In this document: positions 1 to 64,000 of the stretch, piece after piece | Position numbering within the stretch: the stretch's first letter is position 1 | Layout of the letters: each line of letters begins with the position of its first letter | Assembly (NCBI RefSeq): GCF_034522235.1 | Contig: NZ_JAXHLN010000003.1 | Span: forward strand, 2,046,001-2,110,000 | Length of the DNA: 64,000 nt | From: Thiohalophilus sp. | GTDB lineage: Bacteria > Pseudomonadota > Gammaproteobacteria > UBA6429 > Thiohalophilaceae | Reading direction: 5' to 3' | Notes under the pieces: generated by a model | What the model was told of the DNA's origin: nothing | The model's input: the letters and a program-made list of their open reading frames with translations, nothing else | The model's database searches: none | Position numbers and translations under genes: made by a program

Positions 1-723
1 AAAATCGAGTCCCTGCATTCCGGCAGCCAGACCCATGGCCGGCTCGTGCCGGTACTCCTCGGGCAGCGCGGCCATATCATCGGCATCCACATAGGGTGGG
101 TTGCTGACAATCAAATCGTAACGCCGCCCGCCCAGCCCGGCAAACAGATCCGATTCGATCAGTTCAACCCGATCCGCCAGGTCGTATTGATCCACATTGA
201 TCCGGGCCACCGCCAGTGCCTCGGCAGAGACATCACTGGCATCGATCCGGGCCTGCGGCAGGGCCTCGGCCATGGCAATGGCAATACACCCTCCACCGGT
301 GCCCAGATCCAGGACTCGCTGCACCTGCGCCGCATCCACCCAGGGTTCGAACTGATCCGCGATAAGTTCAGCGAAGGGCGAGCGCGGGATCAACACCCGC
401 TCGTCCACATAAAACTTCAAGCCCGCGAACCACGCCTCATGCGTCAGATAGGCGGCGGGCTTGCGAGTGCTGATTCGCTGCCACAACAAATCGGCCAATT
501 GCTGTTTTTGTTCATCAGTGACCTGACGTTGCAGATCCTGATCGGTGAAATCCGGCGCTAATCCCAGGCTGTAGGAAACCAGATAAGCCGCCTCGTCCAG
601 CGCATTGTCGGTACCGTGGCCGAAATAGATCCCGCTTGCATCGAGCAGAGACTCACTTTGCAGGATCAATTCGCGCATATCGGCTGCCGGGGCCAATGCG
701 CGATAGATATCGGTTTTGTCCAT
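1..723 (-). CDS. prmB: Ribosomal protein L3 glutamine methyltransferase PrmB, 3' end cut by window
   Basis: N5-glutamine methyltransferase that modifies ribosomal protein L3 in the cytoplasm using S-adenosylmethionine. The visible 241 residues hold the N-terminal helical domain, the SAM-binding glycine motif (LDLGTGGGC near residue 140) and the diagnostic catalytic SNPPYVDADD motif of the PrmB/PrmC family. The N-terminal extension (MDKTDIYRAL) fits PrmB rather than PrmC. The reading frame runs off the left edge, so the C-terminus is not seen. It starts at an ATG five bases downstream of the mogA stop codon, so the two probably share a transcript. Confidence 0.9.
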   Translation of the reverse strand, partial: MDKTDIYRALAPAADMRELILQSESLLDASGIYFGHGTDNALDEAAYLVSYSLGLAPDFTDQDLQRQVTDEQKQQLADLLWQRISTRKPAAYLTHEAWFAGLKFYVDERVLIPRSPFAELIADQFEPWVDAAQVQRVLDLGTGGGCIAIAMAEALPQARIDASDVSAEALAVARINVDQYDLADRVELIESDLFAGLGGRRYDLIVSNPPYVDADDMAALPEEYRHEPAMGLAAGMQGLDF

Positions 724-728
724 CGCGA

Positions 729-1280
729 TCAGCCGGCCGGCTTTTGCGCATGTTTGGGACGAAAGGCCTTGACCATCTCATCGCGGGTTTCCAGATACGG
801 CCCCTCGATCAGATCGATACAATACGGCACCGCCGGAAACACCGCATCCAGGCAATCGGCTATCGCCGAGGGCTTGCCCGGCAGGTTGATCAACAGGCTG
901 CCCCCCCGGATCCCGGCCATCTGTCGTGACAAAATCGCGGTGGGAACATATTGCAGGGAGACCGCGCGCATCTGTTCACCAAAACCGTCGAGCACCTTGT
1001 CGCATACCGCTTCGGTGGCTTCGGGGGTAATATCGCGCCGCGCGGGGCCGGTACCCCCGGTGGTGACGATCAGACAACATTGCTGTTCGTCCGTCAGCTC
1101 TTTCAGTGCCGCCTCGACCTGATCCTGCTCATCGGGCACCAGCCGCGTTACCGCCTCCCACTCATTGATCAACGCCTTGTCCAGCCAATCCTTGATCGCC
1201 GGCCCGCCCTGATCCTCGTACTCGCCCCGACTGGCGCGGTCTGAGACGGTTACGATGCCTATTTGAACTCGCTGCGTCAT
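729..1280 (-). CDS. mogA: Molybdopterin adenylyltransferase MogA-like protein
   Basis: 183-residue MoaB/MogA-fold protein predicted to adenylylate molybdopterin before molybdenum insertion. It begins MTQRVQIGIVTVSDRASRG, the typical MogA N-terminus, and carries the TTGGTGPARRDITPEAT signature that binds the pterin. Length is slightly below E. coli MogA (195). It lies five bases upstream of prmB on the same strand. Molybdenum cofactor supply matters here because the window encodes two molybdoenzymes (ArxA and AioA), but this gene sits in the housekeeping part, 42 kb from the moaA copy of the arx operon. MoaB is the alternative name; the sequence alone does not fully separate them. Confidence 0.85.
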   Translation of the reverse strand: MTQRVQIGIVTVSDRASRGEYEDQGGPAIKDWLDKALINEWEAVTRLVPDEQDQVEAALKELTDEQQCCLIVTTGGTGPARRDITPEATEAVCDKVLDGFGEQMRAVSLQYVPTAILSRQMAGIRGGSLLINLPGKPSAIADCLDAVFPAVPYCIDLIEGPYLETRDEMVKAFRPKHAQKPAG

Positions 1281-1325
1281 ACGTATCTCGCTTGCTGCAT
1301 GCTTGAATGGAAAAAGGTTCTGGTT

Positions 1326-2111
1326 TTAAAAATCATACACCAGGGTCACGGCGGTACGGGTATCGGTATTCTCGAAACCGGGCTGCGGATCGCTGTTATC
1401 CTTGATGGTATAGCTCACCTTCATGGCCAGGCTGTTATTGATTTTCGCGGTCACAGCGGTGACCGATTCGGTATAGGTATTATTCTCACCGTGTTCCACA
1501 TAAACGGTTTCACCGAAGGAGCTGGTATCGGTAATCTGCCATTTATAGTCGAGTCCGACGCGGGCGATGCCTTCGCTGTCACTGCTGCCGTCGGTATTTT
1601 TGCTCTGTCTGCTACCCACACCGAACTCACCCTTGAGCGTCATATCTTCCCTTTTGAGATACTGGTGCCCGTAACCGACGACCTCGGTGGTGCGCCGATC
1701 ATAGCCGGCAAACCGATCATCCTCGTAGCGCAGGCTGCCGAACAGGTAATCGTTGTCGTCCAGTGAATACTCGGAACGCCCCGACAGTTCATAGCTCTCC
1801 GCGGTGGTGGTCTCCTGCTCGGAGGCTTGCAGCACCTTGAACTCCGCCCGGTGCAACCATTTGGCGCGGGTATTTTCCACCCGGAACTGGGCATTCAGCG
1901 TCTCGGTCTCGGTATTACCCCGGTTCATAATAAAGCCCAGCTCAGCCGCACCGTCCCACTTGCTCGGAGCCGGGGTGGCCTCTTCAGCGGGAGGGCTCTG
2001 CTCTGCCCCGGACTGCTCGCCCTCCTCTGCCGCCATCAGCGGGGTTGTTCCCAACACCATCAGTAACCCGACCAGGATGTAGTTGTATGGCGCACTACCT
2101 CTTGAAAACAT
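1326..2111 (-). CDS. YdiY-like outer-membrane protein (DUF481)
   Basis: 261-residue exported protein of the DUF481/YdiY family (putative salt-induced outer-membrane protein). A signal peptide (hydrophobic core YILVGLLMVLG, ending PLMA-A) is followed by an acidic Pro/Glu-rich linker and then alternating beta-strand sequence ending in YDF, an aromatic C-terminus typical of beta-barrels. I chose the ATG at 2111 because AGGA lies just upstream and the signal peptide begins there; the frame stays open further upstream without a ribosome site. Its function in this family is not established. Confidence 0.8.
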   Translation of the reverse strand: MFSRGSAPYNYILVGLLMVLGTTPLMAAEEGEQSGAEQSPPAEEATPAPSKWDGAAELGFIMNRGNTETETLNAQFRVENTRAKWLHRAEFKVLQASEQETTTAESYELSGRSEYSLDDNDYLFGSLRYEDDRFAGYDRRTTEVVGYGHQYLKREDMTLKGEFGVGSRQSKNTDGSSDSEGIARVGLDYKWQITDTSSFGETVYVEHGENNTYTESVTAVTAKINNSLAMKVSYTIKDNSDPQPGFENTDTRTAVTLVYDF

Positions 2112-2191
2112 ATATTTCCTGCCTTGATTATTTACCGCTTTTAGCTCAGGGTTATCTTGAAACCCAGTCACCGTGACCCTATGGTGAGATT

Positions 2192-2989
2192 ATGAGCCAG
2201 CACATTCGCCAACCCGCCGTGGCCGGGATGTTTTATCCCGCCGAACCCGCCCGGCTGCGCTCGATGCTCGAAGAGTATCTGCAGCAGGCCAGGACCAAAC
2301 TCGACACCGAACAACCGGTACCGCGCGCCATCATCGCCCCGCATGCCGGGTACGTCTATTCCGGTCCGGTCGCTGCCAGCGCTTACGCCCGGATTCAGCC
2401 CGCCCACGCACGTTTCAAACGGGTGCTGTTACTCGGTCCATCACACCGCGTGGCAGTGCGTGGGCTGGCCACCAGCAGCGCAAGCCATTTTCTCACACCG
2501 TTCGGCCAGATTCCGCTGGATCGTGCGGCAATCGAACGGCTGGAAACTTTACCACAAGTGACATGTGCGGATCAGGCCCACGCAATGGAACATAGTCTGG
2601 AAGTACAGTTGCCGTTTTTACAAATAGTACTGGATGAATTTGTCCTGGTACCGTTGGTCGTGGGTGATGCCGATCCCCATGAAGTGGATGAGGTCATTGA
2701 ACAGTTCTGGGATGATCAGACCCTGATCGTCATCAGCTCCGATCTCAGCCATTACCATGATTATGCCACCGCACAACGACTCGACAGTGCAACATCAAAG
2801 GCCATCGAGTCCTTGCAGCCCGATGCCATCGGCTATGGTGATGCCTGCGGTCGTAATCCGGTCAACGGTCTGTTGCAGTTCGCCCGGGAACACGGTCTGC
2901 ATGCCACCATGGTGGATTTGCGTAACTCCGGTGATACCGCCGGCCCCCGGGATCAGGTCGTTGGTTACGGGGCGTATCTTATCCAGTGA
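2192..2989 (+). CDS. MEMO1-family protein (AmmeMemoRadiSam system protein B)
   Basis: 265-residue protein of the MEMO/class III extradiol-dioxygenase-like fold. Typical motifs are the start (RQPAVAGMFYPAEP), IIAPHAGYVYSGPVAASAYA, LLGPSHRV, the central HAMEHSLEVQLPFLQ and the final NSGDTAG plus VVGYGAYL. The His and Asp/Glu residues of these motifs form the metal-site-like pocket in the family. The stop codon overlaps the start of the AMMECR1 gene (TGATG), so the pair is translationally coupled. In many genomes a radical SAM gene accompanies them; none is adjacent here. Biochemical role in bacteria is not established. Confidence 0.9.
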   Translation: MSQHIRQPAVAGMFYPAEPARLRSMLEEYLQQARTKLDTEQPVPRAIIAPHAGYVYSGPVAASAYARIQPAHARFKRVLLLGPSHRVAVRGLATSSASHFLTPFGQIPLDRAAIERLETLPQVTCADQAHAMEHSLEVQLPFLQIVLDEFVLVPLVVGDADPHEVDEVIEQFWDDQTLIVISSDLSHYHDYATAQRLDSATSKAIESLQPDAIGYGDACGRNPVNGLLQFAREHGLHATMVDLRNSGDTAGPRDQVVGYGAYLIQ

Positions 2990-3540
2990 TGGACGACAAC
3001 CAGCGCCGACAGTTACTGGCCATTGCCCGCCAGTCCATTCAACACGGCCTGCAACATAGCCGACCTTTAACCATCGACCCCTGCGACTATGACGAGTCGT
3101 TACAACACCCGGGCGCCAGTTTTGTCACGCTGATGTTAAATCGGCAGTTACGCGGCTGCATCGGCAGTCTGCAAGCGCATCGCCCCCTGGTGATCGATGT
3201 GGCTGAAAACGCCTTTGCCGCCGCCTTTCGCGATCCCCGCTTTGCGCCATTAACCGCCGCCGAATTCCCCTATCTTGAATATCATATTTCCCTGCTCAAT
3301 CCGGCCAAAGCCATGCAATTTAAGGATCAAGCCGATCTGCTGAAACAGCTTCGTCCACAGGTTGATGGCCTGATCCTCGAGGATGGGGAGCACCGGGGAA
3401 CCTTTCTGCCCTCCGTCTGGGAGAGCCTGCCCCACCCCGAACAGTTTCTGCAACATCTGAAACTCAAGGCCGGCCTGCCGGCCGACTACTGGTCCGACAC
3501 ACTGAAAGTCTCACGCTATACCGTCGAAGATATTGAATAG
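2989..3540 (+). CDS. AMMECR1-domain protein (AmmeMemoRadiSam system protein A)
   Basis: 183-residue AMMECR1-domain protein with the family hallmark LRGCIGSLQAHRPL near residue 60 and the later EDGEHRGTFLPSVWE segment. A GTG lies three bases before the chosen ATG in the same frame, so the exact start is uncertain by one codon. It is coupled by overlap to the MEMO gene. The partner radical SAM enzyme of the named three-gene system is not within 3 kb on either side. The family is linked by genome context to radical chemistry, but function remains undefined. Confidence 0.9.
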   Translation: MDDNQRRQLLAIARQSIQHGLQHSRPLTIDPCDYDESLQHPGASFVTLMLNRQLRGCIGSLQAHRPLVIDVAENAFAAAFRDPRFAPLTAAEFPYLEYHISLLNPAKAMQFKDQADLLKQLRPQVDGLILEDGEHRGTFLPSVWESLPHPEQFLQHLKLKAGLPADYWSDTLKVSRYTVEDIE

Positions 3541-3624
3541 CGGGAAATAACCCTTATCCGATAGGTGACATGTTATCCGGCAAGTTGCGATAATGACAGC
3601 ATAACCCTGTGAGCGGGACATCCC

Positions 3625-4125
3625 ATGGACCAACTGCTGTTGCAGATTATTTTTCGACAATGGGATAAGGGCGAATGCACTGAAGTCGATGTCCAGCGAC
3701 GTGCAGCATTGCCGGATCGCTACCCCCTCGAACGGCTGCCGGCACAGAGAGTCGGTTCTGATAATATCATTATTGATTGTCACGGCGATGATCGACTGGG
3801 TAACCGACTGCAATACCGGACGCTGCCGGATCACTCTCTGCGAATCGATCGCTTCCATATTGATGATCAGCATCTGGCTTATACCGACGATAGAAGCTGG
3901 AATGTTCTCGGCAGCCTGTATGAACCCTGGATACAGGCTCATTATCAATGGCGTTACCGGGTAGAGGAAAGTGGATTGATCTACTGGCTCTATGAAGAAG
4001 TGATTCTGAATGCAGCAAGGACTGAAAAATTTCAGCCGGATGTTTTCGTCTCTGCGAAACCCGCCGAGGTATATGGTCCACTGGTAACACCCACGTCAAA
4101 TACACCCTTGCGCCTCGCCGATTGA
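3625..4125 (+). CDS. Hypothetical soluble protein
   Basis: 166-residue protein I do not recognise. It has no signal peptide or membrane segment and is rich in aromatic and charged residues (YEPWIQAHYQWRYRVEESG). It starts at an ATG with GAGCGGGACATCCC upstream, a plausible though weak ribosome site. It stands alone between the AMMECR1 gene and a convergent GGDEF-EAL gene. The even composition and lack of internal stops support a real gene; no function is suggested. Confidence 0.55.
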   Translation: MDQLLLQIIFRQWDKGECTEVDVQRRAALPDRYPLERLPAQRVGSDNIIIDCHGDDRLGNRLQYRTLPDHSLRIDRFHIDDQHLAYTDDRSWNVLGSLYEPWIQAHYQWRYRVEESGLIYWLYEEVILNAARTEKFQPDVFVSAKPAEVYGPLVTPTSNTPLRLAD

Positions 4126-4231
4126 AAGCAGGATGAAACCTTTCGAACAGATCGTTTAGCGATATTATTGTTATCAGGTTTTATGTTTAGCAAGGCCTGG
4201 AGCATGAATCAAGGTGCAGCCGATAAATCGA

Positions 4232-7144
4232 TCACTCGTTGAGGGAATCGGTCCTGTAGGGCGACTGGACAAGCCAGGCCTCAAGTTCGTCCACCGGTAA
4301 CGGCCGGGTGATGTAGTAACCCTGCCCCGCATCGCAGCCCAGCTCTTGCAGGCGTACCCACTCGGCTTTGGTCTCGACCCCTTCGGCAATTACTTTCAGT
4401 CCCAGATCATGGGCCATGGTGATGGTGGAGCTGACAATGGTCAGTGACTCGGGAGCAGAGAGCATCGCCTGAACAAAACTCTTGTCGATTTTCAGCACGG
4501 AAACAGCCATCTTCTGCAGATAACTCAGTGACGAGTAGCCGGTGCCAAAGTCGTCGATATACAACGAGAAGCCTCGCTTGTGCAGCTTTCTGAGGGTCTC
4601 CATTGACTTGTCCGGGTTCGTCATCAGGGCACTTTCGGTCAACTCCAGATTGATCAGGCTGACATCGGTATCGCAGACATACAGCATATGCTCGATTTTC
4701 TCCACCAGATGGCGATCATACAGATTGCGGGCGGAGAGATTGGCAGAGATAGGCAGGCGAAGATTATTCCGGCGCCAGCTGGTAGACTGACACATGGCGG
4801 TTCTGAGTACCCAATCGGTCAACGGCTTGATCAGGCCTGTCTCCTCGGCCAGGGGAATAAAATGATCCGGCGGGATCATGCCTTCGCGAGGATGTTCCCA
4901 GCGCACCAGTGCCTCGACGCCCAACAGTTTTTCACTGTGCAGGTCGACCTTGGGATGGTAATGCAACACCAGCTCATCATTTTCAATCGCATAACGCAAC
5001 TGAGTAGCCAGAGACAGACGACGCTGGCCAAGCTCCTCGTCTTCGGGTTTGTACTCAGCAACACTTTCACTGGCATTGCGTGCCTGACGCACCGCCGTTT
5101 CCGCCCGGCGGATCAACACGGGAATGTCATTGCCATGTTCGGGAAAACGGACCACGCCAATGGTCACGCTGACATCCAGGGTCAGGTCGTCAACATTAAA
5201 GGGCGTCTCCAGTGAAGCAAGAATATCCTGAATCGTTTTCTCCACTACCCCCGCCTTCTCGCCCGGCACCAACAGCGCAAATTCATTACCACGCATGCGC
5301 GCCAGGACCATTTCGTCAGGCAGGCACTGACTGATGCGCGCACCGACATCGCGTAACAGAGTATCGCCGCGATGAAAACCCAGCGCTTCATTGATCTCGC
5401 GAAAACGATCCAGATCAATAAACAGTAAAATAGTGGGCTGCACCTTGGTAATACGCTTGTGTAAGTGCTCATCGAACAGGGTGTGATTGGGTAAATCGGT
5501 CAGGGCATCATAGTAAGCCATGTGGGCGATAGTGGCGTGGGCCTTTTCGTGCTCCGCCGACATACGCAGGGCACGAATACCGTAAGCCAGATCCTCGGCC
5601 GCCTCTTCCAGCAGCGATATTTCATTCGCATCGAACGCATTGGAATCGGATGAGCCGATCCCGAGAATGCCGATGATTCGGTGATTAACCTGTAGTGGAA
5701 ACAGTAAGAGTGCATTAATTCCGTGACGTTTGGCCATGACGCACCATGGCGTCATGAGGGGATCGTTAATCAGATCCCGACTGACAAACAGTTCGCCCTG
5801 ATCGATCACGCTGTGTAGGGGGCTGTCGGCCTGTTCCGCCGAGCCGACCAGGGCCAGGGGATCCTGTTCCGTCGGGACATCGTCGTCCTGCGGTGCCAAC
5901 GTCTTGAGCCGCACCTGCCGGGGGTTTTGCCCATCACGATAGCCCACCCAGGCAGACTGATAGCCGCCGGAAGTTACGATGTTGTCGCACATGGCGCGTA
6001 GCAGGCCCGACTCGTCGGTTGCGCGCACGACGGCATGGTTACCCGCGCTGAGTGTACGCAACGCCCGATTCGTCCGTTGCAGCGTAGCGGCCATATCGTC
6101 AAAGGTCGCCGCCAGCTGGCCCAGCTCCTCGGCGCCACGCGGCAGACCGCTGCGCGCGGACATGTCGCCGGCCGCCAGTTTCTCCGCCGCGCTTCTCAAA
6201 GCGCGGATACGCCGTAATACCAGAGCATCACCGCCGAACCAGGCCGCCGCGAACACCAGCATTACCACCAGTAGCAGCAACTTGGCACTGCGATAGAGAT
6301 ACTCATTGACATCGGCAAATGCCACACCGGAAGGAATGCCGATGCTGATATAGATACGACCCGAGGTACTGTAGTGCAGCGGGGCGACGGCATGAAGCAC
6401 CGATTTGCCCTGCGGGTCCTGCAGCGTCAGTACCGTCTCATTGTCCTGCTCCTTGATGGCAGCAAAGATCTTCTCACCGCGCAGGGATTCACCCGACCAG
6501 GCGGTTTCCGGATAACGGGCCAGGAGTGTTCCGAGATTATCGATCACCATCAGGCTGGCGCCATTGGGCAGCTCCACACTGCCTATCATCTCCTCCAGCC
6601 AGGAGAGATTCAGCGCGGCGAACACCACCGAGACAATTTCATTATTATCATTGGTGACTGGATAACCGAAATTGATTGCCGGCACGCCGGTGATCCGGCC
6701 CACCTGATACTCCCCAATGCCCAGATCCCGGCTGCGCAGCGCGCGTTGGAAGTAGCCGCGATCGGTAATATTGACCCGCTTATGCATCGGCAATGCACTG
6801 CAGAACATCTCACCGTCGGGCGTGGCCACGCCGAAATTAGTGTAATAGGGATTGGGTTTGCGCAGCATGCTTAGAATATCACTGCACACGTTCACACGCC
6901 GGTTATCCGGACGGACCGCCGGCAGTTGCGCCATACTCATTAGCAACTGGCGGGTCATGCTGATCAGCTGACGCTGCTCACGGGCTGCACCCCGTACAAT
7001 GCTCAGTGCCCGTTCTTCCACATCCGCCGCTACCTGCTGGCGTTGCTGATAGGCCGTGTAACCGATCAGCACAAATGCCGGGATCACCGCCAGCAAGACC
7101 AGTAGCAACAGGCGGCCTCGTAATCCCACTATGGCCGGCTTCAA
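4232..7144 (-). CDS. Membrane-bound GGDEF-EAL protein with periplasmic sensor, HAMP and GAF domains
   Basis: 970-residue cyclic-di-GMP enzyme. Order: membrane segment (about 8-30), extracytoplasmic double-Cache-like sensor (about 35-280), second membrane segment (about 288-308), HAMP (about 310-362), GAF (about 375-535), GGDEF (about 560-715) and EAL (about 725-965). The GGDEF signature is degenerate (ARMRGNEF), so cyclase activity is unlikely. The EAL domain keeps VEALVRW, the DDFGTGYSSL loop and IAEGVET, so phosphodiesterase activity is likely. It would lower cyclic-di-GMP in response to a periplasmic ligand. It is transcribed alone, with a hairpin and a CRP-like site upstream. Confidence 0.9.
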   Translation of the reverse strand: MKPAIVGLRGRLLLLVLLAVIPAFVLIGYTAYQQRQQVAADVEERALSIVRGAAREQRQLISMTRQLLMSMAQLPAVRPDNRRVNVCSDILSMLRKPNPYYTNFGVATPDGEMFCSALPMHKRVNITDRGYFQRALRSRDLGIGEYQVGRITGVPAINFGYPVTNDNNEIVSVVFAALNLSWLEEMIGSVELPNGASLMVIDNLGTLLARYPETAWSGESLRGEKIFAAIKEQDNETVLTLQDPQGKSVLHAVAPLHYSTSGRIYISIGIPSGVAFADVNEYLYRSAKLLLLVVMLVFAAAWFGGDALVLRRIRALRSAAEKLAAGDMSARSGLPRGAEELGQLAATFDDMAATLQRTNRALRTLSAGNHAVVRATDESGLLRAMCDNIVTSGGYQSAWVGYRDGQNPRQVRLKTLAPQDDDVPTEQDPLALVGSAEQADSPLHSVIDQGELFVSRDLINDPLMTPWCVMAKRHGINALLLFPLQVNHRIIGILGIGSSDSNAFDANEISLLEEAAEDLAYGIRALRMSAEHEKAHATIAHMAYYDALTDLPNHTLFDEHLHKRITKVQPTILLFIDLDRFREINEALGFHRGDTLLRDVGARISQCLPDEMVLARMRGNEFALLVPGEKAGVVEKTIQDILASLETPFNVDDLTLDVSVTIGVVRFPEHGNDIPVLIRRAETAVRQARNASESVAEYKPEDEELGQRRLSLATQLRYAIENDELVLHYHPKVDLHSEKLLGVEALVRWEHPREGMIPPDHFIPLAEETGLIKPLTDWVLRTAMCQSTSWRRNNLRLPISANLSARNLYDRHLVEKIEHMLYVCDTDVSLINLELTESALMTNPDKSMETLRKLHKRGFSLYIDDFGTGYSSLSYLQKMAVSVLKIDKSFVQAMLSAPESLTIVSSTITMAHDLGLKVIAEGVETKAEWVRLQELGCDAGQGYYITRPLPVDELEAWLVQSPYRTDSLNE

Positions 7145-7212
7145 GACAGCGCCCCAAGCTGTTTGACAGTGATGAACATAGAATCCTTTCTGCGATTTAA
7201 TTAATCAATTAA

Positions 7213-7234
7213 TCGACAACCGTTCGGTTATCGA
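7213..7234. promoter_or_regulatory. Inverted repeat upstream of the GGDEF-EAL gene
   Basis: Ten-base arms TCGACAACCG and CGGTTATCGA, separated by TT, 69 bases upstream of the GGDEF-EAL start and inside its AT-rich leader. The two-base centre makes a protein-binding operator more likely than an RNA hairpin. No binding protein can be named. Confidence 0.4.
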
Positions 7235-7315
7235 CGCTTCGTTATGTATAAGAATATCGGTATACATCTAAAATCCTTTATAAGAAAAACCACATAACTC
7301 ATCCGACGGGCCGAC

Positions 7316-7339
7316 AAACTGTGAACGGGTTCACAGTTT
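7316..7339. promoter_or_regulatory. CRP/Vfr-type binding site
   Basis: Perfect 11-base inverted repeat around GG containing TGTGA-N6-TCACA, the consensus core of CRP-family sites, flanked by AAAC and GTTT. It lies 172 bases upstream of the GGDEF-EAL start. Assignment to CRP/Vfr is by consensus match only. Confidence 0.6.
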
Positions 7340-7378
7340 AACGGCAATAAAACGGGCTCTGTATAACATCAGAATGGA

Positions 7379-7615
7379 TTAATCCGCCTTCACCCGGCCG
7401 TGGCACACCCGATAGCGCAGCAGGATTTCATCCTCCGCCAGGGATTGCCCGTCATACAGCTCCAGAAAGCTGGCCACGTTGTGTTCATCCAGCGTCACCA
7501 CTACATGGCCATCGCTCATCGCGACCGTTTCGCGCCAGGGCCGCGCTTGATCCGGTTCGGTCCTGAGCAAGGTGCTACGAAATGACAGATGATTAATAAA
7601 CGAGCGATTGGCGAC
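7379..7615 (-). pseudogene. Remnant resembling the C-terminus of a GDYXXLXY-type protein
   Basis: Open stretch of 79 codons from an upstream in-frame stop to the terminal stop, with no convincing start codon or ribosome site (only an internal TTG at 7570). The translation contains DGQSLAEDEILLRYRV, which resembles the conserved DGxPLAxxExxLRYRV region of GDYXXLXY-domain proteins, preceded by RSFINHLSFRSTLLRTE. This looks like the tail of a longer gene that lost its 5' part. The family match is from memory of the motif and is weak. Confidence 0.3.
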
Positions 7616-7768
7616 TCAATAACCAGTCTATAACTACAATTGATCAAACACACTGTGATACTTCACTACACACGAAATCGCATCCAGACAACCGGGCTCA
7701 AGTTCCATTCCGTATCTATGGAGATTAATAATTACTAACAAAGCAAATTCAACCAGCCCGAAACACAA

Positions 7769-7796
7769 CAGGCCCCGGGTGGGGCCTGCAAAAAAC
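7769..7796 (-). terminator. Hairpin downstream of fliA
   Basis: Stem CAGGCCCC/GGGGCCTG (7769-7788) just after the fliA stop. On the minus strand it is followed by GTTGTGTTT, only a weak T-tract, so termination efficiency is uncertain. Confidence 0.5.
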
Positions 7797-7823
7797 TATC
7801 TAAACCAGAACAATCAAGCTATA

Positions 7824-8555
7824 TCAGGTATCCTTGAACCGACTCTCCATCCGTGCCTGCAACCGAATCACCGCCTGACTGTGGATCTGACTCACTCGCG
7901 ATTCACTCACCCCCATGATCGCGCCGATCTCACGCAGGTTAAGCTCTTCATCATAATACAACGCCATGACCAGCCGCTCGCGCTCCGGCAGACTGGCGAT
8001 CGCCTCGGAGACAACCCGCTGCACATCCTCGTTCTGCAGGCCGTCGACAATGCCGGGAGCATGGTCGGACATGTTGTCGAGCATCGAGTCTTCACCCGTG
8101 CCCATGTCCTCGAAGCTCATCACTTTGTGATAACTGTTGTCCTGCAGGATCTTGTAATAGTCCTCCAGCGACATCTCCAGCGACTCGGCGATCTCCACAT
8201 CGCGCGCATCGCGGCCGCGATCGTTTTCGATCTCGCGCACCGCCTCAGCCACCATGCGCGCCTTGCGATGCACCGAGCGCGGTGCCCAGTCGTTTTTACG
8301 GATTTCATCCAGCATCGAGCCGCGAATGCGGATGCCGGCGTAGGTTTCGAAACTGGCGCCCTGGGTTTCGTCGTAATTGCGGGAGGCTTCGAGCAGACCG
8401 ATCATGCCGGCCTGGATCAGATCTTCCAGCTGCACGCTGGCGGGCAGCCGGTTAATCAGGTGACAGGCAATACGCTTGACCAGCGGTGCATGCTGTTCAA
8501 CCAGATCCTCGTGCAACCTGGGCTGATTGGCGGCATAGACGGCGATACCACTCAC
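7824..8555 (-). CDS. fliA: Flagellar-type sigma factor FliA (sigma-28)
   Basis: 243-residue sigma-70-family factor that directs RNA polymerase to late flagellar/chemotaxis promoters. Region 2 (HAPLVKRIACHLINRLP, QLEDLIQAGMIGLLEA, ASFETYAGIRIRGSMLDEIR), region 3 and the region 4 helix-turn-helix (LNLREIGAIMGVSESRVSQIHSQA) are all present and characteristic of FliA. I chose the GTG at 8555 because GGAGG lies 7 bases upstream and the resulting length matches the family. The frame is open further upstream without homology. The GTG overlaps the stop of a 44-codon reading frame (GTGA). No flagellar gene is adjacent, unlike the usual flhF-flhG-fliA order. Confidence 0.92.
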   Translation of the reverse strand: MSGIAVYAANQPRLHEDLVEQHAPLVKRIACHLINRLPASVQLEDLIQAGMIGLLEASRNYDETQGASFETYAGIRIRGSMLDEIRKNDWAPRSVHRKARMVAEAVREIENDRGRDARDVEIAESLEMSLEDYYKILQDNSYHKVMSFEDMGTGEDSMLDNMSDHAPGIVDGLQNEDVQRVVSEAIASLPERERLVMALYYDEELNLREIGAIMGVSESRVSQIHSQAVIRLQARMESRFKDT

Positions 8556-8686
8556 GCCATGACCTCCGCCGGGTTGCCAGCAAACAGATCGATAAGCGCA
8601 CGCGGTTGGTGGATCGTCATGATCCCCAGTTCGCCGGTGGCGGCGCATCCCGTGGCGCCACGCATTACATCCAGAAGTCGATCCAT
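8552..8686 (-). CDS. Possible 44-residue protein coupled to fliA
   Basis: Short reading frame MDRLLDVMRG... ending AGNPAEVMA, whose TGA overlaps the GTG start of fliA, the arrangement expected for translational coupling. The frame is open further upstream but lacks another start, and no good ribosome site precedes the ATG. The sequence resembles no protein I know. It occupies the place where flhG usually ends before fliA. It may be real or only a leader. Confidence 0.35.
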   Translation of the reverse strand: MDRLLDVMRGATGCAATGELGIMTIHQPRALIDLFAGNPAEVMA

Positions 8687-8809
8687 CACTTGGGTAATTA
8701 TCTCGTCAACGTCCCGCTTGTGCCATTCTGTACAGCATATTACACAAAAAACCGCCAGTGAGGTCTGTTTGTCCTACTTTGCTGCCCCAGGCCAATAATA
8801 CACCAATAT

Positions 8810-8825
8810 TGTGACCAAATTCACA
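8810..8825. promoter_or_regulatory. CRP/Vfr-type site between orn and fliA
   Basis: TGTGA-CCAAAT-TCACA matches the CRP half-site pattern exactly. It lies 124 bases upstream of the 44-codon frame preceding fliA and downstream of orn, so control of fliA is the natural reading. Confidence 0.5.
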
Positions 8826-8913
8826 CTTCGCGCGGTTTTACTCCCTATAGAGACTGGGCGTTTAAACTTCCGCCCCGCTGACGCCACTTATAAATAAGCA
8901 TAGCAGTCGGCCC

Positions 8914-9474
8914 TCAGGCATCGGTCGAGAAAGGTTTGAACAGATGCTCGCGGTAATAGCGCAGCTCGTTGATGGAGTCGCGAATATCATCCAGCGCCAG
9001 GTGGCTGGAGGCTTTGCTGAATCCGGCGGTGATCGACGGGGCCCAGCGGTTGGCCAGCTCTTTCAAGGTGCTGACGTCGAGATTGCGGTAGTGAAAATAG
9101 CGTTCCAGTTCCGGCATGCAGCGGGCCAGAAAACGGCGATCCTGACAGATGCTGTTGCCGCACATGGGCGAGGTGCCGGCGGGCACGTACTCGCGCAGAA
9201 ACTCTAGGGTGCGGGCTTCGGCCTCGGCCTCGTTGACCGTGCTGTTGCGTACCCGCTCCACCAGGCCCGACTGGCCGTGCTGGCGGGTGTTCCATTCGTC
9301 CATCCTGGCCAGGATCGGATCACTCTGGTGAATCGCCAGCATCGGCCCTTCGGCCAGAATGTTAAGCTGATTGTCGGTGACCACGGTGGCGATCTCGATG
9401 ATCATGTCATTGAAGGTATCCAGCCCGGTCATCTCCAGGTCGATCCAGATCAGGTTATTGTTATCTTGTGCCAT
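8914..9474 (-). CDS. orn: Oligoribonuclease
   Basis: 186-residue DEDDh 3'-5' exonuclease that degrades 2-5-nt RNAs, including the pGpG produced from cyclic-di-GMP. Catalytic motifs are visible: [11 protein letters not shown] (Exo I, D-x-E), [15 protein letters not shown] (Exo II) and [15 protein letters not shown] (Exo III, H-x4-D). The start at [10 protein letters not shown] gives the standard family length; an in-frame ATG ten codons earlier is less likely. It diverges from the M48 protease gene. Its presence fits the cyclic-di-GMP enzymes in the window. Confidence 0.95.
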
Positions 9475-9555
9475 AAACAGCTTCCATCGCGCGTGACTTG
9501 CCATCCATTCTATCAGAGGCTAACCTGCGATGCTGCGCTCTGAACGGGGAATTCC

Positions 9556-10803
9556 ATGATGAATACGGTGACAATGATCTTTCTGCTGGCGGTGGTGCTG
9601 TCGGTCGCCCTGCAGCTGTGGCTGGGACAGCGGCAGTTCCGCTTTGTCCGTCAACACCGTGATGCGGTGCCCGCCGCGTTCCGCGATCATATCTCCCTGG
9701 AGGCCCATCAAAAAGCCGCCGATTACACGCTGGCCAAACTGCGCTTTGGTAAAATCGAATTGCTGCTGGGCACCGCCCTGCTGTTGATCTGGACCCTGGG
9801 CGGCGGGCTGAACCTGCTGGATCAGTTGTGGCGCGCCATGTCGCTGTCGCCGATCCTCACCGGCCTGGCGGTGATTTTCAGCTTCATGCTGATCAGTACG
9901 ATTCTGGATATTCCCCTCAGTCTCTATCGTACCTTTCGTCTGGAGGAACGCTTCGGCTTCAACCGCATGACCGGCAAACTGTTTATCGCCGATTTTGCCA
10001 AAAACATGCTGCTTGCCGTACTCATCGGCGGGCCGCTGCTGTGGTTGATTCTCTGGTTGATGCAGGATGCCTCGCCGTGGTGGTGGCTGTATGTGTGGGC
10101 CATCTGGATGGGCTTCAGCCTGCTGATGATGTGGGCTTATCCCGCATTTATCGCCCCGCTGTTCAACAAGTTTTCGCCGCTGGATGACGGTGCGCTGCGC
10201 GAGCGCATCGAAAACCTGCTAGCACGTTGTGGTTTTCGCAGCAACGGCATCTTTGTCATGGACGGTTCGCGCCGCTCCAGTCACGGCAATGCCTATTTTA
10301 CCGGGCTGGGCGACAACAAGCGCATCGTCTTTTTTGACACCCTGCTCAAATCGCTGACGCCCGATGAAGTGGAGGCGGTCCTGGCCCACGAACTGGGGCA
10401 CTTCAAGCGCCGGCATATTCAAAAACGGATCGGCGTGGTCGCCGTTATGAGCCTGGTCGGACTGGCGTTGTTGGCCTGGCTGCTGGATTATCCGCCGTTC
10501 TATTACGGGCTGGGGGTGTCAGAGCCGTCGACCTATATCGCCCTGCTGCTGTTCATGCTGGTGATGCCGGTCTTCAGCCTCTATTTGCAACCGTTGATGG
10601 CCGCCTTCAGCCGTAAACACGAATTCGAGGCCGACGATTTTGCCGCCGAGCAGAGTGATGCCGGGACATTGATTGAGGCACTGGTCAAGTTGTACAAGGA
10701 AAATGCCAGTACCCTTACACCTGACCCGGTTTATTCCGCCTTTCACGATTCGCACCCGCCGGCCCCCGTGCGCATTGCCCATTTGTCGAGTAAAATGAGT
10801 TAA
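9556..10803 (+). CDS. M48 (Ste24/CAAX prenyl protease-like) membrane metallopeptidase
   Basis: 415-residue integral membrane zinc protease. Several transmembrane segments occupy the N-terminal 200 residues and residues 290-350. The zinc motif HELGH (AVLAHELGHFKRRH, about residue 277) and the third ligand region EFEADDFAAEQ identify family M48A. The N-terminal Ste24-like domain (peptidase_M48_N) is present, including RTFRLEERFGFNRMT. The substrate in bacteria is unknown; membrane protein quality control is the usual proposal. It heads a run of same-strand genes continuing to rsgA. Confidence 0.9.
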   Translation: MMNTVTMIFLLAVVLSVALQLWLGQRQFRFVRQHRDAVPAAFRDHISLEAHQKAADYTLAKLRFGKIELLLGTALLLIWTLGGGLNLLDQLWRAMSLSPILTGLAVIFSFMLISTILDIPLSLYRTFRLEERFGFNRMTGKLFIADFAKNMLLAVLIGGPLLWLILWLMQDASPWWWLYVWAIWMGFSLLMMWAYPAFIAPLFNKFSPLDDGALRERIENLLARCGFRSNGIFVMDGSRRSSHGNAYFTGLGDNKRIVFFDTLLKSLTPDEVEAVLAHELGHFKRRHIQKRIGVVAVMSLVGLALLAWLLDYPPFYYGLGVSEPSTYIALLLFMLVMPVFSLYLQPLMAAFSRKHEFEADDFAAEQSDAGTLIEALVKLYKENASTLTPDPVYSAFHDSHPPAPVRIAHLSSKMS

Positions 10804-10837
10804 GTCCATTTCTGCACAGCGCACGAGGTTAAACCCG

Positions 10838-11152
10838 ATGTTGCGACACAACTGCACAGCCGGTTTGTTTCTTTTCCTGTTAGCCGCCACGGCCTGGGCC
10901 GGTGATCCCGGGCAGGGCCGGGAACTGCATCAGGAGAGCTGCATACAATGTCACGCAGCAATGAAAGGCGGCATATACGGTCACGACGGCACCGGCATCT
11001 ATACCCGCGAGAATCGGCGTATCGAATCGCTGGCCGCCCTGCACAAACAGGTCCGCCGCTGCAAGACCAGCCTGGGCGTCTCCTGGCCGGAGAATCAAAT
11101 CGAGGACGTGGTCACCTATCTCAACCAGAACTTCTACAAGTTCGAGGAGTAA
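10838..11152 (+). CDS. Small periplasmic cytochrome c
   Basis: 104-residue class I-type c cytochrome. A cleavable signal peptide (FLFLLAATAWA-GD) is followed by one haem motif, CIQCH, and the remainder ends TYLNQNFYKFEE. A likely distal Met (HAAMKGG) follows the haem motif closely, but the true axial ligand is not certain. It is the third gene of the strand, 34 bases after the M48 protease and 5 bases before the pterin dehydratase. Partners are unknown. Confidence 0.85.
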   Translation: MLRHNCTAGLFLFLLAATAWAGDPGQGRELHQESCIQCHAAMKGGIYGHDGTGIYTRENRRIESLAALHKQVRRCKTSLGVSWPENQIEDVVTYLNQNFYKFEE

Positions 11153-11157
11153 AAGTT

Positions 11158-11487
11158 ATGGGACTCGCCGACAAAGCATGCCAGTCACTGCCCAAGGGCA
11201 GCCCGCCACTGGACAAGCAACAGACCACAGACCTGCACAAGGAGATCAGCGACTGGGCATTGAATGAGGCCGAACAGACCCTGACGCGGGAATTCAAGTT
11301 CAAGAACTTTTACCAGACCATCGAATTCGTCAACGCCGTGGCCTGGATCGCCAATCAACAGGACCATCACCCGGATCTCGCGGTCAGTTATAATCGTTGT
11401 CAGATCACCTTCACCACCCACTCGGTCCGGGGACTGTCTGAAAATGATTTTATCTGCGCCGCCCGGGTCGACGCCCTGTTTGACTGA
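11158..11487 (+). CDS. phhB: Pterin-4-alpha-carbinolamine dehydratase
   Basis: 109-residue PCD/DCoH-fold enzyme that dehydrates 4a-hydroxytetrahydropterin to the quinonoid dihydropterin. The active-site signature DHHPDLAVSYNRCQITFTTH contains the catalytic His pair. Length is typical. The ATG at 11158 is preceded by GAGGAGTAAAAGTT. No phenylalanine hydroxylase gene is next to it, so another pterin-related role is possible; molybdopterin-linked roles have been suggested for the family in bacteria. Confidence 0.9.
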   Translation: MGLADKACQSLPKGSPPLDKQQTTDLHKEISDWALNEAEQTLTREFKFKNFYQTIEFVNAVAWIANQQDHHPDLAVSYNRCQITFTTHSVRGLSENDFICAARVDALFD

Positions 11488-11508
11488 GCACAGCGTCATT
11501 AACCGGCT

Positions 11509-12456
11509 ATGACAGGGGCGACGGGTTCCGAACGCGATCGCCCCGCCGCGGACAAAAGCACGCCGGAACGCAGCGGCACGGTCATCGCCAATTATGGTGC
11601 GCGCCTGCGTGTCGAAACCGACGACGGCCAGCAGCACGAATGTCACTGTCGTAAAAACGCCGGCCCGCTGGTCACCGGCGACCGGGTAACGCTGGAGTTC
11701 GGTGAACGCGACACGGTCGTAACCCGGCGTTTACCACGCCACTCGGCCCTCTCCCGCCCCGACAGCCGGGGCAACCCCCGAATCATCGCCGCCAATATCG
11801 ATCAATTGCTGATCGTCATTGCTCCCCGCCCCGCCTTCAAGGAGGCATTGATCGATCGCTATCTGGTGGCCGCCGAACTGAGCCGGATGGTCCCGGTCAT
11901 TGTACTGAACAAAACCGATCTGCTGGACGAGACAACGCGTGAGGCATTGATGCAGCGTCTGGGAATCTATGCGCAGATCGGTTATCAGGTGATCCCCGTC
12001 AGCGCCGAGCTGGCACACGGTCTCGACCAGCTTCGGCCGGTATTGCGCGAGCGCAGCAGTATCGTGGTCGGGCAGTCCGGGGTCGGCAAGTCCTCACTGA
12101 TCAATGGCCTGCTGCCGGGCGTTGATGCCCGGGTCGGGGATGTTTCCGACGCCACTAACAAGGGTACCCACACCACCACCACCGCGATGCTCTACCATCT
12201 GCCCGATCACGACGGCACGATCATCGACTCACCCGGCATTCGCGAATTCGGCCTGTGGCAGATCCGGGCCGATGAAGTGGCGCTCGGCTTTCGGGAGTTC
12301 GACGACTATCGCGAAAAGTGCAAATTCCGCGACTGCCTGCATCGCCAGGAACCCGGCTGCGCCGTACGCGAGGCCGTCACCCGGGGCGCCGTCAACGACC
12401 AACGCTATGACAGTTATCTCAAGCTGCTGGAATCAGTGGAACAAAACAACAACTGA
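11509..12456 (+). CDS. rsgA: Ribosome small-subunit GTPase RsgA
   Basis: 315-residue circularly permuted GTPase acting in 30S subunit maturation. An OB-fold N-terminus (HECHCRKNAGPLVTGDRV) precedes the permuted G domain: NKTDLLD (G4), then GQSGVGKSSLIN (G1), TTTTA region (G2) and DSPGIREFG (G3). The C-terminal zinc module has Cys/His ligands in CKFRDCLHRQEPGC. All elements are intact. Co-directional with the preceding pterin dehydratase gene, 21 bases away. Confidence 0.95.
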   Translation: MTGATGSERDRPAADKSTPERSGTVIANYGARLRVETDDGQQHECHCRKNAGPLVTGDRVTLEFGERDTVVTRRLPRHSALSRPDSRGNPRIIAANIDQLLIVIAPRPAFKEALIDRYLVAAELSRMVPVIVLNKTDLLDETTREALMQRLGIYAQIGYQVIPVSAELAHGLDQLRPVLRERSSIVVGQSGVGKSSLINGLLPGVDARVGDVSDATNKGTHTTTTAMLYHLPDHDGTIIDSPGIREFGLWQIRADEVALGFREFDDYREKCKFRDCLHRQEPGCAVREAVTRGAVNDQRYDSYLKLLESVEQNNN

Positions 12457-12583
12457 CCGTCACTTAGCGGACTGTCCAAACATAACGCAAAGAACGCGGA
12501 GAATTATTTGTTATTTCCATGCTGTTGTTCTTTATGTATAAGTCAATCCGATAAGGGGAAAGCATTGGGCACAAACGCTTTCT

Positions 12584-13183
12584 TCAGACACGATGGCGTT
12601 CCAGGAACGCGCGGGACAATGTGCTGCTGTTGAGGTATTCCAGTTCACCGCCCATGGGCACGCCCTGGGCGATGCGCGAGACGTTGATACCTTCGCGCCG
12701 GGCCGCCATCTCGGCAATGTAGTGGGCGGTGGCTTCGCCTTCGACCGTGGCGTTGGTCGCGAGAATCACTTCAGTTACCTCACCGCTATCCAGGCGCTCA
12801 CCCAGTTTGTCCAGACCGATATCCAGCGGCCCGATGCCGTCCAGCGGCGACAGGTGCCCCATCAGCACGAAAAACAGTCCCTTGTAGTCGGTCGCCTGGG
12901 CAATGGCGTGCACATCGGCCGGTGTTTCCACCACACACAACAGACTGCGATCCCGTTGATCACTGCTGCACAGCTGACAAATGGTTTGTTCGCTCAGGTT
13001 GCGGCACTGCTCACAATGGCCGACATTGTCGATCGCCTCCAGTAACGTGTTCGCCAGATGGCGTCCGCCCTCGCGCTCCCGATCCAGCAGATAAAATGCC
13101 ATGCGTTGCGCCGACTTCGGCCCCACGCCGGGCAGACAGCGCAGTGCCTCGACCAACTGGTTAATCAGGGGACTGTAGGACAT
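12584..13183 (-). CDS. recR: Recombination protein RecR
   Basis: 199-residue RecFOR-pathway protein that helps load RecA at gaps. A helix-hairpin-helix ([17 protein letters not shown]), a four-Cys zinc finger ([16 protein letters not shown]) and a Toprim domain ([32 protein letters not shown]) occur in the expected order. It is the last gene of the conserved dnaX-ybaB-recR block, but is separated from ybaB here by 258 bases containing a repeat-like element. Confidence 0.96.
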
Positions 13184-13291
13184 AACGGCACCTTACCTGC
13201 CTGGTGAAAGTTTACGGAAATCACCGTTCCCGTAACTGATATTGGTGGATAATATCTCGTCAGGGTATTCACAACGTCGACTGTCGATTAA

Positions 13292-13394
13292 AACCACCGA
13301 AGCACTGAGGACACTGTAAACACCGAAAAAGCGAGCCAATCTTTCCTGAAGGATCTTTCGGTGCAGTTCGGTGACCCCGGTGTCATCGGTGGTT
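13292..13394. repeat. Intergenic element bounded by 9-base inverted repeats
   Basis: The 258-base gap between ybaB and recR holds AACCACCGA at 13292-13300 and its exact reverse complement at 13386-13394. Between them lie repeated CACTG/ACACTG and TTCGGTG words. The style resembles dispersed intergenic repeats common in gammaproteobacteria. No coding frame is convincing here. Confidence 0.4.
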
Positions 13395-13441
13395 ATTTTC
13401 TATGCTGAGAATAGTTAACCAGGCAATCAACATGCCCCGCC

Positions 13442-13765
13442 TCAGAACGGCAGTTTGAACCCTTCCGGCAGATTCATCCCGTCGGTCATGCCGGCAAAGC
13501 GTTCCTGGACGGTTTTTTCCACCTGGCGCACGGCATCGTTCATGGCCGCGGCCACGAGATCTTCGAGCATCTCCTTGTCGTCACCCACCAGGCTGTCGTC
13601 GATCTCGACGCGCTTGACATCATGCTTGCAGGTCATGGTGACCTTGACCATGCCGCCGCCGGACTGACCGGTGACTTCGATCTTGGCCATCTCTTCCTGG
13701 GCCTTTTGCATGTTGGCCTGCATCTGCTGGGCCTGCTTCATCAGATTACCTAATCCACCTTTCAT
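13442..13765 (-). CDS. ybaB: YbaB/EbfC nucleoid-associated protein
   Basis: 107-residue DNA-binding protein of the YbaB/EbfC family. The N-terminal Met/Gln-rich helix ([20 protein letters not shown]) and the [16 protein letters not shown]-like core are typical. It is encoded 28 bases after dnaX on the same strand, the usual context. Binds DNA as a dimer in characterised relatives. Confidence 0.95.
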
Positions 13766-13793
13766 AATGTTTACCTCAACTCATGCTGTCGCT

Positions 13794-15389
13794 TTAATCG
13801 ATCGGTTCCACGCTGCCCGTATTGATCCGGGCATCGAAGGTCTCAATCAGGTTTTTCACATTGGCGTCGTTTTCAATCGCCGTCACCGCGGCGCTCTGCC
13901 GCTCGTCACGCTCACGCGCCTCGCGGCGTGCCGGGGTCTCCGCCCCTGCCACCTGGCGTACTTCAGTCGTCAACTTGACCGGTTGACCAAAATATTCGCT
14001 CAACTGTTGTTGCAACTGCGCTTCGCGCTCTTTGGTATACAACGGCGCGCCGCCCTGATCCAGTGCCAGTTTGATCCGGTTGCCCTCATGGCTGAGCAGC
14101 ACCGAATGGGCGGCCAGTTGTTTGACCGCGCCGCCCAGGGACAGGCCGGCGACAATCGCCGACCAGTCCTGGGCGGGTTGCGGCGCCGTATCAATCGCCG
14201 GCGCGGCGGCGACCGGCGGTGGTTCACTTTTTGCGTTGTTGGGCTGCGGACGTTTCGCGTCCGCCTCAGGCTTTTTTGCCGGGGGTGTGCCCCCGCTGTC
14301 CGCCGGCAGCGGGCGAAACGCCAGCATACGCAACAACACCATCTCCAGGCCACTGCGCGGATCCGGCGCCAGGGGCAGATCCCGCCGCCCGTTGAGGGCA
14401 ATCTGGTAATAGAGCTGGATATCTTCCGCGCTCAGTTTTTGCACCAGGGCCTGCAGCGTCGCCTGATCGCCCATCCCCTCATGGTACGCCTCCGGCAACT
14501 GCTGCAACAGCGCCAGCGAATGCAACAGGTTGATCAACTCGACCAGCACTTCACTATAATCAGGAATGATATCCATCGCCTGTTCGACGATGGCCAGTAC
14601 TTTTTGACCGTCGCCGTCGGCCAGGGCATCCAGCAGTGCCGTGACCGGCTGCTGATCGAGCTTGCCGAGCATGGCGCGCACATCCGCCTCGCGCACCGCC
14701 CCGCCGCCGTAGGCAATGGCCTGATCCAGCACACTCAATGCATCGCGCATGCTGCCGTCGGCAGCCCGCGCCAGTTGCTGCAGCGCCGGGGTTTCAAACT
14801 CGATGCCCTCTTCCTGCAAGACGCTTTCCAGGTAACTCAGGATCAGCTCCGCCGGCAGGCGGCGCAGGTTGAACTGCAAACAGCGGGATAAAATGGTGAC
14901 CGGCAGTTTTTGCGGATCGGTCGTCGCCAGCAAAAACTTCACATGCGGCGGCGGCTCTTCCAGGGTCTTGAGCAGCGCATTGAAACTGTGATTGGTGAGC
15001 ATGTGTACCTCGTCGATCAGGTACACCTTGTAACGTCCCCGGGTCGGCGCGTACTGCACGTTGTCCAGCAGGTCCCGGGTATCCTCGACCTTGGTGCGTG
15101 AGGCGGCATCCACCTCCAGCAGATCCACGAAGCGGCCTTCGTCGATCTCGGTACAGGCGCTGCACACCCCGCAGGGCTGGGAGCTGACGCCCTGCTCGCA
15201 GTTGAGCGACTTGGCGAAAATCCGCGCAATGGTGGTCTTGCCCACCCCGCGCGTGCCGGTGAACAAAAAGGCATGATGCACGCGGTCGTTATCCAGCGCA
15301 TTGATCAGCGCCCGCGAGACATGTTCCTGCCCCACCAGCTTGTCAAACGTGCGCGGCCTCCATTTACGTGCCAGGACCTGATAGCTCAT
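13794..15389 (-). CDS. dnaX: DNA polymerase III subunit tau/gamma
   Basis: 531-residue clamp-loader subunit. Walker A (GTRGVGKTTIARIF) and a four-Cys zinc module (C...CGVCSAC) are followed by Walker B with DEVH (YLIDEVHMLT), the SRC sensor motif (TILSRCLQF), domain III, a Pro/Ala/Lys-rich linker (about 370-410) and the tau-specific C-terminal region. Tau is shorter than in E. coli (643). A slippery heptamer with downstream hairpin in the linker should also yield a gamma form of about 373 residues. It lies between ffs and ybaB. Confidence 0.95.
   Translation of the reverse strand: MSYQVLARKWRPRTFDKLVGQEHVSRALINALDNDRVHHAFLFTGTRGVGKTTIARIFAKSLNCEQGVSSQPCGVCSACTEIDEGRFVDLLEVDAASRTKVEDTRDLLDNVQYAPTRGRYKVYLIDEVHMLTNHSFNALLKTLEEPPPHVKFLLATTDPQKLPVTILSRCLQFNLRRLPAELILSYLESVLQEEGIEFETPALQQLARAADGSMRDALSVLDQAIAYGGGAVREADVRAMLGKLDQQPVTALLDALADGDGQKVLAIVEQAMDIIPDYSEVLVELINLLHSLALLQQLPEAYHEGMGDQATLQALVQKLSAEDIQLYYQIALNGRRDLPLAPDPRSGLEMVLLRMLAFRPLPADSGGTPPAKKPEADAKRPQPNNAKSEPPPVAAAPAIDTAPQPAQDWSAIVAGLSLGGAVKQLAAHSVLLSHEGNRIKLALDQGGAPLYTKEREAQLQQQLSEYFGQPVKLTTEVRQVAGAETPARREARERDERQSAAVTAIENDANVKNLIETFDARINTGSVEPID
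14246..14277 (-). promoter_or_regulatory. dnaX programmed -1 ribosomal frameshift signal
   Basis: On the minus strand A AAA AAG (14271-14277) is in the zero frame as GCA AAA AAG. Slipping back one base gives AAA AAA GCC TGA, a stop (14266-14268) two codons later. Six bases downstream is a perfect 7-base stem (GCGGACG/CGTCCGC, 14246-14264) with a CGAAA loop. This is the E. coli dnaX arrangement that makes gamma alongside tau. Confidence 0.85.
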
Positions 15390-15473
15390 GCTTTTTCCGA
15401 ACCCATCCGAAGTTTCATGGAAAAGCCATTCTACCTGTCCGCGGGAGGCGGTGCATCAATCGGAAAAAAGGGC

Positions 15474-15640
15474 CGAGGGACGAGTAACGAGGAAAACCGC
15501 AAGGCCACTGGCCGGTAGGAGCGCCTTCGGCGCGATACCCCTTTGCGCACTGGCAAGCCCGGTCGCGGCGCAGCCGCTCCTACAATCCGTGGAGTGGGCT
15601 TTTGATCTTCCTCGTCACTCGTACCTCGTCCCTCGTCACT
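15474..15640. repeat. REP-like inverted repeat unit between ffs and dnaX
   Basis: Two REP-type arms face each other: GTAGGAGCGCCTTCGGCGCG (from 15515) and its counterpart GGCGCAGCCGCTCCTAC (to 15583). They are flanked by outer inverted repeats of the GAGGGACGAGTAACGAGG type (15474-15492 and 15608-15640). Gammaproteobacterial REP/RAYT-type elements have this GTAGGAGCGGCTTC core. This stretch contains no gene. Confidence 0.7.
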
Positions 15641-15653
15641 GGAATTGGGTGAC

Positions 15654-15759
15654 AGCTCGTACCAGCCACACCCCGGCGCCCGAGTCCACCGCTACGGCTG
15701 CTCCCTTCCGGGCCTGACCGGGTTCACGGCTTGTCGTCGCGGGGGGACCGGCACAAGCT
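15654..15759 (-). ncRNA. ffs: Signal recognition particle 4.5S RNA
   Basis: Read on the minus strand, the segment contains the universal SRP domain IV core: GGTCAGGCCCGGAAGGGAGC followed by AGCCGTAG. This is the Ffh-binding symmetric/asymmetric loop pair with a GGAA-type tetraloop. The ends pair (AGCTTGTGCCGG with CTGGTACGAGCT), closing a single long hairpin of about 106 nt. Location just upstream of dnaX is the usual place in gammaproteobacteria. Exact ends are estimated from pairing. Confidence 0.92.
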
Positions 15760-15785
15760 GCCATTGAACTGAAATGGCCTGCAAA

Positions 15786-15812
15786 AAACAAAAAGGGCCC
15801 GCGGCCCTTTGT
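15786..15812 (-). terminator. Rho-independent terminator of the methyltransferase gene
   Basis: Stem AAAGGGCC/GGCCCTTT (15792-15810). In the minus direction it is followed by TTTTTGTTTTTTG. It sits 30 bases after the methyltransferase stop and before ffs. Confidence 0.8.
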
Positions 15813-15840
15813 CTTTCGTCAGGCGAAGAATGTTACCACA

Positions 15841-16533
15841 TCAGCCGACCGGTTTGTGCATCAGGATCACCCGGGTAGCCGCGAATTCGACCTCGAACCC
15901 GAGCGTCCGCCCCAGCCACTCGAAGGTGGCGGGCCGGTAAAAACTGACATGGGTCGGATCCCCCTTGTAGCCCCAGCTGCGAAAGGCTTGCGGATCGGGA
16001 TCCGACACCAGCCAGGTCATGATGCCGAGCCAGCCACCCGGGCGCACCCGTTCAACCAGTTGCGGCCAGGCCGTGGCCGGATCGTTGAAATGCTCCACCA
16101 CCTCGGTGCAGGTGACAAAATCGTACTGGCGATCCAGCAGCGCCGTATTCGGCGCATAGAGGGGATCGTAGTCATGCATCACCATCCCCGCCTCGCGCAG
16201 CATGCCGCTCAGGGTCGGCCCCGGGCCGCAACCGTAATCCAGCCCTTGCATGCCGGGACTCAACCGTTCCAGCAACGGGTCAGCCAGTTGCGCCAGAAAC
16301 CGCCGATAGCGGGGATCGCCCGGATCGTTGTCATGTTGATCATAAACCGCCTTTTCTTCGGCACGATCCAGATGCGCGGCAGGGTCGGCACTGATCAGTT
16401 CACACTGGGGACAACGGAAAAACCGCCGGCGCCGATCCGCGCAAAACGGCTCGGCCGGATGACCGCATAACGGGCAGGCCAGGGAATCGGATGGATTGGT
16501 AGCAGGTGTTTTCACAGGCGCGGAGTATAGCAT
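15841..16533 (-). CDS. Class I SAM-dependent methyltransferase with N-terminal zinc ribbon
   Basis: 230-residue protein. A four-Cys zinc ribbon (CPLCG...CPQC, about 20-45) precedes a Rossmann methyltransferase domain with SAM motif I LDYGCGPGPTLSGML and motif VTCTEVVEHF. The substrate is unknown; similar proteins act on small molecules, tRNA or cell-surface intermediates. The ATG at 16533 may not be the true start: TATACT, a good -10 element, overlaps codons 2-4, so a GTG at 16515 is a realistic alternative. It diverges from the MFS gene. Confidence 0.8.
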   Translation of the reverse strand: MLYSAPVKTPATNPSDSLACPLCGHPAEPFCADRRRRFFRCPQCELISADPAAHLDRAEEKAVYDQHDNDPGDPRYRRFLAQLADPLLERLSPGMQGLDYGCGPGPTLSGMLREAGMVMHDYDPLYAPNTALLDRQYDFVTCTEVVEHFNDPATAWPQLVERVRPGGWLGIMTWLVSDPDPQAFRSWGYKGDPTHVSFYRPATFEWLGRTLGFEVEFAATRVILMHKPVG

Positions 16534-16565
16534 CGACCGCCGGCGGTTCTGCTAGACTGCGCGCC

Positions 16566-17789
16566 ATGCCAACACGCCTCCTGCCCCGCGACTATCTGAC
16601 CTTTTTATGGGACCACCGCCGTCTGCTGGCCTTCGGCCTGCTGACCGCCATGCTCTCCGGTTTCGGCCAGACCTTTTATATCGGCCTGTTCAATCCCCAG
16701 CTGCGCGCCGACTTCGATCTGGGCCATGCTGAACTGGGCCTGGTCTACGGCGGCGCCACCCTGGCCAGCGCCTCGCTGCTGACCTGGCTGGGCAAGCTCT
16801 ATGATCGCGCGGACCTGCGGCTGTTTTTAAGCGGCGCGGCGCTGCTGCTGATCCTCGGCGGCCTGTTGCTGGGCACCAGCAGCGGCGTGCTCGCGCTGCT
16901 GGCGGCGCTGTTTTTACTGCGCCTGGGGGGCCAGGGGCTGATGACCCACATTGCCCTGACCACCATGGCCCAGCGCTTTCACGGCGGACGGGGCAAGGCG
17001 GTCTCCATCACCGCCATGGGCCTGCCGCTGGCCGAGGCCGTGTTCCCCGCCACCGCCGTGGCGGCGCTGGCCTGGCTGGGCTGGCGCGATCTCTGGCTGC
17101 TGGGCAGCGGTGTGGTGCTGCTGTTTCTGCTCCTGCTGTTGTGGCTGCTGCAGGGGGCCCACGGCGGTACCCTCGCCGACACCTCGACAGGTCGCCAGGT
17201 TGCCCGGGACTGGACCCGGCGCGAGGTGGTGCGGGACTGGCGCTTCGCCCTGCTGATGCCCGCCGCCGTGGCGGCGCCGTTTACCGTGACCATCGCCTTT
17301 TTTCACCAGATCCCGCTGGCCGAGGCCAAGGGCTGGAGTACCGAACTGGTCGCCTCGGGGCTGGCGCTGTTCGCGGTGGGCCATGTCAGCGGGCTGCTCG
17401 GCGCCGGGCCACTGGTGGATCGGCTCACCGCCACCCGCCTGTTCGTTCCCTCGCTGCTGCCGTTGATCGGATCGATGGCCGTGCTGGCCCTGTTCGACAG
17501 CACCTGGGCGGCACTGCTGTGGCCCGCGCTGCTGGGGCTGGGACTGGGTTTGAACTCGACCGCCCTGACCCCGTTACTGGCCGAACGCTATGGCCTGGCC
17601 CACCTGGGCGCCATCCGCGCCCTGCTGCAGGCGTTGATGATCCTCGCCACCGCCATCGGCCCGCCGCTGCTCGGCGTCCTGCTGGATCGGGGCCTGGGCA
17701 CCGAAATGCTCGCCGCCGGGATCGGCGGTGGCATCCTTGTGGCCGCCGTGCTGGCCGCCGTGGCGTTGCGCGGCCAGATTAAATCCTGA
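16566..17789 (+). CDS. Major facilitator superfamily transporter
   Basis: 407-residue integral membrane protein with about 12 hydrophobic segments and the MFS loop 2-3 motif (GKLYDRADLR). Both six-helix halves are complete. Start at ATG 16566; an in-frame ATG 20 codons earlier would overlap the divergent methyltransferase promoter. The substrate cannot be inferred. Codon use is strongly G/C-ending, like its housekeeping neighbours. Confidence 0.85.
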   Translation: MPTRLLPRDYLTFLWDHRRLLAFGLLTAMLSGFGQTFYIGLFNPQLRADFDLGHAELGLVYGGATLASASLLTWLGKLYDRADLRLFLSGAALLLILGGLLLGTSSGVLALLAALFLLRLGGQGLMTHIALTTMAQRFHGGRGKAVSITAMGLPLAEAVFPATAVAALAWLGWRDLWLLGSGVVLLFLLLLLWLLQGAHGGTLADTSTGRQVARDWTRREVVRDWRFALLMPAAVAAPFTVTIAFFHQIPLAEAKGWSTELVASGLALFAVGHVSGLLGAGPLVDRLTATRLFVPSLLPLIGSMAVLALFDSTWAALLWPALLGLGLGLNSTALTPLLAERYGLAHLGAIRALLQALMILATAIGPPLLGVLLDRGLGTEMLAAGIGGGILVAAVLAAVALRGQIKS

Positions 17790-17897
17790 ACACGCGACAA
17801 CCACAAATTACGGGGTATTGAACAGGATCGTGTTTTCAACACACTCGACCGATAGGCAACGTCTTCTACCTGATCATTTTTTTCACGTTTTCGCCTC

Positions 17898-18506
17898 TCA
17901 ACATCGAAAATATGCTGAAAGCCGCGACAATTGCCCGCTGACCTCTACCATCTTGTGTATCTCGGTTTCGACCTGGTCGACAAGCACTTTTCTATCGGTC
18001 TTGTCTTCCCCGGATTGCACAAGCTTGAGCAGTCTGTCAGCAATCGCGCCCTGTTCGACGAGCAGATTGTTGAGCGTCAAAATCTGACGCCTTATACGGG
18101 CGGTAATGGCATCGCTTGCGAGTGCGATATTGGAATTCACCGGGCACCACACTGGGTACGTCGTGAACGACAGATCACCGTTCGCGACCCGAACCAGACT
18201 CCGGGACATATGGTTCGCAATCTGCAACGAGGCCACGAACATAATCATCATACCGGCAAAACTCGCGGCAAACGCAAGAATCAAAAGGTATACCTGAAAC
18301 TCTTGCTGCTGGTCCGGCAGAACCAGCGGCATCAGATAATGTGCCGCCACCCACCACAGTGCAAGCGAAATCAGGATCCAGAGTGCCGACAGCAACACAA
18401 ATACCGGCCATGTCTTGCGAGTCCAGCGTAGGCGGAAATTCAAATTCGAGTCAACGGTCGGAGCTGTTCCATTCGAGACAGTATCCTGGATGCCAGTCAT
18501 AATCAC
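17898..18506 (-). CDS. Inner-membrane protein with two TM helices and a cytoplasmic helical tail
   Basis: 202-residue protein of unknown function. Transmembrane segments lie at about 33-55 and 73-95. After the second comes SLQIANHMSRSLVRVANGDLSF, similar to the start of a HAMP linker, followed by a long amphipathic helix (QILTLNNLLVEQGAIADRLLKL) that could form a coiled coil. It lacks kinase, methyl-acceptor or GGDEF domains. The ATGA overlap with the upstream gene shows the two form an operon. Confidence 0.6.
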   Translation of the reverse strand: MIMTGIQDTVSNGTAPTVDSNLNFRLRWTRKTWPVFVLLSALWILISLALWWVAAHYLMPLVLPDQQQEFQVYLLILAFAASFAGMMIMFVASLQIANHMSRSLVRVANGDLSFTTYPVWCPVNSNIALASDAITARIRRQILTLNNLLVEQGAIADRLLKLVQSGEDKTDRKVLVDQVETEIHKMVEVSGQLSRLSAYFRC

Positions 18507-19006
18507 TTCTCCTGCGTAGGGGTTTCGTTCTGGATTATTTGCATCATCATCGACGTTGCGAGCAGGGATGCAAACGGGGGATGCTGAACAGAATGCAGGT
18601 GCTCGACCACGCGCCGAAAGCTCTCGGGTGGATACGTAACGCCGGTGACGAAGTACACTCCAGCCTCCCTGGCGACATTGCGTGTTATCTCCACAGCTTC
18701 TCCCTCCGGCATAGCGGTGGCAAGATTGGAAATAATACAGTCCATCGTGAAATCAATTTCCTCGGAACGTTGCCAGTCTGGTGGTTGTGGCTCACTCACC
18801 CGCACCAGGCCCTTTGCAAGCAGACTATCAAACGCCTGTCGTCCTGCCTCCCAATGCTCCACTTGTTGCAGCCAATCTTCGTAACGCGGCTGGCGGTAAA
18901 GCAAGACCAGCACCGATCGCTCGCGCCCGCTTACCACTGCTGAATCCCTGTACAGCAGTGCATGGGCACCGGTCGGGGTCAGAATAACATGCTCCACCAT
19001 GTTCAT
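18503..19006 (-). CDS. Hypothetical cytoplasmic protein, operon partner of the HAMP-like membrane protein
   Basis: 167 residues without signal or membrane segments; I do not recognise the family. The start MNMVEHVILT is preceded by GGAGG. The last four bases overlap the start of the membrane-protein gene (ATGA), so the two are coupled. The C-terminal half contains an SFRRVVEHLHSVQHPPFASLL helix pair. The pair may be a two-component accessory module, but nothing in sequence proves that. Confidence 0.55.
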   Translation of the reverse strand: MNMVEHVILTPTGAHALLYRDSAVVSGRERSVLVLLYRQPRYEDWLQQVEHWEAGRQAFDSLLAKGLVRVSEPQPPDWQRSEEIDFTMDCIISNLATAMPEGEAVEITRNVAREAGVYFVTGVTYPPESFRRVVEHLHSVQHPPFASLLATSMMMQIIQNETPTQEK

Positions 19007-19084
19007 CGCCCTCCACGCAAATCGACCCTGTTTCGCACACTGCCTGTTGCTATCACTGCCGGGATCGCCTTACCGCAACCAGAA

Positions 19085-19123
19085 AAAAAAGAACTGGCGC
19101 GGACGGGAGTGTAACCGCGCCAG
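19085..19123 (-). terminator. Strong terminator after the miniature fusion gene
   Basis: Perfect 9-base stem CTGGCGCGG/CCGCGCCAG (19094-19123) with a 12-base loop. On the minus strand it is followed by TTCTTTTTTTTCT. It would end the transcript of the 49-residue fusion gene. Confidence 0.8.
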
Positions 19124-19162
19124 AAATGACGGGGGAGTACGATGAGCCTCACCCGAAAACAC

Positions 19163-19312
19163 TCACCATTGATACGAGACCTGCATCATCATCGCCCGAT
19201 AACCCATATCGACCTCCGCGTTCATCGCATCGGCAATGCCGGCAAACAGCACCGACATCGATAATAGCGTCAACCCGCTGATAGCGGTGCGGACAAAACC
19301 AGACCTGATCAT
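19163..19312 (-). CDS. Miniature fusion: cytochrome signal peptide joined to FadL-like protein C-terminus
   Basis: 49-residue protein. Residues 1-28 (MIRSGFVRTAISGLTLLSMS...FAGIADA) match the signal peptide of the pentaheme cytochrome (start 27213). Residues 30-49 (NAEVDMGYRAMMMQVSYQW) match the last strand of the FadL-like protein (stop 22845). The joint is in frame, and the native ribosome site (GGGGGG) and stop context are kept. It therefore looks like a 4.2-kb deletion derivative of the cassette. If translated it would give a short exported peptide ending in an aromatic residue. It may equally be a decaying remnant. Confidence 0.55.
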   Translation of the reverse strand: MIRSGFVRTAISGLTLLSMSVLFAGIADAMNAEVDMGYRAMMMQVSYQW

Positions 19313-19459
19313 GCATCCCCCCTGGAACTTTGTGTCACAGACCAGATATAGCCGTATTGGCCACGACCTATTCTGCGGGGATGGTAATAGGGCGTTGCAC
19401 CACGCGATATGCTGACGCGCAGCAAAGAGAAAGTTTATTTATTGATTGTATTCAGATAG

Positions 19460-19596
19460 TTACAGAAGATACACGGAATAAATATGATTGACGTCATATT
19501 GCCTGGTATCACATTTGCCGGGGGCCCCGGGAAATATGGATATGACGCCCCCGGCGTGTAATCACGCCTTCGGCCTCAAGAGCCGCCAGCGTCCGA
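19460..19596. repeat. 137-base repeat, copy 1
   Basis: Runs from TTACAGAAGATACACGG to CCAGCGTCCGA. It is nearly identical to 27362-27498 and 28825-28961. The original is the 3' end of the Crp/Fnr gene plus 49 bases downstream; this copy carries a detached gene tail. It includes the arms GCCGGGGGC and GCCCCCGGC, which can pair. Confidence 0.9.
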
Positions 19597-19660
19597 GTGT
19601 AATGATTATAATCATACACAGGAGATTTCTCCGGGCAAGACGGTCACGTGGCGGACGCCT

Positions 19661-19846
19661 TCAGCGGCGGGCGACATACAGCCGGTTACGGCCTTCCCGT
19701 TTTGCGCTGTACAAGGCCTTGTCGGGCTGCGTGTTCCGGAACAATGCCCGGTAAACCTCGCACGCTTCATTTGCGCAGTCGAAATACTTGCGACAGTCGA
19801 GCTCCTCATCCTGATGTTGTCGGGTATCATTCGGAGACTGCTGCAT
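19661..19846 (-). pseudogene. Internally deleted diguanylate cyclase (61 codons)
   Basis: The N-terminus MQQSPNDTRQHQDEELDCRK through RNTQP is that of the cyclase at 27563-28717. It is joined in frame to the cyclase C-terminus DKALYSAKREGRNRLYVARR. All of the PAS domain and nearly all of the GGDEF domain, including the active site, are gone, so cyclase activity is impossible. Three of the N-terminal Cys residues remain. Start and stop are preserved, so a 61-residue peptide could still be made. Confidence 0.75.
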
Positions 19847-19971
19847 TTGCCTGTACCGTCGGGGAGAACCGCAGGATCGCGGAAGCGCCTGCGGGCAATG
19901 TGTCCAAACACTGAGTAATCCTGCGCCTCAGCGCAGACCTGAAAGAAAGCTGGCTCACTGGCTAATGCCGC

Positions 19972-21310
19972 TCACTCAAGCCCCCGGGTCTTTCTCGGGG
20001 GCTTTTCTGAGACCGGAAAAGAGGTTCGGCTTTTTCGAACGGCCCTCGGTACCGAGGGCCATTTTCGTTCTGGCAGAATAAACGCCTTCACGTTGGCCCT
20101 CAGTGCGCGGAGCTTCTTTGGGATCGTCCCCGGTGAAGCCACGGCACACCAGAGAAACTCATCCTGAATATAGCGCATGGCCATCATAAAGCTGATCCGC
20201 AGTGGCGGCACCGCTGCTTCCTCGGCAATATGGCTGATTTCCAGACGCACCAGGTTGTAGGCCAGCAGGATCCCCCACAGCTCCTGACGGATCCCTCCGG
20301 GCTTTTGACTGCGCAGCAGCAACTCGCTACGCAGTTGCCGCCGCTTGAGCTCCCCGTAACCCTGTTCAATCTCCCAACGCTCCCAATAGATGCGCAACAG
20401 CTCATCGGCCGAATAGCGCTGAGGGTCTGTCAGGGAAGTGAGAAAACCGGTGATTTCCCCCCGTGGGGTTGGCATAGCTGACCATGCGGGCCTGCCAGGT
20501 GGCCGGCAGGTGAGGGTATTGCTGACGGGCCTGGGGGGAGATGGGCATCTCCACCAGACAGTCATACTCACTAAAGCGCTCAATCACTTCATAGCGCATC
20601 TTGCGTTTGACCGGTGTCAGCCAGTGGCTCTGCGGCTGGCTCTGTTGCCAGCAGAGCAGTAGTTCGGCGGAAAAATAGCACCGGTCAAACAGGGTCAGCG
20701 AGTAGGCCGGTGCCGCACTGACCAATTCCCGGGCGTAGTTGATTTCCTCCTGCGTGCAGGGGCCGAAGGCCGCTTCCCATACCAGGTGAGTGCGCAACGA
20801 CATCAGCGCTGTCAGGCGTACGCTGGGGAACGCGCTGATGTGGCCCTTGCGTGATTCGATAAAGCCGAAGGCCTCGCCATTTTCCGCTGAATCCGGCGTA
20901 TCGAATACAGTGCCATCCACGCTGAGCAGCTTCAGGCCGTGAAAGTCATCGTGCGCCTCTTGGCGGCTCCATGCCTCGGCGCTGCTGAGGAACAGGTAGC
21001 GCAGGGGCTCGGCAACCAAGCGCTCACGGGCCTGGGCCAGGGCGCTGGTCGCCACCACCGGGCGACCTTGACTGTCCGGCATCGCCAGATCCAGCTTGTC
21101 ACCGACGTCCTGAATTGAGCGGTCACGGTATAGACCGATCCCCAGTACCAGCCACATGACTTGCTCGGCGGGGAGACGGCGGCGAATACTGGCCATACCG
21201 GTGGCTTCAAGGGCCGTTTCTATCTACGCGCTGGGAATGTCGCGTTGAAAAGTGCTAAGTGACTCGGGTGACCATTGTGCTGTTTGGTCCAGCTCTTCGT
21301 TGAATGACAT
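19972..21310 (-). pseudogene. IS4-family transposase, disrupted
   Basis: The full-length gene would start MSFNEELDQTAQWSPE at 21310. A TAG at codon 26 (about 21233) interrupts the frame where the family usually has Trp. After it the same frame continues (IETALEATGMASIRRRLPAEQ). Near 20460 a one-base insertion in a C/G run (AN-PTGGNH instead of ANPRGEITGFLTSL) shifts the frame. The C-terminal part then carries the DDE-family Y-(2)-R-(3)-E-(6)-K signature (YWERWEIEQGYGELK). The two lesions make it inactive. Confidence 0.88.
19978..20007 (+). terminator. Hairpin with T-tract at the IS left end
   Basis: GCCCCCG/CGGGGGC stem (19980-20002) followed on the plus strand by TTTTC. Such terminators at IS ends block read-through into the element. 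Confidence 0.6.
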
Positions 21311-21351
21311 AAAAAAAAATCCCGTCGCTGCTGCTGGAGCATCTGGCATCG

Positions 21352-21560
21352 CAGCCGTAGGTGTCCATCGAAAGACTGCATTCCCCCAGAAAGCCCCCCC
21401 CCGACCCACGCACTGAAACACCACCAGCTGTCCCGTCGGTCGGTGGTGTTGAAGGCAGGCCTGGCCGGCATCGACCCGATACAGATATTCCACCCTGTCA
21501 CCGTAGCGGAACACGTACCCGAGTCTGGGGACAGACAGGTGCTGCTCCCTCCTGCGCAAG
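21352..21560 (-). pseudogene. Crp/Fnr-type sensor-domain fragment truncated by the IS
   Basis: The minus-strand frame from about 21559 down to the IS edge reads RLGYVFRYGDRVEYLYRVDAG then QLVVFQCVGRGGAFWGNAVF. This matches the cyclic-nucleotide-binding fold of Crp/Fnr proteins (GDxxxxLYxVxxG ... GxFxG). It has no upstream start and ends in IS sequence, so it is a remnant. The match is by motif only. Confidence 0.45.
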
Positions 21561-21701
21561 CAGCGCTTCAGGCAAAAGCGGGGGCGGGGTGGTGGTTTCA
21601 GGCATCCGGGGCATTCCCTGCCTTACGTCATATTCCCGGCACGTCAGTCAGGCACGGCCTGTGGTACGTCGCACCTGCCTGGAGTCGCCCCAATACCGCA
21701 T

Positions 21702-21736
21702 CCGACCCGCCGCCGGTGACGGGCGCGGCGGGTCGG
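21702..21736. terminator. Hairpin downstream of the DUF302-like gene
   Basis: A 12-base perfect stem (CCGACCCGCCGC paired with GCGGCGGGTCGG) 49 bases after the DUF302-like stop. No T-tract follows on the minus strand, so it may be a terminator aided by Rho or an mRNA-stabilising hairpin. Confidence 0.5.
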
Positions 21737-21784
21737 TCGCCGGATCAGACATTGCGCTCCGCGGGAACAGCAACAGCGGTCGGC

Positions 21785-22753
21785 TTACTCGTCCTTGACC
21801 GCCGCCTCGAGCCCATCACCGATGACGTTCATGGCATTCATCAAACGCATCCCGACACTGAACATGGGCATATCCGGGAAATGCACGGCCATGCGGAACT
21901 GCGCATGCATGGCGATGACTTTATTGCCGGTGACCAGGATTTCATAGGGAAGATAAGCGGTTTTCTTCCTTGCCTCGAAATCCGCGATCGACATGATCCA
22001 GGTATCATCCATGTCGCTGTGCGTGTTCTGGGTCGGCCGGCGCAGAACGCCAAACACAACCTGTTCACTGTTCGGCACGGCCAACTCATACACCTGGCTG
22101 ATGCCCACGGTGTTGTTGCTCAGGTGTTCCCTGACCTTTTCCACGGCCTGACCGTGTGAGCCAAAGGTCGCGAGCTCATAGGGTTCATCGAAATAGTGCA
22201 TGCCGAAGCTGTAGTGGTACTTGCGCAGCTTGCCCGGCGCCATGCCCTTCTCGCTGCCGAAGCCCTGCCCGCCTGGAAAGGCATCTTCAAGATCACTGCT
22301 TACCTGCGCAAGATCGTCATCCAGCCGGTAGGCGTGCGCGAAGTAGGTCGGGTTGACATAGGCGACCTGAACCTGACCATCGACCTCGGTGACCGACAGC
22401 CGCAGCGGCGCAATGAAACCGCCCGTCGCCTGTTTCCCGGCTACCTTGAGCACATCACTGCGTGTGAACACTATAACCGTGGCGGCATCAACATGCGATT
22501 CCTCCTGCCGGTAAGGCTGAGTCTGCGCGATGATGCGAAAACCGCCCCGCTCCAGCGCCGAACGCGCTTGTTCAACGGCGGCATCCAAAGGCCCGGAAAC
22601 GGTCTTCGCCAGCACAAACGGCTGCAACGTCTCCGCCGCGATGGCACCCGACGTCCACGGCAGAAACAGCGCCACCCCCAGTAGTGCCGCGCTGGCTCCG
22701 ATCCACCGCCCCATCCGCCGGATACCCCGGCCCATAGCTCTGAAATCGATCAT
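21785..22753 (-). CDS. Exported DUF302-like protein
   Basis: 322-residue protein with a signal/anchor segment (WIGASAALLGVALFLPW) ending AIAAE. Residues 40-130 (DAAVEQARSALERGGFRIIAQ) resemble the DUF302 fold found in small stress-related exported proteins. The rest (YHYSFGMHYFDEPYELATFG; HAQFRMAVHFPDMPMF) is Met/His-rich and unrecognised. I chose ATG 22753 because AAGGGGG lies 7 bases upstream. It is the last gene of the cassette, 91 bases after the FadL-like gene. Met/His-rich patches could bind metal, which is speculative. Confidence 0.6.
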   Translation of the reverse strand: MIDFRAMGRGIRRMGRWIGASAALLGVALFLPWTSGAIAAETLQPFVLAKTVSGPLDAAVEQARSALERGGFRIIAQTQPYRQEESHVDAATVIVFTRSDVLKVAGKQATGGFIAPLRLSVTEVDGQVQVAYVNPTYFAHAYRLDDDLAQVSSDLEDAFPGGQGFGSEKGMAPGKLRKYHYSFGMHYFDEPYELATFGSHGQAVEKVREHLSNNTVGISQVYELAVPNSEQVVFGVLRRPTQNTHSDMDDTWIMSIADFEARKKTAYLPYEILVTGNKVIAMHAQFRMAVHFPDMPMFSVGMRLMNAMNVIGDGLEAAVKDE

Positions 22754-22844
22754 AGAAAACCCCCTTCTGTGCATTGAACTCCATGATACCCGGGTTTTAC
22801 GCATCACGGCCGACACCGGAGATGGCGTCGGCCGCTACAAGCGC

Positions 22845-24131
22845 TTACCAAGTGTACCCCACCTGCATCATCATGGCCCAATAGCCCATGTCGACCTCGG
22901 CGTTCATCACATCCGGGGCGATATTGTGGGGCATGTCCCCGGTCTGTGTTTCATCTAGGCCAAATTCCATAGCGGCATTGAAGTCCAGATTCTTCAAGCC
23001 GTGGTAGCCCACGCCCATGGTGATGTGCTTCTCGACGATCGGATTCATGATCGGCAGGATTCCGGCGTCGGGGACCGGGTTCTTGCCGTAGGTGAAGCCC
23101 ATGCGCGCATCCCAATCATTGGTGATGCCATACTCCAGCCCCAACCGATAGGCCGTCTGGTCTTCCCAATCGGTATTCATCGCCATCGCCATGCCGCCCA
23201 TCGATACCGGCACGCTATCGAGATATTCGCTCCAGTTCGTCCTCTGCACCTCGAAGGTGACCAGCGGCATGTTCATGGCCCTCATGTCCATGTAGCCACC
23301 GATCTTGAAGGACGAGGGCCAGCCCAGCCTCATCTCGACGGGCATCCGGGAAATCGAATTGTTGTCCAGATTGACCAGGGTGGCGTCACCGGACAGATCC
23401 AGGTCCGCCTTGGAAGTATAGGCGGCACCGACACCCCAGCCGCCGGCATCGTATAAAACACCCAGCTTGGCCCTGAAATTGGTGTCATTACCGTCCATGT
23501 CGGCGGCCTGCAATACATCCGGCTGGGGGTTGGTGTTCATGTTCATGAAAAACGGCATCTTCATGCGCATCATGCCGTAGCCGACCTGCGCCGAGAGACC
23601 CACCGAGAGTTCCCGGTTGACCTGATAGGCCAGGCTCGGGGTGAGGACCATGTAGCCGAATTCGGAGGAATATTCAGCGGGGCAGGCAGTACCGCAACCC
23701 AACGCGCCACCTTCCAGGAAGTTGCTGTTCACATTGAGGATCCCGTAATCGGTCCCCTGGCCACCCTCGTTGAACATGCCTATCCCGAGCGTGATCCGGT
23801 CATTGATCCGCTTGGCGAAGCTGGCCGACATCAACATGTAGATCTTGTCCTGGCCCTCGCTGCTGTTGACGCCGTTACGGAAGCCGAAATCCGGCACCAT
23901 CATCCCCGCGTTCAGATCGATCCGCCCCAAATTCACGCGCGACAGTGCCGCCGGGTTGGTGTTCATCACGGAGGTATCCTCGCCGACGGCAATACTGGTG
24001 CCGCCCATACCGATACTGCGTGCACTGAACCCCACGTTCTCCATACCGATATTGGCCTGGGCCGATGCGCCCATAAGACTGGCAACACCGAATACCGTTA
24101 TCCCCATCCACCGAAATGTCAGACTGTTCAT
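22845..24131 (-). CDS. FadL/OmpP1/TodX-like outer-membrane protein
   Basis: 428-residue beta-barrel of the FadL family, which transports hydrophobic compounds across the outer membrane. A signal peptide ending SAQA-N is followed by the family N-terminus (FSARSIGMGGTSIAVGEDTSVMNTNPAAL), which forms the hatch. The barrel ends QVGYTW with the aromatic outer-membrane signal. The barrel is unusually rich in Met (MRMKMPFFMNMNTNP). Start at ATG 24131 with CAGGAG. It follows the 44-residue membrane protein and the cytochrome in one operon. Confidence 0.85.
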   Translation of the reverse strand: MNSLTFRWMGITVFGVASLMGASAQANIGMENVGFSARSIGMGGTSIAVGEDTSVMNTNPAALSRVNLGRIDLNAGMMVPDFGFRNGVNSSEGQDKIYMLMSASFAKRINDRITLGIGMFNEGGQGTDYGILNVNSNFLEGGALGCGTACPAEYSSEFGYMVLTPSLAYQVNRELSVGLSAQVGYGMMRMKMPFFMNMNTNPQPDVLQAADMDGNDTNFRAKLGVLYDAGGWGVGAAYTSKADLDLSGDATLVNLDNNSISRMPVEMRLGWPSSFKIGGYMDMRAMNMPLVTFEVQRTNWSEYLDSVPVSMGGMAMAMNTDWEDQTAYRLGLEYGITNDWDARMGFTYGKNPVPDAGILPIMNPIVEKHITMGVGYHGLKNLDFNAAMEFGLDETQTGDMPHNIAPDVMNAEVDMGYWAMMMQVGYTW

Positions 24132-24247
24132 GGTATTCTCCTGATTATCGTAATGATGATTGAACACTGCCGGTGCGTCATACCGGCATCGATACGTTGA
24201 CATTCACACATCGAATGTTTTTTAAATTTCCATTATCAAATCCTTTT

Positions 24248-24382
24248 TCACTCTTCATCCTTGTCCTTGCCTTGTTGCCCGTCCTCGGGTAATAACCTGG
24301 CACGGCGCTGTTTCGCGAAGCGGATCAACAAAGGCACCGCGATACAGCACACAAGCAAACCGCCTCCGATGATCCAGCCCAT
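24248..24382 (-). CDS. 44-residue single-pass membrane protein
   Basis: MGWIIGGGLLVCCIAVPLLI followed by a basic stretch (RFAKQRRARL) and an acidic tail (KDKDEE): one membrane helix, N-terminus out by the positive-inside rule. Its ATG is three bases after the cytochrome stop and GGGGAT lies upstream, so it is probably coupled to it. It carries an adjacent Cys-Cys pair inside the helix. Function unknown; an assembly or interaction partner of the cytochrome is an inference from position only. Confidence 0.6.
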   Translation of the reverse strand: MGWIIGGGLLVCCIAVPLLIRFAKQRRARLLPEDGQQGKDKDEE

Positions 24383-24384
24383 GG

Positions 24385-27213
24385 CTATTCATCCCCTGTC
24401 ATCGTTGCATTAACACCCTCCGCGGACGGCTTCTCTGGTGAACCGGACGCCAGTTCAAGTGTCTCAGCGAGTTGCTTGAGCTCATCGGCGTCAGACACCG
24501 TCCAGGCACCGGTACCCGGTTTGGACGGAACAGGTGGCATATTTTCGAGACTGCCGTCATGGTTACCGGCATCCGCCATCACCACTGCCCCGTCCTTCGG
24601 CGGCACTTCGACGGCAAGGTCGTGAAGCAGATACTTCCATTTATCCGTGCCCCAGTATTTTTCGCCTTTGATAGGCTCCATGAAGTACCAGTGACGCAAG
24701 TAAATGAGTTTGGCCTCGATATTGGCAGGCCCGGAGGCAGGCGCACGAAAACGATAGTGCGTGGTATCGGATTCCTTGTAGCCGATGCGTGTATCGTAGT
24801 AGACACGCTCGGCCGCGAATCCGCCCACGGGCCAAACATGCATCGCGCCGACGCTCGGCAGCACTGTCGCCATGGCAATCAGAACCAGTCCAACGAGCAT
24901 GCGTGAACGCCGCTCACCAAAGTTAAGGTTCATCCAGACGGGACCATCGCTCGTACGCTCCTGCTTGCCGCGCGTATCGATCCCCGCCAGCCGATACGGA
25001 ATACAATTGCCCATCACGGCGGTAAACAGGGGAATCAGTCCCAGCGCACCCCAGGCTGTTTGCGGTCCCCAGAACAGCAATGACAGCAGGGCAAGCCCGA
25101 TCAGCGCCCGCAGTATCCGGTCCGGAGTGCCCACATTAGGGGCAAACAGGCCCTTGATCCCCGCTCCCCGGGTATCCAGATTGCCCGCCAGGCGATAGGT
25201 CGGACACCAGCCAATCACCCCGCTTACAAGCGGAATCAGGCCAACCCAACCCCAGGGTGAGTCGATCATCATCAGGATCACGATGCCCACCACAATCCGC
25301 AGGAAGCGATCCAGCGCTCCGACATTGGGCGGGAAGAAACCGCCCTGCTCGCGGGTATCGATCTGCCCGATAAGGTGGTAGGTCGGACACCAACCGAGCA
25401 AACCGCTTACAAGCGGAATCAACCCGACCAGGTTCCAGGGGGCTGGCACAAAGATCAGGACGAGCGCTCCCACCAGCATACGCGCCAGCCGGTCGATCGT
25501 GCCGACGTTGACGCTGAAGAAACCCGGTTTCTGACTGGCGGAATCGTCTTTCTTCCCGTCACTGAACATGGCACGCAATGGCGACCAGCCGATCACGCCA
25601 ATCAGCAGGGGTATCAGGCCGATCCACAAATAACTGAACATCCAGCCCATCGGAAAAAACCCGGGCGTCACCCAGGAACCGTTATAAACCTTGCCAACCT
25701 GGCCAACATAGGGCATGTCCGGGAATGACTCACCGTGATATATTTCCCACCATTTGAAGAAACCGTATTTGCGGTAACCACCACCGACGTCGATAATGCG
25801 GTTGGCATGTGCGGCATCATTGGGATCGTCCCTTGCCGGATTCAGCGGCTCCAGTTTCTTGCCATTGGCATCCGTCGCCTCGATAAGCAACAACATCTGC
25901 CGGAAAGGGGGGCCACCCGGCATCTTGTGCGCGGCGCCAACGTTCGCGACTTCGGCTGCAACTGCGATTTCACCGTCGTCATTGCGTTGCGCACGAATCT
26001 TGAGATTGGAAGCACGACGCGGCATCTCCCCATCGAAATAACTGCCACGCCAGTGATGTCCGGCCAGTGTGTTGGGATCGCGTTCCACACCGATCGTAGC
26101 GGCCTTGTTCGTGCTCCAGGCACCTTGACCGCCGGTATACATATGGCAGGACTGGCATTGCTTGTCCGTCTTGCCGGCATCGAAGTTGGCTTTCCAGCGC
26201 GGATACTCATCCAGCGTCATCATGCTCGGCACCCCAACGCCTTCCAGGTCATCGGCACGTTCCATATGACACATGGCACAGAACTCGGACTTCTCGAAAA
26301 TCGGACTGTAGGCTGTCTTGTGGGCCGGACTGACCGCATCCTTATAAGGGCCAAACTTGACATCGCCGCGGCGGATAATCTCCATGCGGTCGATCTTGAC
26401 GGTTTCGAGCTTGCCAAACTGATCCTCGTGTATTCGTACGTCCTGAACCGAATGACAGACCTCGCAACTGATGCCTTCGCGGCCCTGCCCGATAGTCAGT
26501 TCCTCGAGCTTGTCGAAACGGTAGACCTGGAGTTGGCCATCGATAAAGACTTCGCCGGTCCCCGGATGGAGTTTGCGATGCGGCTCGGTTACCCCCTCCT
26601 TCCAGGTGGCGCCGCGGGCGTGGCAATTGACGCAAGTGCCGACATAATGATCCATGTCCATGGCGTGCATGCCCTGGGAAATGCCCAGCATGGGGGCAAA
26701 ATATTTCCAGCCAAAACCCAGCCCGTCGAATTTACCGTCCTCATCCACCCCCAGGTAGAACTGCTGTTTTTGCGGCAATTTCTCGTCGACGGCCCGCCCC
26801 ATGGTGGTATCTTGATATTGCTGGTAAATATCGGTGTGACAGGCGCCGCAAGACTGGTTGGATTGATATTGATAGGTGTGATCGTCAGGCGGCAGGACTT
26901 CCAGAGACAATGTGACCTCATCACCCCGGGACGCCATTACGGAGGCGATGCTGTATCCCTCATCCCAGGCTGTGATATGCCGGGTGGAAAGATCCGCATC
27001 GGCGGTATCGAGCTGAAAATGACCTTCAGCATCACTGCGGGCGCTGTGATCCGTGCCCTGTACCTTTACCACCGCACCGGCAACCGGCTTTCCGGTTGCC
27101 GCGTCAGTCACCTGACCGGTAACCATTGCCTCGGCAATGCCGGCAAACAGCACCGACATCGATAATAGCGTCAACCCGCTGATAGCGGTACGGACAAAAC
27201 CAGACCTGATCAT
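24385..27213 (-). CDS. Pentaheme cytochrome c with inserted YgaP-like membrane repeats
   Basis: 942 residues. Signal peptide (1-29) and a carboxypeptidase-regulatory-like beta domain (30-110) come first. Five CxxCH haem motifs follow: 122-126, 194-198, 250-254, 312-316 and 353-357. Next is a soluble region (380-520). Then comes a membrane block with three full repeats starting NVGT/NVGA (566-618, 628-681, 691-746; each with LIPLVSGLLGWCPTYHLIG-type end) plus half-repeats at 523-548 and 763-790. The repeats resemble the YgaP transmembrane domain (DUF2892). A final extracytoplasmic domain starts ERVYYDTRIGYKESDTTHY (about 802-942). Periplasmic electron transfer anchored in the inner membrane is the likely role; substrate unknown. 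Start chosen at the signal peptide with GGGGGG upstream. Confidence 0.85.
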   Translation of the reverse strand: MIRSGFVRTAISGLTLLSMSVLFAGIAEAMVTGQVTDAATGKPVAGAVVKVQGTDHSARSDAEGHFQLDTADADLSTRHITAWDEGYSIASVMASRGDEVTLSLEVLPPDDHTYQYQSNQSCGACHTDIYQQYQDTTMGRAVDEKLPQKQQFYLGVDEDGKFDGLGFGWKYFAPMLGISQGMHAMDMDHYVGTCVNCHARGATWKEGVTEPHRKLHPGTGEVFIDGQLQVYRFDKLEELTIGQGREGISCEVCHSVQDVRIHEDQFGKLETVKIDRMEIIRRGDVKFGPYKDAVSPAHKTAYSPIFEKSEFCAMCHMERADDLEGVGVPSMMTLDEYPRWKANFDAGKTDKQCQSCHMYTGGQGAWSTNKAATIGVERDPNTLAGHHWRGSYFDGEMPRRASNLKIRAQRNDDGEIAVAAEVANVGAAHKMPGGPPFRQMLLLIEATDANGKKLEPLNPARDDPNDAAHANRIIDVGGGYRKYGFFKWWEIYHGESFPDMPYVGQVGKVYNGSWVTPGFFPMGWMFSYLWIGLIPLLIGVIGWSPLRAMFSDGKKDDSASQKPGFFSVNVGTIDRLARMLVGALVLIFVPAPWNLVGLIPLVSGLLGWCPTYHLIGQIDTREQGGFFPPNVGALDRFLRIVVGIVILMMIDSPWGWVGLIPLVSGVIGWCPTYRLAGNLDTRGAGIKGLFAPNVGTPDRILRALIGLALLSLLFWGPQTAWGALGLIPLFTAVMGNCIPYRLAGIDTRGKQERTSDGPVWMNLNFGERRSRMLVGLVLIAMATVLPSVGAMHVWPVGGFAAERVYYDTRIGYKESDTTHYRFRAPASGPANIEAKLIYLRHWYFMEPIKGEKYWGTDKWKYLLHDLAVEVPPKDGAVVMADAGNHDGSLENMPPVPSKPGTGAWTVSDADELKQLAETLELASGSPEKPSAEGVNATMTGDE

Positions 27214-27361
27214 GCATCCCCCCTGGAACTTTGTGTAACAGACCACACATGGCCGTATTGGCCACGACCTATTCTGCGGGGAATGGTAATAGGGCGCTGC
27301 ACCACGCGATATGCTGACGCGCAGCAAAGAGAAAGTTTATTTATTGATTGTATTCAGATAG

Positions 27362-27498
27362 TTACAGAAGATACACGGAATAAATATGATTGACGTCATA
27401 TTGCCTGGTATCACATTTGCCGGGGGCCCCGGGAAATATGGATATGACGCCCCCGGCGTGTAATCACGCCTTCGGCCTCAAGAGCCGCCAGCGTCCGA
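27362..27498. repeat. 137-base repeat, copy 2, in the cytochrome upstream region
   Basis: Same unit as 28825-28961, differing at few positions (for example GGTATC for GGCATC). It places the detached 3' end of the Crp/Fnr gene between the diguanylate cyclase and the cytochrome gene. Just beyond it lies the palindrome ATGATTATAATCAT (27503-27516). Apart from these, 27214-27562 holds only the cytochrome leader; no gene is seen. Confidence 0.9.
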
Positions 27499-27502
27499 GT
27501 GT

Positions 27503-27516
27503 GATGATTATAATCA
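27503..27516. promoter_or_regulatory. Palindrome between diguanylate cyclase and cytochrome gene
   Basis: Perfect 14-base palindrome ATGATTATAATCAT within GTGTG...ACAC arms. It is conserved in the miniature copy (19602-19615). The AT-rich style is reminiscent of Fur-type boxes but the spacing does not fit the classical 19-mer. A binding protein cannot be named. Confidence 0.4.
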
Positions 27517-27562
27517 TACACAGGAGATTTCTCCGGGCAAGACGGTCACGTGGCGGACGCCT

Positions 27563-28717
27563 TCAGCGGCGGGCGACATACAGCCGGTTACGGCCTTCCC
27601 GTTTTGCGCTGTACAAGGCCTTGTCGGCCTGGTGGTACAGCACCGATTCATCATCCCCGTCTTCATACAGCGCCAGCCCGATGCTGACCGTGACCGGTGT
27701 CCGTGCCTGGATCTGCGCCAGCATCCTCTGTGCCAGGAGCACGGCACCCTCGCGGTCCGTGTTCGGGGTGATCAGCGCGAATTCCTCGCCCCCAATCCGC
27801 GCCAGGGTATCGGTCATCCTGACCAGCTTCTGCATCAGGCCGGCCACCTCGCGCAGCAATGTATCGCCTGCCGGGTGCCCGTACCGGTCGTTGTATTGCT
27901 TGAATCTGTCCACATCGATGATCATCAGGCCAAACGGCTGCCCGTAACGCGCGGCATTTTGCACCGCCTCCACGAGGCGGTGGTCGAAATAGCGCCTGTT
28001 GTGCAGGCCGGTCAGCGCGTCTGTTTCCGCCATCACCTTCAGGGCCTGCTCCTTTTCGAGCAGCTCCCGGATATCACGGCTCGCGCCTACCGTGCAGAAC
28101 GGCTCTCCCGCGGCATCGCGCAGCAGCGAGGCCGACATGTCCAGCGGAACAACACTATTATCGTGGCAGCGAATCCTGGTGCGCAGGCCTCTGAAGAAGC
28201 CGCGCTCGAGCAGCAATTCCATCATCTGCTCGATGTCGGTCTCATCGAACAGGACAGCGACACTCTGGCCGAGAATCTCCTCGCGGCGAAACCCCGTAAG
28301 CGCGCTGCCGGCCTCGTTCCACAGGGTGATGCACAGATTCATATCGGTGGCGATGAGCATATCCGGGGAAGTCTCGATGATCTGCACCAGGACGTTCATC
28401 TGGCTGGAATACTGTTTCAGCGTGGTTTCCAGATACAGTTTCTGGCGTTGCGTAACGCAGCGCAGGTAGTCATACGCGCGACGCGGCTCCACCGCGGCAA
28501 GTGCTTCCAGGCGCTCACAGCTGGCGCAGGAATGCAATCCGGCCTCGACGACACTGGCAGCAGGGTTCCAGAGTTCCTGGGTCAGCGATATTTCGGGCTG
28601 CGTGTTCCGGAACAAGGTCCGGTAAACCTCGCACGCTTCATTTGCGCAGTCGAAATACTTGCGACAGTCGAGCTCCTCATCCTGATGTTGTCGGGTATCA
28701 TTCGGAGACTGCTGCAT
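27563..28717 (-). CDS. Diguanylate cyclase with Cys-rich N-terminus and PAS domain
   Basis: 384 residues. The N-terminal 70 residues contain DCRKYFDCANEAC and later CASC, a five-Cys cluster that could hold a metal, an Fe-S centre or redox disulfides. A PAS domain (about 115-230) follows. The GGDEF domain (about 250-384) has an intact active site (RIGGEEF) and an RxxD inhibitory site five residues before it (RMTD), so it should synthesise cyclic-di-GMP with product feedback. No membrane segment. Start at the ATG shared with the miniature copy. It sits between the Crp/Fnr and cytochrome genes, suggesting redox-responsive signalling. Confidence 0.85.
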   Translation of the reverse strand: MQQSPNDTRQHQDEELDCRKYFDCANEACEVYRTLFRNTQPEISLTQELWNPAASVVEAGLHSCASCERLEALAAVEPRRAYDYLRCVTQRQKLYLETTLKQYSSQMNVLVQIIETSPDMLIATDMNLCITLWNEAGSALTGFRREEILGQSVAVLFDETDIEQMMELLLERGFFRGLRTRIRCHDNSVVPLDMSASLLRDAAGEPFCTVGASRDIRELLEKEQALKVMAETDALTGLHNRRYFDHRLVEAVQNAARYGQPFGLMIIDVDRFKQYNDRYGHPAGDTLLREVAGLMQKLVRMTDTLARIGGEEFALITPNTDREGAVLLAQRMLAQIQARTPVTVSIGLALYEDGDDESVLYHQADKALYSAKREGRNRLYVARR

Positions 28718-28824
28718 TTGCCTGCACCGTCGGGAGAACCGCAGGATCGCGGAAGCGCCTGCGGGCAATGTGTCGGGATACTGAGTAATCCTGCGCCTCA
28801 ACACAGGTAGTGAAGGCCAGATAA

Positions 28825-28961
28825 TTACAGAAGATACACGGAATAAATATGATTGACGTCATATTGCCTGGCATCACATTTGCCGGGGGCCCCGGGAAAT
28901 ATGGATATGACGCCCCCGGCGTGTAATCACGCCTTCGGCCTCGAGAGCCGCCAGCGTCCGA
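28825..28961. repeat. 137-base repeat, original copy (3' end of the Crp/Fnr gene)
   Basis: Source copy of the three-copy repeat: the last 29 codons of the Crp/Fnr gene, including the end of its DNA-binding domain, plus 49 bases downstream. The GC arms GCCGGGGGC/GCCCCCGGC are within the coding part. Confidence 0.9.
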
Positions 28962-29530
28962 TAGACGGTCTCTTTGGTCAGACCAAGCTCGGTAGCCAAT
29001 TCAACATAACTGCCGGCCAGATCGAGCACGCCATCGGCGCGTGCTTCGGCATAGAGGTAATGCAGGATGCGCTCACGGGCGCCACGGATACTCAGCCGCT
29101 CATAACGCATGAACTGCTCTTTCAAGCGACGGGCCATATCAAGCGCCCAGGCACGGGTGAAACTGCTGTCCTCATACAGCCAGCGGTCAAAATCAGCGAG
29201 CGGCAGACTGGCAATCTGGCTGTCGACGTCGGCCCGTGCGTGGCAGGTATAGATATCGCAACAGACACTGCACTCGGCGATGAATTCCCCTGCATACGCT
29301 CGCATCAGGACGATCTCATCCCCATCGAAGGTATGATGTACCAGCGACAAACGGCCCTTGATCACCCGATAGAGCGCATGGATTGGTTCATTATTGGAGA
29401 AAAGCGCTTCTCCAGTACGTAACGACAAGAGCCGGGCGCGTTTAACAAGTTCCTCCGGAAAATAATCCGGAAACATCTCCACAACAGGTATCTGTGGCAT
29501 GTTGATATTATTTGGCGGCAGATCTTTCAT
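28874..29530 (-). CDS. Crp/Fnr-family transcription regulator
   Basis: 218 residues. The N-terminal cyclic-nucleotide-binding-type fold (GEALFSNNEPIHALYRVIKG) is followed by a dimer helix and a winged helix-turn-helix (YVELATELGLTKETVYRTLAAL). In the sensor core, where most relatives have ESSLFS, this protein has ECSVCCDIYTC: four Cys within ten residues, suggesting a metal, haem or redox sensor rather than cAMP. It lies upstream of and co-directional with the cyclase-cytochrome cassette. A near-perfect ATGAT-N4-ATCAT site upstream suggests autoregulation. Start chosen at ATG 29530; ATG at about 29500 is possible. Confidence 0.85.
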   Translation of the reverse strand: MKDLPPNNINMPQIPVVEMFPDYFPEELVKRARLLSLRTGEALFSNNEPIHALYRVIKGRLSLVHHTFDGDEIVLMRAYAGEFIAECSVCCDIYTCHARADVDSQIASLPLADFDRWLYEDSSFTRAWALDMARRLKEQFMRYERLSIRGARERILHYLYAEARADGVLDLAGSYVELATELGLTKETVYRTLAALEAEGVITRRGRHIHISRGPRQM

Positions 29531-29620
29531 ACCCCGACCACTTGCATGATCCACGCTCCGGGGCACGTGGCATGTCCTGATAAAACTCAGTCATAAATAA
29601 CATACTCACTCTATTATGAC

Positions 29621-29636
29621 TATGATCCAGATCATA
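29621..29636. promoter_or_regulatory. Fnr-type operator upstream of the Crp/Fnr gene
   Basis: TATGATCCAGATCATA is a perfect 16-base palindrome that fits the Fnr-family layout TTGAT-N4-ATCAA with one change per half-site. It lies 91 bases before the regulator start. Confidence 0.5.
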
Positions 29637-29706
29637 TCGGTCCCGGGCCACCGAGGCCGCTGTAGTGGTCGAAAACGGCCAATCTTTATCTCTTTGCCTG
29701 ATCATG

Positions 29707-29730
29707 CAAAAAAAACCGCCCACAGGCGGC
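29707..29730 (-). terminator. Rho-independent terminator of the rhodanese gene
   Basis: CCGCC/GGCGG-type hairpin followed on the minus strand by eight T. A second GC hairpin (GCCGGGCC/GGCCCGGC, about 29750-29780) lies between it and the rhodanese stop. Confidence 0.85.
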
Positions 29731-29796
29731 TAACAAGGTACACAAGGAAGCCGGGCCCGCGCGCAAGCGACAGGCCCGGCAGCTTCACATACACCC

Positions 29797-30741
29797 TCAG
29801 TTTTCAGTAAGGGAGACCACATTTTTGTTACGGGCGGGATCCTTGGTCCAGGCATGCATGGAGCCGTCGTACACCGCGGCGTTCTTGTTACCCAGGATCT
29901 CGGACATGACAAACCAGTGACCGCTACTCAGGTGACCACTGTCGCAGTAGGTGATGGTCGGCTTATCGATGGAAATTCCTTTGGCCTGCGCCACCGCCTT
30001 CAGGGTTTTGGCATCGTGGAACGGAGCGGACTTGGCACCGTTTTTCGGGTTGAGCACCAGCATGTAAGGCTGCAGATTGATGGCCCCCTTGATATGACCT
30101 TTAGCGGAAACATAGGGCCGTCGACCCAGGCCCAGATACTGGGCTTCGTCACGACCATCGATAAGCTGGGTGTCGCCACGGGCAAGCGCCTCGGCCACGT
30201 CCTTTGAGGTCGCCAGCAGTTCACGACGCTCGGCACTGGCAGTGAAATTCCCTTTGCCGGGGTTTCGGGCGTTGGGTACCAGCGGACGTTTTTCCTTGGT
30301 CCATTTGGCAGCGCCGCCGTCAAGCAGGGCCATGTTGTCGTGACCGTAGTATTTGAGCGTCCAGTAGAGACGGGTGCCCCAGGTGACGTCGCCAGCACCG
30401 GTGCCGGGGGTGACGATAACCACGGCGCTGTTGTTGTTGACGCCGCGTTCCTGCATCAATGTCTCGAAGGCCTGTTTGGACGGAAGCAGCTTGTCATGGG
30501 TTTCTCCATCCTTGTCCACCTGGTTGTTGGTACGAACCTGCTTCCATGGCACCTGCACCGAGCCGGGCACAAATTTCACGCCCTCGTGGCTCTTGCGCAC
30601 ATCCAGGATGACAACATCTTGCAGATTGTTCTGCAGCCAGTCGGTGCTGACCAGCGGGCCGGGCACTTTGGCGGCATGGGCTGCCGAAACGACGCCGACC
30701 AGCAGCGTCGCCACGGATAACAGTTTCTTGATGGTATTCAT
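29797..30741 (-). CDS. Periplasmic two-domain rhodanese (sulfurtransferase)
   Basis: 314 residues with a signal peptide (SVATLLVGVVSAAHA-AK) and two rhodanese domains. The second carries the catalytic loop YCDSGHLSSG with the active Cys. The first lacks Cys at the matching place (VTPGTGAGDVTWG), as in SseA-type enzymes. It would move sulfane sulfur between thiosulfate or persulfides and acceptors in the periplasm. Start at ATG 30741 with GAGGAG, 60 bases downstream of the start point expected from a consensus sigma-54 promoter. It diverges from the YeeE-TusA operon. Confidence 0.85.
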   Translation of the reverse strand: MNTIKKLLSVATLLVGVVSAAHAAKVPGPLVSTDWLQNNLQDVVILDVRKSHEGVKFVPGSVQVPWKQVRTNNQVDKDGETHDKLLPSKQAFETLMQERGVNNNSAVVIVTPGTGAGDVTWGTRLYWTLKYYGHDNMALLDGGAAKWTKEKRPLVPNARNPGKGNFTASAERRELLATSKDVAEALARGDTQLIDGRDEAQYLGLGRRPYVSAKGHIKGAINLQPYMLVLNPKNGAKSAPFHDAKTLKAVAQAKGISIDKPTITYCDSGHLSSGHWFVMSEILGNKNAAVYDGSMHAWTKDPARNKNVVSLTEN

Positions 30742-30812
30742 AGCGATGTTCTCCTCGGTCATTTTGGTTGTCAGCAGGTTGCGCAAGACGCGCGACCTGC
30801 CCGCTACCAATC

Positions 30813-30827
30813 GCAAGCATCGTGCCA
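30813..30827 (-). promoter_or_regulatory. Sigma-54 promoter of the rhodanese gene
   Basis: Minus strand TGGCACGATGCTTGC, a full match to the -24/-12 consensus TGGCAC-N5-TTGC. It lies 72 bases upstream of the rhodanese ATG. Confidence 0.8.
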
Positions 30828-30943
30828 CAGTACCGGTGACTGACGTTTTCGTTCCGCAAGCCCTGTGGCGCAAGGCGTTGGCTGTGGGACAGACAAAACA
30901 GGAAACAGGGAAAACACACCACGAACCGTTGCAAAGTACCAGA

Positions 30944-30973
30944 GTCTCGCAATTTGCAAGGCTTTTGCGAGAC
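30944..30973. promoter_or_regulatory. Inverted repeat, candidate activator site in the sulfur divergon
   Basis: GTCTCGCAA and its exact complement TTGCGAGAC separated by 12 bases. It lies between the two opposing sigma-54 promoters, 116 and 78 bases from them, the range used by sigma-54 enhancer-binding proteins. Confidence 0.65.
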
Positions 30974-31051
30974 GAATAGGCACCGGTCAGAATGGCCGCG
31001 AATGCATACAGCACACTGTCTGGCAGGGAGTTTTTATGTGCAGGGAAAGAT

Positions 31052-31066
31052 TGGCATCAGCTTTGC
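31052..31066 (+). promoter_or_regulatory. Sigma-54 promoter of the YeeE-TusA operon
   Basis: TGGCATCAGCTTTGC matches the -24/-12 consensus at all but one position. Transcription would start near 31078, about 93 bases before the first gene. Confidence 0.75.
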
Positions 31067-31071
31067 TACAG

Positions 31072-31110
31072 GTTGTCGAGAAACAAGTTGTCGAGTAAAG
31101 AGGTTGTCGA
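31072..31110 (+). repeat. Three GTTGTCGA direct repeats in the operon leader
   Basis: GTTGTCGA occurs at 31072, 31087 and 31103, spaced 15 and 16 bases. The copies lie at and after the predicted start point, so they may be a repressor-binding or RNA-level element. Confidence 0.45.
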
Positions 31111-31170
31111 CAAAGTCATCCGATCCCGGAACACAGAATTCCGGACAAGCATAAAAACGACGGAGCCGCC

Positions 31171-31662
31171 ATGGAACTGTTCAAGAAGACTATCGATCCT
31201 GTTACCGCGCTGATCCTGATCGGCATCGCCAATGTATTCCTGTTCCTCGTTGTCGGAGCCTGGACCGTGGGCGGCGGTGAAACCATGATGACCGGCCTCA
31301 TGGCGCAATCCGTGCTGGGCGAGGAATTGAATCGCGTACCGTTCTGGGAGCTGGTATTCCAGCCCTTCATCGGTGACTGGCGCATTTATCTCAGCCTCGG
31401 CATGTTAAGCGGCGCCTTTGTCGCCGCGATGTTATCGAAAGAATTCTATCTGCGACTGCCGCGCAGTCTGTCGGAGTGGCTGATGATCACCGTCGGCGGC
31501 CTGATGATGGGCATCGGCATCCGCCTGGCCTTCGTCTGCAATGTCAGCACTTTCTTCGGGCTGTCCAACCAGATGAATCTTGGCGGTTATCTGGCCATTT
31601 CCGGCATTATCGCCGGCACCTGGGTCGGCTCCCTGATCTACAAACGCGTCCTGGAGGGTTGA
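31171..31662 (+). CDS. YeeE/YedE-family sulfur transporter, first subunit
   Basis: 163 residues, about four membrane helices, COG2391/YeeE-YedE family. It carries the family Cys signature on a pore helix (GIRLAFVCNVSTFFGL). Relatives such as TsuA import thiosulfate by relay through Cys residues; split two-gene versions (PmpA/PmpB type) are also known. It starts the operon and is followed after one base by the second subunit. Confidence 0.85.
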   Translation: MELFKKTIDPVTALILIGIANVFLFLVVGAWTVGGGETMMTGLMAQSVLGEELNRVPFWELVFQPFIGDWRIYLSLGMLSGAFVAAMLSKEFYLRLPRSLSEWLMITVGGLMMGIGIRLAFVCNVSTFFGLSNQMNLGGYLAISGIIAGTWVGSLIYKRVLEG

Positions 31663-31663
31663 G

Positions 31664-32260
31664 ATGAGTATTGTTGGCCAATGTTTGATTGGTTTTATTT
31701 TCGGCTGCCTCGTCGGCGTGCTGGTACAGCGTTCGCGCTTCTGCAATGTGGCCGCGCTGCGCGATGCGATGTTGTTTAAAAGTTATCGCAACACCAAGGC
31801 GCTGCTTGCCGGCATGATCGTGATGACTCTGGGTTTCACGCTGTTCATGAGTTTCGGCGACGGCAAGCCGTTGCGTTTCGATGTCGGGCTCAACACCCTG
31901 ATCGGTCTGTTCATTTTCGGTATCGGCATGGTGCTGGCCGGCGCCTGTACCGTCTCCACCTGGGTCAAGGCCGGCGAAGGCAATATCGGTGCGGTATGGG
32001 CGTTGCTGTTCACCTTCATCGGCATGTTCCTGTTTTCCCTGGTGTGGTCCTTCAGCTACTGGCCGCCCGCGCCCGCCACCATGACCGGCGAGCCCAACCT
32101 GGCCGGCCTGCAACTCGGCCTGTCCAATGCGGCAACCCTGCAGGAGAAACTGGGGATTCCGGCCATCGTCTTCGGCATTATCCAGGCGGTCGTCCTCTAT
32201 GCCATTTACCGCGCCGTGCTGCGCAAGGAACGCCAGGTGGCCGAAGAAAGCGGCGGCTAA
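31664..32260 (+). CDS. YeeE/YedE-family sulfur transporter, second subunit
   Basis: 198 residues, about five to six membrane helices. Conserved Cys lie in VQRSRFCNVAALRD and in VLAGACTVSTWVKAGEG, the motifs that line the thiosulfate path in TsuA. Together with the preceding gene it would form a complete channel delivering sulfur to TusA, encoded next. Confidence 0.87.
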   Translation: MSIVGQCLIGFIFGCLVGVLVQRSRFCNVAALRDAMLFKSYRNTKALLAGMIVMTLGFTLFMSFGDGKPLRFDVGLNTLIGLFIFGIGMVLAGACTVSTWVKAGEGNIGAVWALLFTFIGMFLFSLVWSFSYWPPAPATMTGEPNLAGLQLGLSNAATLQEKLGIPAIVFGIIQAVVLYAIYRAVLRKERQVAEESGG

Positions 32261-32341
32261 GGTATTAAACGCCTTGCCGCGGGAAGACATGTATTACCTC
32301 TAACCGCCCGGATACCCGGGCCCTGATTATGGAGAACGCAA

Positions 32342-32647
32342 ATGGGACTTTTCAGCAAGAAAAACGAAACAGCCGCCACCGAGGCCGGCAGCAGCGTCAC
32401 CCTGGAGGACGGCAGCACCGTTGAGGTGAGCCGCGTGGTCGACGCGCTCGGCGACTCCTGTCCACGTCCGCAGCTCAAGACCAAGAAAGCGCTGAAGGAA
32501 TCAGATCCGGGGATGGTAATCGAAGTACGCATCGACAACCCCACCTCGATGGCGGCAATCCCGCCGATGATGCCGGAGGTAAAGAGCACCCATCTGGGCA
32601 CGGTGAAAGACGGCCGCTACTGGCGTGTCATCGTGCGCAAGAATTGA
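32342..32647 (+). CDS. tusA: TusA-family sulfur carrier
   Basis: 101 residues. Core motif DALGDSCPRPQLKTKKAL contains the CPxP cysteine that carries persulfide. An N-terminal extension of about 25 residues (GLFSKKNETAATEAGSS) is longer than usual. It sits right after two YeeE/YedE genes, a frequent pairing in which TusA accepts imported sulfur on the cytoplasmic side. Confidence 0.88.
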   Translation: MGLFSKKNETAATEAGSSVTLEDGSTVEVSRVVDALGDSCPRPQLKTKKALKESDPGMVIEVRIDNPTSMAAIPPMMPEVKSTHLGTVKDGRYWRVIVRKN

Positions 32648-32657
32648 GGGCGACACC

Positions 32658-32894
32658 ATGACTTCCGGCCAATTACAACTTTCGGTGTTTTCGATCCTGG
32701 TGGGCGCGGTCACGATCGGAACGTTGATCTTTGCGTTTACCGCCACCCCGAATTATCTGAACCAGTCGCGTCACGGCGTGCCGCATTTGATGCCCCAGGT
32801 GAAACATCCGCAAACCGGTGAGCCGCTTGAGATCGACATGCTGATCAGGCATTACAAGGGCGAGCTGGACAACCAATCGAGTATTTATTACTAG
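32658..32894 (+). CDS. 78-residue single-pass membrane protein
   Basis: One N-terminal membrane helix (FSILVGAVTIGTLIFAF) followed by a 50-residue polar tail (HLMPQVKHPQTGEPLEIDML) that may lie in the periplasm. The ATG at 32658 is 10 bases after the TusA stop. I do not recognise the family. Position in a tight sulfur operon suggests a part of a membrane complex with the two following small proteins and the cytochrome. Confidence 0.6.
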   Translation: MTSGQLQLSVFSILVGAVTIGTLIFAFTATPNYLNQSRHGVPHLMPQVKHPQTGEPLEIDMLIRHYKGELDNQSSIYY

Positions 32895-32907
32895 ACGAGG
32901 CACAACC

Positions 32908-33003
32908 ATGGAAGCTTTCGATCTCAAAACGCTGATCCACATCGGCATGTTCTTCCTGGCGTTCTATCTGATGTACGTCAGTTTTACCAAAGATCCGTTC
33001 TGA
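32908..33003 (+). CDS. 31-residue membrane peptide
   Basis: MEAFDLKTLIHIGMFFLAFY then LMYVSFTKDPF: almost entirely one membrane helix. GACGAGG stands 12 bases before the ATG. It lies 13 bases after the previous gene and 10 before the next. Such peptides often stabilise respiratory complexes (CydX, CcoQ and similar), which is the analogy I would draw. Confidence 0.6.
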   Translation: MEAFDLKTLIHIGMFFLAFYLMYVSFTKDPF

Positions 33004-33013
33004 GGAGGCGCCG

Positions 33014-33286
33014 ATGAGCAACTCACAAATTCTGCTGTTCTGCGGCATCTCGCTCGCCATTGCTCTCGGCCTGGCAGCCCTGCTGTTTCCACAGGCAACC
33101 ATGACCGATACGCAGCGTGCTCGCCTGGATACCCCCCAGCCGGCCGAGTCGCTGGGGGAAATCGATCTGGGCGGTTACTTTGGCAAGGTCAAGGTCACCG
33201 AACTGGTGGACTATTACATCAGCAATCCGCCCGACGCCGACACCGCCGCCAGGGTAATCGAAGAAGACCGTTTCGGCGGTTGCTGA
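33014..33286 (+). CDS. 90-residue membrane-anchored protein ending in Gly-Gly-Cys
   Basis: N-terminal membrane helix (ILLFCGISLAIALGLAALLF), then a polar domain, ending RVIEEDRFGGC with Cys as the last residue. A Cys on a short glycine arm at the extreme C-terminus recalls sulfur-carrying DsrC/TusE-type swinging arms, although the fold is otherwise different. Its stop overlaps the next ATG (TGATG). GAGGAGG precedes the start. Sulfur carrier function is an inference. Confidence 0.6.
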   Translation: MSNSQILLFCGISLAIALGLAALLFPQATMTDTQRARLDTPQPAESLGEIDLGGYFGKVKVTELVDYYISNPPDADTAARVIEEDRFGGC

Positions 33287-34242
33287 TGGCGGGCTTGTCA
33301 CGGCTCGCGCTCGGATTGATCCTGCTGGCGCCCGGCAGCGGCATTGCGGCGGAGTTTCGCTATTCATCCGCGTTACCCGATGAGGGACAGGTGATCGACA
33401 CGCGCGCGCAGGAACAGTGTCAAACGATGAGCCTGGCCGGCGCGCGTTGCCTGCCGGCCACCGACCTGCTCGGTCCGCACCGGCGCCTGCCAAGCTTCCG
33501 CGACATCCTGTGGGTGTTCGGGACCGCCGGGTTGCGCGGCGATGAGACCCTCATCGTGGCGGGTTCCGATCCCCGGGAACGGGATTTTGTCGCCGCCCTG
33601 CTGTATCTGGCCGGCCAGCGCGAAATCGTGGTGCTCACCGAGCCGCTGCCACGTCTGCTCGCGGCCGGCGCCGCCGCGGCGCCGGGTGAGCCGCGCGGCA
33701 TGATCCGCGATCCCATCTACCGGGCAAGCCTGCGGGAACACCTTATCGTTTTGCGCCGCGAGTTGTGGTCCGAACTGCAGGACGCGGCGCCCCCTGCCCT
33801 GTTCGACGGCCGCGGCGATGCGGAATATCGCGGCGAGCGGGTCCGCGCGCAGCGCGGCGGTCGACTGCCCGGCGCGATCCTCCTGCCCGCCGGCGAACTG
33901 CGGGCGTCGTTGACCGCCGAGCCGCGTCCGACGCCGGCCGGGCTTGTCGGCTACGCGCATGATCCGCTGGAATCGCTGGCCTATTTCACCCTGCTGCGGG
34001 CCGGCGCCGGCTTCGAGGCGCGCGTCTATATCCAGGGCTGGCGTGACTGGGCCGCCCGCGGCGAACTGCCGGTCGACCACGAAACCCTGCCCGAACCGGT
34101 CAGTCCCCGTGCGATGCCCACATCAGCGGCAACTGCCGGACCGGGACTGATTCAACAGCTCTTGCCGGTGATCGCCCTGATCATTGCATTACTCACCCTG
34201 TTTATTGTTATTAGCCGAAGGAGCCACCGATGGACCTCTTGA
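33286..34242 (+). CDS. Rhodanese-like protein without catalytic Cys, C-terminally membrane anchored
   Basis: 318 residues: signal peptide (LGLILLAPGSGIAA-EF), two rhodanese-like domains (VIDTRAQEQCQTM...; LFDGRGDAEYRGERV...) and a C-terminal membrane helix (LLPVIALIIALLTLFIVI). Neither active-site loop has Cys (IVAGSDPRERDF; GYAHDPLESLAYF), so it probably binds rather than transfers sulfur. The stop of the previous gene overlaps the ATG at 33286. The 3' end overlaps the next gene by 13 bases. Confidence 0.7.
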   Translation: MAGLSRLALGLILLAPGSGIAAEFRYSSALPDEGQVIDTRAQEQCQTMSLAGARCLPATDLLGPHRRLPSFRDILWVFGTAGLRGDETLIVAGSDPRERDFVAALLYLAGQREIVVLTEPLPRLLAAGAAAAPGEPRGMIRDPIYRASLREHLIVLRRELWSELQDAAPPALFDGRGDAEYRGERVRAQRGGRLPGAILLPAGELRASLTAEPRPTPAGLVGYAHDPLESLAYFTLLRAGAGFEARVYIQGWRDWAARGELPVDHETLPEPVSPRAMPTSAATAGPGLIQQLLPVIALIIALLTLFIVISRRSHRWTS

Positions 34243-34520
34243 TCGACGTATCCACCCCCGACGCGGCCCCCGTACTGGTGCCGCTGCTGCAGGCGCTGCA
34301 CCGGCGCGGCAGCGAGTGGGCAATTTTTTTCACCAACGACGGCGTCAAGGCGCTCGATGACACGCAACTGGCCGGCCTGATGCACCTGGCCGAACAGGCC
34401 GTGGCCTGCGAGTTTTCCTGGGAGCGTTACAGGGGCGATGCCGAATGCCCCGTCACCCTCGGCAGCCAGACCAATCACAGCATGCTGGCCGCCTCGGCCG
34501 CTCGCATCATCGGCCTGTAG
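34230..34520 (+). CDS. DsrE-like small protein with two Cys
   Basis: 96 residues, alpha/beta, resembling the DsrE/TusD-type fold (MDLLIDVSTPDAAPVLVPLL; WAIFFTNDGVK). Cys lie in AVACEFSWERYRGDAECPV, a place where DsrE-type sulfur carriers have a reactive Cys. It is shorter than typical DsrE (about 110-130). First of three consecutive small soluble proteins that recall the DsrEFH/TusBCD trio. Confidence 0.6.
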   Translation: MDLLIDVSTPDAAPVLVPLLQALHRRGSEWAIFFTNDGVKALDDTQLAGLMHLAEQAVACEFSWERYRGDAECPVTLGSQTNHSMLAASAARIIGL

Positions 34521-34532
34521 GAGACGCATCTT

Positions 34533-34811
34533 ATGAGTGAAGGAAAGAAAGCATTACTGTTACTGGCCCGCCGCGATCACACCGAAGCGATGCGCGTCGC
34601 CGCCGGTCTGACCATCTTCGGCCACGCGGTGCGCCTGGTGTTCATGACCGGCCCGGTCGCCGACACACCGGAGAACGCCGAAGAAGCGGAAATGCTGGAA
34701 CTGTCCGATATTACCCCGGAAACCACCGTCGCCGACCAGGAACTGCCGCATCTGGAGCCCGGCGCCCTGGCGCTGGCCATGGTGGAAGCCGACGCCGTCA
34801 TCAGCCTGTGA
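34533..34811 (+). CDS. DsrE/DsrF-like small protein lacking Cys
   Basis: 92 residues: beta strand (KALLLLARRD), helix (EAMRVAAGLTIFGHAV), strand (RLVFMTG), then an acidic linker. This is the DsrE/F order. No Cys at all, so a structural partner of the preceding protein is likely. Start with GTAGGAGACGCATCTT upstream. Confidence 0.55.
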   Translation: MSEGKKALLLLARRDHTEAMRVAAGLTIFGHAVRLVFMTGPVADTPENAEEAEMLELSDITPETTVADQELPHLEPGALALAMVEADAVISL

Positions 34812-34821
34812 GGTCTTACCC

Positions 34822-35007
34822 ATGAATATCGCCATACTCGATAGCGGACTGTTTCCCGATCGCACCACTATGGACGAGGCAGTCAATTACTTCGAACCCC
34901 ATTACAACTTCTATCGCTGGAACCTGACCGACCCGACGCTGACGCGCGATGACTGGGATCAGATCGTCGACGAGCTGTTGAGCGCCGATCGGGCGATCGT
35001 GATCTGA
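34822..35007 (+). CDS. 61-residue acidic protein, third member of the DsrE-like trio
   Basis: MNIAILDSGLFPDRTTMDEA... ending LLSADRAIVI. It is soluble, acidic and lacks Cys. Place and size recall DsrH/TusB but homology cannot be claimed. It is tightly spaced between the second DsrE-like gene and a cytochrome gene. Confidence 0.5.
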   Translation: MNIAILDSGLFPDRTTMDEAVNYFEPHYNFYRWNLTDPTLTRDDWDQIVDELLSADRAIVI

Positions 35008-35011
35008 GCCG

Positions 35012-35662
35012 ATGTGGTGCCGTTGTCTGCTGGCCTGCCTGCTGCTGATCGGCCTTGCGCCGGCCCACGCCGTGGGGGAACACGGCCGGCGCTTCGCCGC
35101 GGAGATCGCCGTGATGCGGGGCGATGTGGAACAGTTGCGGGCGGCCGATACCCGGCCGTTGCACCGCCGCGGTCTGCGGGCGCGACTCGAAAGCAGCCTG
35201 AGCCTGCTGGGGATGCTGGCCCGCCAGCAGGCGCAGGAACGCGGCGTGGCACCGGCGCGGTTGCTGGCCCGGGTCGCCACGCTGAGAGACGCTTACCGCC
35301 AGGACAACCTGGAACGACTGCGGGATAACCTGCGCACGCTGATGCGGGACTATCCCCTGTCCCTGCCCGAATGGGACGATCCCGCGATCACCCCGGCCCG
35401 CCTCGCCGCCGGTCGCAAGCTGTACGAGACCCTGTGTCTGGCCTGTCATCATCACCCGTATCAGGATCGGGAAAACCCCGCCTACAACCTGTTCCGGCAG
35501 GCCCGCAACGAGCCGCGCGAAATCTTCGCCGCGCGTCTGTATGGCGGCGTGCGTGGCGTGCCGGCCACGTCGCTGGACAACCCGTTATCCATTGAAGAGA
35601 TGACCGCGCTGCTGGTCTGGCTGCTGGAAGCACCGGAGGATCAGATCGGTGATGCGGATTGA
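35012..35662 (+). CDS. Periplasmic cytochrome c
   Basis: 216 residues: signal peptide (CLLACLLLIGLAPAHA), a helical N-terminal domain of about 120 residues (RRGLRARLESSLSLLGML...), then a class I haem domain with CLACHHH and a likely Met ligand in SIEEMTAL. It begins four bases after the previous stop. As the last gene of the operon it would accept electrons from sulfur oxidation in the periplasm. Confidence 0.8.
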   Translation: MWCRCLLACLLLIGLAPAHAVGEHGRRFAAEIAVMRGDVEQLRAADTRPLHRRGLRARLESSLSLLGMLARQQAQERGVAPARLLARVATLRDAYRQDNLERLRDNLRTLMRDYPLSLPEWDDPAITPARLAAGRKLYETLCLACHHHPYQDRENPAYNLFRQARNEPREIFAARLYGGVRGVPATSLDNPLSIEEMTALLVWLLEAPEDQIGDAD

Positions 35663-35704
35663 CATGACCGACACGTCGTCACAAACGATTAATCCGCAAA
35701 CGTG

Positions 35705-35782
35705 ACCGTTCAGCCGCGCGTGACCACCCAGCGCCAGGGTGATGTCGCGCAGTTGCAGCAATGCATTGTCGCCTTGTTTCAT
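35705..35782 (-). pseudogene. Short fragment resembling the start of an ABC-F ATPase
   Basis: After the b5-like gene a frame starts MKQGDNALLQLRDITLALGG, very like the first residues of Uup-type ABC-F proteins (LLQLRDISLAxGG), then loses similarity after about 26 codons. A GGAG precedes it. Probably a broken gene end at the island boundary. Confidence 0.25.
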
Positions 35783-35792
35783 GGCGATGAAT

Positions 35793-36164
35793 TCACTCCC
35801 CGCGCAACAACCCCAAGCGGTATTGCGGCAACAGTTGGCTCGCATAATTGGAATGCGGCCGCCCTTTGGTTTTGGTGTGAAAGGCCTGGCTGGCTTCCTT
35901 GCCGCACCACGCGAGCATGACGGCCGGGGCGGCGGGATGCTGTGGCAGGTAGGCGCTGAAGTCGTAGACCACGCCGTCGATGGCCATCCAGCAGTCATCG
36001 GCCTGATCGTGCCCGGCCAGTTCCGCAAGCGTGTAGTGCTTGCCGGCGGCCGTCGCACTCGTTCCCTCCCCCATTGGTTCGGGCAACCAGACATCGGCCG
36101 CCCAGAAGCCGGCCACAGCGATCCAGAACAACAGGGTGGACACGATAAACAGTTTACGCATCAT
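35793..36164 (-). CDS. Membrane-anchored cytochrome b5-like protein
   Basis: 123 residues: an N-terminal membrane helix (LFIVSTLLFWIAVAGFWAA) and a b5-fold domain (HYTLAELAGHDQADDCWMAI, VVYDFSAYLPQHPAAP, AFHTKTKG). His of HPAAP and of FHTKT are the expected haem ligands. Its ATG overlaps the stop of the ferric-reductase-like gene, so they are coupled. It probably exchanges electrons with that flavoprotein. Confidence 0.8.
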   Translation of the reverse strand: MMRKLFIVSTLLFWIAVAGFWAADVWLPEPMGEGTSATAAGKHYTLAELAGHDQADDCWMAIDGVVYDFSAYLPQHPAAPAVMLAWCGKEASQAFHTKTKGRPHSNYASQLLPQYRLGLLRGE

Positions 36165-37435
36165 CGGAAATCGAATCTCTCATAATGAATCATTTCTGGA
36201 TCGACGCCGCTCTTGCCCAAGTGCGGCAGCAGCGCGTTGACCATGGGCGCCGGCCCACATATATTGACCTCGTGTTGCGCGAGCTCATCGACCTGTTGCA
36301 GCAGGTGAGGAAAATCCGCCGGCATCTTGCCGGTCTCTACCGCGTGCAGGATAAAGTGCGGATCGTTGTTAGCGTAATCTGTCAACTCTTCGAGAAAGGC
36401 GGCATCCGCGGCCCGGCGAAACAGATAAATAAGGGTGGTGTGCCGGGTGCGGGGTTGCGCCCGCAGCGCCGCGATAAACGGCGTGATGCCGATGCCGCCG
36501 GCGACCCACAATTGCGGTGCCATTGCGCTCTCCTGTAAAAAAGTGCCGAACGGCCCCTGTAGGCGCACACGCACGCCTGGCTCCATTGCCTGGATGTGCT
36601 GCGAGCAGGGGCCGAGCGACTTGATGGCCAGGCTGATCGTGCCATCCTCGGCGACACCACTCACGGTGAAGGGGTGATATTCGCCGCAGCCGCGAAAGTG
36701 CGTGCCATCGCCAAAGGCGACCAGCACGAATTGCCCAGGCGTGACCGCCAGCGCGGTGGCCGCCGGCGTCAGCGTGGCCTCGATCATGCCGGGAACCTGC
36801 CGCGTGACCTGTGACACCCGATACGGCAAGGACGCGACACCCAGGTCGCTGGCGATCAGCCGCCAGCCCAGGGCCAGCAGCGCCAGCACGATCAACAGCA
36901 GCAGCAGGATCACTTCGCCCAACAGCACATAGACATGCGCCAGACCGAACACCACGCCCAGGCCCAGGGCGAAGTGAAAACCACGCCAGCGACGGTAAGG
37001 CAGGCGCAGCGCAAAGGTGGTGGCGAGGCCGAACATCAGCAGCACCAAGGCCAGCCAGCCCAGCCATACCGGCCACGACTGCGCCCAGGGAGCGAGAATT
37101 TCCCAGGCCCGATGCGGCGCCTCGAACCAACCATCCACAGCCAGGGTCAGAGGATGGCTCAATAACAACAGATACGCGGCCATGCCGCTGCGGTGATGCC
37201 ATAAATACGCCGGCTCCAGCCCGCCGAGCAAGCGCGCCAGGTGCGGCTGGCGCACCATCAGCAGCAGGTTCACCACCAACAGGGCCGTGCCCGCCCAGGC
37301 GGTGACGATGGCAGCGCTGCGCCACGGCGTCAGCCCCTCGGGGAAGGCCCACCACACCACCGCCAGCGGCAAGATCAATGTCAGCGCCAGTGTCGTGAAG
37401 CGCCTGCGCCACTGCACGCCAGGCCCCTTGTTCAT
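36161..37435 (-). CDS. Ferric-reductase-like membrane flavohaem oxidoreductase
   Basis: 424 residues. Six or seven membrane helices (1-205) with His pairs (LWHHRSGMAAYLLLLSHPL; FHFALGLGVVFGLAHVY) for two b haems. A ferredoxin-reductase module follows: FAD motif (HPFTVSG), NAD-binding GGIGITPF and the final CGP motif (NICGPAPMV). It would pass electrons from NAD(P)H across the membrane. ATGA overlaps link it to both neighbours in the tail of the ars operon. Confidence 0.85.
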   Translation of the reverse strand: MNKGPGVQWRRRFTTLALTLILPLAVVWWAFPEGLTPWRSAAIVTAWAGTALLVVNLLLMVRQPHLARLLGGLEPAYLWHHRSGMAAYLLLLSHPLTLAVDGWFEAPHRAWEILAPWAQSWPVWLGWLALVLLMFGLATTFALRLPYRRWRGFHFALGLGVVFGLAHVYVLLGEVILLLLLIVLALLALGWRLIASDLGVASLPYRVSQVTRQVPGMIEATLTPAATALAVTPGQFVLVAFGDGTHFRGCGEYHPFTVSGVAEDGTISLAIKSLGPCSQHIQAMEPGVRVRLQGPFGTFLQESAMAPQLWVAGGIGITPFIAALRAQPRTRHTTLIYLFRRAADAAFLEELTDYANNDPHFILHAVETGKMPADFPHLLQQVDELAQHEVNICGPAPMVNALLPHLGKSGVDPEMIHYERFDFR

Positions 37436-37764
37436 TCAAACCGGCCCCGCTGCCGCAGTTGTTCACAACCGGAATCCGGCCTGGGCTGCAATACGACACC
37501 TTCTTTCAATGCGCGCCGCGCCATTTTCGCGTGCTGCTCGGTCTGGTAGCTCTTGCATTCCTCGTAGGTTTTAAAACCACGCATGCGACGCTGGTGTTCG
37601 ATACGCTCATCGGGCGTCATGTAGTACCAACCACTGGTGTTCTGTTCGGCGGCATGCCACGGGCCGGCTGCGCCGGTTCCGGGCAGGGCGACCAGCACCA
37701 GCAGCAACATCCAGCCCCCTACTCTGGATTTCCAAATCGATGATGGCATTGTGAACATGGTCAA
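37432..37764 (-). CDS. Small exported protein
   Basis: 110 residues with a signal peptide (GGWMLLLVLVALPGTGAA). The mature part is basic and helical (MTPDERIEHQRRMRGFKTYEECKSYQ) and has two Cys (EECK, SGCEQL). Similar short proteins occur next to cytochromes but I cannot name the family. Overlaps the downstream reductase gene by four bases. Confidence 0.6.
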   Translation of the reverse strand: MTMFTMPSSIWKSRVGGWMLLLVLVALPGTGAAGPWHAAEQNTSGWYYMTPDERIEHQRRMRGFKTYEECKSYQTEQHAKMARRALKEGVVLQPRPDSGCEQLRQRGRFE

Positions 37765-37792
37765 CGGCCCTCGAAGCGCACGATGTGCAGCA

Positions 37793-38206
37793 TCACATCG
37801 CCTCCCCCGCGCGCTGCAGCGTGCCGGACAGTTCGGTACCCGGCGCCACGGTATTGTAGACGGTACCGTACTTGCGGATGTTCTCGTGCATCAGTTCGAG
37901 TCGGCGGTCGCTTTCCTCCGTGTCGATCTCGATCGTGTAGTCGATGCGTTGCATCTTCGGCGGCGAGTCCTGACGCACGCCGTGCACCCTGACGGTCACG
38001 CTCCGGTACTCGAACTCGATCATGGGCGCAATGCGCTCCATGTTCTTCAGGATGCAGGCGGCGACGGCGGCCAGCAACAATTCGGCCGGATTCAACGCAT
38101 CGGCCCGGCCCTTGAGATCGGTATCGATGACCAGCTCGACGTCCTTGCAGTGCACCGTGCTGCCGTGGGCGTCGATGCGTGTGGCGGTGATTTCGTATTC
38201 CAGCAT
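37793..38206 (-). CDS. OsmC-family protein
   Basis: 137 residues of the OsmC/YhfA fold, with LNPAELLLAAVAACILKNM containing the family Cys. Only one of the two Ohr/OsmC peroxidatic Cys is recognisable. AAGGAG stands before the ATG. It sits between the second ArsC-like gene and the small exported protein, suggesting a thiol or oxidant role in the arsenic operon. Confidence 0.8.
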   Translation of the reverse strand: MLEYEITATRIDAHGSTVHCKDVELVIDTDLKGRADALNPAELLLAAVAACILKNMERIAPMIEFEYRSVTVRVHGVRQDSPPKMQRIDYTIEIDTEESDRRLELMHENIRKYGTVYNTVAPGTELSGTLQRAGEAM

Positions 38207-38238
38207 CTGCTTCTCCTTTGCCGTCTGGGGGCAGGGTA

Positions 38239-38661
38239 TTATTGCCTGACTTCCGCCAGCCAGTTGTCGATCTGACGTTTGAGCGCATCACGCGCAGCGC
38301 GCCAGGCCGCCAGCTGTTGTTCCCGACCGCCCTGCATCAGAGTCGGATCGGGACAGGTCCAGTGCAGATTATGGGCGTCGCGCGAGAACGACAGGCAGGC
38401 GGTGTTTGCCTCGTCACACAACGCGATCACATAATCGAATTGCTTCTCCTCGAAGTCATTGAGCGCCGGCGTCGGTTCCGTACCGATATCAATACCGATC
38501 TCGTTCATCACCTCGCCGGCCTCCGATGGGACTGCTTCGGCTTCGATCCCCGCGCTGCAGGGCTCGAACTCATCGCCGGCGGCGCGCAACAGGCCTTCGG
38601 CCATCCGCGAGCGGGCCGAGCCGCCGTCACAAACGAATAACACGCGAACGGGATTGTTCAT
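38239..38661 (-). CDS. Second ArsC-like low-molecular-weight phosphatase-fold protein
   Basis: 140 residues. The P-loop VLFVCDGGSARSRMAEG fits C-x5-R-S of LMW phosphatase/arsenate reductases, and the C-terminal DP general-acid motif is in TCPDPTLMQGG. The loop residues (DGGSA) differ from the TGNSC of thioredoxin-linked ArsC, which removes the second loop Cys; other Cys lie at ALCDEAN and ACLSF. Arsenate reduction is likely from context, but the disulfide relay must differ. Start at ATG 38661 with GGAA upstream. Confidence 0.7.
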   Translation of the reverse strand: MNNPVRVLFVCDGGSARSRMAEGLLRAAGDEFEPCSAGIEAEAVPSEAGEVMNEIGIDIGTEPTPALNDFEEKQFDYVIALCDEANTACLSFSRDAHNLHWTCPDPTLMQGGREQQLAAWRAARDALKRQIDNWLAEVRQ

Positions 38662-38689
38662 GATAGATTCCTTGTTGTTCCGACAGCAC

Positions 38690-38923
38690 TCAACCCAGCC
38701 AGCCCTCGACGGTCTTGCGATCCGGCACACCGCCGGCATGCACCACCTTGCCGTCGATCACCACGCCGGGGGTCGACATGACGCCGTAGCCCATGATCGC
38801 GCCGATCTCCTCGACCTTTTCCAGCTCCACCTCGACACCTTTGGCTTTGGCCGTGTCTTCGATCAGCGCCAGAGTGCGCTTGCAGTTGGCGCAGCCGGTG
38901 CCGAGTACCTTGATATTTTTCAT
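38690..38923 (-). CDS. Small thioredoxin-like redox protein
   Basis: 77 residues, thioredoxin fold of the redox-active disulfide protein type: KVLGTGCANCKRTLALIE at the N-terminus with CxxC, and the cis-Pro loop STPGVVIDG. It lies between arsM and the ArsC-like gene, so it may reduce that enzyme or bind arsenite through the CxxC pair. Confidence 0.85.
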   Translation of the reverse strand: MKNIKVLGTGCANCKRTLALIEDTAKAKGVEVELEKVEEIGAIMGYGVMSTPGVVIDGKVVHAGGVPDRKTVEGWLG

Positions 38924-39026
38924 AATTGCGTTTCCTCTGATTGATTGATGACGTTATACGAACGCACAACACCCGGAAAGTGCGCCGCGCAGATTATCGG
39001 GCTTCCCTGCCCCGGGGAACCGGACT

Positions 39027-39812
39027 TCAAGGCTTGCTGGCTTCAATCACCGCCGAAGCAACATATGCCTCGACACCGCGTCCCGGTGCCCAATCACGGA
39101 TGAACTCCCGGCTCTCGTCTTTTGGCGCGATACGAACAGCTTCGAAGCCGGCCTCGCGCAGCGTCCTCTCCAGCTCGTCGATAGACGAGGCACCGGCCAT
39201 GCAACCGGTGTACAGGGCCAGATCGCGACGAACCTCCTCGGGCAGCTCCGCCGTTGCCACCACATCACTGATGGCCAGACGCCCACCCGGCTTGAGCACA
39301 CGGTAGGCTTCGCGGAACACCTGCGCCTTGCCAGGCGAAAGATTGATCACGCAGTTGGAAATGATCACCTCCACGCTGGCGTCAGCCAGCGGCAGATGTT
39401 CGATCTCGCCGAGGCGGAAATCCACGTTGCGATAGCCACCCTTGCGGGCATTTTCCCGTGCCTTTGCCAGCATTTCCGGTGTCATGTCCACGCCGATCAC
39501 GCGGCCGGAGTCGCCGACGGCCCGGGCGGCGAGGAAACAGTCGAAACCGGCCCCGCTGCCCAGATCCAGGACCGTCTCCCCGGCCTGCAAGGCGGCGATG
39601 GCCTGGGGATTGCCGCAGCCGAGCCCAAGGTCGGCCCCGTCGGGAGCCGCGTCCAACTCCTCGTCCGAATAGCCGAGGCGTTGGGAGGCAACCGACTCGG
39701 GCTGCGAACCGCAGCCATTGTCGCCGCTGCAGCAACCGCTGCCGCCCTCCGCCACACTTGCGTAGGCCTCGCGTACTGTGCTGCGAATCGCATCATGATT
39801 GTTGTCTGACAT
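39027..39812 (-). CDS. arsM: Arsenite S-adenosylmethionine methyltransferase
   Basis: 261 residues. SAM motif LDLGSGAGFDCFLAAR; conserved arsenic-binding Cys in ISNCVINLSP and YTGCMAGA, plus the N-terminal Cys-rich segment (GCCSGDNGCG) and GLGCGNP. These are the hallmark Cys of ArsM, which methylates As(III) to mono-, di- and trimethyl forms. It belongs to the long minus-strand ars operon, near an ArsP-like permease that could export the methylated product. Confidence 0.93.
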   Translation of the reverse strand: MSDNNHDAIRSTVREAYASVAEGGSGCCSGDNGCGSQPESVASQRLGYSDEELDAAPDGADLGLGCGNPQAIAALQAGETVLDLGSGAGFDCFLAARAVGDSGRVIGVDMTPEMLAKARENARKGGYRNVDFRLGEIEHLPLADASVEVIISNCVINLSPGKAQVFREAYRVLKPGGRLAISDVVATAELPEEVRRDLALYTGCMAGASSIDELERTLREAGFEAVRIAPKDESREFIRDWAPGRGVEAYVASAVIEASKP

Positions 39813-39841
39813 AATCTGTCTCCATTGTAAGTTGATTCATC

Positions 39842-39985
39842 TCATGAAACGGTATGGCAGCGAAAAAGACGCAAAAAGGTCTTCTGAGCCAGATCCTCGG
39901 CATCGGCCTCGCTGGCGAGGCGGCGCCGCAGGAACTGTACGACAGTTTCCCGGTGGTTTTCCCATGCCGCAGTGACGTCGATCAT
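39842..39985 (-). CDS. 47-residue sigma-factor region-2-like fragment
   Basis: MIDVTAAWENHRETVVQFLR...SEADAEDLAQKTFLRLFRC. The AEDLAQKTFLRLF stretch is the core of ECF sigma region 2.1-2.2. The frame stops right after it, so regions 2.3-4 are absent. It starts 12 bases after the upstream gene within the ars operon. It may be a relic or a small anti-sigma-like decoy; a relic is simpler. Confidence 0.45.
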   Translation of the reverse strand: MIDVTAAWENHRETVVQFLRRRLASEADAEDLAQKTFLRLFRCHTVS

Positions 39986-39997
39986 CTTGCGCCCCGT

Positions 39998-40315
39998 TCA
40001 GCAGCAGGACTGGCCACTGGCAGTCGGGGTGCAGCCGCAACTCTCTTCGGACTCTGCTATAACAGCGGTTTTAGCCTGGGCGGATTGCTCGTCGAACGCG
40101 GTATCGAGTTTCTCGACCGCCTCGTCGCGTATATGTCGGGCGATCTCGATCACGGCGTCGATCTGGTGTTCCGGCACGCCTATATCACGCAGCCGCTGCA
40201 ACTGACACTGGCCCATGGCCGGGTGATTGGACGCGATACCGGACGCCAGCGAGACCATGGCGACGATGGATGAGTGCAATTGCGGTTGTTCTTGCATTTG
40301 GGTTTCCTCTTGCAT
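39998..40315 (-). CDS. AhpD/carboxymuconolactone-like protein with Cys-rich tail
   Basis: About 99-105 residues. The helical core (VAMVSLASGIASNHPAMGQC; RDIGVPEHQIDAVIEIARHI) is reminiscent of AhpD-like proteins but lacks the CxxC-x2-H site. The tail ESCGCTPTASGQSCC holds four Cys, suited to binding As(III) or another soft metal. Two in-frame ATGs (40315 and 40297), each with its own AAGAGG, result from an 18-base tandem duplication. Confidence 0.55.
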   Translation of the reverse strand: MQEETQMQEQPQLHSSIVAMVSLASGIASNHPAMGQCQLQRLRDIGVPEHQIDAVIEIARHIRDEAVEKLDTAFDEQSAQAKTAVIAESEESCGCTPTASGQSCC

Positions 40316-40330
40316 TTGGGTTTCCTCTTG
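40295..40330 (-). repeat. 18-base tandem duplication carrying ribosome site and start codon
   Basis: The unit CAAGAGGAAACCCAAATG occurs twice head to tail on the minus strand, giving the Cys-tailed gene two equivalent starts six codons apart. The two units are identical, which suggests a recent slippage event. Confidence 0.85.
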
Positions 40331-40340
40331 CTTGCTTGAA

Positions 40341-40394
40341 TCAGAATGTCGTGTTCACTTGTGCGTGGCCAGCGCGTCGATCCGTGTAACGCAT
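40341..40394 (-). CDS. Possible 17-residue leader peptide
   Basis: MRYTDRRAGHAQVNTTF with a very good ribosome site (AAGGAG, 7 bases before the ATG), between the permease stop and the Cys-tailed gene. It could be a leader or a decayed gene start. Support is only the ribosome site. Confidence 0.3.
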   Translation of the reverse strand: MRYTDRRAGHAQVNTTF

Positions 40395-40412
40395 GGTACG
40401 CTCCTTGTTTGA

Positions 40413-41372
40413 TCAGTGTGCGAACAGGTTGAAGCCCCAGCCCACCAGCATGAAGGCGATGGCCAGCACGCCGGCATACAGCGCCAGCGCCGGCCACCGG
40501 ATCACCTTGCGCAGGATGATCATCTCCGGCAGCGACAACGCGGCAATACTCATCATAAAGGCCAGGGTGGTACCGATGGCCACGCCCTTGCCGAGCATCG
40601 CCTCGGCTACCGGGATCACGCCGGTGGCGTTGGAATACAAGGGCACACCCAGCAACACCGCGCCGGGCACGGCCAGCCAGTTGTCCTTGCCGCCCAGATG
40701 TTCGGTGACCCAGCCTTCGGGCACGTAACCGTGGAACAGCGCGCCCACGGCAATCCCCGCCACCACCCATTTCCACAGGCGGCCGACGATCTCTTTTACC
40801 TCGCTCCAGGCATAGCGATGACGACCCGCAAGTGAGGTCTCGGCTTCGACCTCCGCAGTCTCGCCCATCTGGATCTTCCAGACATAGTCTTCCACCCAGC
40901 GTTCGGGTTTGAAGCGTTCCATGATCATGCCGCCGACATAGGCGACCGTGAGCCCCGCTGCCACGTACATCAGCGTCAGTTTCCAGCCGAGAATACCGAT
41001 CAGGATCACCACGGCGACCTCGTTGATCATCGGGCTGGCGATCAGAAACGAGAAAGTTACCCCCAGGGGCACACCCGCCTCGACGAAACCGATAAACAGC
41101 GGCACCGAGGAGCAGGAACAAAACGGCGTCACCGCGCCCAGGCCCACCGCCGAGGAACGCGCCATCCATTTGGGCTTGCCACGCACGTAGTCACGCACCT
41201 TTTCCGGCGACATCAGCGCGCGCAGCAGGCCCATGATATAGATGATGATCATCAGCATGGCGAAGATCTTCGTCGTATCCATGACGAAAAAATGCAGCGC
41301 CGCACCGGCATGGCTGTCGGCACTCAGGCCGAACCATTGGTAAACAATCAAATCAGCAAGTGCATTAAACAT
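40413..41372 (-). CDS. arsP: ArsP-like permease (COG0701/DUF318)
   Basis: 319-residue membrane protein with eight or more helices. The TPFCSCSSVPLFIGF segment is the conserved Cys motif of the COG0701 permeases, where ArsP uses Cys to export trivalent organoarsenicals. The loop between halves (YVWKIQMGETAEVEAETS) is typical. It begins six bases after acr3. The presence of arsM in the same operon supports export of methylarsenite, but other COG0701 members have other substrates. Confidence 0.7.
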   Translation of the reverse strand: MFNALADLIVYQWFGLSADSHAGAALHFFVMDTTKIFAMLMIIIYIMGLLRALMSPEKVRDYVRGKPKWMARSSAVGLGAVTPFCSCSSVPLFIGFVEAGVPLGVTFSFLIASPMINEVAVVILIGILGWKLTLMYVAAGLTVAYVGGMIMERFKPERWVEDYVWKIQMGETAEVEAETSLAGRHRYAWSEVKEIVGRLWKWVVAGIAVGALFHGYVPEGWVTEHLGGKDNWLAVPGAVLLGVPLYSNATGVIPVAEAMLGKGVAIGTTLAFMMSIAALSLPEMIILRKVIRWPALALYAGVLAIAFMLVGWGFNLFAH

Positions 41373-41377
41373 CGGTA

Positions 41378-42511
41378 TCAGTGCCCTCCGTGCGTATGCA
41401 GGCCGGCCGGGCAACACTGCTCATGCGGGACCACCCCTTCGCGCGACTCGTACCAGTGGCGGCTGCGGTTGACCACCTTGACCACCAGCAGCATCACCGG
41501 TACCTCGATCAACACGCCCACCACGGTGGCCAGGGCGGCACCCGACTGAAAGCCGAATAAGGCAATCGCGGTGGCCACGGCCAGTTCGAAGAAATTGCTC
41601 GCGCCGATCAACGCCGAGGGCCCGGCCACACAGTGTGGCGAACGCACCGCGCGGTTGAGCAGATAGGCGAGCCCCGAATTGAAAAACACCTGAATCAAAA
41701 TCGGCACCGCCAGCAGTGCGATGATCAACGGCTGCGCCAGAATCTGCTCCCCCTGAAAGCCGAACAGCAATACCAGCGTTGCAAGCAATGCAACAAGTGA
41801 GACCGGATGCATAATATTGAGCACCCGCTGCAGACGCAGATAGCCGTGTTCATGGTTCAGCAGCCAGCTGCGCCACAGGTTGGCAATAATCAACGGAATA
41901 ACGATATAAACCAGCACCGACAGCAACAATGTCTCCCACGGCACTGTGATCGCGGACAGGCCGAGCAACAGCGCAACGATCGGCGCGAAGGCGACGATCA
42001 TGATCACATCGTTCAGCGCCACCTGCGACAGCGTAAAGTGCGGCTCGCCGTCGGAAAGATTGCTCCAGACAAACACCATCGCGGTGCAGGGCGCCGCCGC
42101 CAGGATGATCAGCCCGGCGATATAACTGTCGATCTGATCCGCCGGCAGCCAGTCACGAAATAACCAGCCGATGAACAACCAGCCGAGCAAGGCCATGGAA
42201 AACGGCTTCACCGCCCAGTTGACGAACAACGTCACGCCCACGCCGCGCCAGTGTTGCGTCACGCCCTTGAGAGCTCGCAAATCGACTTTCAACAGCATGG
42301 GGATGATCATCAACCAGACCAGCACCGCCACGGGCAGATTGACCCGGGCGATCTCCAGCGCGCCGATGGCCTGAAACGTGTCGGTGAAAAAGTGGCCCAG
42401 ACTGATGCCGACCACAATACACAGAAACACCCAGGCGGTCAGATAACGTTCGAAAAAACCCATCCCGGCGCCGGCGGATTGTTTCGCGGTGGTTTCGCAT
42501 TGTGCACTCAT
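41378..42511 (-). CDS. acr3: Arsenite efflux transporter ACR3
   Basis: 377 residues, ten membrane helices of the bile/arsenite/riboflavin superfamily. Hallmarks: LVWLMIIPMLLKVD, FVNWAVKPFSMALLGW, the essential Cys in LAAAPCTAMVFVWSNLSDG and FELAVATAIALFG. It expels As(III) using proton-motive force. The C-terminus HEQCCPAGLHTHGGH is an unusual Cys/His tail. Overlaps arsC by four bases (ATGA). Confidence 0.93.
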   Translation of the reverse strand: MSAQCETTAKQSAGAGMGFFERYLTAWVFLCIVVGISLGHFFTDTFQAIGALEIARVNLPVAVLVWLMIIPMLLKVDLRALKGVTQHWRGVGVTLFVNWAVKPFSMALLGWLFIGWLFRDWLPADQIDSYIAGLIILAAAPCTAMVFVWSNLSDGEPHFTLSQVALNDVIMIVAFAPIVALLLGLSAITVPWETLLLSVLVYIVIPLIIANLWRSWLLNHEHGYLRLQRVLNIMHPVSLVALLATLVLLFGFQGEQILAQPLIIALLAVPILIQVFFNSGLAYLLNRAVRSPHCVAGPSALIGASNFFELAVATAIALFGFQSGAALATVVGVLIEVPVMLLVVKVVNRSRHWYESREGVVPHEQCCPAGLHTHGGH

Positions 42512-42927
42512 TGTTCCGCCTTGAGACGTTGAATCAGTTCTTCGACCCGCTGGCGAATATCGTCACGAGTCGCGCGAAATACCGACATGATTTCATCCTC
42601 GCTGCCGGTGGCTTTGGCCGGATCATCCAGCGGCCAGTGTTCTTTACGCGTATCGGCCGGTACAACGGGGCAGTGTTCGTCGGCGTGGCCGCAGACCGTC
42701 ACCAGGTAATCGGCACGCTCCAGCATCCCGGAGATCAGTTTGGTGGATTCCTGCGCGGCTATATCGATCCCCGCCTCGGCCATGACCGCGATGGCGCGCG
42801 GGTTCTTGCCATGCGCCTCGATGCCGGCCGACTCGACGGACCACCCTTCAGGCGCAAGGTGTTTCGCCCAGCCTTCGGCGATTTGGGAACGGCAGGAATT
42901 GCCGGTACACAGAAACAACAGATTCAT
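42508..42927 (-). CDS. arsC: Thioredoxin-linked arsenate reductase ArsC
   Basis: 139 residues, LMW-phosphatase fold. P-loop LLFLCTGNSCRSQIAEGWAK with nucleophile Cys8; further Cys in VTVCGHADEHCPV form the disulfide relay of S. aureus-type ArsC. It reduces As(V) to As(III) for ACR3, encoded next with a four-base overlap. All catalytic Cys are intact. Confidence 0.93.
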   Translation of the reverse strand: MNLLFLCTGNSCRSQIAEGWAKHLAPEGWSVESAGIEAHGKNPRAIAVMAEAGIDIAAQESTKLISGMLERADYLVTVCGHADEHCPVVPADTRKEHWPLDDPAKATGSEDEIMSVFRATRDDIRQRVEELIQRLKAEQ

Positions 42928-42967
42928 TCAGTTCTCCCTGGCAAAACAAAAGTGGAAAGGATCAGGA

Positions 42968-43321
42968 TCAACCGCAGCAGGCAATCTCCGGACGATCGGG
43001 CATGGCCGCCAGGGCCGCGCGATCCGCCGCATAAATCCCCTGCCCGGCAATCCCCTCGCTGGTCGCCGTCAACACCTGCTGCGCCCACTCAGGCAAGGCG
43101 TCATGCAACCGGTAATAAACCCACAGCCCCCGGCGGCGGTCGCTGACCACCCCGGCCTGGCGCAACTGGGCCAGGTGGCGGGAAATCATCGGTTGCGACA
43201 CGCCCAGCGCATGGGTCAATTCGCACACGCACAACTCCCCTTCCTGCTGCAGCAGCAGGAGCGCGCGCAACCGCAGGGGGTGGGCCAGGGCGTTGAACAG
43301 GGTGTCGGCGTCAATGGACAT
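42968..43321 (-). CDS. arsR: ArsR-family arsenite-responsive repressor
   Basis: 117 residues, winged helix. The ELCVCELTHALGVSQPMISRHL segment carries the metal-binding CVC motif in the helix before the recognition helix, as in ArsR of plasmid R773. Two more Cys end the protein (EIACCG). Binding As(III) would release it from the operator just upstream (43328-43365). It starts the long ars operon. The ATG at 43321 gives the usual length. Confidence 0.92.
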   Translation of the reverse strand: MSIDADTLFNALAHPLRLRALLLLQQEGELCVCELTHALGVSQPMISRHLAQLRQAGVVSDRRRGLWVYYRLHDALPEWAQQVLTATSEGIAGQGIYAADRAALAAMPDRPEIACCG

Positions 43322-43327
43322 GGTCAG

Positions 43328-43365
43328 AATATACGGCCAATCATATATTCTGTCAACCATATATT
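43328..43365. promoter_or_regulatory. Probable ArsR operator
   Basis: AATATA (43328) and TATATT (to 43349) form an inverted repeat with 10-base spacing, and CATATATT is repeated at 43342 and 43358. The AT-rich block stands just before arsR in otherwise GC-rich DNA, as ArsR/SmtB operators do. Confidence 0.55.
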
Positions 43366-43574
43366 ACTGATTTATGTCATAGATTTCGAGAGTCCGAATG
43401 GGGTTCACAGGTAATCCACCTGACATGCCTGATTGAGGATATAAAGTAAGTGATGCGAAACCAGTACAGTGGTGGGCGCCGGGGTGGAGGTCCCGGCCCG
43501 CGGCGAAGCGGCTGCCGGCAATGGTGTATGGTCTTCGTGATCCCGACAGGATCAGTGCCAATGTGCCAGCCGGC

Positions 43575-44564
43575 TCAACCGCCGGTCATCGCCATGAACC
43601 GGACCACCTGGGACGGTTTTTCGCGAAATTCATGGCGCTGCGGCTTGAGGGTAATCGCGGTACGCAGATGGTCTTTCAGGTCCTCCACACCCGCGCCCCG
43701 GCGCAACACGTCGCGTAACGGGTAGTTGTGCTCCTGGCCGAGACACAGGTGCAGGGTCCCCTCGGCGTTCAGGCGGACCCGGTTGCAGGTGTCGCAAAAA
43801 TGTTGCGACAGGGGCGTGATCAGCCCGATGCGGGTGTCGCTGCCGGCCACCCGATAATAGCGTGCCGGGCCCCCGCCCGGCTGCACATCCGGGGTCAGGG
43901 TAAAGCGCTGCTCGAGGCGCCGCTTGACCGTTTGCAGATCGACGAAATCCTCGAGCGCGTCGCGCCCGGTCGACCCCACGGGCATGGTCTCGATCAGGCG
44001 CAGGGTGAAGCCGCGGGCGGCACAAAAATCGAGCAGGGTTTCGATCTCCTGGTCGTTGACGCCGCGCATGGCCACGGTATTGATCCGGATGGGCGCAAAC
44101 CCCGCCTGCTGCGCCGCCTCGATGCCCCGCAGCACCTTGTGCAATTTGCCGCCGCCGGTCACACGCGCGAAGACCTCCTCGCGCAGGCTGTCCAGGCTGA
44201 CATTGAGGCGCCGCACCCCGGCCTCATACAGCGGGCCCGCCAGTTTGTCCATGCGCGTGCAATTGCTCGATAACGACAGATCCGTCAGCCCCGGCAGTTG
44301 CGCCAGTTGCCCCGCCAGCAGCGGCAGATCGCGGCGCACCAGCGGCTCGCCACCGGTCAGGCGGACCCGCTGCACGCCCAGTTCGGTGAAAGCCTGCACA
44401 ACGCGGGTCATCTCCTCGAAATTCAGCCAGTGATCGGGTTCCCCGAAGTCCCTGAAGCCTTTCGGCAGACAATAGCTGCAGCGCAGATCGCAACGATCGG
44501 TCACCGACAGGCGCAGATAATCAATCCGCCTGCCAAAATTGTCCTCCAGAAATGTCTCACTCAT
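43575..44564 (-). CDS. moaA: GTP 3',8-cyclase MoaA
   Basis: 329-residue radical SAM enzyme for the first step of molybdenum cofactor synthesis. N-terminal CDLRCSYC holds the SAM cluster; the C-terminal cluster Cys are in FCDTCNR and LHLCLG. The end is FMAMTGG, matching the Gly-Gly tail of active MoaA. It starts ten bases after the cytochrome gene, so it is the last gene of the arx operon; its presence would raise cofactor supply when ArxA is made. Confidence 0.95.
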   Translation of the reverse strand: MSETFLEDNFGRRIDYLRLSVTDRCDLRCSYCLPKGFRDFGEPDHWLNFEEMTRVVQAFTELGVQRVRLTGGEPLVRRDLPLLAGQLAQLPGLTDLSLSSNCTRMDKLAGPLYEAGVRRLNVSLDSLREEVFARVTGGGKLHKVLRGIEAAQQAGFAPIRINTVAMRGVNDQEIETLLDFCAARGFTLRLIETMPVGSTGRDALEDFVDLQTVKRRLEQRFTLTPDVQPGGGPARYYRVAGSDTRIGLITPLSQHFCDTCNRVRLNAEGTLHLCLGQEHNYPLRDVLRRGAGVEDLKDHLRTAITLKPQRHEFREKPSQVVRFMAMTGG

Positions 44565-44574
44565 CGCTGTCCCG

Positions 44575-45132
44575 TTATGTTGATGTTGTTGCTGCCCTGT
44601 GCCGGTTGACGCGCCGCCGGTACCAGCGATAACCGCCATAACCAACCCCCGCCAGGCCCAGCGGCAACAGGGCGATCAATCCGTATTCCCCCGGCCGTTG
44701 CCAGCCCTCAAGCGGCTGCTGTTTGGTCAGATAGCCACTGATCACCCGGGCTTCCTTACCGCTCACCGCCGCGCCGTTCAGCCAGCGCATGCGCGCGATA
44801 GTCAGATACCAGCCGGGACGGGTATGCCGTGTCTGCGCCAGCGCCTCCGGCGCATGACACCCCAGGCAACGGCGCTCATACAGGCGCCGCCCCGCGGGTT
44901 GCGCCGCTTCTATTGCCTGGCGACGTTGCCGGGCCGCTTCCCGCTCGGCCTGTTCGGCGGCTTCCCGCCGGCGGGCCGCCTCCCGTTCGGCCGCGATTTC
45001 AGCCCGCAGGCGTTCCCGTTCTTCGGCCGTTGGCGCCCCCTCGCGTGACTGGTACTGCTCCGCATCCATCTCGGCCAGTACCGGCACGGGACTGCATAAC
45101 CAGACCAGCAGGGCGCATGCCCCCCGGGTCAT
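44575..45132 (-). CDS. Cytochrome c with C-terminal membrane anchor
   Basis: 185 residues: signal peptide (LLVWLCSPVPVLA), a charged Ala/Arg/Glu-rich helix (EEREPLRAEIAAEREAARRR-like, about 35-75), one haem motif (RCLGCH), and a C-terminal membrane helix (GLIALLPLGLAGVGYGGY). A GTG one codon before the ATG is also possible. It lies between arxD and moaA and is the likely electron outlet of the Arx enzyme; not part of the first-described arx cluster as I know it. Confidence 0.8.
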   Translation of the reverse strand: MTRGACALLVWLCSPVPVLAEMDAEQYQSREGAPTAEERERLRAEIAAEREAARRREAAEQAEREAARQRRQAIEAAQPAGRRLYERRCLGCHAPEALAQTRHTRPGWYLTIARMRWLNGAAVSGKEARVISGYLTKQQPLEGWQRPGEYGLIALLPLGLAGVGYGGYRWYRRRVNRHRAATTST

Positions 45133-45140
45133 CACGACGG

Positions 45141-45959
45141 TTAGCGTCTTGCTCCGCCAGAACGGATCTTGTGTTGCGGCACTTCCGGGACCTGTAATCG
45201 CGCCAACCCCTCCTGCGCATCACGCTCCGCCACCGGCACCGCCAGATGCGCCGTATCCAGACCCTGGGCCTCGAGCGCCGCGCGGATGGTCTCCAGATCG
45301 GCGGCATCCGGACTGCGCCCGGCATACTGGCGACGCAGGCGCAGGATCTCGTCCTCTTCCTCCACCGGCGCGGGCTGCGGTGCCGGTGCTTCGAGGGCTA
45401 CGACCTTGTCGATCACCTGCGCCAGCGCCAACCAGGGATTGGCCGCCAGCTCGAAGCGGCTTTCGGCCTGGCGCAGATCCTCGTGCAGCAACGGAGCCCA
45501 GCGCTGAACAAAGTCAGCGAGAAACCCGGGCGCATCGCCATCGCCGTCGCCGGCATACAACCGCGCCACGAATTCCAGCTGCACCGCCACATGGTCGGGC
45601 AGATCGGCGAAGGCCTCGTCCCTGGCCAGGCCGAACGCGCGGTAACGTTCGGTGAGACGACGCACCGTGTCACCGTGCAGAGTGCCGTCGATATAGACCC
45701 CGGCATTAATGTTGGGGTGCTCCTCGCCCGGCACCAGAAACAGGCGACTGTAACTCACCAGCAACTCGGGGCCGTCGACACCGGCCAGGCTGTGGCGCAG
45801 CGCGGCCAGTTCCTCGTCGAGCGGGTAATCCAGCTCGCCGGCCAGGGCGGCCAGATCGTCGACCAGTTCCTCCCGCAACGCGGTTTGAAACGCTCTGTCC
45901 GTCGGGGGCAGAAACGCGCGCGCCAGACACAGCCAGAATTCGGCATGGGTTATACTCAT
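45141..45959 (-). CDS. arxD: TorD-family chaperone ArxD
   Basis: 272-residue TorD/DmsD-like chaperone that holds the molybdoenzyme until cofactor insertion and Tat export. The all-helical core contains SYSRLFLVPGEEHPNINAGVYIDG and DHVAVQLEFVARL, typical of this family. A C-terminal extension (about 185-272) with a Pro/Glu linker is longer than usual. It follows arxC by 33 bases, the order of the arxB'ABCD cluster of Alkalilimnicola. Confidence 0.85.
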   Translation of the reverse strand: MSITHAEFWLCLARAFLPPTDRAFQTALREELVDDLAALAGELDYPLDEELAALRHSLAGVDGPELLVSYSRLFLVPGEEHPNINAGVYIDGTLHGDTVRRLTERYRAFGLARDEAFADLPDHVAVQLEFVARLYAGDGDGDAPGFLADFVQRWAPLLHEDLRQAESRFELAANPWLALAQVIDKVVALEAPAPQPAPVEEEDEILRLRRQYAGRSPDAADLETIRAALEAQGLDTAHLAVPVAERDAQEGLARLQVPEVPQHKIRSGGARR

Positions 45960-45992
45960 TCAATTCCCTCCTCAAATCTCAACTGTTGATGC

Positions 45993-47129
45993 TCAGGCCT
46001 GTTTGCACCAGGAAAGATCAAATTTCTTCTCACCCCACACGTAGATAGCATTGGCCAGGAAAATCGCCATTAACAGCAGCATCCACTCAGTGAACGACGG
46101 TGCATAGCTCAGCAGCTCCGGCGCCCAGGCGCCCTTGAACATGGGCACCAGCTGGCCGCCGATGATGTAGTCATAACGGGCGATAAACAGCGAGATCATC
46201 ACCAGCAAGGCCGCCAGTGTCTGGCTGCCCGCATTGCTGCGCAGCCCCGGGCTCAGCATCAACAGCAGCGGCAGCACCAGCCCGGCCCACAGCTCGATAT
46301 GAAACAGCGATGTCCCGGCCAGGTATTGCCAGACCTGCAGCCCCTCGGCATTGCTATAGAGGCCGATGAGCGCCCGCGCCCCGACGAACATCAGGTGCAC
46401 GAAAATCGCCAGGGCAAACACTTTGGGCAACATACCGGTCAGCACATCACGCAGCGGCGCGCTCATGCGCTCCTGACTGAATCCGTGCGCGAGATAGGAA
46501 AAAAAGATCGCAAAGGCCAGGCCGCCGAGCAACGATTCGAAAATGAACGCCACCGGCACATCCCCGCTGGACCAGAACGGACGCATGGTCATCGAGCCAT
46601 ACACTACACCGGCAATCCCGGTCACACCCAGCGCGGCCAGTAACAACAGAATCGCCGAAGTGCGCGCTGCCGCCGGCCACTCGCCGGGTTTGCGCAACAG
46701 ATTGACCGTGATGAGCAACACCACCACATAGGCGATAACAAACATCACCTTCCACCACAACGGCGAAGTGACGGCAAAACTGGTGGGAATTGCCCAGATC
46801 GCGCGCACGGGGTAACCCAGCTCCAGCGCCAGCACCGAAACACCGCCGACCAGCCCGGCCACCGCCAGCCACAGACAGCGGCGTACCAGTGGCTGGCAAT
46901 GCGCGCCGCCGAAGATCAGCATCAGACTGGCAATCATGGCCAGTCCGGTTGAGGTCAGCAGAAAGTAGTCATACACCACGATCGGAAAGGTCCAGTGCAG
47001 ACCCAGATTACTGCCATTGAAGGCCGCGTGCCCCTGGCTGACCAGATTGAACAGCACCAGCGCGGCCGTCACGATCAGGCCGATAATCGCAACGATGAAA
47101 ACAAGATTGGATTTGCTTGTATTGATCAT
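45993..47129 (-). CDS. arxC: NrfD-type membrane subunit ArxC
   Basis: 378 residues with about ten membrane helices (FIVAIIGLIVTAALVLFNLV, YFLLTSTGLAMIASLMLIF and others) of the NrfD/PsrC family. It anchors ArxAB and exchanges electrons with quinone. The gene begins 11 bases after arxB. Family residues for quinone binding cannot be confirmed by eye. Confidence 0.88.
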   Translation of the reverse strand: MINTSKSNLVFIVAIIGLIVTAALVLFNLVSQGHAAFNGSNLGLHWTFPIVVYDYFLLTSTGLAMIASLMLIFGGAHCQPLVRRCLWLAVAGLVGGVSVLALELGYPVRAIWAIPTSFAVTSPLWWKVMFVIAYVVVLLITVNLLRKPGEWPAAARTSAILLLLAALGVTGIAGVVYGSMTMRPFWSSGDVPVAFIFESLLGGLAFAIFFSYLAHGFSQERMSAPLRDVLTGMLPKVFALAIFVHLMFVGARALIGLYSNAEGLQVWQYLAGTSLFHIELWAGLVLPLLLMLSPGLRSNAGSQTLAALLVMISLFIARYDYIIGGQLVPMFKGAWAPELLSYAPSFTEWMLLLMAIFLANAIYVWGEKKFDLSWCKQA

Positions 47130-47140
47130 GATAACGCCCC

Positions 47141-47899
47141 TCAGGATTTGTCTTTCATGCTGCGCAGACCGGGCACGGCAGCGGCCGCCCCGCCACTCAG
47201 GTAATACACCTGGGGCTTGTTGCCGGTCTCTTCTTTCAAACGCACTCCGCGTTTATCGGCGATCAGCTTGTTGACGTAGCTTTCCGGATTATCCAGATCG
47301 CCGAAGAACCGCGCCTTGGGCGCACAGACCCGCACGCAGCCGGGAACATATTCTTTCAGCTCGGGAATATCCTCATCGAGATCGGCCACGCCCTCGGGCG
47401 CTTTGGACACCTTGTGATAACAGAACGTGCACTTGGACACCACGCCATGCGGCTGAATACCAATACCCCGCGAGGGATCGTCCTGCGGTCCTTTATACGG
47501 CGGATCCCATTGCCGATCGTCCTTCGCCGGAAACACGTCGCGAATATCCGGCTGGACCACGGCTTTCTCGTCGGTAAAGAAGCGTACGCCGTACGGACAG
47601 GCAACCTGGCAATATTTGCAACCGATGCACTTGTTCCAGTCGATCAGCACGAAGCCGCCCTCCGGATCCTTGTAGGTCGCCCTGGTCGGACAGACCGAGA
47701 CACAGGACGGGTTTTCGCAATGAAAACACGGGCGCGGAAACCACTTCATGCTGACGTTCGGATAAGTCCCCTCGGTATAGAACAGCACGTCCTGCCAGTT
47801 TTCGCCGGGCAACCGGTTGTTTTCCATGGCGCACGCCGTGGTGCAGGCCTGGCAACCGGTACATTTATCCAGGTCAATGACCATTCCCCATTTTGCCAT
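47141..47899 (-). CDS. arxB: Four-cluster ferredoxin subunit ArxB
   Basis: 252 residues, DmsB/NrfC type. Four Cys groups: CTGCQACTTAC, CFHCENPSCVSVCP, CIGCKYCQVACP and CTFCYHKV...CVRVC, able to bind four [4Fe-4S] clusters that wire ArxA to ArxC. I chose the second ATG (47899) because AAGGAG stands 8 bases before it but only 2 before the first. Confidence 0.92.
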   Translation of the reverse strand: MAKWGMVIDLDKCTGCQACTTACAMENNRLPGENWQDVLFYTEGTYPNVSMKWFPRPCFHCENPSCVSVCPTRATYKDPEGGFVLIDWNKCIGCKYCQVACPYGVRFFTDEKAVVQPDIRDVFPAKDDRQWDPPYKGPQDDPSRGIGIQPHGVVSKCTFCYHKVSKAPEGVADLDEDIPELKEYVPGCVRVCAPKARFFGDLDNPESYVNKLIADKRGVRLKEETGNKPQVYYLSGGAAAAVPGLRSMKDKS

Positions 47900-47919
47900 C
47901 GTCATATCTCCTTAACTTG

Positions 47920-50415
47920 TCAGGCCCGCTCGATGCTGACCTTGGTGGTGTAGTAGTTGCACTGGCCGGTAATGCGGTCGGACTGGTTGACCGTAATCTC
48001 GCCACTGTGACCGGGGAGACGCCCCTTGGCCCAGCGACCGTGTGCCCAGTGCCCGTGTTCCATCGGGAAGACCAGCGTGTCGGGGCGTACGCCCTCGAAG
48101 TACTTGCAAAAACCTTCGATGCTGCCGATCGCCGATTTGATGCGGACCCGATCGCCGTCGTCGATGCCCCGCTCCCTGGCGGTCACCGGATTGATTTCGA
48201 TATACACGGTATTGCGACCCCCCAGTGCCGGCTGCATGTTGGCGATGGCCACCGGCAGATTACCGCCGCGTCCCTCGGCATGCAGGGCGACCTTGGGGGT
48301 GACCATATACAGATCGCCGCCGCCGGGATGCTTTGGTTCTTCCCAGTGCGGGAACATCAACTTGTTTTGATCGCGTCCGGTCTTGTCGGCAATCCAGTCG
48401 CCGTGTTGCTCCAGCCAGGAGGAACGGAACTCAAACCGGCCCGAGACGGTTTTGAACAACTCCGCCTTGACCGCTTCGGGGCGCATCGGTTTGTTGTAAC
48501 CGCTGCCGTCCCATTCGAAAAAATCGCCATCGATCTGACGCCACAGATAACGCTTCTTGTACCAGACTCCCTTTTCCTTCCAGCTCTCGAAGGAATTGAC
48601 ACCATTGTCGCCCGGGTCCTGCTCGAACCCCTTGGCCAGATGGCGCAACAGATTTTCCGAGCTATCCATCGCCTTGTAATAGTCACCCATCGGTCCTTTG
48701 ATGCGTTTGCCGATCTCAAACACCATATCGCCAAAGAACCTGGTGTCGTACAGCGGCTTGATCGCCGGGACCCGCAATTGCGCCATCGGCCAGCCCTGAA
48801 ACGGATAGGTCGGCGCATCTTGCAGGCGCTCGAGGTAAGTGTGTTCGGGCAGAATCAGATCGGCGAACATGGCCGTCTCGCTGGGGAACGGGGAGGTCTC
48901 GATCACGAACAGCTCGCGCAGCGCATCCTCCCAGACCTTGCCATTGGGTGCGGTCCAGATCGGATTGGTCAGATAGAACATGATGGTATCGAGCTTGTAG
49001 GGCTTGCCGGCCAGGGAATTGGGCCCCAGCTCCTGCAACATGTTCTTGGCCATCAGATAGCCGTCTTCATGACCCTGCAGATCGATACGCGGTTTGTCGC
49101 GCCACGGACCGTTTTTGGCATACTCGTCCAGGTAATCGGCGGCATCGGCCGGCGGGGCGCCGTAGCTCGGTCCCATCTGGTACATCAACCCGCCCTCGGC
49201 GAACAGCGAGCCGACCAGGGCATTGAGACTGTGCACCGCCATGCCGTTGAGGATGCCATTGGAATGTGCGTGTACGCCGCGTTCGAACAGAGCGATGGCG
49301 GGACGCGTGCTGCCGAACTCGCGCGCGGTGGCGAGAATGTCGCGTTCGTACAGGGTGGTAACCTCGGCCGCCCAGACGACGGTCCGATCCTTCAATTCGG
49401 TGTTCCACCAGTCGACCAGACCCCGCACCCATTTTTCATTGAAGCTGCCGGGATCGACGTATTGTCCCGGCTTGAACCGGTTGACGCCGTCATAAAAATC
49501 CCCGACAAACGATTTTTCCCACAGCCCTTCGGTCAGAATCACGTGGGCAATCGCCAGAGCCAGCGCGCCATCCGTCCCGGGCTTGACCAGCAGGGCACGA
49601 TCGGCGCCGGCCAGGGTGGTATTCATATGCACATCGATCGCCGTGATGCGTGTCTTGGGGACCTTTTCCCCGCGGATATACCCCCAGACCTGCATATTGT
49701 TGTTATAAGGGCGGAACGCCTCGAGAAAGCCCACGCCAAACATGAGCAGCATGTTAGAATTCTTATAGTCATAAGCGCTGTAGGAATTGTTGCCATCGGT
49801 CGCGTATTTGCTCAGCTCGCTGCCGTCGGAACACATGGATGAATGGCCGATCCCCACATTCGGTGAGCCATACAGTTCGGCAAACGTCCCGAGGATACCG
49901 GCGTCGGCGGCCCCCCAGCCGCGACCGAAACAGAGCGAAAAGCGATGCGATTCACCGGCGTCACGCAGCTTGTTGAGGCGCGCCGCGACCGTGTCCAGCG
50001 CCTCCTCCCAGCTGATGGGCACGAATTTCGGATCCTCGTTACGGCCCTTTTTCGGATTGGTCCGTTTCATCGGACCCTTGTAACGATCCGGGTCATAAAG
50101 AATGTAAGTGCCAAGCGGCCCCTTGGGACACAGCTTGCCATTGGAGATGGGGTGCTCCGAACTCCCCCAGATCGCATGTACCCGCCCGTCGGTGGTGTAC
50201 ACATCGATCCCGCAGCGGGCCGGACACTGATGGCAGATGTTTTTGGTAATCACCGCCTTACCCGACGCGGTCGCGGCCCCGGCAGTATCCTGGGCCTGCG
50301 CCTCGGTGAGCAGTCCCGACAGCATGCCGCTGCTGCTGACCGCGCCGGCGGCGGCCGTGGTGCCGGTCGCCTGCAGAAAGCGCCGGCGGCTAATCAGACT
50401 CTGAAAAATATTCAT
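47920..50415 (-). CDS. arxA: Anaerobic arsenite oxidase catalytic subunit ArxA
   Basis: 831-residue DMSO-reductase-family molybdoenzyme. Tat signal SRRRFLQATGTTAAAG; N-terminal [4Fe-4S] motif with Cys61, 64, 68 and 96 (C-x2-C-x3-C-x27-C), the spacing of the ArxA/ArrA group. Cofactor domains follow (GIGHSSMCSDGSELSKYA; AIALFERGVHAHSNG; DGDRVRIKS near the end). It oxidises arsenite with electrons going to ArxB/C. Assignment to ArxA rather than ArrA or a polysulfide/tetrathionate enzyme rests on cluster order arxB'ABCD plus divergent arxXSR. Confidence 0.85.
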   Translation of the reverse strand: MNIFQSLISRRRFLQATGTTAAAGAVSSSGMLSGLLTEAQAQDTAGAATASGKAVITKNICHQCPARCGIDVYTTDGRVHAIWGSSEHPISNGKLCPKGPLGTYILYDPDRYKGPMKRTNPKKGRNEDPKFVPISWEEALDTVAARLNKLRDAGESHRFSLCFGRGWGAADAGILGTFAELYGSPNVGIGHSSMCSDGSELSKYATDGNNSYSAYDYKNSNMLLMFGVGFLEAFRPYNNNMQVWGYIRGEKVPKTRITAIDVHMNTTLAGADRALLVKPGTDGALALAIAHVILTEGLWEKSFVGDFYDGVNRFKPGQYVDPGSFNEKWVRGLVDWWNTELKDRTVVWAAEVTTLYERDILATAREFGSTRPAIALFERGVHAHSNGILNGMAVHSLNALVGSLFAEGGLMYQMGPSYGAPPADAADYLDEYAKNGPWRDKPRIDLQGHEDGYLMAKNMLQELGPNSLAGKPYKLDTIMFYLTNPIWTAPNGKVWEDALRELFVIETSPFPSETAMFADLILPEHTYLERLQDAPTYPFQGWPMAQLRVPAIKPLYDTRFFGDMVFEIGKRIKGPMGDYYKAMDSSENLLRHLAKGFEQDPGDNGVNSFESWKEKGVWYKKRYLWRQIDGDFFEWDGSGYNKPMRPEAVKAELFKTVSGRFEFRSSWLEQHGDWIADKTGRDQNKLMFPHWEEPKHPGGGDLYMVTPKVALHAEGRGGNLPVAIANMQPALGGRNTVYIEINPVTARERGIDDGDRVRIKSAIGSIEGFCKYFEGVRPDTLVFPMEHGHWAHGRWAKGRLPGHSGEITVNQSDRITGQCNYYTTKVSIERA

Positions 50416-50493
50416 GACGCTTGCTCTCTCCTCTGGTTGGTTTTATTGGCACAGGTATCGCCCGCTGTGCCGGTTTGTACCGGGTGCCGGCGT

Positions 50494-51768
50494 TCATTCC
50501 CGGGCACCGAACAATTGGGTAAAGGCATCCGCCGCCAACCGGCGTGACCGCTGGCAGGGCTGGCAATAGGCGCCGCTGGTGTCGTCCGGAAGCGGACTGA
50601 ATTCGGCGCCGCACCCGGCGCATTCGCGCCGGCTGTGTGATGTCAGGGTAGGGATTGTCCCCGGCTCGTCAGCCCTGTTTTCCGCCGTCCAGTGCAGGGC
50701 TTGCCGGGGGCAATGTTCGACACAACGATCGCAGGCGATACAGGCGGCGGCATTGAACCGCACGCCCGATGCGTGCGCGGTGCGATAGGCGCGCAACGCC
50801 CCGGTCGGACAGATCCGCACGCAGCCCTGGTGATTGCCACAGCGATCCGCCCTGACGGCGAGCCGTGGCCAGGCGGTCGCGGGGGGCACCTGGCCCGTCA
50901 TGCCGGCGACCCGCTCGATCGCGGCCAGCTGGCGTTCGCGAGCCAGCGAGGCCTGCGCCGCTACCTGCGCCGCGGGAGCTTGCCGGGGTGGCGGCTGACT
51001 TTTGTCCTGGGCCGTACGGGCGATCTCACGAAAAAAACCCCGCCGCGACAGCACCACTTCGCCAAGCACCTCCGCCGTGGCCGGCAGGGCCCGGGATTGA
51101 TTCAAAGGGGCATTCACAAGTTGAGGCTGGCGGGCCGCGGGCACGCCCATCCGGGTCAACCATTGCCGGGCGGTATCGAGCGCCGCCTGCGCGGGATGGG
51201 CCCCCGCCCCGCCGGCGGGACAAGCCGCGCACCAGCCCCGATCCAGCAAGCGCAACGGGCGACCGTCGGCACGGGTAAACAGTTCGAGCAGATCCGCCAC
51301 AGCGAGCGCCCCCAGACAGGGAATCCGGTTGGTCTGGCCGCCCTGCCGCTGTGACGGGACACGCCGGCAATCGATCTCCAGGGCATCGCGACCGGTCACG
51401 GGCTGCTCCGGCAGAACGGGTAACGCCAGCGCGCCCATCGGGCAGGCGGGGACACAGCGACCACACCCCAGGCATTGATCGCCCAGTTCCAGCGTGACGG
51501 ACCCCGGCTGTATCGCCTCCACCGGACAGGCGCTGCGGCACGCCTGACACTCGCCGGCACGACTGCGCAGGGCCTGACAAACGGCCTGGGCATGACGCAA
51601 ACCGTGACGCGGGTGCAACCGCCGCCAGATCACCGCCGGCCGGCGGGTCTCCTGCTGCCCGGGGAATGTCGCCTGCAAATTCACCTGATCGCGTCCCCCT
51701 TTTCTGACTTGATTTGTTGTTATCTCGCCGGCCGCACCTTGAGATTGTCGCCATTTGTCCAATGGCAT
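50494..51768 (-). CDS. Polyferredoxin ArxB'
   Basis: 424 residues with four ferredoxin-type Cys groups in two pairs: CQACRSACP/CLGCGRCVPACP near 75-120, and CGNHQGCVRICP/CIACDRCVEHCP near 305-360. Extra CAACP and CLGAL Cys lie in between, and a C-terminal zinc-ribbon-like CAGC...CQPC. It is the first gene of the arx operon, which corresponds to arxB' of Alkalilimnicola. The zinc ribbon tail is an additional feature. A sigma-54 promoter lies 25 bases before its start. Confidence 0.75.
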   Translation of the reverse strand: MPLDKWRQSQGAAGEITTNQVRKGGRDQVNLQATFPGQQETRRPAVIWRRLHPRHGLRHAQAVCQALRSRAGECQACRSACPVEAIQPGSVTLELGDQCLGCGRCVPACPMGALALPVLPEQPVTGRDALEIDCRRVPSQRQGGQTNRIPCLGALAVADLLELFTRADGRPLRLLDRGWCAACPAGGAGAHPAQAALDTARQWLTRMGVPAARQPQLVNAPLNQSRALPATAEVLGEVVLSRRGFFREIARTAQDKSQPPPRQAPAAQVAAQASLARERQLAAIERVAGMTGQVPPATAWPRLAVRADRCGNHQGCVRICPTGALRAYRTAHASGVRFNAAACIACDRCVEHCPRQALHWTAENRADEPGTIPTLTSHSRRECAGCGAEFSPLPDDTSGAYCQPCQRSRRLAADAFTQLFGARE

Positions 51769-51792
51769 TGATGCAACCTGCCCAGACCGTTC

Positions 51793-51807
51793 ACAAAAAC
51801 CATGCCA
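51793..51807 (-). promoter_or_regulatory. Sigma-54 promoter of the arx operon
   Basis: Minus strand TGGCATGGTTTTTGT fits TGGCAC-N5-TTGC with two changes (the -24 GG is kept; the -12 element reads TTGT). It would start transcription about 13 bases before the arxB' ATG. The cluster encodes its own sigma-54 activator, ArxR. Confidence 0.6.
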
Positions 51808-51860
51808 TACAAAAGTTATCTTTTATTTCAATAACTTAATCGTCTGGCAAAGCGGCGAAG

Positions 51861-51995
51861 TCACCGGCTGGTAACGTCATGGGAAGCCAGGTATTACCCT
51901 TTGGTAACACCCTTGTCGCGGACAAAAATAAACCTGCTAGCCACCGGGAAATCCGGATTGTCTCTGCTACACTGAGGAGGGTTACGTTTTGGTAA
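51861..51995. promoter_or_regulatory. Three activator-type inverted repeats between arxX and arxB'
   Basis: Sites at 51861-51874 (TCACCGGCTGGTAA), 51894-51907 (TTACCCTTTGGTAA) and 51982-51995 (TTACGTTTTGGTAA). All fit (R)TYAC-N6-GTAAC when flanks are included. They lie 54-188 bases upstream of the arx sigma-54 promoter, the position of enhancer sites, and also precede arxX. Confidence 0.7.
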
Positions 51996-52031
51996 CATCG
52001 ATTCACCGGGACTGGGGAGGGACAAAAACGG

Positions 52032-52910
52032 ATGCCAGCGTCGCGCCGACAATTTCTGATCCGCACGGCCGGGCTGCTGCTGGCCACTACCGGCGCGCGA
52101 GCGGCACCGGGCAACCCCGCGCCGATTCGTATCGGCCTGACCCCGGTGATCCTCGATGATCAAAGCCGTTTCCTGCGCCGCTGGCGCGACTGGCTGGAAC
52201 AACAGTTCACCCGTGAAGTGCAATTCGTGCAGCGACCGCGCTATCGGGATATCACCGGGTTATTACTGCGCCACGAACTGGATGCGGCCTGGGTCTGCGG
52301 TTATCCCTATATCGCGCATGCCGAGCAACTGCGCCTGCTTGCCGTTCCCGTCTACCGGGGCGAACCCCGTTATCACTCGCTGATCATCCGGGGCCGGCAA
52401 CACGACTCGATCAAGCGTGCCGAGGACCTGGCCGGATTCTCGTTTGCCTTCTCCGATCCCGATTCCAACTCGGGGTACCTCTATCCAATGTACCGACTGC
52501 GCGAGGCACTCACCCGCCAGCCGGACTTTTTCCGGCGCACTTTTTTTACCTGGGGCCATCGCAATACCATCGAGGCGGTCGCCGCCGGCCTGGCCGACGC
52601 CGGGGCGGTGGACAGTTATGTGTGGGAGACCCTGCAACGGCGTCACCCTGAATATGCGGAACAGGCCGTCGTAGTGGAACGATCCCCGGCTTTCGGATTT
52701 CCGCCACTGGTAACCCACGTCGATACACCGCCGCAAATCCATCAGCGCCTCGCCGAGGTTCTGTTACGCATGCACGAGGATGACGAGGGTCGCGTCCTGC
52801 TCGAACAGCTCGCACTGGATCGGTTCGTGGCAGGCCAACCGGATCAGTATGCCGGCATCCACCGGATGCTGAAGAAATTGCGCCGACTGGAACTGGTCTC
52901 GCCGGCATGA
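52032..52910 (+). CDS. arxX: Arsenite-binding periplasmic sensor ArxX (PhnD/AioX-type)
   Basis: 292 residues. Signal with Tat-like start SRRQFLIRTAG; mature part of the PhnD-type solute-binding fold (IRIGLTPVILDDQ; FAFSDPDSNSGYL). It has one Cys in the mature protein, in LDAAWVCGYPYIAHAEQ, at a place matching the functionally important Cys region of AioX. It would bind As(III) and signal to ArxS. Its stop overlaps the kinase start (ATGA). Confidence 0.82.
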   Translation: MPASRRQFLIRTAGLLLATTGARAAPGNPAPIRIGLTPVILDDQSRFLRRWRDWLEQQFTREVQFVQRPRYRDITGLLLRHELDAAWVCGYPYIAHAEQLRLLAVPVYRGEPRYHSLIIRGRQHDSIKRAEDLAGFSFAFSDPDSNSGYLYPMYRLREALTRQPDFFRRTFFTWGHRNTIEAVAAGLADAGAVDSYVWETLQRRHPEYAEQAVVVERSPAFGFPPLVTHVDTPPQIHQRLAEVLLRMHEDDEGRVLLEQLALDRFVAGQPDQYAGIHRMLKKLRRLELVSPA

Positions 52911-54343
52911 ATCTCACCAGTTACCGGTTCCGGATTCCCCTGAGCCTGGCCGTGGTCGCCATTATCACGGCCTTGGCATTCTCGCTCGCGGTCGCCTACC
53001 AGACCTACCGCAATATTCAGATAGAACAGCAACGCACCGGCTATCGCCTGGCGCACGCCATGGAACCGGTACTGGCGCGTGCCATCCGGCACGATGATAT
53101 CTGGCTGGCCTATAGTCTGTTGCGTGAACCCTCCGGTGCCGGAAAAACAAAGACCGGTTTTCCCGCCCCGTTTCTCGTGCTGCTGGATGAACAGCGGCAT
53201 ATCTTTGCCAGTAACCAGCCGGAACATTTTCCACTGGGCGTGGCCCTGGCCGACATCGACAGCGAGCTTGCCCGGCTCGACAGTGAGTCGAACAGGGAAA
53301 ATCCGGTCGTCCAGTGGCGTGACGGGCAACTATTGATCGCCCCTGTGCATTCGGCCGATGCCCAGGTGGGTACCCTGATGCTCGGCTTTTCCACGGGTGT
53401 CTTCTGGAACCGCTTCCGGGAAATTCTGATCGGCGCAGCACCGGTGATCGGCCTGGTGTTACTGGCACTGATCGGAATCGGCTGGGTCTGGGGGCAACGC
53501 ATTATCGCGCCACTGACCAGCCTGAGCCATTGTATGGAACGCATCGGCCGGGACGATATCACCCGCCTGCAATGCCCCACTTATGCCGGCAGCGACGAAA
53601 TCGGGCAACTCGGACAACGTTTCAAACTCCTGCTCGAGGATCTGCGCAACAAGCAGGCGCTGGAAGAACAGGCGAAAACCCAGGAACGCCTGGCTGCCAT
53701 CGGCCGCATGGCGGCGGGCGTCGCTCACGAGGTCAACAATCCGCTGGGGGGATTATTTGCCGCGATCGATACCTATCGTCACACCCCGTCCCGACAACGG
53801 GACCCGGACAGGACCCTCGCCCTGATCGAACGCGGCCTGCAACAGATCCATACCGTGGTCTCCGCCCTGCTGGTGGAAAGCCGGCTGGAAACCCGCCCGC
53901 TGACCCAGCAGGACATCGACGACGTGGCCACCCTGGTACAGGCCGATGCGGCCACGGTCAACAAAGCCATCCACTGGGACAACCAGTTACCCCGGGAACT
54001 CCCCTTGCCGGCCAACGCCGTGCGCCAGATCCTGCTCAACCTGACGTTGAACGCCGTCCAGGCCACTCCTCCCAAAAATAAAATTACCATCGAACTGACT
54101 GCCGATGATGACGCGCTGCAGATTCTGGTCAGCAATCCGGGAGAACCCATTCCCGCAGCGGTACTCGCCCATCTGTTTGAACCGTTTCAAAGCCAGCGTC
54201 CCCACGGCACCGGTCTGGGACTGTGGGTGACGTATCAGACAGTGACACAGCTCGGTGGCGAGATCGATGTGGAAAGCCAGGCACGCCTGACCCGCTTCCG
54301 GGTCCGCCTGCCCCTGACAAAAACCCGCAAGGAGGTGGCCTGA
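52907..54343 (+). CDS. arxS: Sensor histidine kinase ArxS
   Basis: 478 residues: membrane helices at about 11-33 and 172-195 around a periplasmic domain, HAMP (about 197-250), phospho-acceptor AAGVAHEVNNPLGGLFAA and ATPase domain (NLTLNAVQAT; GTGLGLWVTYQT). It is the middle gene of arxXSR, overlapped by arxX and followed after two bases by arxR. Confidence 0.88.
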   Translation: MNLTSYRFRIPLSLAVVAIITALAFSLAVAYQTYRNIQIEQQRTGYRLAHAMEPVLARAIRHDDIWLAYSLLREPSGAGKTKTGFPAPFLVLLDEQRHIFASNQPEHFPLGVALADIDSELARLDSESNRENPVVQWRDGQLLIAPVHSADAQVGTLMLGFSTGVFWNRFREILIGAAPVIGLVLLALIGIGWVWGQRIIAPLTSLSHCMERIGRDDITRLQCPTYAGSDEIGQLGQRFKLLLEDLRNKQALEEQAKTQERLAAIGRMAAGVAHEVNNPLGGLFAAIDTYRHTPSRQRDPDRTLALIERGLQQIHTVVSALLVESRLETRPLTQQDIDDVATLVQADAATVNKAIHWDNQLPRELPLPANAVRQILLNLTLNAVQATPPKNKITIELTADDDALQILVSNPGEPIPAAVLAHLFEPFQSQRPHGTGLGLWVTYQTVTQLGGEIDVESQARLTRFRVRLPLTKTRKEVA

Positions 54344-54345
54344 AG

Positions 54346-55644
54346 ATGGCCCGCATCTGCCTGATCGAAGATGACCCGATCATGGGCGAGTCCCTGGTCG
54401 AACGCCTGAAACTGGAAGGGTATGAGGTGACTCTGTACACCAGCGGCAAGGCGGCACTGGAAGGGCTCACCGAACAGCCCTGCGATGCCCTGGTCAGCGA
54501 TATCCGGCTGCCGGACATCAATGGCGCCGATCTGTATCGCCAGCTCGCGCAACGATTAAAACCGATACCACCCGCCATTTTCATCACCGCCTACGGCACT
54601 ATCGATCAGGCGGTGGAGTTGCTGCGCCTCGGCGCCGCCGACTATCTGACCAAGCCTTTAGACATCCCCCGTTTTCTCGACAAACTGGCCGCCGTCTGCC
54701 GCCAGCCGGCCTCGCCACGGGATGGCGAACCGCAGCTGGGACTGTCCCGCGCAATGCGCGAGATCGAATCGACCCTGAGCCGGGTGGCGCGCTACCCGGA
54801 AGCGAGCGTGCTGTTGCAGGGCGAATCGGGGGTGGGCAAGGAGATCGCCGCGCGGCTGCTGCACGCGCAACAGTGCCCCGATGCCCCCTTCGAGGCGGTT
54901 AACTGCGCGGCTCTGCCGGAGGCGCTGGCCGCCTCCGAACTGTTCGGCCACGAGCGCGGCGCGTTCACCGGCGCCATCAAAAGCCATAGCGGCGCCTTCG
55001 AGCGCGCCGGCGACGGTATCCTGTTTCTGGACGAGATCGGCGATATGCCGCGGGAACTACAAGCGCAACTGCTGCGCGCCCTGCAGGAACGCACTTTCAG
55101 CCCGGTCGGCAGTGAAACCGCCAGCCCGTTTCGGGCCCGCGTGGTCTGCGCCACCAACCAGGATTTGCACGCCCGGGTGCAAAGTGGCGAGTTTCGCGAG
55201 GATCTCTATTACCGGATCAATGTTATTCAAATCACTATTCCGCCCCTGAGCGAACGGCCGGAAGATATCGTCTGGCTGGCCGAACGGTTTCTGCAACAGG
55301 CCGGCGAGCGCCATAACGAACCGCCGCGCCAGCTGAGTGACGCCGCGCTGGCCGTGCTGGCCGCGCGAAACTGGCCCGGCAATGTCCGCGAACTCAAACA
55401 TCACATCGAACGCCTCTGTATTCTTTCGGACGCCCCGGTCATCGACGTCGAGCATCTCGGCCTGGACAACGAACCTCACCCGAACAAAACCACAAACAGT
55501 TTACGACAGGGCCGGGAACAGGAGGAAAAGCGTCGTATCGCCACGGCATTGACCGAATCCGACGGCTGTATCGGCGATGCCGCCCGACTGCTCGGCATCA
55601 GCCGCAAGTCCCTGTGGCAAAAACGCAAGAAATACGATCTTTAA
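54346..55644 (+). CDS. arxR: NtrC-type sigma-54 response regulator ArxR
   Basis: 432 residues. Receiver domain with acceptor Asp in LVSDIRLPDING; AAA+ domain with GESGVGKEIAARLLH, the sigma-54 loop GAFTGAIKSH and Walker B FLDEIGDM; C-terminal Fis-type helix-turn-helix (DAARLLGISRKSLWQKRKKY). GGAGG precedes the ATG by 10 bases. It should activate the sigma-54 promoters of the arx operon and possibly the porin-aioBA unit. Confidence 0.92.
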   Translation: MARICLIEDDPIMGESLVERLKLEGYEVTLYTSGKAALEGLTEQPCDALVSDIRLPDINGADLYRQLAQRLKPIPPAIFITAYGTIDQAVELLRLGAADYLTKPLDIPRFLDKLAAVCRQPASPRDGEPQLGLSRAMREIESTLSRVARYPEASVLLQGESGVGKEIAARLLHAQQCPDAPFEAVNCAALPEALAASELFGHERGAFTGAIKSHSGAFERAGDGILFLDEIGDMPRELQAQLLRALQERTFSPVGSETASPFRARVVCATNQDLHARVQSGEFREDLYYRINVIQITIPPLSERPEDIVWLAERFLQQAGERHNEPPRQLSDAALAVLAARNWPGNVRELKHHIERLCILSDAPVIDVEHLGLDNEPHPNKTTNSLRQGREQEEKRRIATALTESDGCIGDAARLLGISRKSLWQKRKKYDL

Positions 55645-55731
55645 GCGTCGACACTTCGTCTATCATCCGTAAAAACCCGCCGGTCCGCCAACCCGACGTG
55701 ATGCAACAAGACCGTACATCCGGCTCACGCA

Positions 55732-55745
55732 TTACCCGTCGGTAA
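55732..55745. promoter_or_regulatory. Fourth activator-type site, upstream of porin-aioBA
   Basis: TTACCCGTCGGTAA, the same motif as the three sites in the arx intergenic region, 179 bases before the sigma-54-like promoter at 55911. No other copy was noticed in the window. Confidence 0.65.
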
Positions 55746-55910
55746 CCTGCTGCCTTTTTCAATGTGACAAACAGGTGATATTTCCTTCGCGAACAGGCAC
55801 CGCTGTAACTGACCGGTTTCTGCCAGAGATTTACGATTGACAGATTTATCGTTAGCTATCAATAAGCTGCGCAACGATAACACCCCGCCAAATTCCCGCC
55901 TGTTTTTCTC

Positions 55911-55925
55911 TGGTTTATCTCTTGC
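55911..55925 (+). promoter_or_regulatory. Sigma-54-like promoter upstream of porin-aioBA
   Basis: TGGTTTATCTCTTGC keeps the invariant GG and GC with correct spacing of the -24/-12 consensus. It lies 105 bases before the porin start. The rest of 55645-56029 is AT-rich with no coding frame. Confidence 0.55.
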
Positions 55926-56029
55926 TAGCCGGAATGATGTGACCCGGCGGATCGATTTTTATAACAAATCGTTGAGTCAAACACGCTGATAAAAAATTTT
56001 GTCTGAACAACAACAGGGGGATCCCTCTT

Positions 56030-57097
56030 ATGCATACCACAATGTTTCGCGGACCGATTAGCGGCGCGGTGCTGGCCGCGTTATGCCTGGCCCCGGCTTC
56101 GGCCCTGGCACTGGAACTGGATATCTACGGCGTCGGCCATCTCTCGGTGGACAGCAACGATAACGGGGCCGACAGCCACCTCTATGTGGCCAGCAATTCA
56201 TCCCGACTCGGCTTCAGGGGCCAGCACGGCGTGGGCAACGATTTGACCCTGCTCTTTCAGTATGAGGCCGGCGTCGATCTGACCGGGCGGGGCGAGAATG
56301 ACGGCAACGGCCCGGGCACTAGCGATAACCTGTTCAGCACCGCGCGCGATTCCTACGTCGGGTTGTCCGGCAGTGGCGGCACTGTCCTGGCCGGGCGCCT
56401 GGGCGTACTGAACCAGTGGGTATATGACTTCAACCTGTTTGCCGACCAGGTCGGTGATCTGGGCAACATCTGGGGCGGCACCGGCATTCCCGGGCGCGCC
56501 AACGGCGTACTGGCCTATGCCACCCCCGATCTGGGCAACGGCGTCGATGCCCTGGTGGCGTATGTTCCCGAAAGCGGCATTGACAATCAGGATCACTTGA
56601 TTGTAAAACTCAACTATGCCTCTGATGGCGGCCTGAGGCTCGGCGCGGCGCACACCAGCCTGGGCACGGGACCCGGCAATCCGGAGCATACCGCGACCGC
56701 ACTCACCGCCAGTTACCACATGGGTAATCTCACCCTGGGCGGCGGCTATCAGACCGAGTCGGATATGGGGGGAACGGCAGGCAGTGATCGCGACAGCTAC
56801 ACGCTCGGCCTCAGTTACCAGGCCACGAGCACCGGGGTATTCAAGGTCCAGTATGTCGGCAGCGATGCGGATGCGGCCAACAGCGATGCCAGTCAGATCG
56901 CCGTGGGTTACGACCACGCCCTCGACAAGGCAACCACGCTGTATCTGGCCTACGCCAGTACCGACAACGATCCGCAGGCGAACTTCACCGCCAATAACTA
57001 CGGCCACGGCCAGGCGGTCAACCCTGCCCTCGGAAATGATCCGTCCTCGATCTCGATCGGCGTGGTTTACAAGTTCGATGCCGGCCTCATCAGGTAA
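56030..57097 (+). CDS. Outer-membrane porin
   Basis: 355 residues. Signal peptide ([18 protein letters not shown]) and a general-porin barrel ([58 protein letters not shown]). The C-terminus [11 protein letters not shown] lacks the usual terminal aromatic residue. It lies 30 bases before aioB, so it may admit arsenite or release arsenate for the Aio enzyme. An internal ATG four codons in is an alternative start. Confidence 0.82.
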
Positions 57098-57126
57098 TTC
57101 ATCACCAACCCAGGGAGTCATCAATT

Positions 57127-57654
57127 ATGTCAAAATTCAGCAGACGTGAATTCCTCAAACTGGGCGGCGCCGGGGCGGTGACTGCCGGAACAGCAACCAT
57201 GGCCGGGGGGTGTATGGCCCCGTCTGAAGACGCCCTGGCTGTTCAGCCGGGTGGTACCACCCTGGATTATCCAATTACCACGGTAGCCAATGCCAACAAA
57301 TTGGCGGTCAACAAACCCGTCAGTTTCACCTATCCGGACAAGGCCTCGCCATGCATGCTGGTACGAATTGGGCATGCGGTACCGGGCGGTGTCGGACCCG
57401 GCAAGGACATTGTCGCCTACAGCACTCTGTGCACCCACATGGGCTGCCAGGTGAGCTACGACACGGACAGCCGAAACTTTAAATGCCCTTGCCACTTCAG
57501 TGTGTTTGACAGTGAAAAAACCGGGCAAATGGTAACCGGCCAGGCAACAGAAAATCTGCCGCGTATCCTGTTAAGCCATGATGTTGCGACCGGAGACATC
57601 AAGGCCGTCGGGGTCGACGGTCTGATCTATGGTCGTCAGGCAAACACCATCTAG
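57127..57654 (+). CDS. aioB: Arsenite oxidase Rieske subunit AioB
   Basis: 175 residues. Tat signal [14 protein letters not shown]; Rieske [2Fe-2S] ligands Cys103-x-His105 and Cys121-x2-His124 ([18 protein letters not shown]). Cys108 and Cys123 can form the disulfide found in high-potential Rieske proteins and in some AioB. It exports AioA by piggy-back, since AioA has no signal. 22 bases before aioA. Confidence 0.93.
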
Positions 57655-57676
57655 AATTCAATGAGGGGAAAGTTTC

Positions 57677-60148
57677 ATGAGCAAATTCACTGATCGCATA
57701 CCGCTACCGCCAGTCGGTGCCCAAAAAACCAATATGACCTGTCACTTCTGTATCGTGGGCTGTGGTTACCATGTCTACAAATGGCCGGCCAATCATGAGG
57801 GCGGCCGGGCACCCGATCAAAATGCACTGGGCATCGACTTTCGTCGCCAGTTGGCACCCCTTGAGGCCACGTTAACACCAGCGATGGTCAATCAGATCGA
57901 GGAAAACAACAGAACCTACAATATCATGATTGTTCCCGACAAGAAGTGCGTCGTTAATCAGGGGTTATCCTCCACGCGAGGGGGACAGATGGCAACAGCC
58001 ATGTATCGAGCCGATGGTGCCACGCGTGATCGGCTTAAATATCCCCGCCTGTTTACCGGCGACGATTGGGTCGACATCAGTTGGGAACAGGCACTGCAGA
58101 TCTATGCCGGAGTAACAAAGCGCATTCTCGATCAGGATGGTCCGGATCAAATCATGTTTAACATGTTCGACCATGGCGGCGCGGGGGGCGGATTTGAAAA
58201 CACCTGGGGAACCGGTAAGTTGATGTTCTCGTCAATCGGCACCAAGATGGTCAGAATGCATAATCGCCCCGCATACAACTCGGAGTGCCATGCAACCCGT
58301 GACATGGGTATTGGCGAGCTGAACAACAGCTATGAAGACAGCGAAGTCGCAGATACCATTGTTTTTATCGGCGCCAACGCTTACGAGACCCAGAGCAACT
58401 TCTTTCTTGCGCACGCCTTGCCCAATCTCCGGGGTGCCACCGTGGACAAGAAAAAACAGTGGTTCAAGGGTGAAACCGCCGCGCCAGGCCGGTTTATTTT
58501 CATTGACCCACGCCGCTCCCTGACTGTCGCCGTATGTGAGGAGACCGTCGGGAAAGACAGAGTCATGCATTTGCGCATCGAACCTGGTACGGACACCGCA
58601 TTGTTCAATGGCCTACTGACTTATGTCGTGGATCAAGGCTGGCATGATAAAGAGTTTATCGCCAATCATACATCGGGCTTTGACGAGGCACTGGAAGCCA
58701 ATCGAATGAGTCTGTCTGAATGCAGCCGGATCACGGGCATATCCGTTGAGGATTTGAAAAAAGTCGCCGAATGGGCCTACAAACCGAAGCCTTCCGGCCA
58801 CCGCCCTCGTACAGCCCATTTATACGAGAAGGGCATCATCTGGGGCAATGACAATTATCGAATCCAGTCAGCATTGGTCGATCTGGTACTCGCCACTCAT
58901 AATGTTGGCCGTCGTGGCACCGGCGTTTGCCGACTTGGCGGACATCAGGAAGGTTACACACGCCCGCCTTATCCCGGACCGCGCCCTGCACCGTTCATTG
59001 ATCAGGAAATCATGAACAATAACGGACAAAGCCTGACAGTCTGGGGTTGCAATGCTTTTCAGACAACGCTCAACGCACAGGAATATCGGGCTACATTATA
59101 TCGCCGGGCAAATATCGTTCGTGAGGCCATGTCCCGAGTCCGCGGCGGTTCAATGGAACGGCTTGTCGACGCGATTTACGACGCAGTAAGAAACCATGGT
59201 GGGCTGTTTACAACTACCGTGGATCTCTACCCGACGAAATTCGCCGAAGCATCTCTTCTTATGTTACCCGCCGCGCATCCGGGGGAAATGAACCTGACGT
59301 CAATGAATGGTGAACGCAGGATGCGCCTGTCAGAAAAATTCATGTCACCACCGGGTGTAGCCAAACCGGATTGTTTGATTGCCGCTGATATTGCCAACAC
59401 TCTCAAAGCCATGTATGAAAAGGAAGGCAACAAAAAAATGGCCGAGCGTTTTTCAGGCTATGATTGGAAAACAGAGGAAGATGCTTTCAACGATGGTTTC
59501 CGCATGGCGCACAAAAAGGAGATCGATAGTCAGGGTGGCGCCACCGGTCATCTGGTAACCTATTCCCGACTTCGCAACATGGGCAATAACGGCGTGCAAC
59601 TACCCGTCAAGGAATACAGGGATAACAAACTGATTGGCACTGCAATTATCTACAGTGACAATAAATTCAATACCGGTGATGGCAAGGCGCATTTCCTTCC
59701 CGCCCCATGGAACGGATTCCCTGAAACCGTAGCCGAACAACGCAGGAAATACCGCTTCTGGATCAACAACGGCCGCACCAATCACATATGGCAAACCGCA
59801 TACCATGATCGACATATTGACTTTCGAACCAATCGCTATCCGATGGCGCCAATTGAGATCAACCCGAATGACGCCGCGGACCTCGGTATCAAGTCTGGTG
59901 ACGTCGTTGAGGTTTATAACGACTATGGCTCAACCTTCGCCATGGCCTATGTTGAACCAGACATGAAACGCGGTCATACCTTTATGATGTTTGGTTATTA
60001 TAACGGTAACGTTGGCGACGTTGTTACTGACTGGACAGATCGAAACGTGGTTCCGTTCTACAAGGGAACGTGGGCCAACATTCAAAAGGTCTCAACAATG
60101 CCAGACTACAAGAAGAATGTCTCGTTCAAGCGCAGACGGTATATTTAA
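57677..60148 (+). CDS. aioA: Arsenite oxidase molybdopterin subunit AioA
   Basis: 823 residues, the standard AioA length. No signal peptide. [13 protein letters not shown] gives Cys22, 25 and 29 of the [3Fe-4S] cluster; the fourth ligand position is occupied by Ser (LSSTRGG, 98-99) as in other AioA. Typical stretches: [41 protein letters not shown] and [16 protein letters not shown]. It oxidises As(III) to As(V) at Mo and passes electrons to AioB. Codon use is more A/T-rich than the arx genes, suggesting separate acquisition. Confidence 0.95.
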
Positions 60149-60271
60149 AAACACGCTCCTCATTGTAAGTGAGAATAGCATTGCCTGGTCCAGTTGGATC
60201 AGGCTTTTTTATCTGCCCGAGCGTAATATTATATTGGTACCTGGGAACTGCCGCATTCTGTACGACTGCCG

Positions 60272-61615
60272 CTAATCCCGTAGCCGTCGGTGCAAGGTGG
60301 AAGGGTCGATCCCCAGCCGCCGGGCGGCTTCGGTTTTGTTCCCCTGGCAACGCCTGAGCATGTGCTCCATCCAGTAACGCTCGACTTCGAGCAGTGTGGC
60401 ATCCGGTGGAATCGGCCAGGGATCAGACGGACTGGCGCTGGAACCGGCTATCAACTCCCGCGGCAAATGATGGCGCTCGATATGTTCACCGTTGGCCAGG
60501 ACCACGGCACGCTGAACAATATTCTCCAGTTCCCGGACATTCCCCGGCCAGTCATAACCCTGCAGGGCGTCGAGCGTCCCGGCGGAAAAACCGCGCACGT
60601 CGCGCGCCAGCTCACGCGCGTAGCGCAGCATGAAACGCTCGGCCAGCGGCGCGATATCCTCGCGCCGCTCGCGCAGGGGGGGCAATTCAATGGGATACAC
60701 ATTCAGCCGATAGAAGAGATCCCGCCGAAAACGGCCCTCTTCCACCAGTTTGGCCAGATCCTCATTGGCCGCGACAACCAGCCGGACATCCACGTCGACC
60801 GGCCGCTCCCCGCCCACCCGCAACAGGGTGCGCTCCTGGACGAATTGCAGCAGGCGGGCCTGCACTTCGGGACGGGTACTGTTGATCTCATCCAGCAGCA
60901 GGGTGCCGCCGTCGGCCAGTTCCAGCAGGCCGCGTTTACGCGACGTGGCACCGGTAAATGCGCCTTTTTCATGACCGAACAGTTCATTCTCGATCAGGGT
61001 TTCCGGCACCGCCGCGCAATTGAGCGCCAGATACGGGCCCTCGCAACGTGGACTGGCATCGTGAATCCAGCGGGCGAGCACGCCCTTGCCGGTGCCGGTC
61101 TCGCCGCTCAGCAGCACGGGCAGTTCGAGCGGCGCCACCTGTTCGGCCAGCTCCAGCATGCGTTGCGCGGCGCGACTCTCGATGACCGGCGCGGGTTCCT
61201 CGTCCAGCTGTGCCAGCCGGGCATCCAGCTGCTCGATACGCCGTTCGTGGGTCAGCAGGTTTCGCACTCGCTCCAGCAGGCCGCGCACCTGTTCGGTATC
61301 AAACGGTTTGGTGATCAGATCAAACAAACCATTACGAAATCCCTCAACAGCATCCTGAACCGTGGCATAGCCGGTGATCATCACCACCGGCATGCCGGGA
61401 TTCAATCCACGCGCCTCGTTCAGTAACTGCAGGCCGTCGGGTTGTGGCAGGCGCAAATCGGTAAACAACACATCGGGCAGATCACGGTGCAAACGCTGTC
61501 GCGCCTCGCTGCCGGTATACAAGACAGTGACACGAAACCCGGCTTCACTGGCCAGTTCCTCCAGCAAGTCGGCCATATCCGGATCATCTTCGGCAATAAG
61601 AATATCGAATTTCAT
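60272..61615 (-). CDS. NtrC-type sigma-54 response regulator (AioR-like)
   Basis: 447 residues: receiver (acceptor Asp in VLFTDLRLPQPDG), AAA+ domain (GETGTGKGVLARWIHD; GAFTGATSRK; LLDEINST) and Fis-type helix-turn-helix (KTEAARRLGIDPSTLHRRL). All motifs for sigma-54 activation are intact. It is encoded convergently with aioA and overlaps the kinase gene by four bases. Place suggests AioR, but control of the sigma-54 sulfur locus is equally possible. Confidence 0.85.
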   Translation of the reverse strand: MKFDILIAEDDPDMADLLEELASEAGFRVTVLYTGSEARQRLHRDLPDVLFTDLRLPQPDGLQLLNEARGLNPGMPVVMITGYATVQDAVEGFRNGLFDLITKPFDTEQVRGLLERVRNLLTHERRIEQLDARLAQLDEEPAPVIESRAAQRMLELAEQVAPLELPVLLSGETGTGKGVLARWIHDASPRCEGPYLALNCAAVPETLIENELFGHEKGAFTGATSRKRGLLELADGGTLLLDEINSTRPEVQARLLQFVQERTLLRVGGERPVDVDVRLVVAANEDLAKLVEEGRFRRDLFYRLNVYPIELPPLRERREDIAPLAERFMLRYARELARDVRGFSAGTLDALQGYDWPGNVRELENIVQRAVVLANGEHIERHHLPRELIAGSSASPSDPWPIPPDATLLEVERYWMEHMLRRCQGNKTEAARRLGIDPSTLHRRLRD

Positions 61616-63021
61616 ACCTGATGTGCCTTCTCGCTAATTTGTGCTTCGGCGGCAGGCAATTGTAAACGAAACAGCGTCTGGCCGGCGGCATCCTCGACCA
61701 GTTCAATATGCCCGTTCATGGATTGCAGCAGGGTCCGGCACAGATACAGACCGAGGCCGGTACCGGTGCCGGCCTCCTTGGTGGTAAAAAAGGGCTCGAA
61801 TATTTTTTTACGGTGCGCGTTGTCAATGCCCGAACCGTTATCCTGCACCAGTAGTACCCCTTCGTCTTCGCTACACTGCAGTGTGAGCTGCAATGCCGTG
61901 GCACCGGCCTGGGCCGCATTGTTAAATAAATTGAAAAGAATCTGCTCCAGCCCGCTGACATCCCCATAGACCCAGCATGGCCCCCAGCTGTTGATCTCGA
62001 CGGAGGTCACCCCGTGATCGCGGATCACCGGGCGTATCAAAGTGACGGTGGAACGCACCAGGTTATCCAGATCCAGCCGCTGAATCACCGTCCTGGGTGC
62101 CCGGGCGGAGGCCAGCAGATCGCCCACGATTTGCGAGCATTTACGCGCCTGACGCTCGATGACCTGGAAACGATGCGCGCCGCGTTCATCCGGAATTTCC
62201 CGGCTGCCCTGCTGGGCATAGCCGATGATATTACCCAGCGGGGTATTCAACCCGTGGGCCAGCCCGGCCGCCATCTGCCCGATAGTGGCCAGCCGCTGTT
62301 CCTGGCACAAGCGCGCCGTGGCGCTGCGGGCCAGGCGGTTGGCCTGTTCCAGTTCGTCAATATGACGGTGAATGTCATTTTGCAGGCGCGAAAACATTTC
62401 CGCCAGTTGCTCGATCTCCTCGGGCACATTTTGTTTCAACGGCATGGCCAAGGGTGCATCGGTGTACATTGGATTGACACTGTTGGCCAGGGCGCGGACC
62501 GGTTCGACCAGCCGCGCACGCAGCAGCTGGCGTAGCAGGTAAAACAGAATCACCGTCAGCACCAGCAAGCCGACAAGACCGGCCAGGGTCAGCAGCCCGA
62601 CAGTCTGATCGACTGCCCGGCGATCATAGGCCACCAGCACTTCACCAATATCGCGCCCGGCCAGGTTGACGGGTTCGGCAATCGTGATAACCGAACTATC
62701 CCCCGCCCGCTCACGGTTGCCTGCCTCGGCCAGCAACTCACCGTCCTCGCGTTGCACCCGGACATAAACCATGTCCCGCCCGGCACCGAGATCCTTGACA
62801 TAACGTTCGAGGGTACCGTAATCGTAGGTCAGCACCGAATCCAGGGAGACGATCGCCAGTTGCCGGGCCAGGGCGCCGGCCTTGTCACGCAAGGCATCGT
62901 CCAGTACGCGGCTGATGCTTTGTTGCATCACCACGCCCAGAATCAGGGCCAGAACCACCAGTGCCCCGCCCGCATAGAGGCTGATCAGCCCGGACAAAGT
63001 GATGCGGCGTTGCCTTACCAC
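61612..63021 (-). CDS. Sensor histidine kinase (AioS-like)
   Basis: 469 residues from GTG 63021, chosen because AGGAGG stands 7 bases upstream; a TTG seven codons earlier is unlikely. Two membrane helices (about 12-34 and 150-175) around a periplasmic domain, HAMP-like linker, acceptor His in AAGLAHGLNTPLGNII and ATPase motifs (NLFNNAAQAG; GTGTGLGLYLC). Its start overlaps the end of the binding-protein gene. Confidence 0.85.
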   Translation of the reverse strand: MVRQRRITLSGLISLYAGGALVVLALILGVVMQQSISRVLDDALRDKAGALARQLAIVSLDSVLTYDYGTLERYVKDLGAGRDMVYVRVQREDGELLAEAGNRERAGDSSVITIAEPVNLAGRDIGEVLVAYDRRAVDQTVGLLTLAGLVGLLVLTVILFYLLRQLLRARLVEPVRALANSVNPMYTDAPLAMPLKQNVPEEIEQLAEMFSRLQNDIHRHIDELEQANRLARSATARLCQEQRLATIGQMAAGLAHGLNTPLGNIIGYAQQGSREIPDERGAHRFQVIERQARKCSQIVGDLLASARAPRTVIQRLDLDNLVRSTVTLIRPVIRDHGVTSVEINSWGPCWVYGDVSGLEQILFNLFNNAAQAGATALQLTLQCSEDEGVLLVQDNGSGIDNAHRKKIFEPFFTTKEAGTGTGLGLYLCRTLLQSMNGHIELVEDAAGQTLFRLQLPAAEAQISEKAHQV

Positions 63022-63926
63022 GGCAAGGCCTCCTGTGGGCAACCGTCTTCAACGGTACGCACCACCGCGCGCGCCAGGGAAAAGTCGCTGTCCTCGACAG
63101 GAATAAACCGGACCGGCTGACCGAAGGGCTGAAAATCCTTTGCAATATCCTCGCTTGCCGAAATCAGTATTTCCCGCAGGCGCTTTGCCAGTTCTGTATC
63201 AAAATCCGGCGCGGCGGCAATCACATGGGCGGGCAGGCTCGGGGACTCTTCCACGATACGCAACCCCCGATCCAGGTAACGTTCGGCAATCGCCTTGCGC
63301 AATCCGCCCATGTCAAAATCGCCATGCAACACCGCCAGGGCAACCCGCTCATGGCGACGCAAAAAGGCATAATCCTTCAGATCACTGAGCTGTATACCGG
63401 CTCGGGCCAGCATCACGCGTGGCACATAGTGACTGCTGAATGAATGGGGCGATCCAAAAGCCACGGTATGATGGCGCACATCATCCACCGCGCGGATCTC
63501 ACTGCCGGAGCGAACGACAAGCACGCTGTGGTAGCCGGTTTTGTCTTCACCGGCCTCGGCCGCTATCAGCTGAAGATTGCGCTCGGCGCCCTTCAGATAG
63601 TGATCGTGTGCCCGCAGATAGGGCGTGGGACCGATATAGGCCAGATCCGCCTCGTTGCGGGCAAGCCGACGGATCTGATCCCGGTAGGACAGCGCCACCT
63701 CGATTATTACCTGGCGACCCGTCTGCTGTTGAAGATAATCGGCCAGCGGTTGAAAACGACTGATGATGCGGCTCGGAGTATCATAGGGATGCACGATCAA
63801 GACCAGGGCCGACGGATCAGCCTGGGAAGAAACCTCCCCGACATTCACCGGCGGGGCTGTCTCGTCGCCACAACCGATCAGGACGGTTGCCAGCGATATC
63901 ACTGTCAGGCGTTTAATCCACCGCAT
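63015..63926 (-). CDS. PhnD-type binding lipoprotein (AioX-like) without internal Cys
   Basis: 303 residues. Lipoprotein signal with lipobox LIGC; PhnD-type fold (LVLIVHPYDTPSRIISRFQP; EADLAYIGPTPYLRAHDHY; TVAFGSPHSFSSHYVP). Apart from the lipidated Cys and one near the C-terminus (EDGCPQ) there is no Cys, so it lacks the Cys expected of an arsenite sensor and present in ArxX. It forms a trio with the kinase and sigma-54 regulator. The ligand may be an oxyanion other than arsenite. Confidence 0.75.
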   Translation of the reverse strand: MRWIKRLTVISLATVLIGCGDETAPPVNVGEVSSQADPSALVLIVHPYDTPSRIISRFQPLADYLQQQTGRQVIIEVALSYRDQIRRLARNEADLAYIGPTPYLRAHDHYLKGAERNLQLIAAEAGEDKTGYHSVLVVRSGSEIRAVDDVRHHTVAFGSPHSFSSHYVPRVMLARAGIQLSDLKDYAFLRRHERVALAVLHGDFDMGGLRKAIAERYLDRGLRIVEESPSLPAHVIAAAPDFDTELAKRLREILISASEDIAKDFQPFGQPVRFIPVEDSDFSLARAVVRTVEDGCPQEALPW

Positions 63927-64000
63927 CGCGACTCACGCTTTTGGCCCTTGTGCAAGAACGTAAACATAATACCTTAAAAGCAAGAGGTTTCCCGTCAACA

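Follow-up and report, generated by a model that had tools for sequence, protein, structure and literature searches.

How periplasmic sulfane sulfur reaches the oxidation machinery of the cytoplasm is called poorly understood in the accessible part of a recent paper (PMC11582611). A cluster of sulfur genes at positions 29797-35662 of the stretch of DNA analysed here (64,000 nucleotides, hereafter the window) raises the question of whether it encodes such a route. A previous sequence-only reading had described a rhodanese diverging from an eleven-gene operon at this place, and had suggested that the set could carry thiosulfate or sulfane sulfur through the membrane. We confirmed the observation: all 12 reading frames are present, one secreted rhodanese diverging from 11 co-oriented genes, and the two outward-facing -24/-12 elements with an inverted repeat midway are also there. 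The place of the block held, but two gene ends had to be redrawn, the rhodanese running from its ATG at 30741 down to 29797 (314 aa) and the 78-residue protein starting at 32658. As for the function, our analysis supports trans-membrane passage of sulfane sulfur as the likely task, and we consider it moderately likely that the operon encodes an inducible relay by which chemolithotrophic sulfur oxidisers pass sulfur across the inner membrane.

Table 1. Features of the sulfur block and of its likely regulator set, in window coordinates.
Feature	Position	Strand	Basis
RhdP, secreted tandem rhodanese, 314 aa, catalytic loop CDSGH (Cys257)	29797..30741	-	Pfam Rhodanese 94.9 bits
-24/-12 (sigma-54 type) element of rhdP, TGGCACGATGCTTGC	30813..30827	-	sequence; G160 conservation
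Inverted repeat, candidate activator-binding site	30924..30964	.	midway between the two promoters; recurs in G160
-24/-12 (sigma-54 type) element of the operon, TGGCATCAGCTTTGC	31052..31066	+	sequence; randomisation; 20 of 28 loci
YeeA, C-terminal half of YeeE/TsuA-type transporter	31171..31662	+	Sulf_transp profile 171-310; 163 aa
YeeB, N-terminal half of the transporter	31664..32260	+	Sulf_transp profile 1-159; 198 aa
TusA sulfur carrier, N-terminal extension, CPRP motif (Cys40)	32342..32647	+	Pfam TusA; Cys in 25 of 25
m78, one transmembrane segment, GVPYxxPxVxxP motif in the soluble part	32658..32894	+	23 aligned sequences including the window
m31, 31-residue single-pass membrane protein	32908..33003	+	25 sequences including the window
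m90, membrane-anchored miniprotein ending GGC	33014..33286	+	25 sequences; AlphaFold2 model
RhdM, signal peptide, rhodanese domains, C-terminal membrane anchor	33286..34242	+	hydrophobic segment from residue 292
DsrE1, DsrE fold, invariant Cys60	34230..34520	+	AlphaFold2 pLDDT 97.7; Cys60 in 25 of 25
DsrE2, candidate DsrF-like partner without conserved Cys	34533..34811	+	25 sequences, 20 invariant columns
S61, 61-residue protein in DsrH position	34822..35007	+	25 sequences
Mono-haem cytochrome c, CLACH	35012..35662	+	CXXCH in 22 of 22 uncut sequences
PhnD-like binding protein, histidine kinase and sigma-54 response regulator	60272..63926	-	adjoins aioBA; families assigned

Within the block, Pfam families score above their cut-offs for rhodanese, Sulf_transp (twice) and TusA, the cytochrome c scores just under its own (24.2 vs 27 bits), and nothing significant was found in Pfam for m78, m90 and the two DsrE-like proteins of the window. 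The twelve-gene block is a conserved unit. All 12 genes are collinear and in the same order in 22 of 30 loci; seven more are cut by contig ends and one lacks only the rhodanese. Other genomes therefore do keep these genes together, and the synteny of the 78-, 31- and 90-residue proteins with YeeE and TusA, which had been suggested as a check, is retained. The rhodanese and the cytochrome c are near-constant members. The term “divergon”, however, does not describe the general layout: of the 22 complete loci, 20 have the rhodanese inside the operon and on the same strand, and it is divergent only in the window locus and in genome G160. Named hosts include the sulfur oxidisers Thiobacillus, Sulfuriferula (among them the named strain Sulfuriferula multivorans TTN, locus L033) and Sedimenticola.

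Both promoter elements were called with the -24/-12 consensus of sigma-54 promoters. By itself the motif is no rarity (7 matches in the window at one mismatch or fewer vs 5.97 expected), and the elements stand above chance because of their position and conservation. The plus-strand element is the sole exact match in the window, carries GG at -24 and GC at -12 with the right spacing and a conserved upstream place, and outscores every one of 200 randomisations of the upstream region in which it lies. In G160 the minus-strand element lies inside an identical 18-base run and 13 of 15 bases of the plus-strand element are kept. Across the 28 loci covered by the promoter and regulator counts (the synteny count covers 30), 20 have such an element ahead of the first gene and 8 do not, which, with a sigma-54 regulator beside many of these loci, supports the proposed sigma-54-type control through predicted promoters. 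The half-site pattern of the inverted repeat has its only exact match in the window's own genome (G000) at this repeat, and in G160 at the homologous place; a second copy of the full pattern was not found in the window at three mismatches or fewer.

We found that the set at 60272-63926 is, by sequence comparison, the likely regulator of the operon although it sits beside aioBA, its regulator, kinase and binding protein being 61, 49 and 49% identical to those of the set beside the G160 operon. The set at 52032-55644 was considered a less likely controller than this one, which matches the G160 operon-side set. In composition such sets resemble AioXSR/ArxXSR (PhnD-like binding protein, kinase, sigma-54 regulator), but the three operon-side sets that were compared (L010, L024, L026) belong to a separate lineage: compared with the two sets of the window, their regulators are 40-44% and their kinases 24-32% identical.

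The neighbourhood invites an arsenic-linked reading, in which the block would handle sulfur for thioarsenate under Aio regulators: in the window it adjoins arsM, an ArrA/ArxA-family enzyme and aioBA, and its likely regulator set is next to aioBA. We regard this as extremely unlikely. Full-length aioA occurs in G000 alone among the 11 genomes searched (G160, G189 and G297 have partial matches, 28-36%), the regulator set of G160 stands beside the sulfur operon in a genome without full-length aioA, and boxes of the AioR type are concentrated at the promoters of arx and of porin-aio, including a perfect one at 51981-51996, with none between the two promoters of the block. Arsenic as a general function was rejected on these grounds.

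That a regulator set, its sigma-54 regulator of one lineage, flanks 16 of the 28 loci could also mean that the operon is a signalling importer of the kind proposed for SoxT1B, bringing in a little sulfur that informs the regulator and is not oxidised. YeeE-like proteins can signal in Hyphomicrobium denitrificans, according to the accessible part of PMC11582611. Yet the regulator sets beside the loci carry their own periplasmic binding protein, and a cytochrome c, two rhodaneses and a DsrEFH-like trio exceed what a signal path needs, which makes this explanation very unlikely compared with a relay that feeds oxidation.

Next to the promoter, the first two genes of the operon encode, as judged from the alignments, a TsuA-type transporter that is split in two chains and jointly retains all three TsuA cysteines. 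Cys123 of YeeA corresponds to TsuA Cys293 and is found in 27 of 28 sequences, the 28th (L034) ending at a contig edge ahead of this position, while Cys27 and Cys95 of YeeB correspond to TsuA Cys22 and Cys91 in the alignment to 6leo and are both present in 26 of 26; a third YeeB cysteine, C7, is found in 23 of 26. PmpA/PmpB are also split, with one chain per N- and C-terminal half, but their chains have about 130 residues and one conserved cysteine each, as given in the accessible part of PMC11582611. The operon transporter does not fit this description, with 198 and 163 residues, two cysteines of the TsuA set in the N-terminal half and one in the C-terminal half, and, unlike PmpA/PmpB, it is embedded in a TusA-DsrE operon. 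The following gene encodes a TusA (PF01206, 56.2 bits vs a cut-off of 28.6).

TsuA imports thiosulfate and works together with a TusA-like protein (PMC11582611, accessible part), and the operon could likewise serve plain thiosulfate uptake, YeeA and YeeB importing whole thiosulfate like TsuA, TusA cleaving it like TsuB and the miniproteins merely stabilising the transporter. The TusA-like partner, the two TsuA halves with their three cysteines, and the fact that the best sequence matches of YeeA and YeeB among solved structures are TsuA chains, alone or with TsuB, all agree with this. However, both chains score far under the curated NCBIfam TsuA cut-offs (53.5 and 65.3 vs 400 bits; 35.4 and 61.4 vs 645), the near-constant rhodanese and cytochrome c would be needless for uptake alone, and the invariant C-terminal cysteine of m90 would be left without explanation. 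We thus consider uptake alone unlikely.

Downstream of the transporter, three small proteins had been read as DsrE-like or associated with DsrE. The DsrE1 model aligns with DsrE (2hy5_A; Z 11.8, rmsd 2.0, 96 residues), and as Pfam DsrE gives weak matches in 4 of 25 members (best E 0.0044), the fold assignment rests on the AlphaFold2 model. DsrE2 matches the protein encoded second in the YTD-like clusters found in G000 and G271 (33 and 41% identity; z 10.8 and 21.5), and its full-length match to type I DsrF in profile comparison is weak. S61 has the position and size (61 aa) of the third protein of these clusters (62-64 aa), with no sequence match to it in G000 or G271 (z 1.3 and -0.2) and no sequence link to DsrH in the profile comparison with type I DsrEFH. 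That comparison was weak for all three proteins alike, and searches of solved structures with their sequence profiles returned chance-level matches only. In our reading, DsrE1-DsrE2-S61 is most likely a trio of the DsrEFH type.

The sequence-only reading knew of no described pathway with this gene set. While the extra parts are indeed new, the core (YeeE, TusA, DsrE and the probable Chp1 and Chp2) is that of the YTD cluster, which has lately been given the name yeeE-tusA-dsrEFH type II (PMC13047784, PMC13293266) and is known, in the passages accessible, from Desulfobacterota, Nitrospirota and cable bacteria (PMC13047784, PMC12998232, PMC13293266). By sequence, the operon core is an expanded relative of this cluster. 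It has a yeeE-type gene (Sulf_transp, both halves), tusA, a DsrE-fold protein with the transfer cysteine, a candidate DsrF-like protein and a third small protein in the same order, and its dsrE1, dsrE2 and tusA products are 28-41% identical to those of the YTD-like clusters in G000 and G271, well above shuffled sequences. The transporter of those clusters is a single chain of 484-496 aa whereas that of the operon is made by two genes. Furthermore, the operon adds the membrane miniproteins m78, m31 and m90, two rhodaneses (one catalytic, the other anchored and lacking the catalytic cysteine), a cytochrome c and sigma-54-type control; we found no description of the full set in the accessible text of the open-access literature searched. 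Type II DsrEFH was shown in the part of PMC13293266 available to act in vitro as a sulfur transferase, which probably receives its sulfur from TusA and delivers it to DsrC.

The reverse direction, a module for sulfur disproportionation in which sulfane sulfur would be exported or dismuted at the membrane, was what was first proposed for YTD. The named hosts of the operon are, as noted above, sulfur oxidisers, and dsrA is found over the cut-off in 8 of 10 operon genomes (G243 has a partial copy, G297 none) with DsrE-family genes adjoining it, in DsrEFH plus DsrC order at L054, L056, L059 and L061. The shared core speaks for this module inasmuch as YTD was once proposed as a disproportionation marker (PMC8780430, PMC12998232, accessible parts), but the YTD role itself has since been judged poorly supported in the part of PMC13293266 available. 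We consider disproportionation distinctly unlikely and keep to an inward relay.

The three miniproteins add three families without convincing Pfam or NCBIfam match. All 23 m78 sequences lack a Pfam match; scattered weak NCBIfam matches (best E 0.0029; TcpD_dom in 3 of 23, two others in 1 of 23 each) and LapA_dom for the window m78 (Pfam, E 0.013) were treated as chance, as were the scattered Pfam matches of m31 (AA_permease_C, 2 of 25) and S61 (DUF4646, 1 of 25), the best of which has an E of 0.0019. The 31-residue frame of m31 is a real gene by its pattern of substitution, with dN 0.014 against dS 0.42 relative to G160, and it recurs at 28-31 aa in 25 loci, the window among them, with one called start giving 25 aa. 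In m90 the last residue is a cysteine in 25 of 25 sequences and the end is GGC in 24 of 25; none of the 25 has a Pfam or NCBIfam match (NCBIfam up to E 0.01), nor has the window m90 up to E = 1, and a search of solved structures with the m90 profile gave chance-level matches only. The AlphaFold2 model, of middling overall confidence (pTM 0.41), has a membrane helix, a small domain and a loose tail bearing the last cysteine. Positive-inside counts leave the topology of m90 and m78 undecided, the bias of m90 being slight (net +0.72 vs +0.40).

In SoxY, the C-terminal cysteine acts as a swinging arm. Because of its invariant C-terminal cysteine, m90 suggests itself by analogy as a tethered, SoxY-like carrier arm that would feed sulfane sulfur to the transporter. 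It shares with SoxY of SoxYZ (tail GGCGG) a conserved C-terminal cysteine after two glycines and the proposed swinging arm, but it is membrane-anchored, has 90 residues, ends exactly at the cysteine and, in a search of 25 members, matches no curated NCBIfam model of SoxY. As a more tentative possibility, m90 may represent a new class of sulfur carrier, a tethered cysteine arm docking a periplasmic donor to the split YeeE channel, of which m31 and m78 would be subunits.

The two rhodaneses differ in their active sites. RhdP has the catalytic cysteine in its active-site loop in 24 of 24 sequences compared; identity with ExtH, the rhodanese of a selenite/tellurite operon, was dropped (81.4 vs a 200-bit cut-off). 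RhdM had been called Cys-less. The catalytic cysteine is indeed missing in 22 of 22 true rows, but the cysteine pair C45/C55 is conserved in 22 of 25 rows of the alignment, the other three (L012, L015, L021) being mis-picked RhdP sequences that were dropped. The operon thus presents a case of a rhodanese without catalytic cysteine alongside a second, active copy.

Under the relay hypothesis, sulfur would flow inward. A periplasmic donor, which could be thiosulfate, or else sulfane sulfur carried by SoxYZ or polysulfide, would be processed by RhdP, and the sulfane sulfur would pass to the C-terminal cysteine of the membrane-tethered m90 arm, from there to the split transporter YeeA-YeeB, and on its cytoplasmic side to TusA. 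TusA may then hand it to Cys60 of DsrE1 within a DsrEFH-like complex (DsrE1-DsrE2-S61), and this complex to DsrC and reverse Dsr or to another cytoplasmic oxidation system. Electrons from periplasmic thiol oxidation would be taken by the cytochrome c, perhaps via the cysteine pair of the anchored RhdM, and m31 and m78 would probably be assembly subunits of the transporter. Transcription would depend on sigma-54 RNA polymerase, the PhnD-kinase-activator set presumably sensing a sulfur oxyanion.

The genomes in which the operon resides bear on both ends of this path. Of the ten operon genomes searched for dsrA, eight have SoxY and two, G242 and G091, lack it, and as G297 has no dsrA, neither the donor nor the acceptor is fixed. 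SoxC has no match over the cut-off in 9 of 11 operon genomes (it is present in G015 and G091), and where SoxC is absent, Sox-bound sulfur must enter the cell. If the carrier-arm proposal is true, the operon would be the long-missing entry route of Sox-bound sulfane sulfur into SoxCD-lacking sulfur oxidisers, with electrons passing to its own cytochrome c. More broadly, it offers a parts list for a periplasm-to-cytoplasm sulfane sulfur route, often with its own regulator.

G000 also has a separate YTD-like cluster as well as dsrAB followed by two DsrE-family genes, a redundancy that needs explaining and that we counted against the relay. In the same genus, G001 has dsrA and SoxY but lacks m90 and dsrE1, so that a pathway of this kind does not require the relay. 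At the more distant locus of G301, the m78-like and m90-like proteins share the C-terminal end KAISAPTGC, which we counted in favour of the relay.

The twelve reading frames that the sequence-only reading assigned to the sulfur block are present as it listed them, with small corrections only (all gene names except tusA were coined here). Pfam cut-offs were passed by both rhodaneses (RhdP and RhdM), both transporter halves (Sulf_transp) and TusA, the cytochrome c score falling slightly under its cut-off; Pfam and NCBIfam scans of the window's m78, m90, dsrE1 and dsrE2 gave no significant match.

Genes of the sulfur block, with coordinates in the window
Gene	Position	Strand
rhdP (rhodanese)	30741-29797	minus
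yeeA	31171-31662	plus
yeeB	31664-32260	plus
tusA	32342-32647	plus
m78	32658-32894	plus
m31	32908-33003	plus
m90	33014-33286	plus
rhdM	33286-34242	plus
dsrE1	34230-34520	plus
dsrE2	34533-34811	plus
s61	34822-35007	plus
cyt	35012-35662	plus

The twelve-gene block is real and conserved. The first relative, G015 from the same family, carries all twelve genes within one operon, and its m31 has exactly 31 residues, as in the window. Scanning species genomes with an alignment of yeeA gave 23 loci (including the G015 locus again), almost all of them metagenome-assembled, in hosts such as Thiobacillus, Sulfuriferula multivorans, Sedimenticola and Sulfuricellaceae. Counting the window's own genome, 10 of 369 class genomes matched an m90 profile (G015 also counted), and 2 of 398 phylum genomes matched a later one. 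We compared 30 loci using one profile per gene, with duplicates L022, L045 and L051 removed; L025, L026 and L029 are mutually close and hence not independent. The synteny of the miniproteins with YeeE and TusA, proposed earlier as a check, is indeed conserved, the complete set being collinear and unchanged in order in 22 of the 30 loci. Contig ends truncate seven others (L013, L017, L019, L027, L034, L046 and L049), L050 lacks only rhdP, and one additional locus outside the 30 (L118) has all twelve genes. The label “divergon” is unsuitable for the system because rhdP is divergent only in the window and in genome G160; of the 22 complete loci, 20 have it co-oriented with s61 and cyt and placed between them.

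The sequence-only reading knew of no described pathway with this gene set. The core does match one, the YTD cluster, which has lately received the new name yeeE-tusA-dsrEFH type II (PMC13047784, PMC12998232, PMC8780430 and PMC13293266), and what stands of the claim is that the block is a new, expanded variant of this type. The window's genome holds a second, YTD-like sulfur cluster (L107, G000:C3:1103000-1121000, 7096-10177) with two tusA, a single-chain 487-residue YeeE and genes at the DsrE, DsrF and DsrH positions. Identity to these counterparts is 30, 33 and 33% for dsrE1, dsrE2 and tusA, far over shuffles; s61 is not alignable with its counterpart. Of the 369 class genomes, 27 carry dsrE1; 13 of these score more than 100 bits and the other 14 score 24-69 bits. 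In 10 of the 13, the ten genomes of the m90 scan, m90 accompanies it. The remaining three (G081, G393 and G298, the last on a short contig) have dsrE1-dsrE2-s61 with no recognised miniproteins in the stretches fetched. G301 has a split transporter, two miniproteins and one anchored rhodanese with a catalytic Cys, an arrangement that looks intermediate. Its two different miniproteins (L109, 9684-9977 and 10103-10423, minus strand) share an identical tail, SAKAISAPTGC (containing KAISAPTGC), as would result from copying of the Cys tail from one gene of the operon to another. A plausible history would run from YTD to a split transporter with Cys-tailed miniproteins, and on to a rhodanese duplication with one copy losing its Cys.

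YeeB matches the N half and YeeA the C half of TsuA, and together they retain its three cysteines (described in PMC11582611). The TusA CPRP Cys is kept in 25/25 sequences, the RhdP catalytic Cys in 24/24, and DsrE1 Cys60 is invariant. The DsrE1 model has a DsrE fold (pLDDT 97.7) and resembles 2hy5_A (Z 11.8, rmsd 2.0, 96 residues) and TusD 2d1p_A (Z 11.6); DsrE2 and S61 occupy the DsrF and DsrH places of DsrEFH, a likeness of gene position. The anchored rhodanese RhdM, described as Cys-less, lacks the catalytic Cys in all 22 true rows (three rows were excluded because they were RhdP) but retains a Cys pair. A crude scan places a hydrophobic segment at the C-terminus of the window's RhdM and finds the tail positive on average over the set, suggesting that the domains should face the periplasm; 6 of 25 rows showed no segment, and mis-picked rows may be among them.

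The miniproteins are, judging by their substitution pattern, real genes: differences between the window and G160 fall mainly on third codon positions (dN 0.014 and dS 0.42 for m31, 0.18 and 1.06 for m90, 0.29 and 0.64 for m78, the least constrained). Pfam and NCBIfam gave no match to 25 members of m90; 23 of m78 had none in Pfam and few, weak ones in NCBIfam; m31 matched Pfam weakly in 2/25 and NCBIfam in none; and s61 matched Pfam weakly in 1/25. Every m90 (25/25) ends in Cys, preceded by GG in 24 (AGC in L032), and the predicted structure combines a membrane helix with a small domain and a loose tail. We regard this Cys-tailed membrane miniprotein as the most original element of the block, its role being a proposal.

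Among ten operon genomes, dsrA is over the cut-off in eight, a count that does not distinguish the oxidative type (G243 has a partial copy, G297 none), and SoxY is present in eight; SoxC over the cut-off is absent in 9 of 11. This distribution fits, but does not prove, import of Sox-bound sulfur via the block. G001, of the same genus, has dsrA and SoxY and lacks the operon.

As read from its promoter elements, the block is under sigma-54-type control. Using -24/-12 weights upstream of yeeA, against 200 randomised versions per locus, we found an element in 20 of 28 loci, its score reached by at most 4/200 versions, and none in L012, L015, L016, L017, L021, L028, L032 and L034. It is present in 15/16 loci adjoining the usual sigma-54 regulator (the lineage flanking many loci) versus 5/12 without (Fisher p 0.004, counted by hand); several of the 12 are short contigs, so the regulator may be just out of sight in some. 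Counting against this, the bare pattern at one mismatch occurs in the window no more often than shuffled sequence would give. The two sigma-54 elements with an inverted repeat between them, as first read in the window, are kept in G160, where the three conserved intergenic blocks are the rhdP element (18 identical bases in a row), the repeat and the yeeA element. Neither genome has a second exact match to the half-site pattern of this repeat; at 3 mismatches there are a few further ones, plus one in the G160 control. Between the yeeA promoter and start codon (31070-31114) lie three near-perfect 14-base direct repeats of the AGGTTGTCGAGAAA type, which the G160 leader lacks.

The usual regulator lacks a close relative in the window's genome, where the best match reaches 43%. 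Adjoining aioBA, the set at 60272-63926 (PhnD-like binding protein, histidine kinase and sigma-54 response regulator) matches the set adjoining the operon in G160 at 61% in the regulator and 49% each in the kinase and the binding protein, and G160 has no full-length aioA; because of this, we think that this set, rather than that at 52032-55644, would drive the sulfur operon.

The island at 45993-60148 holds a molybdoenzyme of the ArrA/ArxA family, whose ArrA score of 428.9 bits is under the 1600 cut-off, with FeS and NrfD-type genes; arsenite oxidase AioBA, which passes cut-offs (190.7 and 1252 bits); and arsM and ars genes. Probably two kinds of arsenite oxidase stand side by side here. GTTAC-N6-GTAAC-like boxes, which we take to be AioR-type, cluster at the arx intergenic region (51860-51996) and upstream of the porin-aio genes (55731-55746), one perfect (51981-51996) and three with one mismatch. 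They are possible sites of the regulator at 54346-55644; across the whole window, matches are not commoner than in shuffles (19 versus 21.77 expected).

A 144-base direct repeat, 98% identical (27355-27498 and 28818-28961), brackets a presumably GGDEF-type gene adjoining a Crp/FtrB-like regulator gene, whose end falls within one copy. Two overlapping frames in different phases (19972-21196) resemble one broken gene, presumably a transposase. Near the sulfur operon, a 980-residue frame (24385-27327) combines a multihaem cytochrome region, which has several CXXCH motifs, with small membrane segments that are repeated.
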